Source: Micromonospora sp. HK10 (GTDB lineage: Bacteria; Actinomycetota; Actinomycetes; Mycobacteriales; Micromonosporaceae). Taken from it: a stretch of 64,000 nucleotides of DNA. The notes beneath the pieces are model-generated. The model did no database searches. It worked only from the letters and a program-made list of their open reading frames with translations, and had not been told where the DNA came from. The DNA lies in assembly GCF_000982955.1 (NCBI RefSeq), contig NZ_KQ058772.1, positions 61,970-125,969 of the forward strand, given 5' to 3'. A program made the position numbers and the translations under genes. The stretch's first letter is position 1, and every line of letters begins with the position of its first letter. Shown in pieces: positions 1 to 64,000 of this stretch.

Positions 1-14
1 GGCAGACTGGTCGG

Positions 15-485
15 GTGAGCGATGCAGTGGTGACCGTGCGGCCGCGCCGGCTGCGGGTGGTCTGCTGGGTGTCGGCCGGTGCCCTGCTGGTGGTGTTCGC
101 CGGGCTGGCCACCTCGCTGACCGGGACCACCGGTGACGGCTACGGCACCTTCCAGCGCGGCGACCAGCTCGCCATGGTCGGGCTGGGCGTCCTCGCCGCC
201 CTCGGGGTGCTGCTCTTCACCCGCCCCCGGGTGGTCGCCGACGCGAGAGGCGTCCAGGTGCGCAACGTCCTCGGCTCGTACGACCTGCCGTGGGAGGTCG
301 TCCGCGGGGTCCGGTTCGACCGGGGCGCCCCCTGGGCCAGCCTCGAGCTGCACGACGACGACCTGCTGCCGATGGTCGCCCTCCAGGCCGCCGACAAGGA
401 GCACGCGGTGGAGGCGGTGCGCGCCCTGCGCCGCCTGCACGGGGCGCACCCGGCGGTCCGGGCCGACGATCCCGCGCCGCGCTGA
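15..485 (+). CDS. PH-domain membrane protein
   Basis: A 156-residue protein with two hydrophobic segments near residues 18-38 and 52-70, followed by a soluble part of about 80 residues (DARGVQVRNVLGSYDLPWEVV) typical of bacterial PH-like (bPH2) membrane-anchored proteins. Function is unknown beyond the fold; it probably sits in the cytoplasmic membrane with its PH-like domain in the cytosol. The GTG start overlaps a TGA that would end an upstream gene (GTGA), suggesting translational coupling to a gene left of the window. Family assignment rests on layout only. Confidence 0.7.
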   Translation: MSDAVVTVRPRRLRVVCWVSAGALLVVFAGLATSLTGTTGDGYGTFQRGDQLAMVGLGVLAALGVLLFTRPRVVADARGVQVRNVLGSYDLPWEVVRGVRFDRGAPWASLELHDDDLLPMVALQAADKEHAVEAVRALRRLHGAHPAVRADDPAPR

Positions 486-795
486 GCCCGGGGCCCGGTT
501 TGGGCGCCCCTGCGGCGAGGGTGTAATGTTGCCGAGTCGACCAGACCGCCCCCGTCCCTGACGTGCGGGCAGTCGTTGAAGCGGAGCGCCTGCTCCCACC
601 CGAGTCGCCCCCGTAGGCGGCCGGGTCCGGTCACCGGTTCCGGGCACGTCCCGGTCCCGGATGCGCGATCATTGTGATCGTGCCGACCGGTCGAGTGGGC
701 CCTGGCATGCGCCGGGGCCTTCTGCTTTCCGGGTCGGCTCCCGCCCGGGGGCCCACGGAGTCGGCACCGTAGGAGACTCGACTCGAGGAGGCCCC
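486..795 (+). promoter_or_regulatory. infC operon leader region
   Basis: About 310 non-coding bases precede infC. A plausible sigma70-type promoter is TTGGGC (500-505), an 18-base spacer and TAATGT (524-529), which would give a 5' leader of roughly 260 bases. The leader holds a strong hairpin (698-719) followed by a T-rich stretch, and ends in a GAGGAGG ribosome binding site (785-791) just before the infC start. Long regulated leaders ahead of infC-rpmI-rplT are known in other bacteria; the mechanism here is inferred. Confidence 0.5.
698..728 (+). terminator. Attenuator-like hairpin in infC leader
   Basis: Bases 698-706 pair with 711-719 (9 bp, one G-T wobble) around the tetraloop ATGC, followed by TTCTGCTTT. 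This looks like a factor-independent terminator placed about 75 bases before infC, so it may attenuate the operon. A competing pairing with the GGGGGCCC stretch near 745 is possible. No test of function is possible from sequence alone. Confidence 0.5.
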
Positions 796-1446
796 ATCAG
801 CGTCGAACCACGCGTGAACGAACAGATCCGGGCACGTGAGGTCCGACTGGTCGGCCCTGAGGGTGAGCAGGTGGGCATCGTCCCGCTGGAGCGCGCCCTG
901 CAGCTGGCCGCGGACGTCGACCTGGACCTGGTCGAGGTTGCGCCGATGGCGCGCCCGCCGGTGTGCAAGCTCATGGACTTCGGCAAGTTCAAGTACGAGA
1001 GCGCACTCAAGGCGCGCGAAGCGCGGCGTAACCAGCAACAGACCGTCATCAAGGAGATGAAGCTCCGGCCGAAGATCGACCCGCACGACTACGAGACCAA
1101 GAAGGGTCACGTGGTGCGGTTCCTCAAGGCGGGCGACAAGGTCAAGGTGACGATCATGTTCCGCGGTCGCGAGCAGAGCCGCCCGGAGCTGGGTTACCGG
1201 CTCCTGCGCCGGCTCGAGTCCGAGATCACGGACCTGGGATACGTCGAGGCCGCTCCCAAGCAGGACGGCCGAAACATGATCATGGTTCTCGCTCCGCACC
1301 GGGCCGTCAAGGCCTCCGCGGTCGCCGCCACGGCGTCCCGCGGTGGACCGCGCGACCGGGCTGCGGAGGAAACGGCCGCCCCGGCGGCCGGCGAGACCGC
1401 AGCAGCCGGTGAGACCGGCACGACCGCTGAGACCAGCGGCCAGTAA
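796..1446 (+). CDS. infC: Translation initiation factor IF-3
   Basis: IF-3 binds the 30S subunit, prevents premature 50S joining and checks the start codon-initiator tRNA match. The protein shows the family N-terminal motif [17 protein letters not shown], the linker segment [15 protein letters not shown] and the C-terminal domain with [17 protein letters not shown], then an Ala/Thr-rich tail of about 45 residues. No ATG or GTG lies where family members begin; the in-frame ATC at 796 sits five bases after GAGGAGG, and gives 216 residues starting (I/M)SVEPRVNEQ. Rare starts such as ATT or ATC are a known self-regulating feature of infC. A downstream GTG at 814 is the alternative. It heads the operon with rpmI and rplT. 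Confidence 0.93.
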
Positions 1447-1465
1447 CAGGGGAGAAGACGTTCCA

Positions 1466-1660
1466 ATGCCGAAGATGAAGAGCCACACGGGTATGGGCAA
1501 GCGGGTCAAGGTGACCGGCAAGGGCAAGATCGTTGCCCAGCAGGCCGGGCTTCGCCACCACCTGGAGCTGAAGCCCTCCAGCCGGACCCGGCGGCTGACC
1601 GGCACGGTCGAGCTGGCCAAGGCCGACGTCAAGCGCATCAAGAAGCTGCTCGGCCGCTGA
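1466..1660 (+). CDS. rpmI: 50S ribosomal protein L35
   Basis: A 64-residue basic protein starting MPKMKSHTGMGKRVKVTGKGK, the signature of bL35, a structural protein of the large ribosomal subunit. It has a GGGGAGAAG ribosome binding site nine bases upstream and lies 19 bases after infC and 32 bases before rplT, the usual infC-rpmI-rplT operon. Confidence 0.97.
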   Translation: MPKMKSHTGMGKRVKVTGKGKIVAQQAGLRHHLELKPSSRTRRLTGTVELAKADVKRIKKLLGR

Positions 1661-1692
1661 CGCGCGCCACCTGAACCGAAGAAGGAGTTGAG

Positions 1693-2085
1693 ATGGCACG
1701 CGTCAAGCGGGCTGTGAACGCCCAGAAGAAGCGTCGTACCCTGCTGGAGACCGCGAGCGGTTACCGCGGTCAGCGCTCCCGGCTCTACCGCAAGGCCAAG
1801 GAGCAGGTGCTGCACTCGATGCAGTACGCCTACCGGGACCGTCGCGACCGCAAGGGCGACTTCCGGCAGCTCTGGATCCAGCGGATCAACGCCGGCGCCC
1901 GGGCCAACGGCCTGACCTACAACCGGCTGATCCAGGGCCTGCGCCTGGCCGGCATCGAGGTCGACCGCAAGATCCTGGCCGACCTGGCCGTCAACGACGC
2001 CGCCGCCTTCGCGGCGATCGTCGAGCTGGCCCGCGCCGCCGTGGCGGCCGAGGGCACCGGTGGCGCCGCGGCCCAGGCCGCCTGA
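1693..2085 (+). CDS. rplT: 50S ribosomal protein L20
   Basis: bL20 binds 23S rRNA early in large-subunit assembly and in other bacteria represses its own operon. The 130-residue sequence has the family start [15 protein letters not shown] and the segments [17 protein letters not shown] and [21 protein letters not shown] short Ala/Gly-rich extension follows residue 118. The ribosome binding site GAAGGAG is well placed. Last gene of the infC operon. Confidence 0.97.
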
Positions 2086-2141
2086 CCCAGCTCAGCGGCA
2101 GCCCGCGGACCCACCCGGACCAGCAGATCGAGGCGTCTCCC

Positions 2142-2981
2142 ATGCCGACAGCACCGCACGGGAGGCGCCTCGACGCTGTTCCCGGCCCGTTCACCCCGCG
2201 TACCCCGCGGGTGGTCGCCGCCCGTCGGCTGCAGCGCCGCCGGGACCGCGAGGCCACCGGCCGGTTCCTGGCCGAAGGGCCGCAGGCGGTCCGGGAGGCC
2301 CTCGCCCGCGCCGGCACCGTGGTCGAGCTCTTCGGCACCCCGGCCGCGCTGGACCGGTACGCCGAGCTGGCCGCCGCGGCCGCCCGCGCCGACGTGCCGG
2401 TCTCCGAGGTCACCGACGAGGCGCTCGCGGCGCTCGCCGAGACCGTCGCCCCGCAGGGCCTGGTCGCCGTCTGCCGGCACCTCGACGTACCCCTGGACGA
2501 CGCCCTGGCGCGCGGGCCGCGCCTGGTCGCGGTCCTCGCCGAGATCCGCGACCCGGGCAACGCGGGCACCGTGCTGCGCACCGCCGACGCGGCCGGCGCG
2601 GGCGCGGTGATCTTCGCCGGCGACGCGGTCGACCCCTACAACGGCAAGTGCGTGCGGGCCTCCGCCGGCAGCCTGTTCCACGTCGACGTGGTCCGGGCCA
2701 CCGACCCGGCCGCCGTGGTCGCGGCGCTGCGCTCCGCCGGGCTCACCGTCCTGGCCACCACCGGGTACGGCGACAGCGACCTCGACGACCTCACCGACGC
2801 CGGCCGGCTGGCCGCCCCGACCGCCTGGCTCTTCGGGTCGGAGGCGCACGGGCTGCCCGAAGAGCTGACCGCCGCCGCCGACGCCCGGGTCCGGGTGCCG
2901 CTGCACGGGCGCGCCGAGAGCCTGAACCTGGCTGCGGCCGCGGCCGTCTGCCTGTACGCTTCAGCGAGAGCACTGCGCTGA
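2142..2981 (+). CDS. TrmH/SpoU-family rRNA 2'-O-methyltransferase
   Basis: A 279-residue SAM-dependent RNA ribose methyltransferase. N-terminal substrate-binding part (residues 20-120, TGRFLAEGPQAVREAL) and a SPOUT domain with the three classic motifs: EIRDPGNAGTVLRTADAAG, WLFGSEAHGLPEEL and VPLHGRAESLNLAAAAAV. The target is most likely 23S rRNA. The homologue at this place in other actinobacteria is often called tsnR because of similarity to the thiostrepton-resistance methylase, but it belongs to the conserved rplT-pheS gene order and is probably housekeeping rather than immunity for the RiPP cluster nearby. The ribosome binding site is weak. Confidence 0.85.
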   Translation: MPTAPHGRRLDAVPGPFTPRTPRVVAARRLQRRRDREATGRFLAEGPQAVREALARAGTVVELFGTPAALDRYAELAAAAARADVPVSEVTDEALAALAETVAPQGLVAVCRHLDVPLDDALARGPRLVAVLAEIRDPGNAGTVLRTADAAGAGAVIFAGDAVDPYNGKCVRASAGSLFHVDVVRATDPAAVVAALRSAGLTVLATTGYGDSDLDDLTDAGRLAAPTAWLFGSEAHGLPEELTAAADARVRVPLHGRAESLNLAAAAAVCLYASARALR

Positions 2982-3025
2982 CGCGAACGCGTCGCGCGGC
3001 ACACAGCAGGGGAGTCGTCCACGTG

Positions 3026-4260
<1,235 letters not shown>

Positions 4261-4300
4261 CGGTGCGGGAACGAGTTACGGAGACGGTGGTTTAACAGTC

Positions 4301-6847
4301 ATGCGAGTTTCTGTCAGTTGGCTGCGGGAGTACGTGGACCTCCCGGCCGACCTGCCCGCCGGCGACCTGGAGCGGGCGCTGGTCGACCTCGGCATCGAGG
4401 TCGAGTCCGTGGTGGACCTGCGGCAGTCCGTCACCGGCCCGCTGGTGGTCGGCGAGGTCCTGGAGATCGAGGAGCTGACCGGCTTCAAGAAGCCGATCCG
4501 GTTCTGCCGGGTGGACGTCGGGGCCGCCAACGGCACCGGCGAGCCGCAGGAGATCGTCTGCGGGGCGCGCAACTTCGCCCAGGGCGACCGGGTGGTGGTG
4601 ATCCTCCCCGGCGGCGTGCTGCCCGGCGACTTCCACATCGGCGCCCGCAAGACCTACGGGCGCAACTCCAACGGGATGATCTGCTCGGCCCGGGAGCTGG
4701 GCCTGGGCGACGACCACTCGGGCATCCTCGTGCTGCCCGAGCACCTCCCGGCCAAGCCGGGCGACGACGCGCGCCCGCTGATCGGCCTCGACGACGTGGT
4801 GGTCGAGCTGGAGATCACCCCCGACCGGGGGTACGCGCTGAGCCTGCGCGGCCTGGCCCGGGAGTTGGCGCACGCGCTCGACGTCGGCTTCCAGGACCCC
4901 GGCCTGCGGTCCGCCCCCGGGGCGACGGCCGAGCCGGCGTACCCGGTCGAGGTGCGCGACACGGTCGGCTGCGACCGGTTCGCGGCCCGGATGGTGCGCG
5001 GCGTCGACCCGGCCGCGGCCACGCCGGACTGGATGGTGCGGCGGCTCGCCGTCGCGGGCGTACGCAGCATCTCGCTGCCGGTCGACATCACCAACTACGT
5101 GATGCTCTGCCTCGGCCAGCCGATGCACGCCTTCGACGCCGACCGGATCAGCGGTCCGCTGGTGGTGCGCCGCGCCGAGCCGGGGGAGAAGCTGACCACC
5201 TTGGACGGGGTGAACCGCACGCTGACCGCCGAGGACATGGTGATCTGCGACGACACCGGGCCGATCTCGCTGGCCGCGGTGATGGGGGGCGAGACCAGCG
5301 AGGTCGTCCCCACCACCACGAACGTGCTCTTCGAGGCGGCGCACTGGGACCCGGCCATGGTCGGCCGGACCGCCCGCCGGCACAAGCTGTTCAGCGAGGC
5401 CGCGAAGCGCTGGGAGCGGGGTGTCGACCCGGCGCTGCCGCTGGTCGCGCTGGAGTTCGCCGTGCAGTTGCTCACCACCCATGGCGGCGGGACGGCCGGT
5501 GCGGAGATTCTCGACATCGACCACGTGCGGCCGCGTACCCCGGTGACCCTGCCGGTGGACCTGCCGTCGCGCCGGGTCGGTGTGGCGTACCCGCCGGAGC
5601 GGGTGGTCGAGCTGCTGGAGCACGTCGGCTGCACCGTCACCCGGGGCGGCGACCGGCTCGGCGAGGACCCCGGTGAGGCCGGGGTCGCGGCCGGCGGTGC
5701 CGAGGTGCTGAGCGTGACCCCGCCGACCTGGCGGCCCGACCTGACCGACCCGGCCGACCTGGTCGAGGAGGTGGTCCGCCTCGACGGGTACGACCGGGTG
5801 CCGTCGGTGCTGCCCACCGCGCCGCCCGGCCGGGGCCTGACCTGGCAGCAGCAGCGCCGCCGGTCGGTGGCCCGGTCGCTGGCCGAGCGCGGGTACGTCG
5901 AGGTGCTGGCGCACCCGTTCGTCGCCACCGAGCTGGCCGACCAGCTCGGCCTGCCCGCCGACGACCCGCGCCGCCCGGCGGTGCGGGTGGCCAACCCGCT
6001 GTCCGAGGAGGAGCCGCTGCTGCGCACCACGCTGCTCGGCCCGCTGCTCGGCATCCTCAAGCGCAACGTCGGCCGGGGTCAGCGGGACGTGGCGATCTAC
6101 GAGATCGGCGTGGTCTTCCACCCGCGTCCGGGCGCCGGCGCCCCGCCGGCCATGGGCGTCGACCGGCGCCCCACGGACGAGGAGTTCGCCCGCGCCGACG
6201 CGGTGGTGCCCGACCAGCCGCGGCACGTCGCCGTGGCGCTGACCGGGGAGCTGGACCCAGCCGGCTGGTGGGGCGCGGGCCGCCCGGCCGGCTGGGCGGA
6301 CGCCGTCGAGGCCGGCCGGGCGGTGCTCGCCGCCGCCGGCATCCCCGCCGGGCAGGTCACCGTCCGGGCCGCCGAGCGGGCCCCCTGGCACCCCGGCCGC
6401 TGCGCCGAGCTGCTGGTGGACGGCAGCACCGTCGGGTACGCCGGCGAGCTGCACCCGAACGTGCTGGCCACGCTGGAGCTGCCCCGGCGGACCAGCGCCA
6501 TGGAGCTGAACCTGGACGCGCTGCCGGCCGCGCCGCTGGTGGCCGGGCCGGCCATCTCCACCTTCCCGCCCGCCCTCATCGACGTGGCCCTGGTGGTGGA
6601 CGAGTCGGTCCCGGCCGCCGAGGTGGAGCGGGCCCTCGTCGAGGGGGCCGGCACGCTGCTGGAGGACGTCCGGCTCTTCGACGTGTACGCGTCCGCGCAG
6701 CTCGGCGCGGGCCGCCGGTCGCTGGCGTACAAGCTGACCTTCCGGGCCCCGGACCGCACGCTCACCGTCGAGGAGGCGGTGGCGGCCCGGGACGCGGCGG
6801 TGGCCCGGGCGGCGGAGCGGTTCGGCGCCACCCTGCGCGGCGCCTGA
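4301..6847 (+). CDS. pheT: Phenylalanine-tRNA ligase beta subunit
   Basis: 848 residues, normal for bacterial PheT. It begins with the PheT N-terminal segment MRVSVSWLREYVDLP, then an OB-fold tRNA-binding domain (residues 45-155), B3/4 editing domain containing VDITNYVMLCLGQPMHAFDADR, B5 domain, the catalytic-like core and a C-terminal ferredoxin-fold anticodon-binding domain (FPPALIDVALVVDESVP to the end). It partners PheS. pheT is normally followed closely by argC in actinobacteria; here 14.6 kb of accessory genes intervene. Confidence 0.96.
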   Translation: MRVSVSWLREYVDLPADLPAGDLERALVDLGIEVESVVDLRQSVTGPLVVGEVLEIEELTGFKKPIRFCRVDVGAANGTGEPQEIVCGARNFAQGDRVVVILPGGVLPGDFHIGARKTYGRNSNGMICSARELGLGDDHSGILVLPEHLPAKPGDDARPLIGLDDVVVELEITPDRGYALSLRGLARELAHALDVGFQDPGLRSAPGATAEPAYPVEVRDTVGCDRFAARMVRGVDPAAATPDWMVRRLAVAGVRSISLPVDITNYVMLCLGQPMHAFDADRISGPLVVRRAEPGEKLTTLDGVNRTLTAEDMVICDDTGPISLAAVMGGETSEVVPTTTNVLFEAAHWDPAMVGRTARRHKLFSEAAKRWERGVDPALPLVALEFAVQLLTTHGGGTAGAEILDIDHVRPRTPVTLPVDLPSRRVGVAYPPERVVELLEHVGCTVTRGGDRLGEDPGEAGVAAGGAEVLSVTPPTWRPDLTDPADLVEEVVRLDGYDRVPSVLPTAPPGRGLTWQQQRRRSVARSLAERGYVEVLAHPFVATELADQLGLPADDPRRPAVRVANPLSEEEPLLRTTLLGPLLGILKRNVGRGQRDVAIYEIGVVFHPRPGAGAPPAMGVDRRPTDEEFARADAVVPDQPRHVAVALTGELDPAGWWGAGRPAGWADAVEAGRAVLAAAGIPAGQVTVRAAERAPWHPGRCAELLVDGSTVGYAGELHPNVLATLELPRRTSAMELNLDALPAAPLVAGPAISTFPPALIDVALVVDESVPAAEVERALVEGAGTLLEDVRLFDVYASAQLGAGRRSLAYKLTFRAPDRTLTVEEAVAARDAAVARAAERFGATLRGA

Positions 6848-6862
6848 CGGTCGTACCTCGCC

Positions 6863-6902
6863 CCGGTGGCGGGCCGGCGCGTTCGCGGCGGTCCGCCACC
6901 GG
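6863..6902. terminator. Bidirectional terminator after pheT
   Basis: CCGGTGGCGG (6863-6872) pairs perfectly with CCGCCACCGG (6893-6902), a 10-bp stem with a 20-base loop, between the convergent ends of pheT and the small gene at 6904. Confidence 0.6.
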
Positions 6903-6903
6903 C

Positions 6904-7137
6904 TCAGCGGTCCGGGTGCCGGCGGCGGAAATCCTGGTAGGTCTCGTTGGCCAGCTCGATCTCGCGGACCTGGGCGGCCAGCTCGGCCCGCCGGATCTCG
7001 GCGGCCGCCCGCTCCCGGGCCAGCCGCAGCTCGTGCCGCCGGTCGCGGGCCCGCGCCCAGCCCCGCACGGCGGCCCAGGCGATCCAGCCGCCCGACGCGG
7101 CGAGCCCGGTCACCACGAAGGCGAGCAGGAAATCCAT
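6904..7137 (-). CDS. Small single-pass membrane protein, unknown
   Basis: 77 residues starting MDFLLAFVVTGLAASGGW. One membrane segment (residues 3-25) is followed by a charged Arg/Glu-rich helix likely to form a coiled coil (residues 30-65). Start chosen because GGAGGGAGG lies eight bases upstream. It is 22 bases downstream of the ABC permease gene on the same strand and may be co-transcribed. No known family recognised. Confidence 0.6.
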   Translation of the reverse strand: MDFLLAFVVTGLAASGGWIAWAAVRGWARARDRRHELRLARERAAAEIRRAELAAQVREIELANETYQDFRRRHPDR

Positions 7138-7159
7138 CTCGACGCCTCCCTCCGCCCCG

Positions 7160-8002
7160 TCAGCCGACGTCCCGGCGGGCGGCCAGCCAGCTGCCCGCGC
7201 CAAACATGACCAGAACGTAGCCCAGCAGCACCACCACCGGCAGCACGGCGCTGGCCGACTCCAGCACTCCGGGGGTGCCGCCGTCGAACTGGGAGCGGGC
7301 CCCCAGCGCGCCGGCGAGCGCGCCGGAACTCGGGGCCAGCAGCACCTTCTGCACCACGGTCAGCGGGCTCAGCGCGAGGGCGAGCGCGCTGACCGCGTTC
7401 TCCAGGACCAGCGTCCAGACCAGACCGACGGCGATCGCCGTGGTGGCGCCCCGGAACGCGATGGCGAGGAACCAGCCCACCGCGGCGTGCGCGGTGCAGA
7501 TCAACCAGGCCGCCGCGACCGCCGCCAGCAGCCGGCCGGCCGACGGCCAGTCGGCGGCGCGCCCCTCGGCCGCGGCCAGCGAGCCGGTGGCGACCGCCAG
7601 GGCCGCGAAGGTGAGCACGGCGACCAGCAGGGTCAGCCCGCAGAGCACGACCGCCTGCCCGAGCATCACCTGCACCCGCCGGGGGCGCTGGGTGAAGACC
7701 AGGTTCCAGGTCCCCCAGCGGTATTCGTTGCCCACCACCAGCGCGCCGAGGATCACCAGGATGGCGCCCCCGAAGAGCGGGAACAGCCCGATCCCGGTCG
7801 GCACCAGCTGGCCCGGCAGGACGGCGGCGAGCAGGGACTCGGCGGACTCCGCCTCCTTCGGGTCCCCGGCCAGCGCCAGGTGCACCAGGTAGGGCACCCC
7901 GATGCCGAAGGCGAGGGCGAGCAGGAGCCAGGTCGTGCCGACCGTCCACACGGCCGGGCGTTTGCGGTCGGCGAACCAGGCCGCCCGGACGGCTGCGATC
8001 AT
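7160..8002 (-). CDS. ABC-2 type transporter permease
   Basis: 280 residues with about six hydrophobic membrane segments, beginning MIAAVRAAWFADRKRPAVWT, the layout of ABC-2 permeases. The segment VVGNEYRWGTWNLVFTQRPRR (around residue 85) is typical of the first cytoplasmic loop of this family. The start overlaps the stop of the ATPase gene by ATGA, so the two proteins form one transporter. Its place next to the RiPP cluster, divergent from it, suggests export of or immunity to the product; this is an inference, since nothing in the sequence fixes the substrate. Confidence 0.85.
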   Translation of the reverse strand: MIAAVRAAWFADRKRPAVWTVGTTWLLLALAFGIGVPYLVHLALAGDPKEAESAESLLAAVLPGQLVPTGIGLFPLFGGAILVILGALVVGNEYRWGTWNLVFTQRPRRVQVMLGQAVVLCGLTLLVAVLTFAALAVATGSLAAAEGRAADWPSAGRLLAAVAAAWLICTAHAAVGWFLAIAFRGATTAIAVGLVWTLVLENAVSALALALSPLTVVQKVLLAPSSGALAGALGARSQFDGGTPGVLESASAVLPVVVLLGYVLVMFGAGSWLAARRDVG

Positions 8003-8982
8003 CGGGTGCCTCCCGTGGTGGTGGCCGGCTCCGCCGGCTGCTGCCGGCTGGGCGCGGTCAGTTCCAGGAACGCCTCCTCCAGGGAGTGCCGCAGGGGGCG
8101 CAGCTCCCGGACGTCGATGCCGGCCTGGACCAGCCGCCGGTTGAGTTCGGCGGCCAGCGCCGGGTCGGTGACCACCCGCAGCCGTCCGTCCACCGGCTCC
8201 ACGGCCCGGACGCCCGGGTGCCCGCGCAGGCACGTCGCGGCCGCGTCGAGCGGGTCGGCGTCGAACAGCAGCACCGTCTGCCCCAGCGTGCCGCGCAGGT
8301 CGTCGGGGGTGCCGTCGGCGATCAGCCGGCCCTCGTCGATGACCACGATCCGGTCGCAGATCTGCTCCACCTCGCCCAGCACGTGGCTGGAGAGCAGGAC
8401 GGTGCGGCCGGCGCGGCCGAGCGCGCGCAGCAGCTCGCGGATGTCGCTGACCCCGGCCGGGTCGAGTCCGTTGGTCGGCTCGTCGAGGATCAGCAGGCTG
8501 GGCTCCTTGAGCAGGGCGGCGGCCACGCCGAGGCGCTGTTTCATGCCCAGCGAGTAGGTGCGGAACGGCGAGTCGGCCCGCTCGCTCAGGCCCACCTCGG
8601 CGAGCACCCGGTCGGCGGCGGTGTCCGGCACGGCGGCGTAGCGGGCGGCCAGCCGCAGGTTGTCCCGGCCGGACAGGTGCGGATAGAACGCCGGCGACTC
8701 GATCAGGGCGCCCACCCGGGCGAGTGCCCGCGGCGCGCCGGGCGGGTGGCCGAGCACCCGGATCCGGCCGCTCGTCGGCCGGACCAGCCCGACCAGCATC
8801 CGCATCGTGGTGGTCTTGCCGGCCCCGTTGGGGCCGAGGAAGCCGAGCACCTCGCCCTCGTGCACGCGCAGGTCAAGGCCGTCCACCGCGGTGACGCCGC
8901 CGGGATAGCGTTTGGTCACCTCATGAACTTCAATGGCAAATCGGTCATTCCTCAACGTGCCACCGCAATCGTCCGATGCCAC
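7999..8982 (-). CDS. ABC transporter ATP-binding protein
   Basis: 327 residues. Walker A GPNGAGKT (residues 50-57), signature YSLGMKQRLGVA, Walker B SLLILDEPTNGLDP and the H-loop SSHVLGEVEQ are all present, followed by a C-terminal domain (about 240-310) common in drug-type (DrrA-like) ATPases. The GTG start at 8982 lacks a strong ribosome binding site; the protein core begins at IEVHEVTKRYPGG. It pairs with the permease that follows. The promoter must lie in the 432-base gap shared with the RiPP operon. Confidence 0.9.
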   Translation of the reverse strand: MASDDCGGTLRNDRFAIEVHEVTKRYPGGVTAVDGLDLRVHEGEVLGFLGPNGAGKTTTMRMLVGLVRPTSGRIRVLGHPPGAPRALARVGALIESPAFYPHLSGRDNLRLAARYAAVPDTAADRVLAEVGLSERADSPFRTYSLGMKQRLGVAAALLKEPSLLILDEPTNGLDPAGVSDIRELLRALGRAGRTVLLSSHVLGEVEQICDRIVVIDEGRLIADGTPDDLRGTLGQTVLLFDADPLDAAATCLRGHPGVRAVEPVDGRLRVVTDPALAAELNRRLVQAGIDVRELRPLRHSLEEAFLELTAPSRQQPAEPATTTGGTR

Positions 8983-9414
8983 GCCGAGAGCCCACCGATC
9001 GGATTTTCCTTCGCGTTCATCTCGGCGCCCTTCGCATTCCCGACCACATCACAGGGTTATTTTCCTTGGCCCGAATTCAGCTTCGCTTTAGGACACGTTA
9101 AGTGATGGTCCCGGCCCCGGCCCGGTGATCGCGCCGGCATCGCCAGCCGTTCGGCGACCAGCCGTCGCCGAGGCGGGCACAGCCGCTCTGACCTGCGGTG
9201 GCGTGGTCGACGCCCACAGGGTATCGGAGGTCGATCGACTGCGGAAGATCCGATGTCGGGGCTTCGCCGCGTTTTCTGTCCTAACCGCAGCTCAATGCAC
9301 ATCAATTTGCTTACGGGGCTGATCGGCTCGAAACAATCTGTTGACGAATGACATGACCTTGGGCAGCATGAAGACGCTTTCGAGACGGTCGAAGTCGTTG
9401 TCATGGGGGGTCGG
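8983..9414. promoter_or_regulatory. Divergent promoter region, transporter / RiPP operon
   Basis: A 432-base gap, lower in G+C than its surroundings, between the divergent ABC transporter and the RiPP operon. For the rightward operon the best promoter is TTGACG (9341-9346), 17-base spacer, CAGCAT (9364-9369). No convincing gene or tRNA is visible in it. A promoter for the leftward transporter must also lie here but I cannot pin it down. Confidence 0.45.
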
Positions 9415-11547
9415 ATGAGCCAGCCGCCGGACGGTGCGACAAACCTGGAAATGCGTCCCAAGCTGCGGCACGACGTGGTCTTTCTGGACGCGCCGGCCGG
9501 GGCGTACCTGCGCGGGCCGGACAATGCCTTCCTGATCAAGGGCAGATCGGCGTTCCGCTGGTTGACGTCGCTGAGTCCCTACCTGACCGGCGAGCACACC
9601 CTCGCGCAGCTCACCGCGGCCCTCGACCCCGGTCAGCGGCGCACCGTGCTCACCCTGGTCCAGGCCCTGCTGGCCCGCGGCTTCGCCAAGGACGCCGGCG
9701 ACCGCAGCCCGCTGCCCGAGCCGCTGGCCCGCCGCTTCGCCGCCCAGATCGAGTTCATCGACCACGTCGCCGACGACCCCACCGGGCGCTTCGCCCGCTT
9801 CCACGCCGCCCGGGTGGCGCTCTGCGGCGGGGGACCGGCGCTGCTCGCCGCCGCGAGCGGGCTGCTGCGCAACGGCTGCGTCCAGCTCGACCTGTACCCC
9901 GACGACGGGCCGGCCGGCTACGCCGAGGCGCTGCGCCCCGAGCTCGCGGAACTGGACGCCGACGGGCTGGTCGCGCAGGTGCGCTTCCCCGGCGGCCCGC
10001 CGGAGCTGTCCACCGTGGACGCGGTGCTCTGCTGCGCCGGCCCGGACGGCCTGGCCCGGCTGGCCGAGCTGGCTCGCGCCGCCCACCGGGACGGGCCGCT
10101 GCTGGTGCCGGTGACCTGGGACGGTGACCGGGCGGTGGTCGGCCCGACCGTCGCGGCCGGGCGTACCCCCTGCTGGCACTGCGCCCAGCTGCGGCTGGCG
10201 GCCGCCGCGGACCCGGCCGTGGCCGCGGAGTTCTGGCGCCACCTCGCGCTCGGCGGACCGCCGGCGGCGCTGCCCGAGGTGACCGCCCGGATGCTCGGCA
10301 ACGCCGCCGCCTTCGAGCTGTTCCGGGCGCTCACCGGCGCCGTCGCGCCGGACACCGCCGGCGGGGTGCTGCTGCTCGACCCGGCCACCCTGGAGTCCAC
10401 CCGGGAGCGGGTGCTGCCGCACCCGGCGTGCCCGGTCTGCCGGGAGGTGGCGGTGACCGAGCCGGCGCCGCCACCCGCCTCCGACGACGAGACCTACCAG
10501 CGGGCCGAGGCGCTGGTGACCCCCAACGCCGGGGTGTTCACCCGGTTCGTCGACGACCCGCTGGAGCAGGCGCCACTGAAGACCGCCCGGCTCCGGCTGC
10601 CCGGCCGGCGCGGCCCCCGCGAGGTGACCGCCTTCGACGTGCACACCGTGATGGGCGCCCGGCTCGCCGCCTACCGCGCGGCCGTCCGGGACCACGCCGC
10701 CCGCCACGCCGACCCGGCCGCGGCGGTGACCGCCTCAGCGGCCGAGCTGCGCGAGCGGGGCGAACACCCGGTGCCCTGGCGGGAGCTGGTGCCGACCGCC
10801 GCCCCGCCCGACGCCGACACCCGGCGCGTCCCCTGGCTGCCGGCGACCGTGCTGGGCGGGGCGGACCGGGTCCTGGTGCCGGCGGCCGTGGCCCTGCCGA
10901 CCTCCGCGTACAACGCCGACGGGTGGGCCGAGCCGACCGTGGCGGGCGCCGCCGCCGGCGGCTCCCCGGACGAGATGATTGACCGGGCACTGGCCGACGC
11001 GCTCGCCTACCACGCGCTGCTCGCCGCCCTGCGCGGCCGGGCCGAGGCCCGGCCGGTCGGGGAGGAGGCGCTGGTCGCCGACGACGACACGGCCTTCGTG
11101 GTCAAGGCCGCCCACCGGTTCGGCCGCCGGCTGTCGGTGTACGCCCTGACCGGCGCCGAGCCCGCCCACGCGGTGCTCGCGGTGGCCGCCTCGCCCGGTG
11201 GCGACGACCCGGACTGGGCACTGGCCGGCGGGTACGACCCGGTCGCCACCCGGCTCGCGGCGGTCCGCGACGTGGTCGGCCGGGCCCAGGTGCGGCACTT
11301 CGAGGACGCGGTCGCCGACCTCGGCGACCCGGTGCTGCGTGACCTCGACCCGGCGGCGCTCGCCGCGACCGCCGGCCCCGCCGTCCCGGCCGGTGCGGCC
11401 ACCGACCGGGCCGCCGTGCTGGCCGCGCTGGCACGGCGGGGAATGAGCGCGCTGCTGGTCGAGACGACCACCCGGGACGTCCGGGCCACCGGGGCCTTCC
11501 GCAGCGGGGTCGTCCTGCTGCGCCGGCCCGCCCCGGCGGCCGACTGA
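9415..11547 (+). CDS. TOMM ThiF-like leader-binding partner protein (F protein)
   Basis: 710 residues. Residues 13-95 resemble a PqqD-like RiPP recognition element (winged helix) that would bind the precursor leader. Residues 125-345 form a ThiF/E1-like Rossmann part (RVALCGGGPALLAAASGLLRN) with two zinc-ligand pairs, CWHC (253-256) and CPVC (339-342). The C-terminal 350 residues look like a degenerate YcaO-like domain (SAYNADGWAEPTVAG, EMIDRALADALAYHALLAAL). This is the architecture of Ocin-ThiF-like proteins such as TbtF, which present the substrate to a partner YcaO cyclodehydratase. The YcaO partner is encoded at 12545. ATG 9415 was preferred to ATG 9403 because GGGGGG precedes it. Confidence 0.85.
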   Translation: MSQPPDGATNLEMRPKLRHDVVFLDAPAGAYLRGPDNAFLIKGRSAFRWLTSLSPYLTGEHTLAQLTAALDPGQRRTVLTLVQALLARGFAKDAGDRSPLPEPLARRFAAQIEFIDHVADDPTGRFARFHAARVALCGGGPALLAAASGLLRNGCVQLDLYPDDGPAGYAEALRPELAELDADGLVAQVRFPGGPPELSTVDAVLCCAGPDGLARLAELARAAHRDGPLLVPVTWDGDRAVVGPTVAAGRTPCWHCAQLRLAAAADPAVAAEFWRHLALGGPPAALPEVTARMLGNAAAFELFRALTGAVAPDTAGGVLLLDPATLESTRERVLPHPACPVCREVAVTEPAPPPASDDETYQRAEALVTPNAGVFTRFVDDPLEQAPLKTARLRLPGRRGPREVTAFDVHTVMGARLAAYRAAVRDHAARHADPAAAVTASAAELRERGEHPVPWRELVPTAAPPDADTRRVPWLPATVLGGADRVLVPAAVALPTSAYNADGWAEPTVAGAAAGGSPDEMIDRALADALAYHALLAALRGRAEARPVGEEALVADDDTAFVVKAAHRFGRRLSVYALTGAEPAHAVLAVAASPGGDDPDWALAGGYDPVATRLAAVRDVVGRAQVRHFEDAVADLGDPVLRDLDPAALAATAGPAVPAGAATDRAAVLAALARRGMSALLVETTTRDVRATGAFRSGVVLLRRPAPAAD

Positions 11548-11600
11548 GCCACCACGTCAGTGGTTTCGGCGAGGCACGCACCACGAGAGGAGGTGGAAAC

Positions 11601-11783
11601 ATGCCGATCACCCTGAACGACGAGCTCCGCGAGCTGGAGACCGAGACCTTCGAGATCGAGGAGGTCGAGGACGGCGGCGAGGCGCTCGCCGCCACCAGCT
11701 CCAGCTGCTCCTGCTCCAGCTGCTGCAGCTGCAGCACCTCGAGCTGCTGCAGCACCAGCACCAGCACCTCCAGCTGCGGCTGA
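11601..11783 (+). CDS. RiPP precursor peptide 1 (Ser/Thr/Cys core)
   Basis: 60 residues. The acidic leader (1-31) carries the element ELRELETETFEIEEVE, like thiazolylpeptide-type leaders, and the core (32-60) has 29 residues: 15 Ser, 8 Cys, 5 Thr and one terminal Gly. Nearly every core position could become an azole or a dehydroamino acid. The ribosome binding site GAGAGGAGG is ideal. Residues 33-51 are identical to residues 33-51 of precursor 3. Leader cleavage probably falls near A30-A31. It is the first of three precursors between the F-protein gene and the YcaO gene. Confidence 0.88.
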   Translation: MPITLNDELRELETETFEIEEVEDGGEALAATSSSCSCSSCCSCSTSSCCSTSTSTSSCG

Positions 11784-11963
11784 CCGGGTGGACGGGGTTG
11801 CCCCCGACGCTGACGATTTCCGGTCCCCGGTGGGACGCGCACGAACCGCACCATCCGCCGCCGGCCGACACCGGCGAGTAGCCCCTGCGTGCCTCCGCAA
11901 CCACCGTGGTGGTGCGCGCAGACCACCGACGACCGGCTCGAAACGCGGCTCAAGGAGAGGCCT

Positions 11964-12182
11964 GTGCCCACACAACCCCCGACATCCGGCGTGCTGTCCG
12001 ACTCGGTCCGCAGCGAGCTGCGCGACCTGCAGACCGAGACGTTCGAGGTCGAGGACATCGCTGATCTGTCCGCCGACCTCATGGACATCTGCAGCAGCAG
12101 CACGAGCACGTCGAGCTGTTCCAGCTGCAGCACGTCCAGTTGTTGCAGCTGCACCTCGTCGAGTTGCAGCAGCACCAGCTGA
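11964..12182 (+). CDS. RiPP precursor peptide 2 (all Ser/Thr/Cys core)
   Basis: 72 residues from GTG 11964, which follows GGAGAGG at 11954-11960. The leader is longer (about 42 residues), with ELRDLQTETFEVEDIADLSA, and the core from residue 43 has 30 residues that are all Ser (18), Cys (7) or Thr (5). It has the same leader signature as the other two precursors but a differently ordered core and no terminal Gly, so it should give a distinct product. An upstream ATG at 11889 is in frame but would add a non-homologous 25-residue extension without a ribosome binding site. Confidence 0.85.
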   Translation: MPTQPPTSGVLSDSVRSELRDLQTETFEVEDIADLSADLMDICSSSTSTSSCSSCSTSSCCSCTSSSCSSTS

Positions 12183-12258
12183 GCCCGGCGCCGTCGGTCG
12201 CTCCGGACGGCCGGCCGGCACCGTGGCCCCTGACCGACCAGAGGGGAGGTGGAAGGAA

Positions 12259-12444
12259 ATGCCGGAACTGACTGAGGAACTGCGCGCGCTGGAGACGGAG
12301 ACGTTCGAGATCGAGGACGTCGACGCGATCGACGCGATGGTCATGGACTGGTCCAGCTCCAGCTGCTCCTGCTCCAGCTGCTGCAGCTGCAGCACTTCGA
12401 GCTGCTGCAGCAGCAGCACCAGCACCGGATGCGGCGGCGGGTGA
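12259..12444 (+). CDS. RiPP precursor peptide 3 (Ser/Thr/Cys core)
   Basis: 61 residues. Leader MPELTEELRALETETFEIED plus VDAIDAMVMDW, then a 30-residue core (32-61) with 15 Ser, 8 Cys, 3 Thr and a Gly-rich C-terminus (GCGGG). A GGGGAGGTGGAAGG ribosome binding site directly precedes the ATG. Nineteen consecutive core residues (33-51) match precursor 1 exactly and the DNA there is also nearly identical, which points to recent duplication or gene conversion. A perfect 11-bp hairpin follows the gene. Confidence 0.88.
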   Translation: MPELTEELRALETETFEIEDVDAIDAMVMDWSSSSCSCSSCCSCSTSSCCSSSTSTGCGGG

Positions 12445-12465
12445 GCCAGCCCACCGCCTTACCGT

Positions 12466-12492
12466 CCCCGCCGGCGAGCCACGCCGGCGGGG
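12466..12492 (+). terminator. Hairpin between precursor genes and YcaO gene
   Basis: CCCCGCCGGCG (12466-12476) pairs perfectly with CGCCGGCGGGG (12482-12492) around the loop AGCCA. No T tract follows, so it may act as a partial terminator or as a 3'-stabilising stem that keeps precursor transcripts more abundant than those of the modification enzymes. Confidence 0.55.
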
Positions 12493-12544
12493 CACCGGTA
12501 GCCCAGCAACCCGCCCAGTCCGCGAGCGCAGACAGGTGAACCGC

Positions 12545-14566
12545 ATGATCGTCGATGTCCGGACCACCTCCACGGGGTGGGACAGCAGCCTCAAACAGCT
12601 CGGCGAGGCGTTCCACGAGCGATTCCAGGACCGGACCCGGCAGCCGGCCGACCCGGACGGGCCGCTGCACGGGATCACGGTCCGGATCGCCGCCCTCGGC
12701 GTCACCGACGCGTACGCCGACGGCGGGGAGGACCTGACCGGCACCGTGGTGCCGATCTGGCTGCACGGTGCGACCGCCCTGGTCGGGCCACGGTGGACGA
12801 ACACCGCCACCGGCACCGACTCCGGGGCCGCCACCGATGCCGGGGCCGCCGACTCCGGCACCGAGGCCGACGGTGAGCGGCCCGGGCCGTGCCCGCTCTG
12901 CACCCAGCGCCGCTGGCAGGCCATCCGGGTCCGCGAGGAGCGGCATGCCCTGGAACACCAGGCCCGGGTCGGCACGGTCGCCGCCCTGCCGCACCTGACG
13001 CCGTTCGCGATCGACGCGCTGTGGCAGCTCCTGCTGGACGCCAGCCGGCCCCAGCCGGCCCGGCCCGGCGTCGGCCGGCTACGCCAGCTGCGCATGGACA
13101 CCCTGGAGACCACCGTCGTCGAGGTACTGGCCGACTCCGAGTGCCCGGCCTGCGCGCGTCCCCGCCCGGACAGCGCGGCGGCGGCCGTCATTCCGCTCAC
13201 CAGCCGGCCCAAGCCCGACCCCGACGCGTACCGGCTGCGCTCGGCCGGGGAGCTGGACCTGCCGGTCGCCGCGCTGGCCAACCCGGTCGCCGGGGCGCTG
13301 GGCGGCGGCGCGCTGCGCGCCTACAACGCCACGGCGACCGCGCCGGTGACCGGCTACTTCCGCATCCGCAGCCGCTACGACCTGCACGAGATGTGGTGGA
13401 GCGGGCACGCCAACAGCTACGGCGGCAGCGAGACGTACGCGCTGCTGGAGGGGTTGGAGCGGTACGCCGGCCAATTCCCCCGGGCGCGCCGGACCACGGT
13501 CTTCGACAGCTACGCCAACCTCGCCCCGGACGCGCTGGACCCGGTCGGCCTCGGCTACCACCCGGCCTTCTACCAGGGCCACGGGCTCTACTACCAGCCG
13601 TACGCGCCGGACGCGCCGATGCCCTGGGTGTGGGGCTGGTCGCTGCGCGACCGGGCGCCCCGGCTGGTGCCCGAGCAGCTCGTCTACTACCTGGACCGGC
13701 GCACCGACCACCGCAAGTTCGTCCAGGAGTGCTCCAACGGCTGCGCCAGCGGCAGCTGCCCGGAGGAGGCGCTGCTGCACGGCATGCTCGAACTGGTCGA
13801 GCGGGACGCCTTCCTGCTCGCCTGGTACGGGTCGGCCCGGCTCGCCGAGATCGACCCGGCCACCTGCCGCGACGAGCGGGTGCACTTCATGCTCGACCGG
13901 GTCGACCTGCTCGGGTACGACATCCGGCTCTTCGACACCCGGGCCGACCTGCCGGTGCCGGTGGTCACCGCGGTGGCGGTCAAGCGCGGCGACGGACTCG
14001 GCCAGCTCTGCTTCGCCGCCGGCGCCAGCCTCGACCCCGACGACGCGGTCCGCGCGGCGGTCTGCGAGACCGCGTCCTACGTGCCCGGCTTCGACGAGCG
14101 GGTCGCCGCCAGCGAGCCGGAGCTGCGCGACATGATCCGGGACTACACCAAGGTCACCGAGCTGAGCCACCACGCCCTGCTCTACGGCCTGCCGGAGATG
14201 ACCCGGCACGCCGCGTTCCTCTTCGACGACCCGCCGCTGCGGTCGATGACCGACCTGTACGGCGACTGGCTGGCGAGCCGGCCGACCCACGACGACCTGC
14301 GCGCCGACATGGAGTACCTGTGCGGCCTGATCGCCGGCCTGGGCGGGGACGTGGTCGCGGTCGACCAGACCTGCCCGGAGCAGGAGGTGGCCGGCGTGCA
14401 CACGATGGCCGTGGTGGCGCCCGCCCTGGTCCCCATCGACTTCGGCTGGCAGCGCCAGCGGGTGCTCTGGAGCGACCGGCTGGCGCGGCACCTGGCCCGG
14501 GGCGCCCGTGGCCCCGACCGGCTCGGTGCCACCGGCCGCAACCCCCACCCGCACCCCTTCCCGTAG
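12545..14566 (+). CDS. YcaO cyclodehydratase (azoline-forming, fused)
   Basis: 673 residues. The N-terminal third is a cyclodehydratase partner domain with zinc-ligand pairs CPLC (116-119) and CPAC (200-203); from about residue 245 a full YcaO domain follows with the ATP-binding segments SETYALLEGLERYAG and EALLHGMLELVERDAFLL. It ends in NPHPHPFP, the proline-rich C-terminus typical of azoline-forming YcaO enzymes. It would use ATP to phosphorylate backbone amides and cyclise Cys, and perhaps Ser/Thr, of the precursors to azolines, with help from the F protein at 9415. ATG 12545 is chosen; GTG 12536 is in frame. The SagB-type gene starts 9 bases after the stop. Confidence 0.92.
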   Translation: MIVDVRTTSTGWDSSLKQLGEAFHERFQDRTRQPADPDGPLHGITVRIAALGVTDAYADGGEDLTGTVVPIWLHGATALVGPRWTNTATGTDSGAATDAGAADSGTEADGERPGPCPLCTQRRWQAIRVREERHALEHQARVGTVAALPHLTPFAIDALWQLLLDASRPQPARPGVGRLRQLRMDTLETTVVEVLADSECPACARPRPDSAAAAVIPLTSRPKPDPDAYRLRSAGELDLPVAALANPVAGALGGGALRAYNATATAPVTGYFRIRSRYDLHEMWWSGHANSYGGSETYALLEGLERYAGQFPRARRTTVFDSYANLAPDALDPVGLGYHPAFYQGHGLYYQPYAPDAPMPWVWGWSLRDRAPRLVPEQLVYYLDRRTDHRKFVQECSNGCASGSCPEEALLHGMLELVERDAFLLAWYGSARLAEIDPATCRDERVHFMLDRVDLLGYDIRLFDTRADLPVPVVTAVAVKRGDGLGQLCFAAGASLDPDDAVRAAVCETASYVPGFDERVAASEPELRDMIRDYTKVTELSHHALLYGLPEMTRHAAFLFDDPPLRSMTDLYGDWLASRPTHDDLRADMEYLCGLIAGLGGDVVAVDQTCPEQEVAGVHTMAVVAPALVPIDFGWQRQRVLWSDRLARHLARGARGPDRLGATGRNPHPHPFP

Positions 14567-14575
14567 GAGCAGCGC

Positions 14576-16177
14576 ATGCAGCAGGAGGCCCGCACGGTCG
14601 TCCGGGAGTACGCGGAGGCGGTGTTCCGCCGGGCGCGGACCCCGATGGAACCGCTCAACTACGAGGTCGACTGGGCCGACCAGCCCTCCCGGCACCTCAG
14701 CTACCCGGACGCCCCGCGGCTGCCGCTGCCGCTGGACGGGCCGCCGCTGCCCACGCTGCGCGACCTGTTCACCGGCGCGGGCCGGCCGCCGGCCGGCGGC
14801 TGGACGCTGCCCGCCCTGGCGACGCTGCTGCGGCTCTCCTACGGGGTACTCGACCGGCGGCTGACCGTGAACTGGAACCAGGACCTGGCGAAACGGACCC
14901 ACTTCGAGCACGCCGTCTGGGGTCGCGGCACCGCCTCCGGCGGCGGCATGTACCCGGTCGAGATCTTCCTGGTCGCCGGCGCCTCCGCGCCGCTGCTGCC
15001 CGGCGTCTACCACTACCACACCGGCCAGCACGTGCTGGAACGCCTGCTGCTGGGCGACGTCGCCGGGACCGTCCGGGCCGCGGTCGGCGACGCGGCGGGC
15101 GCGGCGGACAGCTTCCTGGTGGCGAGCATCCGGTTCTGGAAGAACTCGTTCAAGTACAACAGCTTCTGCTACCACGTGGTCACCCAGGACCTGGGCGCCC
15201 TGCTCGGCTCCTGGGACCTGCTCGCCCGGGGCCTCGGCGTGCCGCTGCCCCGGCTGCTCGGCTTCGACCCGGCCCCGGTGGACCGGCTGCTCGGCTTCGA
15301 CGGCGAGCGGGAGAGCGCCTTCGCCGTCGTGCCGCTGAGCTGGGCCGACGCCGAGCCGACCGGGGCGACCGCGCCGGCGCCGGAGACCCGGGTCCGGCAC
15401 CGGGCCTTCGAACGGTCCCGCCGGCTGCGCGAGTTCCCCGCGGTGACCGCGGTGCACCGGGCGGCGGCGGCCCCCGCCGTACCCGACCCGGACGCCCTGG
15501 TCGCCGCGGCGCCCGGCGACCTGCCGGGCGAGCCGGTGGCGCTGCCCGCGCCGCTGCTGGACCGGCTGGCGCGTCCCCTGTCGACGGTGCTGGCCACCCG
15601 GTCCAGCAGCTTCGGCCGGTTCCGCCGGCCACCCGAGCTGACCGCCGCCGAGTTGGGCACCACGCTGGCCTTCGCCACCGCCGGCCGGCACCACCCGGCC
15701 GACGTCGGGCTGCCCGCCGACGCGCCGCCGCTGACCCGGCTCTGGGTCTTCGCCAACCACGTCGACGGCCTGCCCACCGGCACGTACGCCTACTGCCCGC
15801 GCCGGCACGCGCTGCTGCCCGCCGCCGGCGAGCCGGCCGGGGGCATGTCCGCCTTCCTGCAACAGCAGTACTTCCTCACCAACTACACGATGGGTCAGGT
15901 CGGTGCCGTGCTGGCCATCTCCGGCCGGCTGGACGCGGTGCTCGACGCGGTCGGCCCGCGCGGCTACCGCCTGCTCAACGCCGAGATCGGCGCCGTCGCG
16001 CAGCGGACGTACTGCGCGGCCGCCGCCCAGCGGGTCGGCTGCGGCGCGGTGCTCGGCTTCGACAACGTCGCCATGGACGACGCCCTCGGCCTGACCGGCG
16101 GCGACGAGCGGACCGTGCTCTTCGTCCTGCTCGGCCACCACCCCGAGGACGTCGCCGACGTCGTCTACCGGCTGTGA
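14576..16177 (+). CDS. SagB-type FMN azoline dehydrogenase
   Basis: 533 residues with two tandem nitroreductase-like halves (about 85-260 and 330-533), as in thiopeptide dehydrogenases. N-terminal half: KRTHFEHAVWGRGTASGGGM; C-terminal half: FLTNYTMGQVGAVLAISGR and AEIGAVAQRTYCAAAAQRVG, the FMN-binding part. It would oxidise azolines made by the YcaO enzyme to aromatic thiazoles or oxazoles. The ribosome binding site GGAGCAGC precedes the ATG and the gene is closely spaced with its neighbours. Confidence 0.9.
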   Translation: MQQEARTVVREYAEAVFRRARTPMEPLNYEVDWADQPSRHLSYPDAPRLPLPLDGPPLPTLRDLFTGAGRPPAGGWTLPALATLLRLSYGVLDRRLTVNWNQDLAKRTHFEHAVWGRGTASGGGMYPVEIFLVAGASAPLLPGVYHYHTGQHVLERLLLGDVAGTVRAAVGDAAGAADSFLVASIRFWKNSFKYNSFCYHVVTQDLGALLGSWDLLARGLGVPLPRLLGFDPAPVDRLLGFDGERESAFAVVPLSWADAEPTGATAPAPETRVRHRAFERSRRLREFPAVTAVHRAAAAPAVPDPDALVAAAPGDLPGEPVALPAPLLDRLARPLSTVLATRSSSFGRFRRPPELTAAELGTTLAFATAGRHHPADVGLPADAPPLTRLWVFANHVDGLPTGTYAYCPRRHALLPAAGEPAGGMSAFLQQQYFLTNYTMGQVGAVLAISGRLDAVLDAVGPRGYRLLNAEIGAVAQRTYCAAAAQRVGCGAVLGFDNVAMDDALGLTGGDERTVLFVLLGHHPEDVADVVYRL

Positions 16178-16227
16178 CCCCCGCCCGCACCGACGACCCA
16201 CCGCCCGCATCGACGAAGGAGCAACCC

Positions 16228-19002
16228 GTGACGGTGTCCCTGCCCGCACCAGCGGTCACCGAGGTGTCCTGGCGGATGCCGGAGGTGTTCATGCTGCGTA
16301 CCGCCGGCCTGCCACTGGAGGTCGCCGACCGGCTCGCCTTCGACCAGAGCGCCGGGTGGGCGCGCCGGACCCTCGACCTGGAGGATCGGCTGCGGGCGGC
16401 CGGGCCGCCGCTGGCCGACGCGTTGCAGGAGGCGGTGGCCCGCAACCTCGACGACGACCGGCTGCGGCGGCGGCTGATCCGGCTGCGCCGGGACGTGTGG
16501 AACCTGCGCCGCCCCGACCCCGCCGACCCGGCGGCCTGGCCGGCCGGCCCGCTCGGCGACGGCACTCACCGGCTGCTGGTGGACTGGCTGGACACCTTCG
16601 CGGCCTACCGCCGGGAGTTGGCCGGCGGGGCGGCGGTGCTGGCCGCGGAGCTGGCCGACCGCCGGGAGGTGCTGCGCGACCTGGCCGACGACCCGGACCT
16701 GCGCGGCGGCATCCTGCTCGCCTCGCCGTCGCTGGACCAGTACCTGCCCACCTACCTGGCCGCGCCCGGCCGGCTCGGCAAGCGGGCCCGGCGGGTGGAG
16801 CGGTCGCTGCTGGAGTACGCGCTGCGTACCGCCTGCAAGACCAGCCCGTTCAGCCGGCTCACCACGGTCAACGTGGGCACCTTCGCCCCGCACGCCGGCC
16901 CGCTGCTGCACGTGGTGCCGGCCACCGGCCGCACCGGGGACGCGAAGCGGGGGGCGGCCCGGCTCAACCTGGCCGCGCTGGGCCGGCTGTCGGCGGTGGT
17001 CCTCGCCGACGAGACGCTCCGCGCGGACCTGCCGGTCACCGTCACCACTGGCTGGCGCATCGAGCGCGGCCGGCTGCGCTACCTGCGCCGGCGCCGCACC
17101 AGCTCGGAGGACGGCGAGGCGGCGATCACCCTGGAGTCGATCCACGAGTCGCTGTTCGTGCTGCCCACCGGCCGGGTCCTGCACGACATCCTGGCCGCGC
17201 TCGCCGGCGGCCGGGTGCGCCGGATGGCGGACCTGGTCGCCGAGTTGGCCACCGACGGCCGGCCGGCCGCCGAGATCGAGCAGTACCTGCACCACCTGCT
17301 GCGGGTGGGCCTGCTCGTGGTGCCCAACCTGCACCTGGACATCCACGCCGACGACCCGGTCGACGGTTACCGGCGGGCGCTGCGGGAGATCGGCCGCGAC
17401 TGGGCCGACCGGCTCGCCGAGCGGGTGGACACCGCCAACCGGCTCGCCACCGGCTACCCGGAGCGCGATCTGGCCGGGCGGCGCGCCGCGCTCGCCGACA
17501 TCCGCCGGGAGCTGGTCGCGGCCCACACCGAGCTGGGCCGCGCCGACGTGCCGACCCCGCGCACCCTGCTCTACGAGGACGCCACCCTGGTGACCCGGGC
17601 ACCGGTCACCGCCGACCGGGACCGGTGGGAGCGGGAGGTGCTGCCCGGCCTGCGGGCGCTGGCCCGGATCATGCCGGTGTTCGACATCAACCTGCCGCGC
17701 CGGCTGGCCACCAAGGGCTTCTTCGTGGCCCGGCACGGCGCCGGTGGCCGCTGCGACGACCTGCTCACCTTCGCCCACGAGTTCCAGCAGGACTTCTTCG
17801 AGCACTACAGCGGGCGGATGATGCGCCGCCGGGCGTTCGACGCCGACAACCGCTACGTGCGGCAGGAGAACTGGTTCCGGCAGCCGGAGATCACCGCGCT
17901 GGACGACGCCCGGATCGAGGTCGCCCGGCGGATGAACGAGGCGTACGACCGGCTGCCGGCCGACGCCGAGGAGCTGCGCCTGGACGGCGACTTCATGACC
18001 GCCGTGGCCGCCATGGTGCCGGACACCCTGGGCACGCTCGACCCGCGGTCGTTCTTCCTGCAGATCGCCGACCAGGGCGACCGGCACCGGGTGGTGGTCA
18101 ACCGGATCTACTCCGGGATGACCCTGCTCTTCTCCCGGTTCGCGCATCTCTTCGCCGACCAGGACCTGGCCGGGGCGCTCCGCGCCGAGTTGGCCCGGCT
18201 CGCGCCGCCGGGCGCGGTGCTCGCCGAGCTGAAGGGCGGCTACGACGCCACCAACCTGAACCTGCACCCGGCGGTCACCCCGTACGAGCTGGTCTGCCCG
18301 GGTGAGATCAGTTTCCGGCCGGCGGCCGAGCAGATCCACATGGACGACCTCAGCGTCGAGCACGACCCGGTGGCCGACCGGCTGCTGCTGCGCTCGCGTC
18401 GGCTCGACGCCGAGGTGATCCCCGTCTACCTGGGTTTCCTGCTGCCGATGGCGCTGCCCGAGGTGCAGCAGGTGCTGCTCACCTTCGCCTATCTGGGCAT
18501 GGCGCAGCCGGACCTGTGGGCGGGGACCACGGTGCCGCTGCCCGGGCACGGGATCGCCGGGTACCCGCGCATCGTGCACGGCGACCTGGTGCTGCAACGG
18601 CGGATGTGGAAGCTGCACCCGGACCACCTGCCGCCGCCGCGTACCCCCGACTGCGGCGACGCCGAGTGGTTCCTGGGTTGGCAGCGGTGGCGCCGCGACA
18701 ACGGCCTGCCCCGGCGGGTCTTCGCCACCCCGGAGGGCAGCCGGCTCACCCCGGCGGCCGACGACGGTCCCGCCCAGCCGGCCGGCCGGCCGGAGCACAA
18801 GCCGCTCTACGTCGACTTCGACAGCCACTTCTGCCTGCAACTGCTGGAGGCCACCGGGCGCGGCGCGGGCAGCCGGCTGGTGCTCACCGAGATGCTGCCG
18901 GACCGCGACGAGCAGGTGTTGCGCGGGCCGGGCGGCACCCACGTCACCGAACTGACCGTCGAGCTCAACGGCGTGCGCGCCGGAAAGGTGGTGCCCTCGT
19001 GA
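16228..19002 (+). CDS. LanB-type dehydratase, glutamylation protein
   Basis: 924 residues, matching the N-terminal (glutamyl-tRNA dependent) part of class I lantibiotic dehydratases. Visible family segments are EVFMLRTAGLP near the start, RRVERSLLEYALRTACKTSPFSRLT (in pieces, about 190-215), the central FDINLPRRLATKGFFVARHG, and near the end FRPAAEQIHMDDL and KPLYVDFDSHFCLQLLE. Such proteins transfer glutamate from Glu-tRNA to Ser/Thr side chains; the elimination step is encoded separately by the next gene, as in thiopeptide and goadsporin-type clusters. GTG 16228 follows GAAGGAG. Its stop overlaps the next start (GTGA). Confidence 0.88.
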   Translation: MTVSLPAPAVTEVSWRMPEVFMLRTAGLPLEVADRLAFDQSAGWARRTLDLEDRLRAAGPPLADALQEAVARNLDDDRLRRRLIRLRRDVWNLRRPDPADPAAWPAGPLGDGTHRLLVDWLDTFAAYRRELAGGAAVLAAELADRREVLRDLADDPDLRGGILLASPSLDQYLPTYLAAPGRLGKRARRVERSLLEYALRTACKTSPFSRLTTVNVGTFAPHAGPLLHVVPATGRTGDAKRGAARLNLAALGRLSAVVLADETLRADLPVTVTTGWRIERGRLRYLRRRRTSSEDGEAAITLESIHESLFVLPTGRVLHDILAALAGGRVRRMADLVAELATDGRPAAEIEQYLHHLLRVGLLVVPNLHLDIHADDPVDGYRRALREIGRDWADRLAERVDTANRLATGYPERDLAGRRAALADIRRELVAAHTELGRADVPTPRTLLYEDATLVTRAPVTADRDRWEREVLPGLRALARIMPVFDINLPRRLATKGFFVARHGAGGRCDDLLTFAHEFQQDFFEHYSGRMMRRRAFDADNRYVRQENWFRQPEITALDDARIEVARRMNEAYDRLPADAEELRLDGDFMTAVAAMVPDTLGTLDPRSFFLQIADQGDRHRVVVNRIYSGMTLLFSRFAHLFADQDLAGALRAELARLAPPGAVLAELKGGYDATNLNLHPAVTPYELVCPGEISFRPAAEQIHMDDLSVEHDPVADRLLLRSRRLDAEVIPVYLGFLLPMALPEVQQVLLTFAYLGMAQPDLWAGTTVPLPGHGIAGYPRIVHGDLVLQRRMWKLHPDHLPPPRTPDCGDAEWFLGWQRWRRDNGLPRRVFATPEGSRLTPAADDGPAQPAGRPEHKPLYVDFDSHFCLQLLEATGRGAGSRLVLTEMLPDRDEQVLRGPGGTHVTELTVELNGVRAGKVVPS

Positions 19003-20048
19003 CCGACTTTCCCTCCCCGGTCGCGCACGACTGGCTCAGCGTCCACGTCTTCTACGCCAGCAACGCCAACCCGATGCTCGTCGAGGGGGTCCGGCCGCTG
19101 GTGGACGAGTTGCGGGCCGAGGGACTGATCAGCCGTTACTTCTTCATCAAGTACTGGATGGAGGGTCCGCACGTGCGGCTGCGGGTGCTGCCCGCGCCGG
19201 GGGTGGACCCGGCCGTGGTGCGGGTCCGGGTGGACGCGGCGATCGAGGCGTTCCTGCGCCGCCGTCCCGCGCTCTACGAGGTGGACAGCGACGGACTGGG
19301 CGAGCTGTACAAGCAGATGTTCCTCGCCGAGTACGGCCAGCAGCGGTGGGACGAGGAGTACGGCCCCGACGGGGTGATGCCGATGCGGGCCAACAACAGT
19401 TACCACCACATCCCGTACGAGCGGGAGTACGGCCGCTACGGCGGCCCGGCCGGGATCGAGCTGGCGGAGTGGCACTTCGAGCACTCCAGCGACGTGGTGC
19501 TGGACCTGCTGGCCACCACCAACGTGCACGTCCGGCCGGTGCTGCTCGGCCTCTCCGCGCAGCTGACCATGATGATGTGCGCGGTCTTCCTGACCGACGA
19601 CGGGCGGATCGCCGACTTCCTCGACGAGTACCGCCGGTTCTGGGAGGTCTCCTACGCCGAGCCGAGCGACGACTACCACGCCAGCTTCGACGGCAGCTAC
19701 CGGCGGATGGACGCGGCGCTGCGCGATCGGCTGGCGCAGATCCGGGGGGCCGCCCGGGGCGCCGCGGCGGTGCGGCCGACCGGCGTGGAGGGGCGCTGGG
19801 CGGCGCACTGCCGTGAGCTGCGGGACCGGGTGGTCGCGGCGGTCGAGCAAGGTGAGCTGGTGTTCCAGCGGGGCGGTGCCGAACCGACCCCGGTCCGGGA
19901 GCTCGACGCCGCGCTGCCCATCCTGCTCAGCTCGTACGTGCACATGACCAACAACCGGCTCGGGGTGAGCATCCTCGACGAGATCTACCTGTCGTACGTG
20001 ATGCGGACCGCGCTGCGCGACGACCTGGCCCCGGCGGGCCCGCGATGA
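18999..20048 (+). CDS. Thiopeptide-type elimination protein (SpaB C-terminal family)
   Basis: 349 residues, the separate C-terminal half of a split LanB. It has SVHVFYASNANPMLVEGV, the substrate-binding stretch FFIKYWMEGPHVRLRVLP, PYEREYGRYGGPAGIELAEW and near the end SSYVHMTNNRLGVS, which keeps the HM-x2-NR motif of elimination domains. It should remove the glutamate to give Dha/Dhb. The same fold is used by thiopeptide pyridine synthases, so that role cannot be excluded, but only one such protein is present and the LanB partner next to it needs an eliminase. Starts at GTG 18999, overlapping the previous stop. Confidence 0.83.
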   Translation: MTDFPSPVAHDWLSVHVFYASNANPMLVEGVRPLVDELRAEGLISRYFFIKYWMEGPHVRLRVLPAPGVDPAVVRVRVDAAIEAFLRRRPALYEVDSDGLGELYKQMFLAEYGQQRWDEEYGPDGVMPMRANNSYHHIPYEREYGRYGGPAGIELAEWHFEHSSDVVLDLLATTNVHVRPVLLGLSAQLTMMMCAVFLTDDGRIADFLDEYRRFWEVSYAEPSDDYHASFDGSYRRMDAALRDRLAQIRGAARGAAAVRPTGVEGRWAAHCRELRDRVVAAVEQGELVFQRGGAEPTPVRELDAALPILLSSYVHMTNNRLGVSILDEIYLSYVMRTALRDDLAPAGPR

Positions 20049-21289
20049 CGACGGTGGACGCCACCTGGACCCGGCCCCGGCTGCGGGCCGGGGTCGTGCT
20101 CGGCCCCGGCCAGTGGCGCGGCGAGAAGCTGGTGCACCACGTGAAGGACCCGGAGACCGGCTGGTTCTACCGGATCGGGCCGCGGGAGCACTTCCTGCTG
20201 TCCCGGATGGACGGCAGCCGGACCCTGGACGACCTGGCCGGCGAGTACGCCGCGGCGTTCCGCCGCCGGCTCGGCCCGGAGAACTGGCAGCAGCTGTTCG
20301 GGATGCTGCACCAGCGGCAACTGCTCGACGGCGCGACCGACCCGGCGGCCCTGGCCCGGCTCACCTCGGCCGCCGCCGAGGGGGCGGCGCGCAGCCGCCG
20401 CGGCCCGCTGTCGGCCCGGCTGCCGCTGGCCGACCCGGACCGGCTCTTCGACCGGTTGCTGCCCCGGCTGGCGCCGCTGTTCAGCTGGTGGTTCGTCGTG
20501 CCGGCGCTGCTGGCCGTGGTGGCCGTCGCCGGCTACGTCGCGACCCACCTGCCGGAGCTGGCCGGCGTGGTCGGCCGGGGCGACCGGCCGCTGGCCGCGA
20601 TCCTCGCCTCGGTGGTGATCACCTGGCTGATCGTCCTGCTGCACGAGTGCGCGCACGGCCTGACCTGCCGGCACTTCGGCGGGCGTGGCACCGAGATCGG
20701 GGTGATGTGGCGTTTCCCGCTGCTCGCCCCGTACTGCAAGGTCGACGACATCGTGCTGTTCAGTCCGCGCCGGCGCGTCGCCACCGCCTTCGCCGGGGTG
20801 TTCGTGAGCATGCTGGCGCTGGTGCCGTTCGCCGCCGTCCGGATCTGGGGTACGCCGCGCGGCGCCCTGTACGACCTGGCCGGCACGATGCTGCTCTTCG
20901 GCACCGCGACCGCCGCGTTGAACCTGGTGCCCTTCCTCCGGCTCGACGGCTACTACATGCTCAGTCACGCGTTGAACCTGGCCGACCTGCGCACCGACAC
21001 CTACCGGTTCTACGGCCGGCTGCTGCGCCGCGGCCCGGGCGCGGTGCGCGGCTACCGGCCCCGGGATCGGGCCGTCTACGCCCTCTACGGCCTGACCTCG
21101 CTGGTCTTCGCGATCACCGTGCTGACCCTGCTGGTGCGCTACTGGTACGGCACGCTGGCCCACTGGCTGAGCCCTGGCTGGGCGATCACCGTCCTGGTCG
21201 CCGAGGCGCTGGTGCTGGCGGCCCTGGCCGGTCACCTGGCGCGCCGCCGCACCAACGGTGATCGCGCCGGCCCGCCGGCCGGCGAATGA
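20045..21289 (+). CDS. Membrane M50-type metalloprotease with PqqD-like N-terminus
   Basis: 414 residues. Residues 12-95 resemble a PqqD/RRE-like domain. Then come several membrane segments with the zinc site HECAH (200-204) and the downstream motif NLVPFLRLDG (293-302), as in site-2-protease (M50) relatives found in RiPP clusters. Further membrane segments lie near 345-370 and 380-405. It overlaps the elimination gene by ATGA and ends the operon, so it may bind the leader and cleave or export the modified peptide. The role is inferred; no other leader peptidase is visible in the cluster. Confidence 0.75.
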   Translation: MTTVDATWTRPRLRAGVVLGPGQWRGEKLVHHVKDPETGWFYRIGPREHFLLSRMDGSRTLDDLAGEYAAAFRRRLGPENWQQLFGMLHQRQLLDGATDPAALARLTSAAAEGAARSRRGPLSARLPLADPDRLFDRLLPRLAPLFSWWFVVPALLAVVAVAGYVATHLPELAGVVGRGDRPLAAILASVVITWLIVLLHECAHGLTCRHFGGRGTEIGVMWRFPLLAPYCKVDDIVLFSPRRRVATAFAGVFVSMLALVPFAAVRIWGTPRGALYDLAGTMLLFGTATAALNLVPFLRLDGYYMLSHALNLADLRTDTYRFYGRLLRRGPGAVRGYRPRDRAVYALYGLTSLVFAITVLTLLVRYWYGTLAHWLSPGWAITVLVAEALVLAALAGHLARRRTNGDRAGPPAGE

Positions 21290-21340
21290 GGCCAACCAAC
21301 CGGATGGATCGTCCCGGCACCCGGCCGCCCCGCCCACCCT

Positions 21341-21402
21341 TGTTGACCAAGGAGTTTGCGTCGGAGGCGGCGCAGGACCCGACGCAAACTCCTTGATCAA
21401 CA
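21341..21402. repeat. Long inverted repeat between RiPP operon and argC
   Basis: Bases 21341-21364 pair with 21379-21402 (24 bp with a single mismatch) around a 14-base loop. It could end transcription of the RiPP operon, or be a mobile REP-like palindrome. I recall similar GTTGATCAAGGAGTTTGCGTC palindromes from Micromonospora intergenic regions, but cannot verify this here. Confidence 0.7.
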
Positions 21403-21421
21403 GGGCGTGAGGGCCGGACGC

Positions 21422-21451
21422 CAAGTTCATGCAGTCGGGTGCATGAACTTG
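21422..21451. repeat. 12-bp perfect inverted repeat upstream of argC
   Basis: CAAGTTCATGCA (21422-21433) pairs perfectly with TGCATGAACTTG (21440-21451) around GTCGGG. It lies 55 bases before argC. The CATGCA core recalls actinomycete ARG boxes, so it may be an operator; it could equally be a terminator or a REP element. Confidence 0.5.
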
Positions 21452-21482
21452 CAGGGGGTGGGGCTTCGCTGCTAGTCTGCTC

Positions 21483-21494
21483 TGCATAGTCATG
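21483..21494 (+). promoter_or_regulatory. Possible ArgR operator at argC
   Basis: GCATAGTCATGC is a GCAT/ATGC dyad with a four-base spacer, 11 bases before the argC start and overlapping the region where transcripts should begin. ArgR-controlled arg operons of Streptomyces have CATGCA-type boxes at this position. The assignment is weak because the dyad is short. Confidence 0.3.
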
Positions 21495-21505
21495 CGGAGG
21501 TGGGT

Positions 21506-22507
21506 ATGGGTATCCGGGTCGCGGTCGCCGGTGCCAGCGGGTACGCCGGCGGCGAGTTGCTCCGGCTGCTCGCCGGGCATCCCGAGTTCGACCTGGTGGC
21601 CGCCACCGCGCACGCGTCGGCCGGCCAGCCCGTCGCTGCCGTACACCCGCAGCTCACCGGGCTGGACCTGGTCTTCGGGGCGACCGAGCCGGCCGCCCTG
21701 GCCGACGCGGACCTGGTCTTCCTGGCCCTGCCGCACGGCCAGTCGGCGGCCCTCGCCGCGGCCCTGCCCGGCACCGTCAAGGTGGTCGACCTCGGCGCCG
21801 ACCACCGGCTCGCCGACGCCGCCGCCTGGGCCCGCTACTACGGCGGCGAGCACGCCGGCAGGTGGACCTACGGGCTGCCCGAGCTGCCGGGCCAGCGGGC
21901 CGCGATCGCCGCCGCCACCCGGGTCGCCAACACCGGGTGCTACGCGGTCGCCACCACCCTGGCCCTCGCCCCGCTGATCGCCGCCGGCGCGGTCCACCCC
22001 GCCGACGTGGTGGTGGTCGCCGCCTCCGGCACCTCCGGCGCCGGCCGGGCCGCCAAGGCGCACCTGCTCGGCAGCGAGGTGATGGGCGACCTGTCCCCCT
22101 ACAAGGTCGGCGCGCACCAGCACGTGCCGGAGATCAAGCAGGCCAGCGGGGCGACCGGCCTCTCCTTCACCCCGGTCCTCGCGCCCATGCCGCGCGGCAT
22201 CCTGGCCACCGTCACCGCCCGGCCCACCGGCGACGCCGACCCGCGCGCGGTGCTGGCGAGCGCGTACGCCGACGAGCCGTTCGTGCACGTGCTCCCCGAG
22301 GGCGCCTGGCCGCACACGGCCGCCACCGCCGGCGCCAACTCCTGCCACCTCCAGGCCACCGTGGACGCCGACTCCGGCCGGGTGATCGTGGTCAGCGCGC
22401 TCGACAACCTGGGCAAGGGCGCGGCCGGCCAGGCCGTGCAGAACGCCAACCTGATGTCCGGCCTCCCCGAGACCACCGGCCTCTCCGGCTGGGGGATCGC
22501 ACCGTGA
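21506..22507 (+). CDS. argC: N-acetyl-gamma-glutamyl-phosphate reductase
   Basis: NADPH-dependent reduction of N-acetylglutamyl phosphate to the semialdehyde, third step of arginine synthesis. 333 residues: nucleotide-binding GASGYAGGELLRLL at the N-terminus and the active-site segment VANTGCYAVATTLALAPL with the catalytic Cys. ATG 21506 lies five bases after GGAGG; GTG 21500 is an alternative. First gene of the arg operon. Confidence 0.96.
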   Translation: MGIRVAVAGASGYAGGELLRLLAGHPEFDLVAATAHASAGQPVAAVHPQLTGLDLVFGATEPAALADADLVFLALPHGQSAALAAALPGTVKVVDLGADHRLADAAAWARYYGGEHAGRWTYGLPELPGQRAAIAAATRVANTGCYAVATTLALAPLIAAGAVHPADVVVVAASGTSGAGRAAKAHLLGSEVMGDLSPYKVGAHQHVPEIKQASGATGLSFTPVLAPMPRGILATVTARPTGDADPRAVLASAYADEPFVHVLPEGAWPHTAATAGANSCHLQATVDADSGRVIVVSALDNLGKGAAGQAVQNANLMSGLPETTGLSGWGIAP

Positions 22508-22550
22508 CCGCGCGGCGTGGCCCCGCCGGCGCGACCGAAAGGACCGCACC

Positions 22551-23719
22551 GTGACCGTCACCGCCCCCCGCGGCTTCCGGGCCGCCGGCGTCGCCGCCGG
22601 GCTCAAGTCCGGCGGCGCCCGCGACGTGGCCCTGGTCGTCAACGACGGGCCCGACGCCGGGGTTGCCGGCGTCTTCACCGACAACCGGGTCAAGGCCGCC
22701 CCGGTGCTCTGGACCCAGCAGGTCGTCCACGGCGGCGTGGTCCGCGCCGTGGTACTCAACTCCGGCGGCGCGAACGCCTGCACCGGGCCGGCCGGCTTCC
22801 AGGACACCCACGCCACCGCCGAACACACCGCCGCCGTGCTCACCGCCGGCAGCCCCCGGCTCATGGTCGGCGCGGGCGACGTGGCGGTCTGCTCCACCGG
22901 GCTGATCGGCGAGCGCCTCCCGATGGACAAGCTCCTGCCGGGCGTACGCGGCGCGGTGCGCGGCCTGTCCCGCGACGGCGGCCACCCGGCGGCCGAGGCG
23001 ATCATGACCACCGACACCCGGCCGAAGACCACCGTGGCCCAGGGCAGCGGCTGGACCGTCGGCGGCATGGCCAAGGGTGCCGGCATGCTCGCCCCGGCCC
23101 TGGCCACCATGCTCTGCGTGCTCACCACCGACGCGGTGGCCGGGCCGGAGCTGCTGGACGCCGCGCTGCGCGCGGCCACCCGGGTCACCTTCGACCGGAT
23201 CGACTCCGACGGCTGCATGTCCACCAACGACACGGTGCTGCTGCTGGCCAGCGGCGCGTCCGGCATCGAGCCGACCGAGGCGGAACTGGCCGCCGTGCTC
23301 ACCGCCGCCTGCCACGACCTGGCCCAGCAACTGATCGCCGACGCCGAGGGCGCCACCAAGCAGATCGCCATCGACGTGGTCGGCGCGGCCCACGAGGACG
23401 ACGCCATCGAGGTGGGCCGCGCGGTGGCCCGCAGCAACCTGGTCAAGACCGCGCTGTTCGGCAACGACCCGAACTGGGGACGGATCCTCGCCGCGGTCGG
23501 CACCACCGCCGCCGCGTTCGAACCGGACGGCGTGGACGTCGCGGTCAACGGGGTCTGGGTCTGCCGGGGCGGGACCGCCGCCGAGGACCGCGCCAAGGTC
23601 GACCTCACCGGCCGGGACGTGACCATCCGGATCGACCTGCACGCCGGCAACGCGGCGGCGACCATCTGGACCAACGACCTGTCGCACGCGTACGTGCACG
23701 AGAACTCGGCGTACTCGAC

Positions 23720-23723
<4 letters not shown>
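22551..23723 (+). CDS. argJ: Bifunctional ornithine acetyltransferase / N-acetylglutamate synthase
   Basis: 390 residues. ArgJ moves the acetyl group from N-acetylornithine to glutamate and closes the cyclic pathway. The self-cleavage site lies in [19 protein letters not shown] (cut before the Thr of ATML), and the C-terminal segment [19 protein letters not shown] is typical. GTG start with GAAAGGA upstream. The stop overlaps argB (ATGA). Confidence 0.96.
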
Positions 23724-27372
<3,649 letters not shown>

Positions 27373-27376
<4 letters not shown>

Positions 27377-28578
27377 CCGAGCGGGTCGTGCTGGCCTATT
27401 CCGGGGGTCTGGACACCTCCGTCGCCATCCCGTACCTGGCCGAGCAGACTGGCGCCGAGGTCGTCGCGGTCGCGGTCGACCTCGGCCAGGGCGGCGAGGA
27501 CCTGACCGTCGTCCGGCAGCGCGCCCTGGACTGCGGCGCCGTCGAGTCCGAGGTGGTGGACGCGCGCGACGAGTTCGCCGCCGACTACTGCCTGCCGGCC
27601 GTGCGGGCCAACGCCCTCTACATGGACCGCTACCCGCTGGTCTCCGCGCTGTCCCGGCCGCTGATCGTGAAGCACCTGGTGGCGGCCGCGCGGCAGCACG
27701 GCGGCACGATCGTGTCGCACGGCTGCACCGGCAAGGGCAACGACCAGGTCCGCTCCGAGGTCGGGCTGGGCGCGCTCGCCCCCGACCTGAAGATCATCGC
27801 CCCGGCCCGGGACTTCGCCTGGACCCGGGACAAGGCCATCGCCTTCGCCGAGGAGAGGGGCCTGCCGATCGACGTGACGGCCCGGTCGCCGTACTCGATC
27901 GACCAGAACCTGTGGGGGCGGGCCGTCGAGACCGGCTTCCTCGAGGACATCTGGCACGGGCCGGTCGAGGAGCTCTACGCGTACACCGCCGATCCGGCGC
28001 AGGAACGCGACGCCGACGAGGTGGTCATCACCTTCGACGCCGGCGTGCCGGTCGCGATCGACGGCGAGACGGTCACCCCGTACCAGGCGATCCTGGAGCT
28101 GAACCGGCGGGCCGGCGCGCAGGGCGTGGGCCGGCTCGACATGGTCGAGGACCGGCTGGTCGGGATCAAGAGCCGCGAGGTGTACGAGGCGCCCGGCGCG
28201 ATCGCCCTGATCACCGCCCACCGGGAGCTGGAGGCGGTCACCGTCGAGCGGGACCTGGCCCGGTTCAAGCGCGGCGTCGAGCAGCGCTGGGGCGAGCTGG
28301 TCTACGACGGCCTCTGGTTCTCGCCGCTGAAGAGGTCCCTCGACGCCTTCATCGACGACGCCCAGCGGCACGTCTGCGGCGAGGTCCGGCTCACCCTGCA
28401 CGGTGGCCGGGCCACCGTCACCGGGCGGCGTTCCGAGGCCAGCCTCTACGACTTCGGCATGGCCACCTACGACACCGGGGACACCTTCGACCAGTCCCTG
28501 GCCAAGGGTTTCGTGCGGCTCTGGGGCCTGCCCAGCAGGATGGCCGCCGCGCGGGACGCCCGGCTGGGCGGCTGCTGA
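27373..28578 (+). CDS. argG: Argininosuccinate synthase
   Basis: 401 residues. ATP-pyrophosphatase P-loop [15 protein letters not shown] at the N-terminus, [11 protein letters not shown] and [10 protein letters not shown] are family hallmarks. It joins citrulline and aspartate using ATP. Overlaps argR by ATGA. Confidence 0.97.
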
Positions 28579-28630
28579 CCGTGACGAATGAGCGAGCTCA
28601 ACGAGTGGGCCCCGCAGTCGGGAGTGAAAG

Positions 28631-30109
28631 GTGAACGCTGCCACAATGGGTGGGGTGGACGACAAGAGCCTGACCGAGAACAGCGCCGCCACCAACCGGA
28701 CGAGCCTCTGGGGTGGCCGGTTCGCCGGCGGTCCCGCCGAGGCGCTCGCCCGGCTGTCGGTGAGCGTCCAGTTCGACTGGCGCCTGGCCCCGTACGACAT
28801 CGCCGGTTCCCGGGCGCACGCCCGGGTCCTGGCCGGCGCGGGCCTGCTCGACCCCGATGAGCTGGGGCGGATGCTGGCCGCGCTGGACGACCTGGAGGCC
28901 GCCTGCGCCTCCGGGGAGTTCCGTCCCACCGTCGACGACGAGGACGTGCACACCGCTCTGGAGCGGGGCCTGCTGGAGCGGCTCGGCACCCTGGGCGGCA
29001 AGCTGCGCGCCGGCCGCTCCCGCAACGACCAGGTCGCCACCGACCTGCGGCTCTACCTGCGCGACCACGCCCGGGGCGTGGCGGCCCGGCTGGTCGAGCT
29101 GGCCGAGGCGCTGGTGGAGCAGGCGGAGCGGCACGTGGACACCGCGGCGCCCGGCATGACCCACCTCCAGCACGCCCAGCCGGTCACCTTCGGGCACTGG
29201 CTGCTCGCCCACGTGCAGCCGTTGCTGCGGGACCTGGAGCGGCTGCGCGACTGGGACCACCGCACCGCGATCAGCCCGCTCGGCGCGGGCGCGCTGGCCG
29301 GCTCCGGCCTGCCGCTGGACCCGGTGGTGGTGGCCAAGGAACTGGGCTTCCGTACCTCCTTCGCCAACTCCATGGACGCGGTCGCCGACCGGGACTTCGT
29401 CGCCGAGTTCCTCTTCGTCACCGCGATGATCGGGGTGCACCTGTCCCGGCTCGGCGAGGAGGTGGTGCTCTGGACCTCGCAGCAGTTCGGCTGGGTGGAG
29501 CTGGACGACTCCTTCGCCACCGGATCGTCGATCATGCCGCAGAAGAAGAACGCGGACATCGCCGAGCTGGCCCGGGGCAAGTCGGGTCGGCTGGTGGGCG
29601 GGCTGATGAGCGTGCTCACCATGCTCAAGGGCCTGCCGATGGCGTACGACCGGGACATGCAGGAGGACAAGGAGCCGGCCTTCGACGCGGTCGATACCCT
29701 GGAGCTGCTGCTGCCGGCGCTGGCCGGGATGATCGCCACGATGACGGTCCGGGTCGACCGGCTGGTCGCCGACGCGCCGACCGGCTACTCGCTCGCCACC
29801 GAGGTGGCGGACTGGCTGGTGCTGCGCGGCGTGCCGTTCCGCGAGGCGCACGAGATCACCGGCAAGCTGGTGGCGCTCTGCGCGGCCCGGGACTGCGCCC
29901 TCGACGAGGTCACCGATGACGACCTGGCCGCGATCAGCGCGCATCTGGGCCCGTCGGTGCGGGACGTGCTCTCGGTGCGGTCGGCGCTGGCCGCCCGGAT
30001 CACGCCCGGCTCCACCGGCCCCGGCCCGGTGGCCGACCAGCTCGCGACCGCCGCGGACCGGCTGGCCGGCTGGCGGGAGTGGGCCGCCGAGCGGGTGGTG
30101 CCGCGCTGA
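28631..30109 (+). CDS. argH: Argininosuccinate lyase
   Basis: 492 residues. Conserved SRNDQVATDLRLYLRD, TAPGMTHLQHAQPV-like segment and the signature GSSIMPQKKNADIAELARGK with the catalytic Ser. It releases arginine and fumarate. GTG 28631 follows AAAGG; an in-frame ATG at 28646 and GTG at 28655 are alternatives. The DNA at 29456-29498 recurs at 36578-36620. Confidence 0.96.
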   Translation: MNAATMGGVDDKSLTENSAATNRTSLWGGRFAGGPAEALARLSVSVQFDWRLAPYDIAGSRAHARVLAGAGLLDPDELGRMLAALDDLEAACASGEFRPTVDDEDVHTALERGLLERLGTLGGKLRAGRSRNDQVATDLRLYLRDHARGVAARLVELAEALVEQAERHVDTAAPGMTHLQHAQPVTFGHWLLAHVQPLLRDLERLRDWDHRTAISPLGAGALAGSGLPLDPVVVAKELGFRTSFANSMDAVADRDFVAEFLFVTAMIGVHLSRLGEEVVLWTSQQFGWVELDDSFATGSSIMPQKKNADIAELARGKSGRLVGGLMSVLTMLKGLPMAYDRDMQEDKEPAFDAVDTLELLLPALAGMIATMTVRVDRLVADAPTGYSLATEVADWLVLRGVPFREAHEITGKLVALCAARDCALDEVTDDDLAAISAHLGPSVRDVLSVRSALAARITPGSTGPGPVADQLATAADRLAGWREWAAERVVPR

Positions 30110-30169
30110 CCTTCCCCTAGCAGCCTCCGCAGCTGCCCCCTAGCGGCGGCACGGCGGTGCCCGTCGCCC

Positions 30170-30364
30170 TCAGCTCGGGATCGACTGCCGCCCGCCCTTG
30201 ATGCGGCTGACGAACGCGTCCCAGGCTGCGGCCTCGAAGCTCAGCATCCCGGCGGTCGGGGCCTTGGAGTCGCGTACGTCGACCTGGACGCCCCGGTCCC
30301 GCACCTCGACGCACTGGCCGTTGTTGCCCGAACGGCTCGACTTACGCCAGGCGTTATGCTGCAT
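30170..30364 (-). CDS. DUF397 small regulatory protein
   Basis: 64 residues: WRKSSRSGNNGQCVEVRD, VDVRDSKAPTAGMLSF and AWDAFVSRIKGG match DUF397, the small partner of Scr1-type regulators in Streptomyces and relatives. Its start lies inside the 3' end of the regulator gene upstream (11-base overlap), so the two are made together. DUF397 proteins are thought to antagonise or assist the paired regulator; which applies here is not known. Confidence 0.88.
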   Translation of the reverse strand: MQHNAWRKSSRSGNNGQCVEVRDRGVQVDVRDSKAPTAGMLSFEAAAWDAFVSRIKGGRQSIPS

Positions 30365-31202
30365 GCTTGCTCAGCTCCCTCATGAACTTGACGGACTCGG
30401 CCGGCGACATGGCCAGCGTCCTCAGATTGTCGTACGCGGCCGAGAGTCGCGCCAGGTCACGGTTCGATTCGAGGAACAGCTCGCCGGCCAGGGTCTCGAT
30501 GTAGCCAAGTGGCGGCTCGTCCTCCTCGAAGGTGAGCAGGGCGAAGCCGCTGCTGATAGCCAGGTGAGCGCCGGCCTCGAAGCGGAGGACCTGGATCGTG
30601 ACGTTGGGCATTCGGCTCAGCGTGACCAGGTGGTTGAGTTGCTCGCGGAGGATTTCCGGGCCGCCGACCTCCGTCCGCACGGCCGCCTCGGAGAGGATGG
30701 CGTGCATCCGTAGCGGTGTCGGTTGCCGGTGCAACACCTCCTGCCGGGTCATCCGGGCAGCGACCCGCTGGTTGATCGTGTCCGGGTCGGACTCGCGCCC
30801 GATGGTGTTGACCTCGCGTGCGTAGCGCTCGGTCTGCAACAGCCCCGGCACCAGCATCGGCTCGAAGTTCTTGAGTTCGACGGCCTCGCTCTCGTAGGCG
30901 ATGTACGTCGCGTACCGACCGCCGAGGCGCTGCCACCACCCGTCCTCGCGCAGCTCGCGCGCCTGTTGCAGCAGCGACGTGGCGGGCTCCTCGTTGAGGC
31001 TGACGCCGTAGGTGACCAGCAGCTCCATCACGTCGCCGGCACGGGGTTTGATCTCGCCGGACTCGATCCGGCTGATCCGAGACGACGAGCAACGGACGAG
31101 CTTGGCCGTCTCCTCGCCGGTCAGGCCCTTGATCTCGCGGAGTTTGCGCAACTCCCGGCCGAGCCGCCGAGAGCGCGGTGTCGCTGGCGTGAATCGAGGC
31201 AT
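30354..31202 (-). CDS. Scr1-family helix-turn-helix regulator
   Basis: 282 residues. XRE-type HTH at about 12-65 (LGRELRKLREIKGLTGEETA, CSSSRISRIESGEIKPR), then the DUF5753 domain to the C-terminus (WQRLGGRYATYIAYESEAVE, VPGLLQTERYAREV). Such regulators are paired with DUF397 proteins and often control antibiotic or developmental genes nearby. The promoter region contains several dyads that may be its operators (31242-31301). Confidence 0.88.
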   Translation of the reverse strand: MPRFTPATPRSRRLGRELRKLREIKGLTGEETAKLVRCSSSRISRIESGEIKPRAGDVMELLVTYGVSLNEEPATSLLQQARELREDGWWQRLGGRYATYIAYESEAVELKNFEPMLVPGLLQTERYAREVNTIGRESDPDTINQRVAARMTRQEVLHRQPTPLRMHAILSEAAVRTEVGGPEILREQLNHLVTLSRMPNVTIQVLRFEAGAHLAISSGFALLTFEEDEPPLGYIETLAGELFLESNRDLARLSAAYDNLRTLAMSPAESVKFMRELSKHAA

Positions 31203-31241
31203 GCCGTGATTCTGCACCAGATCCGCCCGCTCGTGTGTACC

Positions 31242-31301
31242 GCATCGGATGCACTGTAGATATTGATCGTGTACAAGTACTTGTGTTGCATCACTTGATG
31301 C
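31242..31301. promoter_or_regulatory. Dyad operators between divergent regulators
   Basis: Three inverted repeats lie in the 154-base gap between the Scr1-type gene and the small membrane protein gene: GCATCGGATGC (31242-31252), the perfect palindrome ACAAGTACTTGT (31273-31284) and GCATCACTTGATGC (31288-31301). GCATC half-sites occur twice. They are good candidates for autoregulatory binding sites of either neighbouring HTH protein. Confidence 0.5.
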
Positions 31302-31356
31302 GCCAGTCTGGCTATCGGGCACCCGCCGATGAGATCCGCAGGCAGGGAGGTGGGAA

Positions 31357-31509
31357 GTGCTCGTGATTGCCGAAGTCGTGCCGATCGTGTTCGGTGGTCT
31401 CGTGCCGGGCTTCCTGCTCGGGCTGCTGGCGTTCCGGGTTAAGTCCCGGTGGTGTCCGCGCTGCGGGGAGTCCACCGAGGCCATGCGGCCGGTGAAGCGG
31501 GACCGGTGA
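31357..31509 (+). CDS. 50-residue membrane protein with CxxC
   Basis: A short gene from GTG 31357 with a strong AGGGAGG site upstream. The protein (VLVIAEVVPIVFGGLVPGFL and on) has one membrane segment at residues 3-27, then KSRWCPRCGES with a CPRC pair and a basic tail. Its stop overlaps the next start (GTGA), indicating translational coupling with the XRE regulator. No known family; it may sense a membrane or redox/metal signal for the regulator, which is speculation. Confidence 0.65.
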   Translation: MLVIAEVVPIVFGGLVPGFLLGLLAFRVKSRWCPRCGESTEAMRPVKRDR

Positions 31510-32738
31510 CCGACCAGGGTCGGCGGCACCGCAACGACCTGCCGATCGGGCGGCGGGTGGCCGAGTTGCGGGCGCGCCGGGGGATGACCCAGCAGGTCTT
31601 CGCCGACCGGGTCGGCAAATCGAAGAGCTGGGTGGACAAGGTCGAGCGGGGTGTGCGAAACCTCGACCGGCTCTCGGCGATCGAGACGGTCGCCCGGGCT
31701 CTGGGCGTCGCCCCGAACGTCCTGCTGGCCGGAAAGGCCAGGCCGGAACCGGCCACCGACGCCGGTGACGCCGTGGAGCGGGTGCGGGAGGCGTTGGCCC
31801 GCCACGACCTACCCGGCTCCGGCAGCGACGGCCAGCGGACGCCGTCGTCAGTGCGGGACCTCGACCACCAGGCGGGGTACGCGTGGACGGCGTACCGCAA
31901 CGGCCACCACCCGCAGGTGTTGCGGATGCTGCCCGACCTGCTCGGCGATAGCCGCCGGGCCTACCGCGCCCTGACGGCGGACGCGTCCGCCGCTGACCTG
32001 CTGGTGCGGGTGCACCGGCTCGCCGCCCAGGTGCTCGTCAAGCTCGGCGAGGCCAACCTGGCCTGGCTGGCGGCCGACCGGGCGATGACCGCCGCCACCG
32101 GTGACCCACGGCGGGCCGGCCTCGCGGCGATCTCCCTCGCCCAGGCGCTCCGTGCCCTGCGCCGGGGCCGGCTGGCGATGACCGCCGCCCTCACCGCCGT
32201 GCACCAGATCAGTCCGGCACCGTCGCACGAGCGCCCGCCGGAGGATGTCGCCCTGACCGGGACGCTGCTGATCGAAGCCGCTCTTGCCGCCGCCGCCTGC
32301 TCAGACGCCTCCGCGGCCGACCTCACCGACCACGCGGCGCACCTGGCCACCGTTCATGACGGACAGCACCATTGTGACGACGACGGCATCGGGTTCGGCC
32401 CCACCGCCGTGGAACTCGCCCGCGCCGTGACCGACATGAGCGTCGGCGACCACCATCGGGCCGTCGCCGCCCACCGTCGCGCCACCACCGGCGACGTCTG
32501 GCACCGGCTCCCCGCCGAACATCGGGCCGCTCACCTGATCGACATCACCCGTGCCCACCTCGACCTCGGCGATGCCCGCGCCGCCGGCCGCGCCCTGGTC
32601 ACCGCCGACGGCATCGCCCCCGCCGAGGTACGCCTCCGGCCCGCCGCCCGTACCGCGCTGACCGCCGTCCTGCGCGCCGGCCCCACCCCGGCCGACGTGA
32701 CCCGCCTGGCCGCCACCGTCGGACTGATCCCGCAGTGA
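31506..32738 (+). CDS. XRE-type HTH regulator with helical repeat domain
   Basis: 410 residues. HTH at about 10-68 (DLPIGRRVAELRARRGMTQQ, KSKSWVDKVERGVR), then about 280 residues of TPR-like helices. Similar XRE proteins with TPR-like C-termini are abundant in actinomycetes. GTG start overlapping the 50-residue membrane protein gene. Target genes are unknown. Confidence 0.8.
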   Translation: MTDQGRRHRNDLPIGRRVAELRARRGMTQQVFADRVGKSKSWVDKVERGVRNLDRLSAIETVARALGVAPNVLLAGKARPEPATDAGDAVERVREALARHDLPGSGSDGQRTPSSVRDLDHQAGYAWTAYRNGHHPQVLRMLPDLLGDSRRAYRALTADASAADLLVRVHRLAAQVLVKLGEANLAWLAADRAMTAATGDPRRAGLAAISLAQALRALRRGRLAMTAALTAVHQISPAPSHERPPEDVALTGTLLIEAALAAAACSDASAADLTDHAAHLATVHDGQHHCDDDGIGFGPTAVELARAVTDMSVGDHHRAVAAHRRATTGDVWHRLPAEHRAAHLIDITRAHLDLGDARAAGRALVTADGIAPAEVRLRPAARTALTAVLRAGPTPADVTRLAATVGLIPQ

Positions 32739-32785
32739 CCACACCGCAGCCGAGCGCCTCGGCGGATGCTCTCGCGATGGTCCGG

Positions 32786-35179
32786 TCAGCCGGCGCTCTC
32801 CTCCAGCACCGACTCGATGCGCCGTCGCAGTCGTTCCGCCCGCGGGTCCGGGAAGCTGCTCACCAGCGCGACCGCCTCGCTCCACCAGCGGTGTGCCTCG
32901 TCGGCGCGCCCGACCTCGACCAGCGCCGTTGCCAGGTGGTCCAGCGTCAGGGCGAGCTGCCAGTCGTCCCCGAGCTGCCGGTGGACCGCTGCGGCCCGCA
33001 GGTGGAAGGCGATCGCCTGATCCGGCTGCCCCAGCTCCCGGTACGCCTCGCCGGCCCCGCCCAACGCCATCGCCTCCCGGCTGCGGTCACCCAGCTGGCG
33101 CTGGATCGTGACTGCCCGGTGGGTCGCCTCCAGCGCCTCGGCGGGTCGGCCGGCGGCGCGCTGCACGCGCGCGTACTCGACCAGCCAGTGCGCCAACCAC
33201 ACCGGGCTCCCGCGTTCGGCGATGGCCAGCGCCCGCTCGATCGAGGTCCGGGCGTCGTCGGTGCGCCCGAGTTCGCGCAGCGTCATGCTGAGGAAGAACA
33301 GCGAGTTGCCCTCCTGCCCCCGGTCGTCGATCTCCCGCTGCACCTCGAGCGCCTGATCCAGCAGCGTCACGGCGTCGGCGAGGTCACCCAGTTCGTAGCG
33401 GGTCTCCGCGAGGTTGCTCAGCAGCAGGGCCCGCCAGCGTTGGTCCTCGCGCCGGGTGAAGAGGTCGAGGCTCTCGCCGAAGTGTGTGAGAGCGTCGGTG
33501 AGGCGGCGGTGGCGCAGCGCCAGCAGTCCCAGCGCGTTGATGGACACCGCCGTGCCGTGCTCGTCGCCGATGTCCCGCCGGATCGCCAGCGCGGCGTGGT
33601 GGCGCTCCGCCGCCTCGGTGAGCTGGCGGGCCTGGAAGTGGGCCTTACCGAGGCTCTCCAGCGCCTCCGCCTCAGCGCGCCGGTCGTCCAGCGACCGTGC
33701 TGCGGCCAGGCCGATCCGCGCGGTGGCGAACCACGCGTCGAAGGCATTGCGGTGCATGAAGACGCTGCGCAGCAGGACGGCCAGGTGCCAGGCGATCCGC
33801 GGCAGCGCTGCCCCGGCCGCCGCACGAGTGGCGGCGACGAGGTTGTCCTGCTCGACGGTGAACCAGGCGTCCGCCTCCTCCGCGGTGGCGAAGTCCAGCG
33901 GCGTGATCTCGGTCGGTGGGGGCAGCGGCATCGTCCGGCTGAACGGGAGTGTGCGGGCCAGCGCGGCGTCCGCCGTGTGCAGGTACCAGGTGAGTACGCG
34001 ACGCAGCGCCCGCTCGCGATCCTCGCCGCTCTCCAGGTGCTTGACCTGGTCCACCGCGTAGGCGCGCAACAAGTCGTGCAGTTGGTAGCGGCCGGGTGCG
34101 CTCTGTTCCAGCAGGTGTGCGCCGACGAGCGCGTCGAGCGGCTGCCGGATCTGTGACACCGGCGAGCCGGCGAGCGCGGCGGCGGCCGGGGCGCCGAGGT
34201 CCGGGCCGGGATGCAGGCCGAGCAGCCGGAACAGCCGGGCCGCCGACGTGTTCAACGCCCGGTAGGACCAGGCGAAGACGGACCGTACGGCGTCGGCCTC
34301 CTCGCCGTCCTCCGCGGTGAGGGCGTCCCACAGGGCCGACTCGTCGCGCAGGTCCTGGATCAACTCGGACAGCGGCATGAACGGCCGGCTCGCCGCCCGT
34401 TCGGCGGCGATGCGCAGCGCCAGCGGCAGCCTGGCGCACAACCGTGCCAGTTCGGCGAGCTCGACCGCGTCGTCGCCGGTGCGATACTCGGCGGTCACGT
34501 CGTGCAGCAGCGTCACCGCGTCCTCTTCGGCCAGCATGCGCAGGGTCAGCCGCCGGCCGCCGTCGCGGCTGACCAGACCGGACAGCATGCTTCGGCTGGT
34601 GACGATCACCAGGCAGCTGCTGGCTCCTGGCAGCAGCGGACGCACCTGCCGGACCGTGGCGGCGTTGTCCAGGACCGCCAGGACGCGCCGGTCGGCCAGT
34701 CGGGAGCGGTACAACGCCTCACGGTCGTCGAGGTCAGCGGGAATCGCGGACGCGGGGACGCCCAGCGTCCGCAGGAAACGGTCGAGAACCTGCTCCGGTT
34801 GACTGGGTTGGCCCGGGTCGTAGCCGCGGAGGTTGACGTAGAGCTGGCCGTCCGGGAACCGGTGCCGCACGGCGTGCGCCCAGCGCAGCGCGAGAGCGGT
34901 CTTGCCGACGCCGGCGGTGCCGGTGACGACGACGAGGGTGGCGTCGACGACCTCATCGCCGAGAAGGCGGTCCAGCGCGCGCAGCTCTTTGACCCGGTTG
35001 ACAAAGCCACGTACGTCACCGGGGAGCTGACGGGGAGGCGGATCGGCCGGAGCGGGGTCGCCGGAATGGAAGTGCACCCCGCCGTACACGTCGCGGGCCT
35101 GCACCAGGTCGGCGGGGCCGGACAGCTCCGACCGGTTGACGTGCTCTGGTCGTTGTTGCTCCGCCCCGCCGTCAGCCAT
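32786..35179 (-). CDS. NB-ARC/TPR ATPase with N-terminal amyloid-like motif
   Basis: 797 residues. N-terminal short motif VQARDVYGGVHF (26-37), NB-ARC NTPase with Walker A GTAGVGKT (87-94), Walker B RRVLAVLDNAA and sensor-like VIVTSRSML, winged-helix region (LLRAYAVDQVKHLE) and about ten TPR units to the C-terminus. It lacks the DNA-binding domain of SARP/AfsR proteins, so it looks like an NLR-type signal ATPase. The N-terminal motif recurs in the small protein encoded divergently at 36173 and resembles the amyloid signalling motifs that link bacterial NLRs to their effectors. Last gene of a leftward operon with the two genes at 35183 and 35787. Confidence 0.85.
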   Translation of the reverse strand: MADGGAEQQRPEHVNRSELSGPADLVQARDVYGGVHFHSGDPAPADPPPRQLPGDVRGFVNRVKELRALDRLLGDEVVDATLVVVTGTAGVGKTALALRWAHAVRHRFPDGQLYVNLRGYDPGQPSQPEQVLDRFLRTLGVPASAIPADLDDREALYRSRLADRRVLAVLDNAATVRQVRPLLPGASSCLVIVTSRSMLSGLVSRDGGRRLTLRMLAEEDAVTLLHDVTAEYRTGDDAVELAELARLCARLPLALRIAAERAASRPFMPLSELIQDLRDESALWDALTAEDGEEADAVRSVFAWSYRALNTSAARLFRLLGLHPGPDLGAPAAAALAGSPVSQIRQPLDALVGAHLLEQSAPGRYQLHDLLRAYAVDQVKHLESGEDRERALRRVLTWYLHTADAALARTLPFSRTMPLPPPTEITPLDFATAEEADAWFTVEQDNLVAATRAAAGAALPRIAWHLAVLLRSVFMHRNAFDAWFATARIGLAAARSLDDRRAEAEALESLGKAHFQARQLTEAAERHHAALAIRRDIGDEHGTAVSINALGLLALRHRRLTDALTHFGESLDLFTRREDQRWRALLLSNLAETRYELGDLADAVTLLDQALEVQREIDDRGQEGNSLFFLSMTLRELGRTDDARTSIERALAIAERGSPVWLAHWLVEYARVQRAAGRPAEALEATHRAVTIQRQLGDRSREAMALGGAGEAYRELGQPDQAIAFHLRAAAVHRQLGDDWQLALTLDHLATALVEVGRADEAHRWWSEAVALVSSFPDPRAERLRRRIESVLEESAG

Positions 35180-35182
35180 CGC

Positions 35183-35794
35183 TCAGCCCGGGCCGGGAGG
35201 CTCCAGTGGCGCCACCGCTCGGGCGAAGAACTCGTCCAGCGGCTCGCCGCCGTCGTAGAGCGACTCGATGAACTCCTGGCACCGCGTCACCACGTCCGGA
35301 TTCCGCCAGCGCCGCGCGGCTTCGAGTACGCCATCGGCGTCGTAGACCGCCTCGTACATGGCGTCCGTGCCGAGGGTGTAGATCTCCGGCAGCGGACCAT
35401 CCACCTCCGCCGCGAGGACGTGGTCCGGCGTCACCACTCGGGTCAGCCCACCGTACTCGTGGCGTAGCCGCAGTACGTGCAGCTCCCACTGCAGGTAGGG
35501 CGTCAGTGGTTCCTGCACCACCCGCACCCGGCGGGTGGCGAACCCGCTGTCGGCGATGCGCCGATAGTAGTCCGCGAACTCGGAACGTCGCGCGTCGAGA
35601 ATCCGCAGCGACTCCTCCCATCGACCGGCGGCGAACGCCTGCCAGCCCGCATCCTGCGGCTCCTTGAACGTCTGCTGCCGTTCCAGTTTCCAGAATCCCG
35701 GCGGGCCAGTCTTCCAGAACCGTTGTTCGAAGTCGGCCCAGTAGTCGTCGAGGGCCAGCAGCTCGCCGGGGTCTCCGCCCAGGAGGTCACGCAT
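35183..35794 (-). CDS. DUF6879 family protein
   Basis: 203 residues. The stretch TRRVRVVQEPLTPYLQWELHVLRL is the family core, with FWKLERQQTFKEP upstream. DUF6879 proteins are common beside HTH and small unknown genes in actinomycetes; no activity is established. The start overlaps the previous stop by eight bases and the NB-ARC gene begins three bases after its stop. Confidence 0.75.
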   Translation of the reverse strand: MRDLLGGDPGELLALDDYWADFEQRFWKTGPPGFWKLERQQTFKEPQDAGWQAFAAGRWEESLRILDARRSEFADYYRRIADSGFATRRVRVVQEPLTPYLQWELHVLRLRHEYGGLTRVVTPDHVLAAEVDGPLPEIYTLGTDAMYEAVYDADGVLEAARRWRNPDVVTRCQEFIESLYDGGEPLDEFFARAVAPLEPPGPG

Positions 35795-36059
35795 CAGGGA
35801 TGTCCACCTTCGCCGCGATCATGGTCGATCGGGGAATGATGATAAGCCGCTCGCCGGGGTCGACGGAGACCCCTTCGGGCAGCCGGTCCTGGTAGGTCTC
35901 GGTGAGATCCTGCCCGATCACCGCCACGTCGCCGTTGCTCAGCTCCCAGATGTCGGGACAACTGCCGTCACCCGAGGTGTTGCCCAATTCGTGCGACGAC
36001 TTGCCCCAACGGCGGTTGAGCTCGGCGGACGGGTCCGCTTCCCACCGATGTGCACTCAT
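35787..36059 (-). CDS. Small hypothetical partner of DUF6879 protein
   Basis: 90 residues from ATG 36059, which follows AGGGAGG. Features: SGDGSCPDIWELSNGDVAVIG and a C-terminal beta-rich part (GERLIIIPRSTMIAAKVDIP). Small proteins of this type regularly precede DUF6879 genes; function unknown. A -10-like element TACTAT (on this strand, 36101-36096) lies upstream. Confidence 0.7.
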   Translation of the reverse strand: MSAHRWEADPSAELNRRWGKSSHELGNTSGDGSCPDIWELSNGDVAVIGQDLTETYQDRLPEGVSVDPGERLIIIPRSTMIAAKVDIPDA

Positions 36060-36172
36060 GCCGACCTCCCTGAGCCCGTCACGCTTCGAGCACGGATAGT
36101 AACATCGAGAGAGCTGGATTACAGTCATCCGTGCCGGCTCCGCCCGGGATGGTGATCCTCGGGGGTGAGGTT

Positions 36173-36568
36173 GTGGACGACCCGCTGATGCTCGCGGCGG
36201 CGACGACGCTGGTCGCCTGGGCCACCACCGAACTCGCACACGGAGCCCGGTCAGCTGTGTCCGGCCTGACCGAGTTCCTCCGGCACCGATTCCATCACGA
36301 GCAGGCAGCCGAGCAGACTCTGGAACTCGCGCTACGTCACCCGACGGCGGACACGGTTCAGCGCCTCGCCGCGCTCCTCGAACAGGAGACGCTTCGTGAT
36401 CCCGCGTTCGATGCCGAACTCCGCGAACGCTTCGCGAAGGTCCAGGCGATCGTCGCAGCCAACCAGGGCGACGTGACCAACACCGTGTCCGGCGACGTCA
36501 GCGGGTCGGTGGTGCAGGCGCGTGACGTCCATGGCGGCATCTCGTTCGGCGGCCGCAGCGTCCCCTGA
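36173..36568 (+). CDS. Small putative effector with C-terminal amyloid-like motif
   Basis: 131 residues. The N-terminal helix (DPLMLAAATTLVAWATTELA) is hydrophobic, the middle is helical and charged, and the C-terminus carries SGDVSGSVVQARDVHGGISF (motif at 113-125), nearly the same as the N-terminal motif of the NB-ARC ATPase encoded divergently. The pattern of a small helical, possibly membrane-active domain plus a shared amyloid-type motif fits NLR-associated effectors. GTG 36173 is preferred since GGGGGTGAGG precedes it; GTG 36131 and ATG 36149 are in frame. Function is inferred, not shown. Confidence 0.65.
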   Translation: MDDPLMLAAATTLVAWATTELAHGARSAVSGLTEFLRHRFHHEQAAEQTLELALRHPTADTVQRLAALLEQETLRDPAFDAELRERFAKVQAIVAANQGDVTNTVSGDVSGSVVQARDVHGGISFGGRSVP

Positions 36569-36577
36569 CGGCCCGGA

Positions 36578-36661
36578 GAGGAGGTGGTGCTCTGGACCTC
36601 GCAGCAGCTCCGCTGGGTGGGGCCGGGTGCGCCGCTGACCGGTCGTATGTACATCGACTGA
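36578..36661 (+). pseudogene. argH-like gene fragment
   Basis: Bases 36578-36620 match argH 29456-29498 at 41 of 43 positions, in the argH reading frame (EEVVLWTSQQ), then run on for 14 unrelated codons to a TGA. No start codon or rest of the gene is present. It looks like a remnant of an argH duplication or of the recombination that brought in the accessory block between argH and this point. Confidence 0.6.
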
Positions 36662-36758
36662 CGGTGCTCCTGGGCAGTTGTCAACTGTCCGATCGTTCAG
36701 GTGTGTCGACTGTTATGACCTTGGCCCGCCCCCCGCCGCCTCTGACAGACTCGCGATC

Positions 36759-39700
36759 ATGAATATCCACGGGGGATGTTCGCCTGCCGCCATGCGCACA
36801 AGACGCTGGCAGGCGGCGACGGTAACGATCCTGATGCTGCTCGGGCTGGTCTACCAGGCCGAGCCGGCCCGAGCGGCGGTCACCACGATGACAGCAGCCC
36901 AGCTCAACTCAACCTTCAACTCCTACGGTGACGCCGGAAACCACTGGACCGGCGGCGACGGCACGACCTCGGTCGCCCTGCCCGACGGCCGGGTTCTCTG
37001 GCTCTTCTCCGACACCTTCCTCGGCACGGTCAACGCCGACGGCAGCCGCCCGGCCAGCTCCCCGATGATCAACAATTCCGGGATCGTGCAAACCGGCACC
37101 ACCCTCGGCGCGACCCTGACCGGTGGCACCTCGGCGAAGCCCGAGGCGCTGGTCGTACCGAGCCAGTCCGGTGAGTTCCTCTGGGTGGGCGACGCGGTCG
37201 TCGAGTCCGGCGAGCTACGGGTCATCTACAACCGCTACCGGCGCAGCGGCAGCGGGGTCCTCGACTTCACCCTCACCGGGGTGGCACTGGCCAGGTTCGC
37301 GCTGCCCGCCCTCACCTTGACCGCCGTGACCGACCTACCGGTCGGCTCGGACGTCAACTGGGGCGCGGCCATCATGCCGGACGGGACGTACACCTACATC
37401 TACGGCACCTCGACCGCGCCCGGCCGGATGAAGTTCGGACACGTCGCCCGGGTCAGCACCGGTGCGATCGACGGCCCCTGGCAGTTCTGGACCGGCACCA
37501 CCTGGTCGGCGGACCACACCGCGGCCGCCCGGCTGCTCAGCGGCGTCGGCACCAGCTATTCGGTGCAGCAGGTCGGCAGCCAGTACGTGCTGGTCACGCA
37601 CGAGAACAACCTTGTCTTCGACCCGCAGATGGTGGCCTACACGGCCGCCTCGCCGACCGGCCCGTGGACCGGGCCGATCCAGCTCTACACCGCACCGGAG
37701 ATCACCGCTGGCTCGAAGAAGGTCGTCTACGACGCCCGGCTCCACCCCGAGCTGGCGACCAGCGGCAAACTGCTGATGTCCTACAACGTCAACAGCCTGG
37801 AGTACGCCGACACGCTCGCGGACGCCCGGCTCTACCGACCCCGGTTCGTCGACATCACCTGGCCGCTGCCGGCACCCGGCAGCGGGCTGCCGGCCGCACC
37901 GACCGGGCTGACCGTGACGGGGAAGGACGACTACGCCGACCTGACCTGGGCGGCAGTCAGCGGCGCCACCTCCTACCGGGTCTACCAGCGGGATGTCACC
38001 GGCGGCCAGACCCACTTCGCCCGGCACGCCAGCGCCGCGACCACCACCAGCCGTCGCGCGGGGCTGCTCATTCCGGGACACCGGTACGAGTTCAAGGTGG
38101 CCGCGGTCAACAGCGCCGGTGAAGGCACGGCCGGCGCCACCGTCTCGGTGACCCCGCAGAGCACCAAGCCGGTGACCGAGGCGGTCCGGCGCGCCAACAC
38201 GACCGGTGCGATCGCAGGCAGCTACCTGGTTCGGCTCAAGGCAGGTGCCGCTCAGCCGGAGCGGGTAGCCAGTTACGCGGCACAGCTCGTCGCGCAGGTC
38301 GGTGGGACCCTTGGCCCAGTGCTGTCCCGGACGCTGCGTGGCTTTGGCGCCACCCTCACCGAAACGCAAGCGGTCAACCTGGCTGCCCATCCGGACGTGC
38401 TGGACGTCGAGCAGAACGTCACCTACCGGGCGGCGGGGGAGCAACTCAACCCCTACGAGAACCTGGACCGGATCGACCAGCGGGATCTGCCATTCGACAA
38501 GAAGTACATCTACCCGAACGACGGCGCGGTGCAGGCATACGTGCTGGACAGCGGGATCAGGGCCAGCCACGAGGACTTCGGTGGCCGGGTGAGCACCGGA
38601 TTCAACGCCTTCGACGGGAGTACGAACACCTCAGACTGTGGCAAGGGGCACGGCACGGCAGTGGCCAGTGTGCTCGGTGGTACCGACTACGGCGCGGCCA
38701 AGGCGGCACGGCTCGTCCCGGTCAAGGTTTTGGATTGCGACGCCGCCGGTGACGCCGTCAGTGACACCCAGACCGTCGTGCGCGGCATCGAGTGGGTGAT
38801 GGGCGACGCCGAAAGCAAGAAGCCGGCGGTGATGAACCTCAGCCTCGGCGGTCCCAGCAGCCAGGCCGGCGAGGACGACCTCGACCATGCAGCCCGGGCG
38901 GCAGCCGGGTCCGGCATCGTGGTGGTGGCTGCGGCAGGCAACAGTGGCGGCGACGCCTGCGACTACTCGCCGGCCCGAACCGGCAAGGACTCGGCAGTCA
39001 TCACAGTCGGGGCCAGCAACCTGGAGGACTCGAGGCTCTCCGTCCCGGGCGCGATCAGCAACATCGGCCCATGTGTCAACCTCTTCGCACCCGGCGCGGA
39101 CGTCGTCGCTGCCGGAATCGGTGACGACATCGATATCTCGTACAGCTATGGCACCTCGGTGGCAGCCCCATTGGTTGCCGGGGCCGCCGCGATGCTGCTC
39201 CACGCGCACCCCGAATATGGCTCAACCGACGTGAAGACAGCGCTGACGCAGGCGGCCAGCAAGGACAAGCTGATCAACATCGGCACATCGCCGAACCTGC
39301 TGCTCTACGTCGAACGGCCGCCGACCGTCGCGCCGGGCAACCTGACCGCGACCGCCAACGACGACGGCACCATCGCCCTGGACTGGGCGCCGGTCGCCGA
39401 CCAGAACGTGCACTACCTCGTCTCCCAGCGGGACGTCACTGCCGGGGAGCCGAACTTCACCCGCTGGCCGTCCCCGGTCTTCAACGCCACCGACGCCGTC
39501 GCCCGCAACCTGCTGGAGGGCCACCGGTACGAATTCACGGTGGCCGCGGCGAACAGCGCCGGCACCGGTCCCGAGTCGAACATCGCCAGCGCGACAACCC
39601 ACCTGTCGGTCCCCGGGGCGCCGACCGGGCTGGTGGCTGCCCCGCAGACCGACGGTTCCATCAAACTCACCTGGACCTCCCTCGGGGCGGACATCTGGTA

Positions 39701-41903
39701 CTGGGTCTACCAGCGGGACGTGACCACCGGCGAGACCGCCTTCACGCGGCTGGAGATTCCGATCACCACCTGCTGCACGATGACCGCCGGTTACCTGCTG
39801 CATGGGCACGAGTACGAGTTCACAGTCAGCGGGACCAACGCGGGCGGGGAGGGGCCGACCTCGACCCCGGTCAGGGCGACCTCGACCTATCCGAAACCGG
39901 CCGCACCGACCGGCCTGACCGCGACGGCCGGGGACGCCCAAGTGGTGCTCAAGTGGACCGCCAGCACCACGAGCAACGTGTGGTACATGATTCAGCAACG
40001 GGACGTGACCAACGGGGAGACGACCTTCACCACCCTGGAGTTGCCGGTCACCACCTGCTGCACGTTCACCGCCGGCTACCTGGCCAACGGCCACAGCTAC
40101 GAATTCCGAGTGGTCACCACCAGCCAAGGTGGCGAGTCGGCGCCATCCAACACCGCCAGCGCCAAACCGATGCCACCGCTACCCGGCCAGGTCACCGGTC
40201 TGACCGCGACAGCCCAGTCCGACGGCGGGATCAAGATCACTTGGACCGCGCCCTCCGGCGGCGACTTCTTCTACGACATCTTCCAGCGGGACGTCACCGC
40301 CGGCCAGAGCTTCAGCAAGCTACCGCTGCCGGTCACCACCTGCTGCGCCTTCACCGCCGGCTACCTCACCCACAACCACGTCTACGAGTTCAAGGTGGCG
40401 GCCACCAACGCCGCCGGTGCCGGACCTCAATCCGCTGTGGCCAGCGCCACCTCCCGGTACACCCCGCCCGCCGCGCCGACCAACCTGCGCGGGTCCGCCG
40501 GTGGGGACGGCAGCATCGACCTGGACTGGGACGCCCCCGGGTCGGCGAGCTACCTCTACTGGATCTACCGGCGGGACGTGACCGCCGGGGAGGCGTTCGC
40601 CAAGCTGCCGTACCCGACCGAGGACACCCATGCCTCGATCGGCCTGCTGGTGCACAACCACGTGTACGAGTTCAAAGTGACCGCAGAGAACCAGGGTGGG
40701 CAGGGGCCGGCCTCCAACACCGCTCAGGTGACCGCCAAGGGTGGGCTTCCCGGCGCGCCGAGCAACCTGACCGCGAGCGCCGGCGACGGGAAGGCGACCC
40801 TGAGCTGGACGGCGAGCCCGACCTCCGGGGTCAGCTACACCATCTACCAACGCGACAAGACCGACGGCCAGTCCTGGCAGAAGCTGGCACTGCCGGTCAC
40901 CGGCACGTCAATGACGGCCAACTACCTGGCCAACGGGCACACCTACGAGTTCAAGGTCACCGCGTCGAACGTCGCCGGCGACTCGGCGGCATCGAATGTC
41001 GCCACCGCTCGGCCGATGCCACCGATCCCGCAGGCCGCGAGTGGCCTGACCGCCAGCGCGGGGGATGGGAAGGTGACCTTGAGGTGGACGGCGAGTTCGA
41101 CGTCGAACGTGTCCTACTGGATCGAGTCGCGGGCCCAGGGTGGCAACTGGTCGCGGTTGCCGGTGTCGGTGGGATGCTGCTCCTACACGGTGAACCTGCT
41201 GTTCAACGGAACGACGTACGAGTTCCGGCTGCGAGCGACGAACCTCAGTGGGGATTCGGCGGCGTCGAACGTGGCCAGTGCCCGACCGATGCCGCCGTTC
41301 CCGAAGACCCCCTACGGCCTGATCGGGTATATCGGGTCAGGAAACACGGCCTACCTCGACTGGGCGGACACGCTGACCTCGGGGGCCACCTACAACGTCT
41401 ACATGCGTAACCTCAGCGCGGGTGGCGGCTGGAGTCTGGTGAAGACCTGGCTCACCACGTCGGCCACCTACGTCCCATACCTCTGGTACGGCAGCCGGTA
41501 CGAGTTCAAGGTGACCGCATCGAGCCTCGCCGGGGAGAGCCAGGCGTCGAACATCTGGAGTTCGAGGGTCTTCTACGCCGACCTGGACGCCACCTGCAAC
41601 AACTACTACTTCCCCGGGCCTGGCAACTTCCCGATCGGTTGGACCTCCATCCTGACCAATGCCGACGGAGTGGGCGGCGACGACAACGTCAGGATCAAGG
41701 TGGTCCGCAAGCTCTACTCCAACGGCCGGCTCTGGATCACCTGGCAGAACTGGGTCAACACGTCGAGCACCGGTTGGTGGAGTGTCCGCGAGACCGAGAC
41801 CGAGGCGCAGGAGGGCGAGTACGACGTCTTCCTCAGCGTCTACGGTCCCAACGGGGAGGAGTGGGGATCCGCGCACGACAAGTGCTTCGGCGTTCGTAAG
41901 TGA
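36759..41903 (+). CDS. Giant secreted DUF4185-subtilase-FN3 protein
   Basis: 1714 residues. A signal peptide (RTRRWQAATVTILMLLGLV, cut near ARA 37-39) is followed by a DUF4185/DUF5005-like beta-propeller-type domain (about 45-375, LPDGRVLWLFSDTFLG), one FN3 domain, an I9 propeptide (SYLVRLKAGAAQ), and an S8 subtilase with catalytic Asp597 (YVLDSGI), His631 (GHGTAVAS) and Ser800 (GTSVAAPLVAG). Eight FN3 repeats with a QRDVT motif follow, then a Cys-containing C-terminal domain of about 110 residues. Four FN3 repeats contain adjacent cysteines. It is likely an extracellular protease that binds polysaccharide or surface polymers. ATG 36792 is an alternative start; neither has a clear ribosome binding site. 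Confidence 0.85.
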   Translation: MNIHGGCSPAAMRTRRWQAATVTILMLLGLVYQAEPARAAVTTMTAAQLNSTFNSYGDAGNHWTGGDGTTSVALPDGRVLWLFSDTFLGTVNADGSRPASSPMINNSGIVQTGTTLGATLTGGTSAKPEALVVPSQSGEFLWVGDAVVESGELRVIYNRYRRSGSGVLDFTLTGVALARFALPALTLTAVTDLPVGSDVNWGAAIMPDGTYTYIYGTSTAPGRMKFGHVARVSTGAIDGPWQFWTGTTWSADHTAAARLLSGVGTSYSVQQVGSQYVLVTHENNLVFDPQMVAYTAASPTGPWTGPIQLYTAPEITAGSKKVVYDARLHPELATSGKLLMSYNVNSLEYADTLADARLYRPRFVDITWPLPAPGSGLPAAPTGLTVTGKDDYADLTWAAVSGATSYRVYQRDVTGGQTHFARHASAATTTSRRAGLLIPGHRYEFKVAAVNSAGEGTAGATVSVTPQSTKPVTEAVRRANTTGAIAGSYLVRLKAGAAQPERVASYAAQLVAQVGGTLGPVLSRTLRGFGATLTETQAVNLAAHPDVLDVEQNVTYRAAGEQLNPYENLDRIDQRDLPFDKKYIYPNDGAVQAYVLDSGIRASHEDFGGRVSTGFNAFDGSTNTSDCGKGHGTAVASVLGGTDYGAAKAARLVPVKVLDCDAAGDAVSDTQTVVRGIEWVMGDAESKKPAVMNLSLGGPSSQAGEDDLDHAARAAAGSGIVVVAAAGNSGGDACDYSPARTGKDSAVITVGASNLEDSRLSVPGAISNIGPCVNLFAPGADVVAAGIGDDIDISYSYGTSVAAPLVAGAAAMLLHAHPEYGSTDVKTALTQAASKDKLINIGTSPNLLLYVERPPTVAPGNLTATANDDGTIALDWAPVADQNVHYLVSQRDVTAGEPNFTRWPSPVFNATDAVARNLLEGHRYEFTVAAANSAGTGPESNIASATTHLSVPGAPTGLVAAPQTDGSIKLTWTSLGADIWYWVYQRDVTTGETAFTRLEIPITTCCTMTAGYLLHGHEYEFTVSGTNAGGEGPTSTPVRATSTYPKPAAPTGLTATAGDAQVVLKWTASTTSNVWYMIQQRDVTNGETTFTTLELPVTTCCTFTAGYLANGHSYEFRVVTTSQGGESAPSNTASAKPMPPLPGQVTGLTATAQSDGGIKITWTAPSGGDFFYDIFQRDVTAGQSFSKLPLPVTTCCAFTAGYLTHNHVYEFKVAATNAAGAGPQSAVASATSRYTPPAAPTNLRGSAGGDGSIDLDWDAPGSASYLYWIYRRDVTAGEAFAKLPYPTEDTHASIGLLVHNHVYEFKVTAENQGGQGPASNTAQVTAKGGLPGAPSNLTASAGDGKATLSWTASPTSGVSYTIYQRDKTDGQSWQKLALPVTGTSMTANYLANGHTYEFKVTASNVAGDSAASNVATARPMPPIPQAASGLTASAGDGKVTLRWTASSTSNVSYWIESRAQGGNWSRLPVSVGCCSYTVNLLFNGTTYEFRLRATNLSGDSAASNVASARPMPPFPKTPYGLIGYIGSGNTAYLDWADTLTSGATYNVYMRNLSAGGGWSLVKTWLTTSATYVPYLWYGSRYEFKVTASSLAGESQASNIWSSRVFYADLDATCNNYYFPGPGNFPIGWTSILTNADGVGGDDNVRIKVVRKLYSNGRLWITWQNWVNTSSTGWWSVRETETEAQEGEYDVFLSVYGPNGEEWGSAHDKCFGVRK

Positions 41904-41949
41904 CCCGGTCGGTCGGCTGACACCCGGGCCGGCCGCAGCACCCCAGCAC

Positions 41950-41992
41950 GCACCGGCTGGCGGGTCCATGACATGGATCCGCCAGCCGGTGC
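41950..41992 (+). terminator. Strong hairpin after the secreted protease gene
   Basis: Bases 41950-41969 pair with 41973-41992 (20 bp, one G-T wobble) with a three-base loop. No T tract follows; stem-only terminators of this kind are common in actinomycetes. It also faces the convergent gene at 42046. Confidence 0.7.
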
Positions 41993-42045
41993 CCCTGCAT
42001 CATCGTCCGCCATCAGCTGGCTTCCGTGATCGGGCAGGGCAGGCC

Positions 42046-42399
42046 CTAGCTGGTCGGTCGCTCGCGCTTGGGCAGCTTCGCCACCACCGCGTCGTACGAC
42101 CCGTCGACCGCCTCGCGCAGCTCCTCGTCCGGGATGGCGCCGGCCAGGCGCAGCGTGTTCCAGCCGGACCGGCCGATGTAGGGGGAGGAGCGGGCGTCGT
42201 CCGGGAAGCGGTGCAGCCACTCGTCGGCCACCTCCCGGGTCGGGCCGCACTTGACCCCCACCCGCGCCTCGCCGTCGGGCGCGCCGAGGAACGCGAAGAT
42301 CCGGCTGCCCACCTTGACCACCTCGTCGCCCTCCCACGGCTGGTCCAGCCAGGCACCCGGCTTGGCCAGGCAGTAGGCCCGCATCTCGTCGCGCCGCAT
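42046..42399 (-). CDS. MmcQ/YjbR-family protein
   Basis: 117 residues: MRAYCLAKPGAWLDQPWEGD, VKVGSRIFAFLG and SGWNTLRLAGAIPDEELREAV match MmcQ/YjbR proteins, small CyaY-like fold proteins believed to bind DNA; cellular role unknown. ATG 42399 follows GGGAGGA. Confidence 0.85.
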   Translation of the reverse strand: MRRDEMRAYCLAKPGAWLDQPWEGDEVVKVGSRIFAFLGAPDGEARVGVKCGPTREVADEWLHRFPDDARSSPYIGRSGWNTLRLAGAIPDEELREAVDGSYDAVVAKLPKRERPTS

Positions 42400-42720
42400 C
42401 GCGTCCTCCCTGTCGGTCGCCGGCCAGTCTGCCGCGACCCCCTGACCCGCCGCGACCCCTGACCGGCCGCCGCCCGTCACGACCCCCTGGCAGGCCGCCA
42501 CTCGCAGCCGTCGGCCCTGACAAGCCGCGGCCTGTCGCCGACGGCGCCGCCCGGGGCCGTCGGCCTTGGCAAGCCGTGGCCTGTCGCCGACGGCGCCGCC
42601 CGCGGCCGTCGGCCTTGGCAAGCCGCGGCGGTGCCGCCCGCAGGCGTCCGCCGGTGCCGGCGGCAGGCGTATGCCCCGGCAAGCGGCGTTCCGCAGCCGC
42701 CGCGCCGTCGGCCGGACCGC
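42400..42720. repeat. Gap with 49-bp tandem repeat
   Basis: This 321-base gap holds about two and a half copies of a 49-base unit beginning GCCGTCGGCC at 42507, 42556 and 42605; the third copy breaks down after about 25 bases. The unit contains the dyad-like stretch CTGTCGCCGACGGCGCCG. No gene is evident. It lies upstream of the MmcQ gene and downstream of the HTH gene at 42721. Confidence 0.65.
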
Positions 42721-43155
42721 TCAGTCGCCGGTGCCGGTGCGGACGGCCAGTCGCTCGTAGCGCTGCCGGGCGGCCTGGGCGCTGCCCAGCCCCAGCCCGA
42801 AGGCGATCGCCTGCCAGGTGAGGCCCCGGCCGCGGGCCACCTGCAGCAGCCCGGCCTCGAGCGCGTCGACCTCGGCTCGCACGTGCGGGATCAGGGTCAG
42901 CGCGGCCATCAGATCGGCCTGGTCGACCGGCTCCTCGCCCGGCTCCAGTTCGGCTCCGCCGGCCAGGGCCATCACCAGGGTGGCCGCCTCGTAGGCATCG
43001 GGGACGTCGGGGTGCGCGTACCGCCGGCGACCGGCGTCGGTGCCGGCGTGCCGCTCGGCGATCCGCATCAGCGCGGCGTAGTTGCGGTGCGCCCGGGCCT
43101 GGGCAGCATCCGGAGCGGTGAACGGGTCGTTGTCCAGCGTGACCATGCCCATCAT
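42721..43155 (-). CDS. Small HTH DNA-binding protein
   Basis: About 144 residues. The C-terminal part RGLTWQAIAFGLGLGSAQAA plus RQRYERL is a sigma-region-4-like helix-turn-helix seen in many small actinomycete proteins. Starts at ATG 43155, 43152 or 43146 are possible. A TTGACA on the coding strand (43182-43177) with TTCCAT 17 bases on would place the transcript start near 43147, so the mRNA could be leaderless from ATG 43146. Confidence 0.7.
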   Translation of the reverse strand: MMGMVTLDNDPFTAPDAAQARAHRNYAALMRIAERHAGTDAGRRRYAHPDVPDAYEAATLVMALAGGAELEPGEEPVDQADLMAALTLIPHVRAEVDALEAGLLQVARGRGLTWQAIAFGLGLGSAQAARQRYERLAVRTGTGD

Positions 43156-43162
43156 GGAATCG

Positions 43163-43184
43163 GTTGAACAACTTTTTGTCAACA
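43163..43184. promoter_or_regulatory. AT-rich dyad between HTH gene and DNA glycosylase gene
   Basis: GTTGAACAACTTTTTGTCAAC is an imperfect palindrome in an otherwise GC-rich gap, overlapping the TTGACA of the leftward gene. It is a plausible operator for the neighbouring HTH protein. Confidence 0.4.
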
Positions 43185-43237
43185 GCCTATTGAAAGCGGA
43201 TTGTGCGGGCCCTCGGGACGCCGGATAGGGTCGGTCC

Positions 43238-43855
43238 GTGACCGCAAGCGACCTCGCCAGCCTCGCCGATCTGCTCGCCGGGCCGGTCCTGCCCGCCGCC
43301 CGGGGTCTGCTCGGCTGCCGCCTCACCGGTCACGGGGTGACCGTGCGGATCACCGAGGTGGAGGCGTACGCCGGCACCGCGGGCGACCCGGCCTCGCACG
43401 CCCACCGCGGGCGCACTCCCCGCAACGCGGTGATGTTCGGCCCGGCGGGGCACGCCTACGTCTACTTCACCTATGGCATGCACTGGTGCATGAATGTGGT
43501 CACCGGAGCGGACGGCGAGGCCTCGGCGGTGCTGCTGCGGGCCGGTGAGGTGGTCGACGGCCTCGACCTCGCTCGGTCCCGCCGGCCGGCCGTACGCCGG
43601 GATGTGGATCTCGCCCGCGGGCCCGCCCGGCTCTGCGCGGCGCTCGGCATCGACCGGTCCGGCTACGGCGCGGACCTGCTCGGCGACGGCCCGGTCCGGC
43701 TGCGGCCCCCGGTCGCGCCGGTGCCGGCGGCGGCGGTGGAGGCCGGACCCCGGGTCGGTGTCACCGGCGCGCACGACCTGCCCTGGCGTTTCTGGCTCGC
43801 CGGCGACCCGACGGTGAGCGCCTACCGCCGGCACGTGCCCCGCGCCCGGCGCTGA
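43238..43855 (+). CDS. DNA-3-methyladenine glycosylase (AAG/MPG family)
   Basis: 205 residues. [31 protein letters not shown] (with the catalytic Glu region), [20 protein letters not shown] and the C-terminal [13 protein letters not shown] match the AAG family, which excises alkylated purines in base excision repair. GTG start with a weak ribosome binding site; divergent from the small HTH gene. Confidence 0.9.
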
Positions 43856-43963
43856 CCCCGTGGCATGGTGTGGGGCGCCCGGCGCCGTCCCGGGCCCGGC
43901 GGCCCCGCTCGGCCGCGGGGCGGGTGAGCCGCACCACCCGGGGTGGGGTACGTGGCGGAATAG

Positions 43964-43975
43964 TTGACTCGTCAA
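43964..43975. promoter_or_regulatory. TTGACTCGTCAA palindrome before monooxygenase pair
   Basis: A perfect TTGAC-TC-GTCAA dyad lies 58 bases before the flavin monooxygenase start in an unusually AT-rich stretch. It overlaps a possible -35 element (TTGACT), so a repressor, for example of the MarR type, may bind here. No MarR gene is visible nearby. Confidence 0.4.
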
Positions 43976-44033
43976 ATATGTTGTGCGGTACGACTCCGGG
44001 TCGACCGACCCGGACGGCACGCGAGGAGCGGTC

Positions 44034-45173
44034 ATGCAGTTCGGAGTCTTCACCGTCGGCGACGTCACGGTCGACCCGACCAACGGGCGGATGCCGTCCG
44101 AGCGTGAGCGCATCAAGGCCATGGTGGCCATCGCGCTCAAGGCCGAGGAGGTCGGGCTCGACGTCTTCGCCACCGGCGAGCACCACAACCCGCCGTTCGT
44201 GCCCTCGTCGCCGACCACCATGCTCGGCTACATCGCGGCCCGCACCGAGCGGCTGCTGCTCTCCACCGCGACCACGCTGATCACCACCAACGACCCGGTG
44301 AAGATCGCCGAGGACTACGCGATGCTTCAGCACCTGGCCGACGGCCGGGTCGACCTGATGATGGGGCGCGGCAACACCGGGCCGGTCTACCCGTGGTTCG
44401 GCCAGGACATCCGCAACGGCATCCCGCTCGCGATCGAGAACTACGACCTGTTGCGCCGGCTCTGGCGTGAGGACGTGGTCGACTGGAAGGGGCGGTTCCG
44501 CACCCCGCTGCAGGCGTTCACCTCGACGCCGCGCCCGCTCGACGGCGTGCCGCCGTTCGTCTGGCACGGCTCGATCCGCAGCCCGGAGATCGCCGAGCAG
44601 GCCGCGTACTACGGGGACGGCTTCTTCGCCAACCACATCTTCTGGCCCAAGGAGCACACCCAGCGGATGGTGGGCCTCTACCGGCAGCGCTTCGAGCACT
44701 ACGGCCACGGCTCCGCCGACCAGGCGATCGTCGGCCTGGGCGGGCAGGTCTTCCTACGGCGCAACTCGCAGGACGCGGTACGCGAGTTCCGGCCGTACTT
44801 CGACAACGCCCCGGTCTACGGGCACGGCCCGTCGCTGGAGGAGTTCACCCGGGAGACGCCGCTGACCGTGGGCAGCCCGCAGCAGGTCATCGACCGGACG
44901 CTGAGCTTCCGCGAGTACGTCGGCGACTACCAGCGCCAGCTCTTCCTGGTCGACCACGCCGGCCTGCCGTTGAAGACCGTGCTGGAGCAGCTCGACCTGC
45001 TCGGCGAGGAGGTCATCCCGGTGCTGCGCAAGGAGTTCGACACGCTGCGCCCGGCGCACGTGCCGGAGGCGCCGACGCACGCCTCGCTGCTGGCCGCGGC
45101 CGGCGGCGGCACCGACGCCACCGTGCACGCCGTCGACGACGTGACCGGCAAGGCCCCCGAGGAGGCCCGATGA
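44034..45173 (+). CDS. LLM-class FMN-dependent monooxygenase (CE1758-like)
   Basis: 379 residues with the luciferase-like TIM barrel: MQFGVFTVGDVTVDPTNGR, VGLDVFATGEHHNPPFVPSS, and GRVDLMMGRGNTGPVYPWFG. It would use reduced FMN and oxygen on an unknown substrate. GCGAGGAGCG precedes the ATG. The stop overlaps the reductase start (ATGA). The pair resembles the CE1758/CE1759 pair annotated in corynebacteria. Confidence 0.88.
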   Translation: MQFGVFTVGDVTVDPTNGRMPSERERIKAMVAIALKAEEVGLDVFATGEHHNPPFVPSSPTTMLGYIAARTERLLLSTATTLITTNDPVKIAEDYAMLQHLADGRVDLMMGRGNTGPVYPWFGQDIRNGIPLAIENYDLLRRLWREDVVDWKGRFRTPLQAFTSTPRPLDGVPPFVWHGSIRSPEIAEQAAYYGDGFFANHIFWPKEHTQRMVGLYRQRFEHYGHGSADQAIVGLGGQVFLRRNSQDAVREFRPYFDNAPVYGHGPSLEEFTRETPLTVGSPQQVIDRTLSFREYVGDYQRQLFLVDHAGLPLKTVLEQLDLLGEEVIPVLRKEFDTLRPAHVPEAPTHASLLAAAGGGTDATVHAVDDVTGKAPEEAR

Positions 45174-45796
45174 CCCGGCGCACCCTCGTGGTGATCTCGG
45201 CCGGCCTCGGCCAGCCCTCATCCACCCGGCTGCTCGCCGACCAGCTCGCCGCGGCCGCCCGCGACGAGCTGGTCCGGCGCGGCGCCGAGGTGGAGGTCCG
45301 TACGGTGGAGCTGCGCGAACACGCCCACGACGTGGTGAACCACCTGCTCACCGGCTTCCCCTCGGCCGCGCTGCGCGAGGTGCTGGCCACCGTGACCGGC
45401 GCGGACGGGCTGATCGCGGTCACCCCGATCTTCAACGCCTCGTACAACGGGCTGTTCAAGTCGTTCTTCGACGTGCTCGACCGGGAGGCCCTGGCGGACC
45501 GGCCGGTGCTGATCGGCGCCACCGGCGGCACCGCCCGGCACTCGCTCGCCCTGGAACACGCGGTCCGGCCGATGTTCGGCTATCTGCGGGCCGCGGTGGT
45601 GCCCACGGCGGTCTTCGCCGCCCCGGAGGACTGGTCCGGGGAGGGCGACGAGAGCGCGCTGCGGGCCCGGATCCGCCGGGCCGGCGCCGAGCTGGCCGAG
45701 CAGGTGGAGCGGCGGCCGGCCGCGACCGGACCGGCCGACCCGTTCGCGCTCACCACCAGCTTCGAGCAGCTGCTCGCCGGCCGCGACCCGTCCTGA
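45170..45796 (+). CDS. NAD(P)H-dependent FMN reductase (CE1759-like)
   Basis: 208 residues of flavodoxin fold: VVISAGLGQPSSTRLLADQL, VTPIFNASYNGLFKSFFDVL and IGATGGTARHSLALEHAVRP. It should supply reduced flavin to the monooxygenase encoded just before it. Translationally coupled by ATGA. Confidence 0.88.
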   Translation: MTRRTLVVISAGLGQPSSTRLLADQLAAAARDELVRRGAEVEVRTVELREHAHDVVNHLLTGFPSAALREVLATVTGADGLIAVTPIFNASYNGLFKSFFDVLDREALADRPVLIGATGGTARHSLALEHAVRPMFGYLRAAVVPTAVFAAPEDWSGEGDESALRARIRRAGAELAEQVERRPAATGPADPFALTTSFEQLLAGRDPS

Positions 45797-45805
45797 GCCG
45801 GGCCG

Positions 45806-45830
45806 GCCGGCGCCCGGTCACGGCGCCGGC
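45806..45830. terminator. Terminator between convergent genes
   Basis: GCCGGCGCC (45806-45814) pairs perfectly with GGCGCCGGC (45822-45830) over a seven-base loop, between the reductase gene and the convergent universal stress protein gene, whose last codons it overlaps. Confidence 0.55.
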
Positions 45831-46678
45831 TCGTGCGGGTGGGCGACCAGCACCGGGCAGCGCGCGTGCTGCACCACGGCCTGGCTGACCGAGCCGAGCA
45901 GCAGACCGGCGAAGCCGCCCCGCCCGCGTGACCCGACCACCAGCAGGGCGGCCTCGCCGCTGGCCCCGATCAACGCCTGCTCCGGGGAGTCCGCCTCGAG
46001 CGCCCGCTCGACCACCCGCAGCGCCGGGTGGTCCGACCGCACCCGGGCCGCCGCCTCGGCCAGCAGCCCTCCGGCCTCGCCCGACGCCCCGCCGGGCTCG
46101 GCCCGGCCCCGGTCCGCCGGCCCGACGTGCACCAGCACCAGGTCGGTGTCCCGGCGGCCGGCCTCCTCGGCGGCGAGCTGGACGGCGAACGCGGCCGACG
46201 CCGAGCCGTCCACCCCGACCAGCACCGGTCCCTGCCGGGGAAGCGGTTGCTCGGCGGGGCGGACCACCAGGACCGGGCAGTGCGCGTGCTGGGTCACCTG
46301 CCCGCTGACCGAGCCGAGCAGCAGCCCGGTGAAGCCGCCGATGCCCCGGCTGCCCACCACGACCAGGTCGGCCCGGCGGGACTCCTCGACCAGGGTGGCG
46401 CCCGGCCCGCCGGCCACCTGGCGGACCGCCACCCGCAGGCCGGGGCGGGCCTCGGCCAGCTCGGCGGCCACCCGGTCGAGCATCTGCCGCGACTCCTCGG
46501 TGGGTGCCGGCACCCCGAGGTCGTACGGGTTCAGCGGCACGCCGTAGCCCAGCGGGTGCAGGTAGCCGTGCACCACCAGCAGCGGGCGGGACCGGGCCAC
46601 GGCGACGTCCGCCGCGTACCCGGCGGCGGTCAGGCTGGTCGGCGAACCGTCGACACCCACCACGACAGGTCGGTCCAT
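45818..46678 (-). CDS. Universal stress protein, two UspA domains
   Basis: 286 residues with two tandem Usp domains, each ending in the ATP-binding G-x2-G-x9-G-S pattern: VVGSRGIGGFTGLLLGSVS and VVGSRGRGGFAGLLLGSVS. Two-domain Usp proteins such as M. tuberculosis Rv2623 belong to the dormancy regulon. Start VDGSPTSL-type N-terminus at ATG 46678 with GGGAAGGA upstream. Confidence 0.92.
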   Translation of the reverse strand: MDRPVVVGVDGSPTSLTAAGYAADVAVARSRPLLVVHGYLHPLGYGVPLNPYDLGVPAPTEESRQMLDRVAAELAEARPGLRVAVRQVAGGPGATLVEESRRADLVVVGSRGIGGFTGLLLGSVSGQVTQHAHCPVLVVRPAEQPLPRQGPVLVGVDGSASAAFAVQLAAEEAGRRDTDLVLVHVGPADRGRAEPGGASGEAGGLLAEAAARVRSDHPALRVVERALEADSPEQALIGASGEAALLVVGSRGRGGFAGLLLGSVSQAVVQHARCPVLVAHPHEPAP

Positions 46679-46858
46679 CGGTCCTTCCCCTCCCGTCGGC
46701 TCAGGTCATTCTCGTCCTACCGTCCGCGTCGCACCCGGCTTTGCCCGGAACGCCCGGCGGTCGCAGGGCCCGCCGTCGCACCGCCCGGCCGCCGTCACCT
46801 CCGGCCGGCCCGCCGGCACGCCCGCCGGCTGCCGCCGGGCCGGGGTGCGACGCCGGAT

Positions 46859-46886
46859 CCGCCGGTCGGCAGCAGCCGGCCGGCGG
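46859..46886 (-). terminator. Hairpin after the second Usp gene
   Basis: Bases 46859-46869 pair with 46876-46886 (11 bp, one wobble) just beyond the stop of the leftward Usp gene at 46902. The remaining bases up to 46678 show nothing else definite. Confidence 0.45.
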
Positions 46887-46901
46887 AACGGTGGTGGGGG
46901 A

Positions 46902-47810
46902 TCAGTCGGCGTCAGCTCCCCGCCGGTGCCGCACGATGGCCAGCGGGCTGCGCGCGTGGTGCAGCACGGCGTGGCTGATCGAGCCGAGCAGCAGCCCGCC
47001 CAGGCTGCCCCGGCCGTGCGCGCCGACCACGGTCAGCTGCGCCCCGGTGGACTCCTCCACCAGTGCCCGGGCCGCGTTGGCGGCCACCAGCTTCTGCCGG
47101 ACCCGCACCTGCGGGTAGCGCTCGGCCCAACCGGCCATCGCCTCGGCGAGCACCCGCTCCTCCTCGGCGCGCAGCTCCTGCGGGTCGTACACCAGCGGCA
47201 TGATGTCGCCGTACGCCTCCCGGAACGCCGGGGTCGCCGGGTAGAGCCAGGCGTGCACGGCGACCAGGTCGGTGCCGCGCTGCGCCGCCTCGGCGAAGGC
47301 GAAGGCGATCGCCTCGTTCGACAGCGCCGAGCCGTCCACGCCGACCACCACGGGGCCGTCGGCGCGCGGTTCGTCCCGCACCACCAGCACCGGGCAGTCG
47401 GCCCGCGCGGCGAGCTGCACCGCGGCCGAGCCGACCAGCAGCTCGGCGAAACCGCCCAGGCCGCGGTGGCCCAGCACGAGCAGCGCCGCGTCCCGGCCCG
47501 CCCGCAGCAGCACCGGGATCGGGCCGCCCTCCACCACGTCACCGGAGACCACCAGCTCGGCGTCGACCTTGCGGGCCTCGTCGACGGCCTCCTGGACCAG
47601 CTTGCCGGCCTCGTCCCGCAGTTCGGAGTCGGGCAGCGCGGCCGCGACCGGGCCGAGCGGGGTGCCGAGCATCGGCCACAGGAACGCGTGCACCACCCGC
47701 AGCGGCCGGTGCCGGGCCGCCGCCTCCCGGGCGGCCACCCGCACCGCGTGCAGCGCCGAGGGGGAACCGTCCACGCCCACCACGACGGGGGCACCGGATC
47801 TGTCGGTCAT
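46902..47810 (-). CDS. Universal stress protein, two UspA domains
   Basis: 302 residues. Two Usp domains with VLGHRGLGGFAELLVGSAA and VVGAHGRGSLGGLLLGSIS as the nucleotide-binding segments. Paralogue of the Usp at 45818. GGAGGA lies upstream of ATG 47810. It is divergent from the Hsp20 gene, with a DosR-like dyad in the gap. Confidence 0.92.
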   Translation of the reverse strand: MTDRSGAPVVVGVDGSPSALHAVRVAAREAAARHRPLRVVHAFLWPMLGTPLGPVAAALPDSELRDEAGKLVQEAVDEARKVDAELVVSGDVVEGGPIPVLLRAGRDAALLVLGHRGLGGFAELLVGSAAVQLAARADCPVLVVRDEPRADGPVVVGVDGSALSNEAIAFAFAEAAQRGTDLVAVHAWLYPATPAFREAYGDIMPLVYDPQELRAEEERVLAEAMAGWAERYPQVRVRQKLVAANAARALVEESTGAQLTVVGAHGRGSLGGLLLGSISHAVLHHARSPLAIVRHRRGADAD

Positions 47811-47884
47811 CACGTCCTCCTTCGTCCACCTCCAGCCTGCGCCCGCCGGCCGTGCGCCGGCAGGGCCGGTCCGCCCCGGCGGCC

Positions 47885-47898
47885 GGGACCATCGGCCC
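47885..47898. promoter_or_regulatory. DosR-like dyad between Usp and Hsp20 genes
   Basis: GGGAC-CATC-GGCCC fits the core GGGAC-N4-GTCCC of DosR/DevR boxes with one mismatch. It sits 75 bases from the Usp start and 61 bases from the Hsp20 start, a proper place to control both. Confidence 0.4.
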
Positions 47899-47958
47899 TG
47901 CCCGCCCGGGTTCTTCCGAGGTGGGATGGAGTCAGGACGATCGACAAGGAGGTCGACA

Positions 47959-48375
47959 ATGTCCACTGTCACCAAGTTCCGGGGCGGCGCGTTGGCGCCG
48001 TTCGACTGGACGAACCTGTCCTGGCTGCCGATGCTGGCGCCGACCATTCGGGTCGAGGACTACCTCGACGGCGACCGGTACGTCGTCCGCGCCGAACTGC
48101 CGGGCATCGACCCGGCGAAGGACGTGCGGATCACCCGGACCGGCGAGAACCTGCGGCTGGACGTGGTCCGTCGGGAGAGCCACACCGACAAGGTCCACTC
48201 CGAGTTCCACTACGGCTCGTTCTCCCGCCTGATCCCGCTGCCGCCCGAGGTGAAGGAGGAGACGATCACGGCCCGCTACGCGGACGGCATCCTCGAGATC
48301 ACCGCGTCGGTCGGCACGATCGAGCCGATCACCCGGGAGATCCCGATCACCGTGGAGCACGACACGAAGAAGTGA
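47959..48375 (+). CDS. Hsp20/alpha-crystallin small heat shock protein
   Basis: 138 residues with an alpha-crystallin domain: IRVEDYLDGDRYVVRAELPG, DPAKDVRITRTGENLRLDV and the closing ADGILEITASVG. ATP-independent holdase chaperone. AAGGAGG precedes the ATG. Hsp20 (HspX/Acr) is a marker of low-oxygen regulons in actinobacteria. Confidence 0.94.
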   Translation: MSTVTKFRGGALAPFDWTNLSWLPMLAPTIRVEDYLDGDRYVVRAELPGIDPAKDVRITRTGENLRLDVVRRESHTDKVHSEFHYGSFSRLIPLPPEVKEETITARYADGILEITASVGTIEPITREIPITVEHDTKK

Positions 48376-48383
48376 ACCCACCC

Positions 48384-48413
48384 GAGGGGCCCGGCCGCGA
48401 CGCCGGGTCCCTC
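48384..48413 (+). terminator. Terminator after Hsp20 gene
   Basis: Bases 48384-48395 pair with 48402-48413 (12 bp, one G-T wobble), then TTCCC. Located directly after the Hsp20 stop and before the next gene. Confidence 0.65.
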
Positions 48414-48432
48414 TTCCCATCGTGGAGGCGTG

Positions 48433-48903
48433 ATGACCCCGTTGGAGATGCTTCGGGCGCACCCGTTCCTCGCCGGGCTGCCACAGGAGTGGCTGCCCCG
48501 GCTGACCGGCTACGCCCGGCCGGTGGCCTGGCACCCCGGGCAGCGGCTCTTCCGTACCGGCCAGCCCGCGGAACGGTTCTGGCTGGTCCGCGGCGGCGAG
48601 GTGGCGCTGGACTTCCCGGTGCCCGGCCGCGGTGACGTGGGGATCGAGACGATCGGCCCGGGCGGGGTGCTCGGCTGGTCCTGGCTCTTCCCGCCCTACC
48701 GCTGGCAGTTCGGCGCGGTCGCCGTGCAGCGCTGCACCGCGGTCGAGTTCACCGCGGCGGGGGTACGCCGGCTGATGGAGTCGGACGACGCGCTCGGCCG
48801 GCAGCTCACCACCCGCTTCATGAGCGTGGTGGTGGACCGGCTGCACGCCTCCCGGGTCCGGCTGCTGGACCTGTACGGCTACCCGACGTCCGCGGCGAGC
48901 TGA
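48433..48903 (+). CDS. Cyclic-nucleotide-binding-domain protein lacking HTH
   Basis: 156 residues: a Crp-type cNMP-binding fold (HPGQRLFRTGQPAERFWLVR, then GPGGVLGWSWLFPPYRWQFG) with a short helix after it, but no DNA-binding domain. The phosphate-binding cassette deviates from true cAMP binders, so ligand binding is uncertain. It may act by protein contact in the stress cluster. ATG 48433 is preferred; GTG 48430 abuts it. GTGGAGG is upstream. Confidence 0.8.
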   Translation: MTPLEMLRAHPFLAGLPQEWLPRLTGYARPVAWHPGQRLFRTGQPAERFWLVRGGEVALDFPVPGRGDVGIETIGPGGVLGWSWLFPPYRWQFGAVAVQRCTAVEFTAAGVRRLMESDDALGRQLTTRFMSVVVDRLHASRVRLLDLYGYPTSAAS

Positions 48904-48915
48904 GCCGCGACCGGC

Positions 48916-49323
48916 TCAGCCGCCGTCGGAGTTGTCGCCGTCGTTGCCGCCGTCGGAGTTGTCGCCGTCGTTGTAGCCGTCGCCGGAGCCGGCGTCGCGC
49001 CGGACGACCAGTTCGGTGACCTCCAGGCGGCCGATGCGCAGCTCCCGGATCACCGCGCGGCGCACGGCCAGCCGGCCGATGGCGAGCGCGCCCACCGCCG
49101 CGGCGCCGAGCGCGGCGGCGCCCAGGGCGGCGGCCCCCAGAGCCAGCGCGCCGGTGGCCGCGGCGCCGACGGCGCCCGCGCCGGTCGCCTGCGCGCCGGT
49201 GGCCCGGGCGCCGGTGGCCTGCGCCCCGGTGGCCTTTGCGCCGGTCGCCTTCGCGCCGGTCGCGCTCGCGACGAGGGTCCTGAACCGTGAGGTCGGGCGG
49301 CGGCGCGGCCGGGCGGTGAACAT
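48916..49323 (-). CDS. Low-complexity repeat protein (ATGAx repeats)
   Basis: 135 residues. A basic N-terminus is followed by ATGAK/ATGAQ/ATGAR pentad repeats (about 20-50), an Ala/Gly/Leu helix-like stretch with a five-residue rhythm, the segment AIGRLAVRRAVIRELRIGRL and an acidic Asp/Gly/Asn tail with two DNSDGG units. The middle resembles small actinomycete proteins of unknown function. A beta-solenoid-like fold is possible from the five-residue period. Confidence 0.55.
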   Translation of the reverse strand: MFTARPRRRPTSRFRTLVASATGAKATGAKATGAQATGARATGAQATGAGAVGAAATGALALGAAALGAAALGAAAVGALAIGRLAVRRAVIRELRIGRLEVTELVVRRDAGSGDGYNDGDNSDGGNDGDNSDGG

Positions 49324-49356
49324 GCGGTGATCGTAGTCGCGCCCGGCCGCGGTCGC

Positions 49357-50151
49357 TCAGGTGACGGTCAGGCCGCGGGCCGCGAACTGGCCGCGCACCC
49401 GGGCCAGCAGCTCCGGGCTCGGCGGCGCGGTGTCCGCCAGCGGGAAGGCCAGGCCCAGCTCGGCGTACTTGTGCGCGCCCAGCCGGTGGAACGGCAGCAC
49501 CTCGACCCGGTCCACGGTGGCCAGCCCGGCCGCCACGTCGGCCACCCGCGCCACGTCGTCGGCGTCGTCGGTCAGCCCCGGCACCAGCACGTACCGGATC
49601 CAGATCGGGGTGCCCCGGTCCGCCAGCCGGCGGGCGAAGCGCAGCGTCGGCGCCAGCCGGCCGGTGCCGGTGACCCGCCGGTACGTCACCGGGTTCCCGG
49701 CCTTGATGTCCAGCAGCACCAGGTCGGTGGCGTCCAGCAGGGCGTCGTCGGCGCGCACGCCGAGGAAGCCGGAGGTGTCCAGCGCGGTGTGCAGGCCCAG
49801 CGCGTGGCAGCGGCGCAGCACCTCCCCGGTGAACCGGGGTTGCAGCAGCGGCTCCCCACCACTGATCGTGACGCCGCCGCCGGCCACCTCGATGAACCGC
49901 CGGTAGCGGGCCACCTCGGCCAGCACCTCGTCCACCGTCCGGGTCCGCCCGCTGCGCCGGTACCAGGTGTCCGGGCTGTGGCAGTACCGGCAGCGCAGCG
50001 GGCAGCCGGCCAGGAAGACGACGAAGCGGGTGCCCGGCCCGTCCACCCCGACCGAGGTGTCCCAGGAGTGCACCGCCCCGATCGGCGCGGCCTCGCGCGG
50101 CCCCGCCGCCGGGGTGGCGGCGGGGCGCGCCGAGGAGGGCCGGCCGGTCAC
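49357..50151 (-). CDS. pflA: Pyruvate formate-lyase activating enzyme
   Basis: 264 residues, radical SAM. The cluster motif is CPLRCRYC (CX3CX2C), with the SAM-binding [14 protein letters not shown] next. It installs the glycyl radical on PflB. The N-terminal 25 residues are an Ala/Pro-rich extension. GTG start overlaps the pflB stop (GTGA). Confidence 0.93.
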
Positions 50152-52391
50152 AGCGACCCGTGGAAGGTCCGCGAGATCACGTCCCGCTGCTGCTCCGGGG
50201 TGAGCCGGACGAAGTTCACCGCGTACCCGGAGACCCGCACGGTGAGCTGCGGGTAACGCTCCGGGTGGGCCATCGCGTCGACCAGCGTGTCGCGGTCCAG
50301 CACGTTGACGTTGAGGTGGAATCCGCCGGCGTCGGTGTAGCCGTCCAGCACCCCGGCCAGGTTGGTGATCCGCTCCTGCCGGGTGTGGCCCAGGCCGTCC
50401 GGGGTGACCGTGCCGGTCAGCGAGATGCCGTCCCGGGCCGCGTCGTACGGCAGCTTCGCCACCGACAGCGCCGCGGCGACCAGGCCGTGGATGTCCCGGC
50501 CGTTCATCGGGTTCGCCCCCGGGGCGAACGGCTCACCGGCGCGCCGCCCGTCCGGCGTGTTGCCGGTGTGCCGGCCGTAGACCACGTTGGAGGTGATGGT
50601 GAGCACCGACATGGTCAGTTCGGCGTCCCGGTAGGTGCGCTGCCGGCGCAGCTTCGCCGCGAACGTCTCCACCAGCCGCACCGCGAGCTCGTCGGCCCGG
50701 TCGTCGTTGTTGCCGTACGTCGGGAACTCGCCCTCGACCGCGTAGTCGACGGCCAGCCCGGTCTCGTCGCGCAGCACCTTGACCCGCCCGTACCGGATCG
50801 CCGAGAGGCTGTCCACGGCGACCGAGAGACCGGCGATGCCGGTGGCCATGAACCGGCGCACCGGGTGGTCGTGCAGCGCCATCTCCAGCCGCTCGTAGGC
50901 GTACCGGTCGTGCTGGTGGTGGATCACGTTCAACGCGTCCACGTACGTCTCGGCCAGCCAGTCCAGCGTCCGGTCGTACGCGGCGAGCACCTCGTCGTAG
51001 TCCAGGGTCTCCCCGCCGACCGGCGGGGCGGGCGGAGCGACCTGCTCCCCGGTCACCTCGTCCCGGCCGCCGTTGATCGCGTACAGCAGCGCCTTGGCCA
51101 GGTTCGCCCGGGCGCCGAAGAACTGCATGTCCCGGCCCACCCGCATGGCCGACACGCAGCAGGCGATCGCGGTGTCGTCGTCGTACGCGGGGCGGATCAG
51201 CTCGTCGTTCTCGTACTGGATGGCGCTGGTGTCCAGCGACACCTGGGCGCAGAACCGCTTGAACCCGTCGGGCAGTCGCGGCGACCAGAGCACGGTCAGG
51301 TTCGGCTCCGGCGCCGGGCCCAGGTTGTACAGGGTCTGCAGGTAGCGGAAGGCGGTCCGGGTGACCAGCGGCCGGCCGTCGGCGTCCATCCCGCCGAGCG
51401 TCTCGGTGACCCAGGTCGGGTCGCCGGAGAAGAGCTGGTCGTACTCGGGGGTGCGGAGGAAGCGGATGATCCGCAGCTTGATCACGAAGTCGTCCACCAG
51501 TTCCTGCGCGGCGGTCTCGTCCAGCCGCCCCTCGGCGAGGTCCCGGCGCAGGTACACGTCGACGAAGCCGGCGGTGCGGCCCAGCGACATGGCCGCGCCG
51601 TTCTGCTCCTTCGTCGCCGCCAGGTAGGCGAAGTAGAGCCACTGGATCGCCTGCTGGCCGGTGACGGCCGGGCGGGAGATGTCGAAGCCGTACGCGGCGG
51701 CCATCTCCTTCAGCTCGCCCAGCGCGCGGATCTGCTCGGCCAGCTCCTCCCGGTCCCGGATCACCTCGTCGGTGGAGGGGCGGTCGTCCAGGGCGGCCTT
51801 GTGGGCGCGGCGCTCGGCGATCAGCCGGTCCACCCCGTACAGCGCCACCCGGCGGTAGTCGCCGATGATCCGGCCCCGCCCGTACGCGTCGGGCAGGCCG
51901 GTGATCACGTGCGACCGGCGGGCCCGCAGCACGTCCTCGGGGTAGGCGTCGAACACCGCGTCGTTGTGGGTCCGGCGGTACCGGGTGAAGATCCGGTGCA
52001 CGTCCGGGTCGGGTTCGCGACCGTACGCCCGCAGCGCGGTCTCCACCATGCGCAGCCCACCCTGCGGCATGATCGCCCGCCGCAGCGGCGCGTCGGTCTG
52101 CAGGCCGACGATCAGCTCCCGCTCCCGGTCGATGTAGCCGGGGCCGTGCGAGGTGATGGTCGACGGCGTGGCGGCGTCGACGTCGTACACCCCGCGGCGC
52201 CGCTCCTCCGGGAACATCGCCTGCAACCGGCCCCAGACCTGCCGGGTGCGGTCGGTCGGGCCGCTGAGGAAGGCGGCGTCCCCGAGGTACGGCTCGTGGT
52301 TGTGGCGCACGAAGTCCGCCACGTCGATGGTCTCGCGCCAGGGCCCGTCCCGGAATCCACGCCACGGGTGCAGCGCTTCGGTGGCTGTCAT
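50148..52391 (-). CDS. pflB: Formate C-acetyltransferase (pyruvate formate-lyase)
   Basis: 747 residues. The two catalytic cysteines are at 411-412 ([10 protein letters not shown]) and the glycyl-radical loop is RVSGYAVNF with Gly722. It converts pyruvate and CoA to formate and acetyl-CoA without oxygen; the radical form is destroyed by oxygen. It lies between the alcohol dehydrogenase and pflA genes on the same strand, probably one transcript. A ribosome binding site (AAGGACGAG) precedes the ATG. PFL is uncommon in mycelial aerobes and suggests fermentative survival. Confidence 0.95.
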
Positions 52392-52470
52392 GGTCTCGTC
52401 CTTCCAGCGTCGGGCAGGTGGGTACGGGATGGTGCCGGGCCGCGCGGCGGTGGACGGCCCGGCCCGGTGG

Positions 52471-53481
52471 TCAGGGCTGCAGCACGAGCCGCGCGGCGAC
52501 CCGGCCGGCCAGGATGTCCTCGACCGCCTCGTTGATCTCGTCGAGCTTGCGGACCTCGTGGACCACCCGGGTCCGGCCCGCGGCGTGCAGGGCGAACACC
52601 TCAGCCAGGTCGGCCCGGGTGCCGACGATCGAGCCGACCACCGTGATGCCCTTGAGCACCGTCTCGAAGACCGGCAGGGTGACGGCGTTCTCCCGGGGCA
52701 GCGACACCAGCACCAGCCGGCCGCCCCGGCGCAACGACCGGTGGGCCTGCTCGATCACCCGAGGGTTGGCGGCCAGCACGATCGCCACGTCCACCCCGCC
52801 GAGGGCGGTGATCGCGGCGACCGGATCCGGCCCGGTGGCGTCGACGGCGTGCCGGGCGCCCAGTTCGGCGGCCAGCGCCAGCTTCTCGGCGGTGACGTCG
52901 ACGGCGACCGTCTCACCGCCGAAGAGCTGGGCGTACTGCAGGGCCAGGTGGCCGAGGCCGCCGATGCCCAAGACCGCCACCCGGTCGCCCGGCCGCACGC
53001 CGGCGACCTTGACCGCCTTGTACGTGGTGACGCCCGCGCAGGTCAGCGGGGCGGCCTCGAACGGGTTGATCCCGTCGGGCACCCGGACCGCGTAGCGGGC
53101 CGAGGCGACGGCGTACTCGGCGTGCGCGCCGTCGATGCTGTAGCCGGTGTTGAGCTGCTCCTCGCAGAGCGTCTCCCACCCGCTGACGCAGTACCGGCAG
53201 GTGCCGCAGGCCCAGCCGAGCCAGGGCAGGGCGACCCGGTCGCCGACCACGTGCTCGGTGACGCCGGGGCCACGGCGTTCCACCACGCCGACGCCCTCGT
53301 GCCCGGGCACGAACGGCGGGACGGGCTTGACCGGCCACTCGCCGCGGGCGGCGTGGATGTCGGTGTGACAGAGGCCGCTGGCCTCGATCCGGACCAGGAT
53401 CTGTCCGGGGCCGGGCTCGGGTACGGCCCGGTCGAGGATCTGCATCGGACGGTCGAACGCGGTGACGACACTGGCACGCAT
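52471..53481 (-). CDS. Zinc-dependent alcohol dehydrogenase
   Basis: 336 residues, medium-chain dehydrogenase of the AdhP type. Catalytic zinc ligands in [12 protein letters not shown] and GHEGVGVV, structural zinc in [18 protein letters not shown]-binding [13 protein letters not shown]. It would reoxidise NADH by reducing acetaldehyde made from the PFL acetyl-CoA route. GGGAGGC precedes ATG 53481. A DosR-like box lies 92 bases upstream. Confidence 0.92.
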
Positions 53482-53572
53482 CGGGGGCCTCCCGGAACTG
53501 GTTCTCTCGCCTACACCCCCAGCGTGGTCCGCGCCGCGCCGACCCGGCAGGGGCGCAGGACCGCACCGGCCC

Positions 53573-53586
53573 GGGACGAAGGTCCC
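53573..53586. promoter_or_regulatory. DosR-like box upstream of adh-pfl operon
   Basis: GGGACGAAGGTCCC is a perfect GGGAC-N4-GTCCC dyad, the core geometry of DosR/DevR boxes (GGGACTWWAGTCCC in mycobacteria). It is 92 bases before the alcohol dehydrogenase start, in a gap with no other gene. Confidence 0.5.
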
Positions 53587-53663
53587 GCCACGGTTCGGTC
53601 CGGTCCGTCAACGGTGGACAGTCGCCCCCCGAACCGGGGAGCGACCGTCCACGGCACCGCCGG

Positions 53664-54125
53664 TCAACGGTCGACGACCAACCGGCGGGCCCGCAGCAGC
53701 CGGGCCCACCAGGGCCGCCGGTCCGGCCGCAGCGCCGGCACCCGGGCGCCGCGCAGGCTGACCCAGCCGCCCGGCCCCATGGTCACCGCGCCGATGGCCG
53801 GTGGCCGGCGGCGGGCCACCACCGCCACGGCGGTGGTGAGGGCGGCGACCGCGAACGCCCCGACGGCGGCGGCGACGAGCTGGTCCGGGTCGACCACCGG
53901 CCGGTACCGGACCCGCCCCCGGGACAGGACGAACGCGCCGACCGGCCGGCCCGCCTGGGTCACCGGCACCAGCGCGGTGGCGGACGGGCCGGGCAGCTCC
54001 AGCACGGGGCCGACCGGCCCGGCGGCCGACACCGGCGCCGGCGCGGGCGCCGGGGCGGGCGTCGGCGCGGGCCGGGGGAGCGGGGGCGCCTGGGCCAGCC
54101 CGGTGGGGTTGAAGATGGCGGTCAT
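53664..54125 (-). CDS. Proline-rich membrane protein, unknown
   Basis: 153 residues from ATG 54125 (GGAGG upstream). N-terminus MTAIFNPTGLAQ is followed by a Pro/Ala stretch, a small beta segment (TQAGRPVGAFVLSRGRVRYR), one membrane segment (about 90-108, AAAVGAFAVAALTTAVAVV) and a basic C-terminus. It follows ppdK by 11 bases and is probably co-transcribed. No family recognised. Confidence 0.6.
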   Translation of the reverse strand: MTAIFNPTGLAQAPPLPRPAPTPAPAPAPAPVSAAGPVGPVLELPGPSATALVPVTQAGRPVGAFVLSRGRVRYRPVVDPDQLVAAAVGAFAVAALTTAVAVVARRRPPAIGAVTMGPGGWVSLRGARVPALRPDRRPWWARLLRARRLVVDR

Positions 54126-54136
54126 CGTGCTGCCTC

Positions 54137-56797
<2,661 letters not shown>

Positions 56798-56894
56798 GGT
56801 CCGGCCTCCAGTCGGCGCCTCGCGGGACCCGTTGTCCCCTTCCTTCGTACCGACGCGCCGGGCCAGCGCGGCAGGGCCGGACGGGACGGCGGCC

Positions 56895-56911
56895 GGGCCG
56901 GAGGTCCCGAA
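56895..56911. promoter_or_regulatory. DosR-like site between ppdK and GNAT genes
   Basis: GGGCC-GGAG-GTCCC-GAA matches the DosR box layout with one mismatch in the left arm and the full right arm GTCCCGAA. It is about 98 bases before ppdK and 31 before the divergent GNAT gene. A further GGGAC...GTCCC pair with a five-base spacer lies nearer ppdK (around 56827-56841). Confidence 0.4.
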
Positions 56912-56941
56912 AACGTCGGTGGGTCGACGTACCCTGCGGCG

Positions 56942-57445
56942 ATGAGCAACGAGGTGCGACTCCGCCCGGTCCACGACGACGACCTGTCCGCGTTCTTCGC
57001 CCACGAGCAGGACCCGCAGGCCGCCTGGATGGCCGCGTTCGTCGCGAAGGACCCCTCCGACCGGGCCGCCTTCGACGCCCACTGGGCCCGCATCCGCGCC
57101 GACGAGCGCATCGTCAACCGGACCGTGACGGTCGACGGCGAGGTGGTCGGGCGCGTCGCGGCCTTCCCGGTGGGCGAGCGCACCGAGGTCAGCTACTGGA
57201 TCGACTCGGCCCGCTGGGGCCGCGGCCACGCCACGGAGGCGCTCGCCGCGCTGCTGCGCGAGCTGCCGCAGCGGCCGGTGTACGCCCGGGCCGCGAAGGA
57301 CAACGCCGCCTCCCTCGCCGTGCTGCGCAAGTGCGGCTTCGTGGTGGTCGGCGAGGACTCCGGGTACGCCGAGGCCCGCCACGCCGAGACCGAGGAGTAT
57401 CTGCTGGAGTTGCCCGCCGAGGCGGCTGACCAGCGCGGCGACTAG
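56942..57445 (+). CDS. GNAT-family N-acetyltransferase
   Basis: 167 residues. RLRPVHDDDLSAFF, then WIDSARWGRGHATEALAALL with the acetyl-CoA-binding R/Q-x-x-G-x-G/A type loop, and NAASLAVLRKCGFVVVGED. Similar to RimJ/RimL-type acetyltransferases; substrate unknown. ATG start with GGCGATG context and no strong ribosome binding site, possibly leaderless. Confidence 0.85.
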   Translation: MSNEVRLRPVHDDDLSAFFAHEQDPQAAWMAAFVAKDPSDRAAFDAHWARIRADERIVNRTVTVDGEVVGRVAAFPVGERTEVSYWIDSARWGRGHATEALAALLRELPQRPVYARAAKDNAASLAVLRKCGFVVVGEDSGYAEARHAETEEYLLELPAEAADQRGD

Positions 57446-57455
57446 TCTCGCCCGG

Positions 57456-58076
57456 GTGAACTGGCTGGAACTCGTCGGCTGGGCCGGCTCCGCGCTGCTG
57501 GTCTGGTCGCTGCTGCAGACGCGCATCCTGCGGCTGCGCGCGCTCAACCTGCTCGGCTGCCTCATCCTGATCGGCTACAACGCGGCCGTGCACGTGTGGC
57601 CCATGGTCGGGTTGAACGTGGTGCTCGCCGTGATCAACGTCTGGTACCTGCGGACCATGCTCGCCACCCGGCACGACGAGCAGACCTACCAGGTGGTCGA
57701 GGTGGGCACCGACGACGCGTTCCTGGCCCACACCCTGCGGGTGCACGCCGCCGACATCGCCCGGTTCAACCCCGACTTCCGCTGGGAGCCGGCCGCCGGC
57801 CGGTCGGCCTTCCTGGTGGTCCGCGCCGACGAGGTGGTCGGCGTGGTGGTGTCGCACGCCGAGGGCGGCGGGGTCGCCCAGATCGACCTGGACTACGTCA
57901 CCCCGCCGTTCCGTGACCTCACCCCGGGCGAGTTCGTCTACCGGCGCAGCCGGCTGTTCACCGACCGCGGCTTCCGCCGGGTGGTCAGCCCGCCCGGCAT
58001 GGTCGCCCCCTACTACCACCGGCTCGGCTTCCGCCCCGAGGGCGACGCGTACGTCCTCGACCTGCCGGCCCGGTAG
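57456..58076 (+). CDS. Membrane protein with GNAT-like soluble domain
   Basis: 206 residues. Two or three membrane segments (about 5-70, VGWAGSALLVWSLL, LNVVLAVINVWYLR) resembling YgjV-type membrane domains, then a soluble part (85-206) with the pattern VVRADEVVGVVVSHA, YVTPPFRDLTPGEFVYR and PYYHRLGFRPEG, like a degenerate acetyltransferase. Role unknown. GTG start, 10 bases after the GNAT gene. Confidence 0.65.
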   Translation: MNWLELVGWAGSALLVWSLLQTRILRLRALNLLGCLILIGYNAAVHVWPMVGLNVVLAVINVWYLRTMLATRHDEQTYQVVEVGTDDAFLAHTLRVHAADIARFNPDFRWEPAAGRSAFLVVRADEVVGVVVSHAEGGGVAQIDLDYVTPPFRDLTPGEFVYRRSRLFTDRGFRRVVSPPGMVAPYYHRLGFRPEGDAYVLDLPAR

Positions 58077-58123
58077 CGAGGAGCGTGGCGCGCCGTACCG
58101 GGCCGGGCCGCGGCCGCTCCTCG
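58077..58123 (+). terminator. Hairpin after membrane/GNAT-like gene
   Basis: CGAGGAGCG (58077-58085) pairs with CGCTCCTCG (58115-58123) directly after the stop; the 29-base interior is also very GC-rich and self-complementary. Confidence 0.5.
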
Positions 58124-58250
58124 ACGTCGGCGCCGGGCAGGGTTCAGCCCGCCGCCGACGGGGCACAGAGGGGCCGACGCCGCCCGGCCCCGGGCGGCGG
58201 CGGGGCGGCCACGACGGCCGGCCCGGGTCCGTCGAGGGAGAGAACCGGGC

Positions 58251-59585
58251 GTGCAGAGCTACTGGAGCCAACTGGCCCTGGTCGGATTTCTGGTGATCGT
58301 GAACGCGGCCTTCGCCGGTAGCGAGATGGCCCTGGTCTCGCTCCGCGACAGCCAGCTCCAGCGGCTGGAACGCAGCGGCCGGGCCGGCCGTACCCTGGCC
58401 CGGCTGGCCAAGGACCCGAACCGCTTCCTCGCCACCATCCAGATCGGCATCACCCTGGCCGGCTTCCTGGCCTCCGCCGCCGCGGCGGTCTCCCTGGCCA
58501 AGCCGCTGGTCCCGCTGCTCGGCCGGTTCGGCGACGCCGCCGAGACGGTCGCCGTCGTCGCGGTCACCCTCGTGCTGACCTTCGTCACCCTGGTCTTCGG
58601 CGAGCTGGCCCCGAAACGCATCGCCATGCAGTCCGCCGAGCGGTGGGCGCTGCTCGTGGCCCGCCCGCTCGACCTGCTGGCCAGTCTCACCCGGCCGGCC
58701 GTCTGGGCCCTCGGTGCCACCAGCGACCTGGTGGTCCGCCTGGTCGGGCTCAACCCGACGCACCAACCGGACGAGATCGGCCCGGACGAGCTGCGCGAGA
58801 TCGTGGCCGGCAACCACGGCTTCACCAAGGAGCAGCGCACCATCATCGCCGGCGCCGTGGAGATCGCCGACCGGCAGCTGCGCGCGGTGCTCGTACCCCG
58901 ACTGCAGGTCTTCACCCTCGACAGCGGGACGACCGCGGAGGCCGCCCGGCTGGTCCTCGGGGCCACCGGCCACTCCCGGGCGCCGGTGGTCCGGCACGGC
59001 GGCCTGGACGACGCGGTCGGTGTGATCCACCTGCGCGACCTGGTCGGTGTCCCGGACGACCGTCCGGTCGACGAGATCGCCCGCCCGCCGATGCTGCTGC
59101 CCGACTCGCTGCCGGTGGTCGACGCGCTGCGCCAGTTCAAGGCGGAACGCCAGCACATCGCCCTGGTGGTGGACGAGCGCGGGGCGGTCGACGGCATCGT
59201 CACCCTGGAGGACATCCTCGAGGAGATCGTCGGGGAGATCTACGACGAGACCGACCGGGATCTCGGCTCGGTCCGCACCGCGGACGACGGCAGCCTCGTG
59301 CTGCCCGGCACCTTTCCCGTGCACGACCTCACCGAGCTCGGTGTCGAGCTGCCCGACCGGCCGGCCGGCGACTACACCACCATCGCCGGGCTGGTGCTCA
59401 GCTGCCTCGGGCACATCCCGACCGTGGCGGGGGAGCGCGTCACCGTCGACGGCTGGGAGCTGGCCGTCGGCGGGGTGGAGCATCACGCGATCACCGAGGT
59501 GCGGGTGCGCCGCAGCGCCGACCAGCCGCACCCCGACGAGGCCGGGGAGAGCGCGCCGCCGGTCCTCGACGAGGCGCGCGGCTGA
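58251..59585 (+). CDS. CNNM/CorC-type (hemolysin family) membrane protein
   Basis: 444 residues. DUF21 membrane domain (about 1-190, [39 protein letters not shown]), two CBS domains (about 215-340, VPRLQVFTLDSGTT, VVDERGAVDGIVTLEDILEE) and a C-terminal CorC/HlyC domain. Proteins of this family take part in magnesium/cobalt homeostasis. GTG 58251 with GAGGGAGA upstream. It converges on a PRC-barrel/NRAMP-like group that may share this job. Confidence 0.9.
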   Translation: MQSYWSQLALVGFLVIVNAAFAGSEMALVSLRDSQLQRLERSGRAGRTLARLAKDPNRFLATIQIGITLAGFLASAAAAVSLAKPLVPLLGRFGDAAETVAVVAVTLVLTFVTLVFGELAPKRIAMQSAERWALLVARPLDLLASLTRPAVWALGATSDLVVRLVGLNPTHQPDEIGPDELREIVAGNHGFTKEQRTIIAGAVEIADRQLRAVLVPRLQVFTLDSGTTAEAARLVLGATGHSRAPVVRHGGLDDAVGVIHLRDLVGVPDDRPVDEIARPPMLLPDSLPVVDALRQFKAERQHIALVVDERGAVDGIVTLEDILEEIVGEIYDETDRDLGSVRTADDGSLVLPGTFPVHDLTELGVELPDRPAGDYTTIAGLVLSCLGHIPTVAGERVTVDGWELAVGGVEHHAITEVRVRRSADQPHPDEAGESAPPVLDEARG

Positions 59586-59677
59586 CCCCGCCCGGCCGGG
59601 TGCGCGTACCGCCCTGCCCGGGAGCGGCTCGGCCGTCGAGCCCGCCGGCCAGCCGTCGAGCCCTCGGCCGGGACGGC

Positions 59678-59998
59678 TCAGCGGTCCCGCCCGGCCGGCG
59701 GGCCGAACGGGAAGCCGGGCACCGGCGGCCGGAGCTGCACCGTGTCGGCGGACACCTGCCGGGTGCTGCGGCCCAGCACCCGGGCCAGCGCGCGCAGCAG
59801 CCACGGCCCGGACGGGTGCAGCTCCGGCCCGATGAGCCGTCCGCTGACCCGGGTCCACCAGTGCCCGGCCACGATCACGTCGGTGATCCGCAGCCGCTGC
59901 GGCGGCCACCCGCCCCGGACCACCACGTCGACCACCCGACCGAGCCGCCGGCCCCGCAGGTCGTACGCGGTCCGGCCGAGCAGCTCACCCGCTCGCAC
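59678..59998 (-). CDS. PRC-barrel protein 1
   Basis: 106 residues. LLGRTAYDLRGRRLGRVVDV is a PRC-barrel start and RLRITDVIVAGHW follows; the C-terminus is Pro-rich. GTG 59998 lies inside the end of the previous gene (14-base overlap). PRC-barrel proteins beside metal transporters are thought to act as cytosolic regulators. Confidence 0.75.
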   Translation of the reverse strand: MRAGELLGRTAYDLRGRRLGRVVDVVVRGGWPPQRLRITDVIVAGHWWTRVSGRLIGPELHPSGPWLLRALARVLGRSTRQVSADTVQLRPPVPGFPFGPPAGRDR

Positions 59999-60365
59999 GG
60001 GCCGACCCCGGGATCCGGTCGACGAGATGCTGCCGCAGCCACGACTCGACCGGTGAGGGCGGCAGGTCGGCCGCCCGGCAGCGCAACCGGACCGCGCTGC
60101 CCACCCGGTCGACCACCGCGAGCGGGATCCGCCGGGGCGGCACCGGCGGCTGGTCGGTGAGCCGGTCGGCCACCGCGACCAGGATCCGCCCGATCCGCCC
60201 GCCGACCCGCCGCCCGAGCGCCGCGTGCCCGCTGAGCAGGCAGTCCACGTACGGCACGCCCTCGGCGTCGACCGCGAAGCCGAGGTCGTCGACCCGGCCG
60301 ACCAGCCGGCCGTCGACGTCCACGATCTGCCGGTCGAGCAGTTGCTTGGCCAGTTGAACCCTCAC
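59985..60365 (-). CDS. PRC-barrel protein 2
   Basis: 126 residues. VQLAKQLLDRQIVDVDGRLV and GRVDDLGFAVDAEG form a PRC barrel, and PRRIPLAVVDRVGSAVRLRC a second related strand set. GTG 60365 overlaps the transporter stop (GTGA), so it is translated with it, as expected for a transporter accessory protein. Confidence 0.78.
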   Translation of the reverse strand: MRVQLAKQLLDRQIVDVDGRLVGRVDDLGFAVDAEGVPYVDCLLSGHAALGRRVGGRIGRILVAVADRLTDQPPVPPRRIPLAVVDRVGSAVRLRCRAADLPPSPVESWLRQHLVDRIPGSARASG

Positions 60366-61588
60366 TGTCCCATCCTCGTGATGATCGCCAACGGGATCGC
60401 CGCCACCGACGCGGCGACGATGAGCAGCAGGAAGAGCGCCCCGAGCAGGTTGGTCCACCATCCGTTGACCCGGTCGCCCAGGTATCCACGGTCGTTGGCG
60501 ACCACCAGGATCGGCAGGTAGGTCAGCGGCAGCACCACCGCGCTGAGCACCAGCATGTACTCGGTGAGCCGGACCGGGTCGACCGTGGTCATCAGCAGGA
60601 TCACCCCGAGCAGCACGCTGACCAGGAGCACGCTGTGGAAGCGGGCCGCCTCCCGCGGGCTGACCCGCTTGCCCCACTGCCAGCCGAAGTACTGCGCCGC
60701 CGCGTACGCCGCGGACAGCCCGGTCTCCAGCGCGGCCCCGAAGGTCACCGCGAAGAACGCCAGCACCGCCACCGCCAGCCCGGCGCCGCCGAACGCGGTC
60801 ACCACCGGCCGGGCCACCTGGTCCAGGCTGTCCAGCGACGACCCCGACGGGTGGTACGCCACCGCGGCGACCGCGATCAGGGACAGCGCCAGGAATCCGC
60901 CCACCGGGAAGCCGATGAGCACGTTGGAGCGGGCGCGTGCCAGGTCCGCGGCGCTCCACCGTTCCTCCACCCCGCCCGAGGAGAAGAAGAACACCTCGTA
61001 CGGGCTGACCGTGGAGGCGAAGAGCGCCACCGCCACGAACCAGTACACCGACCAGCCCTGCCCGGCGGAGCTGATCTGGACCGCCTGGTGCCCGAGCCGC
61101 GCCCAGTCGGTCGGCAGCGCGAACAGCGCGACGGCGAAGACCAGCAGCGCCAGCCCGGCCAGCCCGAACACCCGCTCCATCAGCTCGAAACGCATCCGCC
61201 AGAGCACCAGCCAGACCGCCACCCCGGCCAACGGCACCCAGAGCAGGTAGCTCCATCCGCTGGCCAGTTGCAGCGCGAGCGCCACCCCGCCCAGCTCGGC
61301 CGCCAGGGTGATCACCGTGACCAGCCAGGACGCCACCAGGTTGAGCAGCGCCACCCGCGGCCCGAGCCGCTCCCGGACCAGGTCGAACACCGCCCGGCCG
61401 CTCACCGCCGCGATCCGGCCGGCCATTTCGGCGTACGCGCAGATGCCCAGCACCCCGACCAGCAGCACCCAGGCGTGGGCCAGGCCGAAGCGCGCGCCGG
61501 CCTGGCTCGCCGCCACCAGATCGCCGATGTCCACGAAGCCGCCGATGGCGGAGAGGACACCGAGCGTGGCGGCGAAGAGCTTCCTCAC
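60362..61588 (-). CDS. NRAMP-like divalent metal transporter (possible Mg type)
   Basis: 408 residues with about 11 membrane segments. The TM1 metal motif DPGN of NRAMP is replaced by DIGD (GGFVDIGDLVAAS) and the TM6 MPH motif by SPYEVFFFSSG, i.e. the transition-metal-selective Met is missing. NRAMP relatives that lost these residues (NRMT) carry magnesium. Together with the PRC-barrel partners and the neighbouring CNNM protein this suggests magnesium uptake. Substrate is inferred. Confidence 0.8.
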   Translation of the reverse strand: MRKLFAATLGVLSAIGGFVDIGDLVAASQAGARFGLAHAWVLLVGVLGICAYAEMAGRIAAVSGRAVFDLVRERLGPRVALLNLVASWLVTVITLAAELGGVALALQLASGWSYLLWVPLAGVAVWLVLWRMRFELMERVFGLAGLALLVFAVALFALPTDWARLGHQAVQISSAGQGWSVYWFVAVALFASTVSPYEVFFFSSGGVEERWSAADLARARSNVLIGFPVGGFLALSLIAVAAVAYHPSGSSLDSLDQVARPVVTAFGGAGLAVAVLAFFAVTFGAALETGLSAAYAAAQYFGWQWGKRVSPREAARFHSVLLVSVLLGVILLMTTVDPVRLTEYMLVLSAVVLPLTYLPILVVANDRGYLGDRVNGWWTNLLGALFLLLIVAASVAAIPLAIITRMGQ

Positions 61589-61678
61589 GTCGGGCCGGCG
61601 GCGGGCGGTCTCATCGCCGCGACGATAACCGCGTCAGAGCGGTCTTTTGGGGCGAATCGAGCAGGCCGCCGTACCCGG

Positions 61679-62071
61679 TCAGGCGCCGGTGAGGTTCTGC
61701 AGCCGTACCTGTCCGCGCGACACCAGCCGGCCGCCCTCGTCGGTGATCTCCACGAGCCAGAGCTGCTGGCTGCGACCCCGGTGGATCGGCGTGCCCACCG
61801 CCGTGAGCTCGCCGTCGCGGACCGCGCGCAGGAAGTCGGTCTGGTTGGAGACCCCCACCACCTTGCCCTGGTCGCCCAGCCACAGGGCGCCGCCGATGCT
61901 GGCCGCCGTCTCCACCACCGAGCAGTAGACCCCGCCGTGCTGGATCCCGTACGGCTGGTGCAGCTCCGGCCGGACCTGCCAACGGATCACCACCCGGTCC
62001 GCGCTGACCTCGTCGAACTTCAGCCCGAGCAGGGCCACGAAGCCCCCGGTCACGTCCGGCATCTCCACCAC
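61679..62071 (-). CDS. Hotdog-fold thioesterase (PaaI-like)
   Basis: 130 residues. PELHQPYGIQHGGVYCSVVE with the catalytic-type HGG loop and GVSNQTDFLRAVRDGELTAV match PaaI/YbgC-type acyl-CoA thioesterases. Substrate unknown. ATG 62071 follows GGAGGAGG; divergent from tyrS. Confidence 0.87.
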   Translation of the reverse strand: MVEMPDVTGGFVALLGLKFDEVSADRVVIRWQVRPELHQPYGIQHGGVYCSVVETAASIGGALWLGDQGKVVGVSNQTDFLRAVRDGELTAVGTPIHRGRSQQLWLVEITDEGGRLVSRGQVRLQNLTGA

Positions 62072-62164
62072 GGCGCCTCCTCCATTACGGTGGACCGCCA
62101 GCCTAGTCCCGCCCCCGGTCGGGCAAACCCGCTACGGTCCGGCCCCGGGCATGGGGGAGAATCG

Positions 62165-63454
62165 GTGACCGTGACCGAGAGCAACCTCCCGCACGGGCGG
62201 GACTCCCTGACCGAAGACCTGCGGTGGCGGGGCCTGATCCAGGACTCGACCGGCCTCGACGAGCTGCGCGAGCTGCTCGACGGCGGGAGCGCCACCTTCT
62301 ATGTGGGCTTCGATCCGACCGCCCCGAGCCTGCACGTCGGCCACCTCATGCAGGTCACCACGGCCCGCCGGCTGCAGCTCGCCGGGCACCGCCCGCTGCT
62401 GCTGGTCGGCGGGGCGACCGGTCAGATCGGCGACCCGAAGGAGAGCGCCGAGCGCACCCTCAACCCGCCGGAGGTGGTCGCCGGCTGGGTGCAGCGGATC
62501 CGGGAGCAGCTCTCCCCGTTCGTCTCCTACACCGGCGCGAACGCCGCGCAAATGGTGAACAACCTGGACTGGACCGGCGCGATGTCGGTGGTGGAGTTCC
62601 TCCGGGACGTCGGCAAGCACTTCCCGGTGAACAAGATGCTGGCCCGCGAGGTGGTCAAGGCCCGACTGGACACCGGCATCAGCTTCACCGAGTTCAGCTA
62701 CCAGCTGTTGCAGGCCAACGACTTCTTCGAGCTGCACCGCCGGCACGGCTGCCAGCTCCAGTACGGCGGCTCCGACCAGTGGGGCAACATCACCGCCGGC
62801 GTCGACTACGTGCGCCGCCGGGGGGCCGGGCCGGTGCAGGCATTCGTGACGCCGCTGGTGACCAAGGCCGACGGCACCAAGTTCGGCAAGACCGAGGGCG
62901 GCGCGGTCTGGCTCGACCCGGAGATGACCAGCCCGTACGCCTTCTACCAGTTCTGGGTCAACGCCGACGACCGGGACGTGACCCGCTACCTGCGCTACTT
63001 CAGCTTCCGCTCCCGGGAGGAGCTGGAGGAGCTGGAGAAGGCGACGGCGGAGCGGCCGCAGGCCCGGCTGGCCCAGCGGGCCCTCGCCGAGGAGTTGACC
63101 GCACTGGTGCACGGCGAGCGGGAGATGGCTCAGGCGGTGGCCGCGAGCCAGGCCCTGTTCGGCCGGGGTTCGCTCGACGAGCTGACCCCGGAGACGCTGC
63201 GTGCGGCGCTGACGGAGGCGGGGCTGGTGCACCTCGCCGAGCTGCCGGACGTCGCCGGCCTGCTCAAGGAGTCCGGGCTGGTGCCGAGCATGAAGGAGGC
63301 CCGCCGGGTGATCGCCGAGGGCGGCGCGTACGTCAACAACACGCGTATCGCCGCGGTCGACGCCACCGTGTCGGAGGCCGACCTGCTGCACGGGCGTTAC
63401 CTGGTGCTGCGTCGCGGCAAGCGCAGTTTCGCGGGCGTCGAGCTGCGCCGATAG
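62165..63454 (+). CDS. tyrS: Tyrosine-tRNA ligase
   Basis: 429 residues, class I. HIGH-type motif PSLHVGHLMQV, tyrosine-binding YQLLQANDFF and QYGGSDQWGNITAG, KMSKS-type loop KFGKT and a C-terminal S4 RNA-binding domain (LVPSMKEARRVIAEGGAYVN). Start GTG 62165 after GGGGGAG; a second GTG lies at 62171. Confidence 0.96.
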   Translation: MTVTESNLPHGRDSLTEDLRWRGLIQDSTGLDELRELLDGGSATFYVGFDPTAPSLHVGHLMQVTTARRLQLAGHRPLLLVGGATGQIGDPKESAERTLNPPEVVAGWVQRIREQLSPFVSYTGANAAQMVNNLDWTGAMSVVEFLRDVGKHFPVNKMLAREVVKARLDTGISFTEFSYQLLQANDFFELHRRHGCQLQYGGSDQWGNITAGVDYVRRRGAGPVQAFVTPLVTKADGTKFGKTEGGAVWLDPEMTSPYAFYQFWVNADDRDVTRYLRYFSFRSREELEELEKATAERPQARLAQRALAEELTALVHGEREMAQAVAASQALFGRGSLDELTPETLRAALTEAGLVHLAELPDVAGLLKESGLVPSMKEARRVIAEGGAYVNNTRIAAVDATVSEADLLHGRYLVLRRGKRSFAGVELRR

Positions 63455-63480
63455 CCACCGGTCGACGGTGTGACGCGGGA

Positions 63481-63530
63481 CGCGCCCGGCGGATTTGACG
63501 ATCAATCCGCCGGGCGCGTAACTTTCTTTC
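63481..63530 (+). terminator. Intrinsic terminator after tyrS
   Basis: Bases 63481-63495 pair perfectly with 63504-63518 (15 bp) over an eight-base loop, followed by TAACTTTCTTTC. One of the clearest rho-independent terminators in the window. Confidence 0.85.
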
Positions 63531-63751
63531 TGCCAGCGCGGAACGGACGAAACAGGCGAAAGCCGAAAGGCCGGAGCGCGGGAAGTGCCATCGGGTCTCC
63601 ACCGGGTCGTTCACCGGCGTGGGCCTGGACCGGGCGGTGTGACCAGGGGTCACGCAGCCGACCGGGTGGCAGCGATCGACCGCCGGGTGCGGATGGCTGA
63701 CGGCCATCGGGACCCGGCCGGGCGGGGCCCCAGATTCGCCGCAGGGCGGAT

Positions 63752-63780
63752 TTGGCGGGGCGGAACCGACCGGGTAAGGT
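63752..63780 (+). promoter_or_regulatory. Tandem promoter P1
   Basis: TTGGCG, 17-base spacer, TAAGGT. The spacer (GGGCGGAACCGACCGGG) is nearly the same as that of P2, indicating a duplicated promoter. Confidence 0.55.
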
Positions 63781-63922
63781 GATCGACCGGCAGGGACGCG
63801 GACGAGTGAGCGGGAAACCGCAGCGGCCGTCCTGCTGAAATCTCCGAAACACCCGACGGAAGTCGGATGAATCGGGGTGCCCGGAAAAGGGGCGGAAGCA
63901 TGGCAAACCGCGAAACACCGGT

Positions 63923-63951
63923 TTGACACGGCGGAAACCACCGGGTAACGT
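63923..63951 (+). promoter_or_regulatory. Tandem promoter P2
   Basis: Consensus TTGACA, 17-base spacer (CGGCGGAAACCACCGGG), TAACGT. Stronger match than P1 and 171 bases downstream of it. Confidence 0.65.
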
Positions 63952-64000
63952 AGTAAAAGTGCCCGGCGCGAGAGCGGAATGGGTGCGGTTGAATGGCTTG

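Follow-up and report, generated by a model that had tools for sequence, protein, structure and literature searches.

The locus described here raises the question of what kind of peptide is made when the core of a precursor consists almost entirely of Ser, Thr and Cys. The window (the whole stretch of 64,000 nucleotides from Micromonospora sp. HK10 that we analysed; contig NZ_KQ058772.1, positions 61,970 to 125,969) carries three such precursor genes, P1, P2 and P3, which lie in a RiPP cluster of about 7160-21289 between phenylalanyl-tRNA synthetase subunit genes (3178-6847) and an argC-like semialdehyde dehydrogenase gene (21500). A preliminary description had given the feature as 11601-12444, a span that does contain the three precursors and falls short of the whole unit. 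Judged by its sequence (Table 1), we think it quite probable that this is a compact RiPP cluster whose three Ser/Thr/Cys cores are predicted to become three long linear azole/dehydroalanine chains.

Table 1. Features of the cluster, with positions in the window.
Feature	Position	Strand	Basis and details
ABC-2-type permease, predicted export/self-protection	7160-8002	-	ABC2_membrane_2 24.6 bits, under cut-off 27.2
ABC transporter ATPase	7999-8982	-	ABC_tran 105 bits; conserved in L035-L038
F protein: predicted leader-binding domain and ocin-ThiF/E1-like domain	9403-11547	+	TIGR03882 75.8 bits, over cut-off
Precursor P1	11601-11783	+	60 aa; leader 1-31; core residues 32-60 at 11694-11780
Precursor P2	11964-12182	+	72 aa; leader 1-42; core residues 43-72 at 12090-12179
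Precursor P3	12259-12444	+	61 aa; leader 1-31; core residues 32-61 at 12352-12441
YcaO cyclodehydratase, leader-binding (TIGR03882) domain in front	12536-14566	+	YcaO 278 bits
SagB-type dehydrogenase, two SagB stretches	14576-16177	+	TIGR03605 125 bits, over cut-off; Nitroreductase
LanB glutamylation protein	16228-19002	+	Lant_dehydr_N 128 bits; solved chain 6ec7 E 1.7e-35
LanB_C protein, glutamate-elimination type	18999-20048	+	Lant_dehydr_C 167 bits; motifs HVRLRV, HMTNNR; tree position
M50 metalloprotease with HECAH, predicted leader peptidase	20045-21289	+	daptide_HExxH 175 bits, under cut-off 300

The motif ELRxLxTETFE(I/V)E lies in the acidic leader of each of P1, P2 and P3, and a purine run stands ahead of each start codon. 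By its translation P2 starts at a GTG directly behind AAGGAGAGG; the mechanical ORF finder begins it upstream at 11889 and places P3 inside a longer ORF (11788-12444). Ser, Thr and Cys make up 28 of the 29 residues of the P1 core (TSSSCSCSSCCSCSTSSCCSTSTSTSSCG), all 30 in P2 (CSSSTSTSSCSSCSTSSCCSCTSSSCSSTS) and 26 of 30 in P3 (SSSSCSCSSCCSCSTSSCCSSSTSTGCGGG), Gly being the sole other residue across the three cores. The shared leader, these counts and the lack of hydrophobic or aromatic core residues had been reported in the preliminary description, and the translations reproduce all of them exactly. Among the 361 window ORFs of at least 40 aa, P1-P3 alone reach at least 22 Ser, Thr or Cys in their final 30 residues, indicating that such ends are not a matter of chance; the two ORFs that come next, with 21 and 20, read the P1-P3 stretch in antisense. 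The earlier likening of the precursors to those of thiazolylpeptides holds for P2 (TIGR03892, 28.9 bits vs a cut-off of 25) and P3 (NF033400, 34.2 bits vs 30), whereas P1 reaches only 15 bits against the NF033400 cut-off of 30. PF19409 (Thiopep_pre) gave no match in the own genome, and as no control matched it either, this model is uninformative here. An RNA element or a plasmid origin was rejected, as Rfam at the gathering threshold gave no RNA element match in 6800-22000 and a search of plasmid sequences with the precursor stretch gave no near match.

The azole machinery is present, with a single YcaO protein and a SagB-type dehydrogenase whose models are both over cut-off. The YcaO protein also exceeds the cut-offs of TOMM_cyclo_SagD (297 bits) and TIGR03882 (61.8 bits), has MusD, LynD and TruD as solved relatives and ends in NPHPHPFP; the SagB-type protein is closest among solved proteins to 3eo7 (a putative nitroreductase), then to CyaGox and McbC. 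No Pfam family matched the F protein, which scores 82.6 bits with ocin_ThiF_like (under cut-off) and resembles the solved PbtF 8t19 at its N-terminus (E 1.1e-5). A split LanB accounts for the dehydratase, rather than the LanMbC (DUF4135) type: a glutamylation protein matching 6ec7, which we take to be TbtB, and a LanB_C protein of elimination type by motifs and tree. The protease scores 21.5 bits with Peptidase_M50, under cut-off, and by profile resembles the MJ0392 protease 3b4r (E 0.013) and PqqD (E 0.5); its sequence gives a weak hint of an N-terminal leader-binding domain. Counterparts of the permease lie at the same place in loci L035-L038 (73-81% identity), and the best NCBIfam matches of the ATPase, galliderm_ABC and drrA, are both under cut-off. 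The cluster proteins scanned include no LanC, and no acetyltransferase or ABC peptidase as in god.

Next to the cluster, the argC-like gene (21500-22507) also lies near it in two close relatives (L130 and L132) and in two loci with a distant, about 45%, version (L041 and L052), and none was found inside the stretch covered in the other fetched loci; its recurrence suggests a shared insertion site. Elsewhere in the window we observed a pyruvate-formate-lyase-like glycyl-radical enzyme with an adjacent radical SAM protein (49357-52391), adjoined by genes for an alcohol dehydrogenase and a PEP-utilising enzyme (52471-57565), as well as a 1741-aa subtilase with seven fibronectin type III stretches (36678-41903).

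Whether the LanB_C protein eliminates glutamate or closes a ring decides between a linear peptide and a thiopeptide. We aligned ten pyridine-synthase rows (nine of the ten matches over the NF045556 cut-off in 394 class genomes, and one weaker full-length match of 146 bits) with 34 other rows, of which ten are their partner elimination proteins and 24 are further LanB_C proteins, the window's among them. RxR after GxH together with HxxxNR near the C-terminus was present in all 34 of the latter and in 0 of the 10 pyridine-synthase rows. We assume these positions to be the glutamate-elimination residues of NisB, and the solved lantibiotic dehydratase 5ehk aligns with the LanB_C protein at both motifs. 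In a maximum-likelihood tree, the window's protein falls in a clade of 22 rows (100/99) and the pyridine synthases are grouped separately (100/100); the rows from L044 and L045 fall among thiopeptide elimination proteins, outside the window's clade. Among solved proteins, the LanB_C protein of the window is closest to the pyridine synthase TbtD (32 bits), which comes first by profile too, and no TbtC chain is among the solved matches listed by either comparison. Against this match, the motifs and the tree point to elimination.

A pyridine synthase could also be encoded elsewhere in the genome. In the own genome, which is 99.97% complete, the only gene that NF045556 matches is the LanB_C gene of the window, at a score under cut-off. 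Matches over cut-off occur in 7 of 160 genus genomes. The 21 genomes that carry a close relative of the cluster, own included, have none; in G699, one of these 21, a different contig gives a full-length but weaker match of 145 bits, and in another (G731) the LanB_C gene is in two pieces. By LanB_C pattern, tree and genome search, we found no [4+2] pyridine synthase, the enzyme that defines the thiopeptide class. Since the LanB_C protein is of elimination type and none of the 21 genomes has a pyridine synthase over cut-off, the likely products are several linear azole/dehydroalanine peptides rather than a thiopeptide.

We then looked at what accompanies LanB_C in other genomes. An alignment scan, with one genome per species, matched 148 stretches, the best 80 of which (78 loci) gave the results reported here. 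Among these best 80 of 148, the loci L130-L193 number 64 and include 55 with an M50 gene; out of all 78 loci, five (L182, L187, L189, L190 and L192) have a gene for which a pyridine-synthase HMM of our own build was the best model. None of these five has an M50 gene and no locus has both, the loci being related and not independent of one another. Four loci have neither gene (L180, L185, L186 and L193); the L180 stretch stops just behind the LanB_C gene, and that of L186 covers only about 1 kb upstream. HExxH is retained in 64 of 64 protease relatives among the matches listed, several of which come from the same genomes. Cycloaddition also releases the leader in thiopeptides and pyritides, as described in PMC9247985 and PMC10885120. 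If the products are linear as predicted, the system suggests that the exchange of a ring-closing enzyme for a membrane protease was the step between macrocyclic and linear products.

Within the genus, a LanB_C query at E 1e-30 found relatives in 41 of 160 genomes, and our statements on conservation concern loci found in this way. Identity is at least 83% in 21 and 42-46% in 18; the remaining two are a 106-residue piece (G211) and a relative at 33% beside a thiopeptide-like precursor (G700). The locus with the 106-residue piece (L124), in which no precursor was found, is perhaps a decayed cluster, and four genomes with the distant version (G241, G195, G724 and G658) have a single TGA each inside the LanB_C matched stretch. 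The absence of homologous precursors from related clusters would have spoken against the preliminary description; they are present, P1 and P3 in 21 of 21 arrays and P2 in 16 of 21. Amino-acid-variable codons are few in the cores (P1: 3 of 29, two being Cys/Thr exchanges; P2: 0 of 30, with 18 synonymous, n = 16; P3: 1 of 30), and in the 21 Micromonospora arrays the variable core sites at codon positions 1/2/3 number 6/7/18 in P1, 0/0/18 in P2 and 2/3/17 in P3. Ser is kept across switches between TCN and AGY codons in four columns of P1 and two of P3. Together with the mostly third-position variation, this indicates that the cores are not a triplet-repeat artefact. Comparison of pN/pS between core and leader (P1: 0.154 vs 0.137; P2: 0.000 vs 0.184; P3: 0.054 vs 0.112) revealed that the P2 and P3 cores are more constrained than their leaders and that the P1 core is not. 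The 99 precursor relatives that we collected share five-letter words with the query, largely from the core, and core identity among them is therefore biased.

Two arrays deserve separate mention. In L142 (3000-3150) the P2 leader is intact and is followed only by CSSTS as an in-frame core remnant, likely owing to a deletion between core repeats; a search by pattern found no P2 remnant in the other four P2-less genus arrays. L054 (8337-10216) holds an array of seven precursors, two of which (at 9043 and 9291) differ by one core residue.

Outside the genus the trio persists. Precursors were found in 27 of the 29 closest loci (L130-L158; best 80 of 148), and in L131 and L150 none lies within the stretch covered. 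Counting 28 precursor-bearing close loci, the window's included, all three core types occur together in 19 (best 80 of 148), 12 in the genus with the window and 7 outside (Jiangella, Haloactinopolyspora, Phytoactinopolyspora, two Kribbella, Sphaerisporangium and a record titled Streptomyces sp. SID13031). Four others have P1 and P3 without P2, four (Streptomyces, Actinacidiphila) have a single P1/P3-type gene without the GCGGG end, and L156 has no P1-, P2- or P3-type core. The genes run P1-P2-P3 in the genus and P2-P3-P1 in the remaining trios; L143 contains one more P1, and in L146 a further P1-type gene stands ahead of the others. The Acrocarpospora locus L156 (1825-3511) has five precursors, three with Tyr, Trp and Phe in otherwise Ser/Thr/Cys-rich cores. 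Across the best 80 of 148 LanB_C matches, our precursor filter was positive in 48 of 64 loci in L130-L193 and in 0 of 14 in L194-L207, and 78 of 124 precursors have at least 90% Ser, Thr or Cys in their last 20 residues.

The cores also contain a pattern in which Ser and Cys/Thr behave differently. We compared positions 2-24 of 16 distinct P1/P3-type cores, whose sequences are related; across the 28 loci, the P1/P3-type pattern excluded only the five L156 precursors and 19 P2-type ones. The 13 Ser columns never contain Cys or Thr, although the P1/P3-type pattern itself requires Ser at several positions, and the 2 of 208 cells that depart (Ala and Gly) are both in one aberrant L146 precursor; 2 of the 13 Ser columns thus vary too. 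Variation in the Cys/Thr columns affects four of ten (19 of 160 cells) and stays among Cys, Thr and Ser. The contrast between the two kinds of column has a Fisher p of 1e-5, which ignores kinship and comes mostly from columns 11 and 21. Since exchange of Cys for Thr takes two base changes by way of a Ser codon, its recurrence hints at two residue fates, in which Ser would become dehydroalanine and Cys or Thr an azole. Ser at positions 2, 3, 8 and 16, which is not before Cys or Thr, is conserved like the other Ser in P1/P3 cores. The placing of Ser before Cys or Thr (P1: 10/12; P2: 9/11; P3: 8/11) stands out weakly under shuffling (0.019, 0.16 and 0.064, respectively). In the three distinct P2-type cores, Ser alternates with Cys in column 24, with Gly in column 20 and with Thr in columns 22 and 29. 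These observations lead to the suggestion that the cores may hold a readable modification code, which P2-type cores would not strictly obey.

In the pathway that we propose, the F protein would bind the leader motif ELRxLxTETFE(I/V)E, the YcaO protein would cyclise Cys and Thr together with some Ser, and the resulting rings would be oxidised to thiazoles and (methyl)oxazoles by the SagB protein. The LanB_N protein would glutamylate Ser adjoining azoles, and the LanB_C protein would eliminate the glutamate to give dehydroalanine. The chain is predicted to remain open because no pyridine synthase is encoded; its leader would be removed by the M50 membrane protease instead of by cycloaddition, and the ABC transporter would export the products or shield the producer. 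The long polyazole/dehydroamino-acid chain foreseen in the preliminary description fits this gene set, in which azole and dehydration enzymes are encoded, the sole LanB_C protein is of elimination type and no pyridine synthase was found. We regard as unlikely the bolder proposal of a separate RiPP class, made of obligate three-component, open chains of about 30 residues in which practically every residue is azole or dehydroalanine, i.e., long conjugated ribbons nearly devoid of side chains, with a near-fixed azole/dehydroalanine pattern across actinobacterial families and release by an intramembrane protease that replaces the thiopeptide pyridine synthase.

Other products have to be weighed against linear azole/dehydroalanine chains. 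A true thiopeptide, in which the core closes a pyridine ring by a synthase encoded here or elsewhere, would account for P2 and P3 passing thiopeptide-precursor HMMs and for TbtD as the best solved match of the LanB_C protein, and SCSC...CCSCS resembles thiopeptide cores. We consider it very unlikely nevertheless, because the LanB_C protein has both elimination motifs and groups apart from the pyridine synthases, and because, were it the pyridine synthase, the cluster would have no elimination enzyme left. A distant synthase was rejected too, as none over cut-off was found in the own genome or the 20 related genus genomes, though G699 has the 145-bit match on another contig. Even less credible is a lanthipeptide-like product in which Cys captures dehydroalanine to form thioethers: a split LanB is encoded and Cys and Ser are plentiful in the cores, yet YcaO and SagB would use up the Cys, and the LANC_like matches of the genome are restricted to other contigs (C224, C38 and C221). 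Contig C224 (L105, 8907-14483) encodes a 1192-aa LanB-type protein (TIGR03891), a further TIGR03891 match and a LANC_like protein, and is a separate class I lanthipeptide-like locus; with these matches sitting at a separate locus and no LanC among the scanned cluster proteins, the lanthipeptide was rejected.

The extent of dehydration is less clear-cut. It is rather doubtful, though well within consideration, that dehydration in a linear azole peptide stops at the Ser residues that immediately precede an azole, or reaches even fewer, and leaves the other Ser free. Goadsporin has six azoles and only two dehydroalanines (Dha), the formation of which requires an azole at the next position (PMC5303826). 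In carnazolamide, every Dha immediately precedes an azole and Ser8, Thr13 and Ser30 are intact, and yet 8 azoles and 8 Dha, i.e., 16 sites, are found among its 20 core Ser, Thr and Cys (PMC10676384). By the precedent of both, Ser would be dehydrated where it stands before an azole. In P1, P2 and P3, only 10 of 15, 9 of 18 and 8 of 15 Ser, respectively, precede Cys or Thr, in favour of partial dehydration; the equal conservation of Ser 2, 3, 8 and 16 in P1/P3 cores argues the other way. The chances are only slightly short of even that the three cores are redundant, interchangeable products and not a cooperating trio. The close likeness of the P1 and P3 cores speaks for redundancy, as does the lack of P2 in 5 of 21 genus arrays; among the 28 close loci four have only the P1/P3-type genes of both ends and four a single precursor. 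Against redundancy, the three types co-occur in 19 of the 28 loci in two gene orders, and the P2 core is without amino-acid change in 16 genomes.

If the prediction of linear azole/dehydroalanine chains is true, few ribosomal peptides would be modified as densely as these products; five modification proteins and a protease would make them, and part of their modification pattern could be read from the gene. Of the 160 genus genomes, 21 carry a close relative of the cluster, filed under a thiopeptide-like name, and these relatives are so well conserved that they point to a definite target. It would also become possible to ask directly how split LanB enzymes select among many serines.

Several known systems share parts of this machinery. 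Thiopeptides such as thiomuracin (Tbt) and GE2270 (Pbt) are alike in the PbtF-like N-terminus of the F protein, the YcaO, SagB, TbtB-like and TbtC-like proteins and the related precursor HMMs; in contrast to them, the cluster has no pyridine synthase that we found, and an M50 protease gene adjoins its LanB_C gene. Thiopeptide cores are also shorter than the cores here. Goadsporin (God) and the related spongiicolazolicins, as described, combine YcaO azoles with split-LanB Dha that depends on a neighbouring azole and are without a pyridine synthase, like our cluster (PMC5303826; PMC4603692; PMC10676384). Goadsporin differs in having Val and Leu in its core, a leader likely removed by a peptidase-domain ABC transporter, and acetylation by GodH (PMC5303826), whereas our cluster has an F protein, an M50 protease, three Ser/Thr/Cys-dominated cores of 29-30 residues and no acetyltransferase among the scanned proteins. 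Coryneazolisins are, by their description, products of TOMM clusters that encode lanthipeptide-like dehydratases and lack the [4+2] enzyme; the same description sets them apart by two D proteins and a core of 10 Cys/Ser/Thr followed by other sequence (PMC4603692). Dehydrazoles, represented by carnazolamide, share the heavy azole and Dha modification with Dha before azole, but are described with a LanMbC (DUF4135) dehydratase and a nitrile-hydratase-like leader (PMC10676384) in place of the split LanB and short acidic leader found here. Daptides have their leader removed by an RRE-dependent intramembrane peptidase, MpaP/DapP, and differ in chemistry and core (PMC10036551); daptide_HExxH is the best NCBIfam match of our protease (Table 1).

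The kind of cluster is thus already known, as dehydratase-bearing TOMM clusters without a [4+2] enzyme were described by Cox et al. (2015) and NCBI models catch P2 and P3. The novelty implied by the preliminary description has to be lowered, since the precursor family is widespread and already named by NCBI, its members being called 'thiazolylpeptide-type bacteriocin' or hypothetical protein. Searches of openly licensed full-text papers found no characterised product, which a subscription paper could hold, and none of the core strings in openly licensed PMC papers. What is new, as far as the openly licensed literature shows, is the Ser/Thr/Cys trio across families, the elimination-only LanB_C clade and the mutual exclusion of protease and pyridine synthase.
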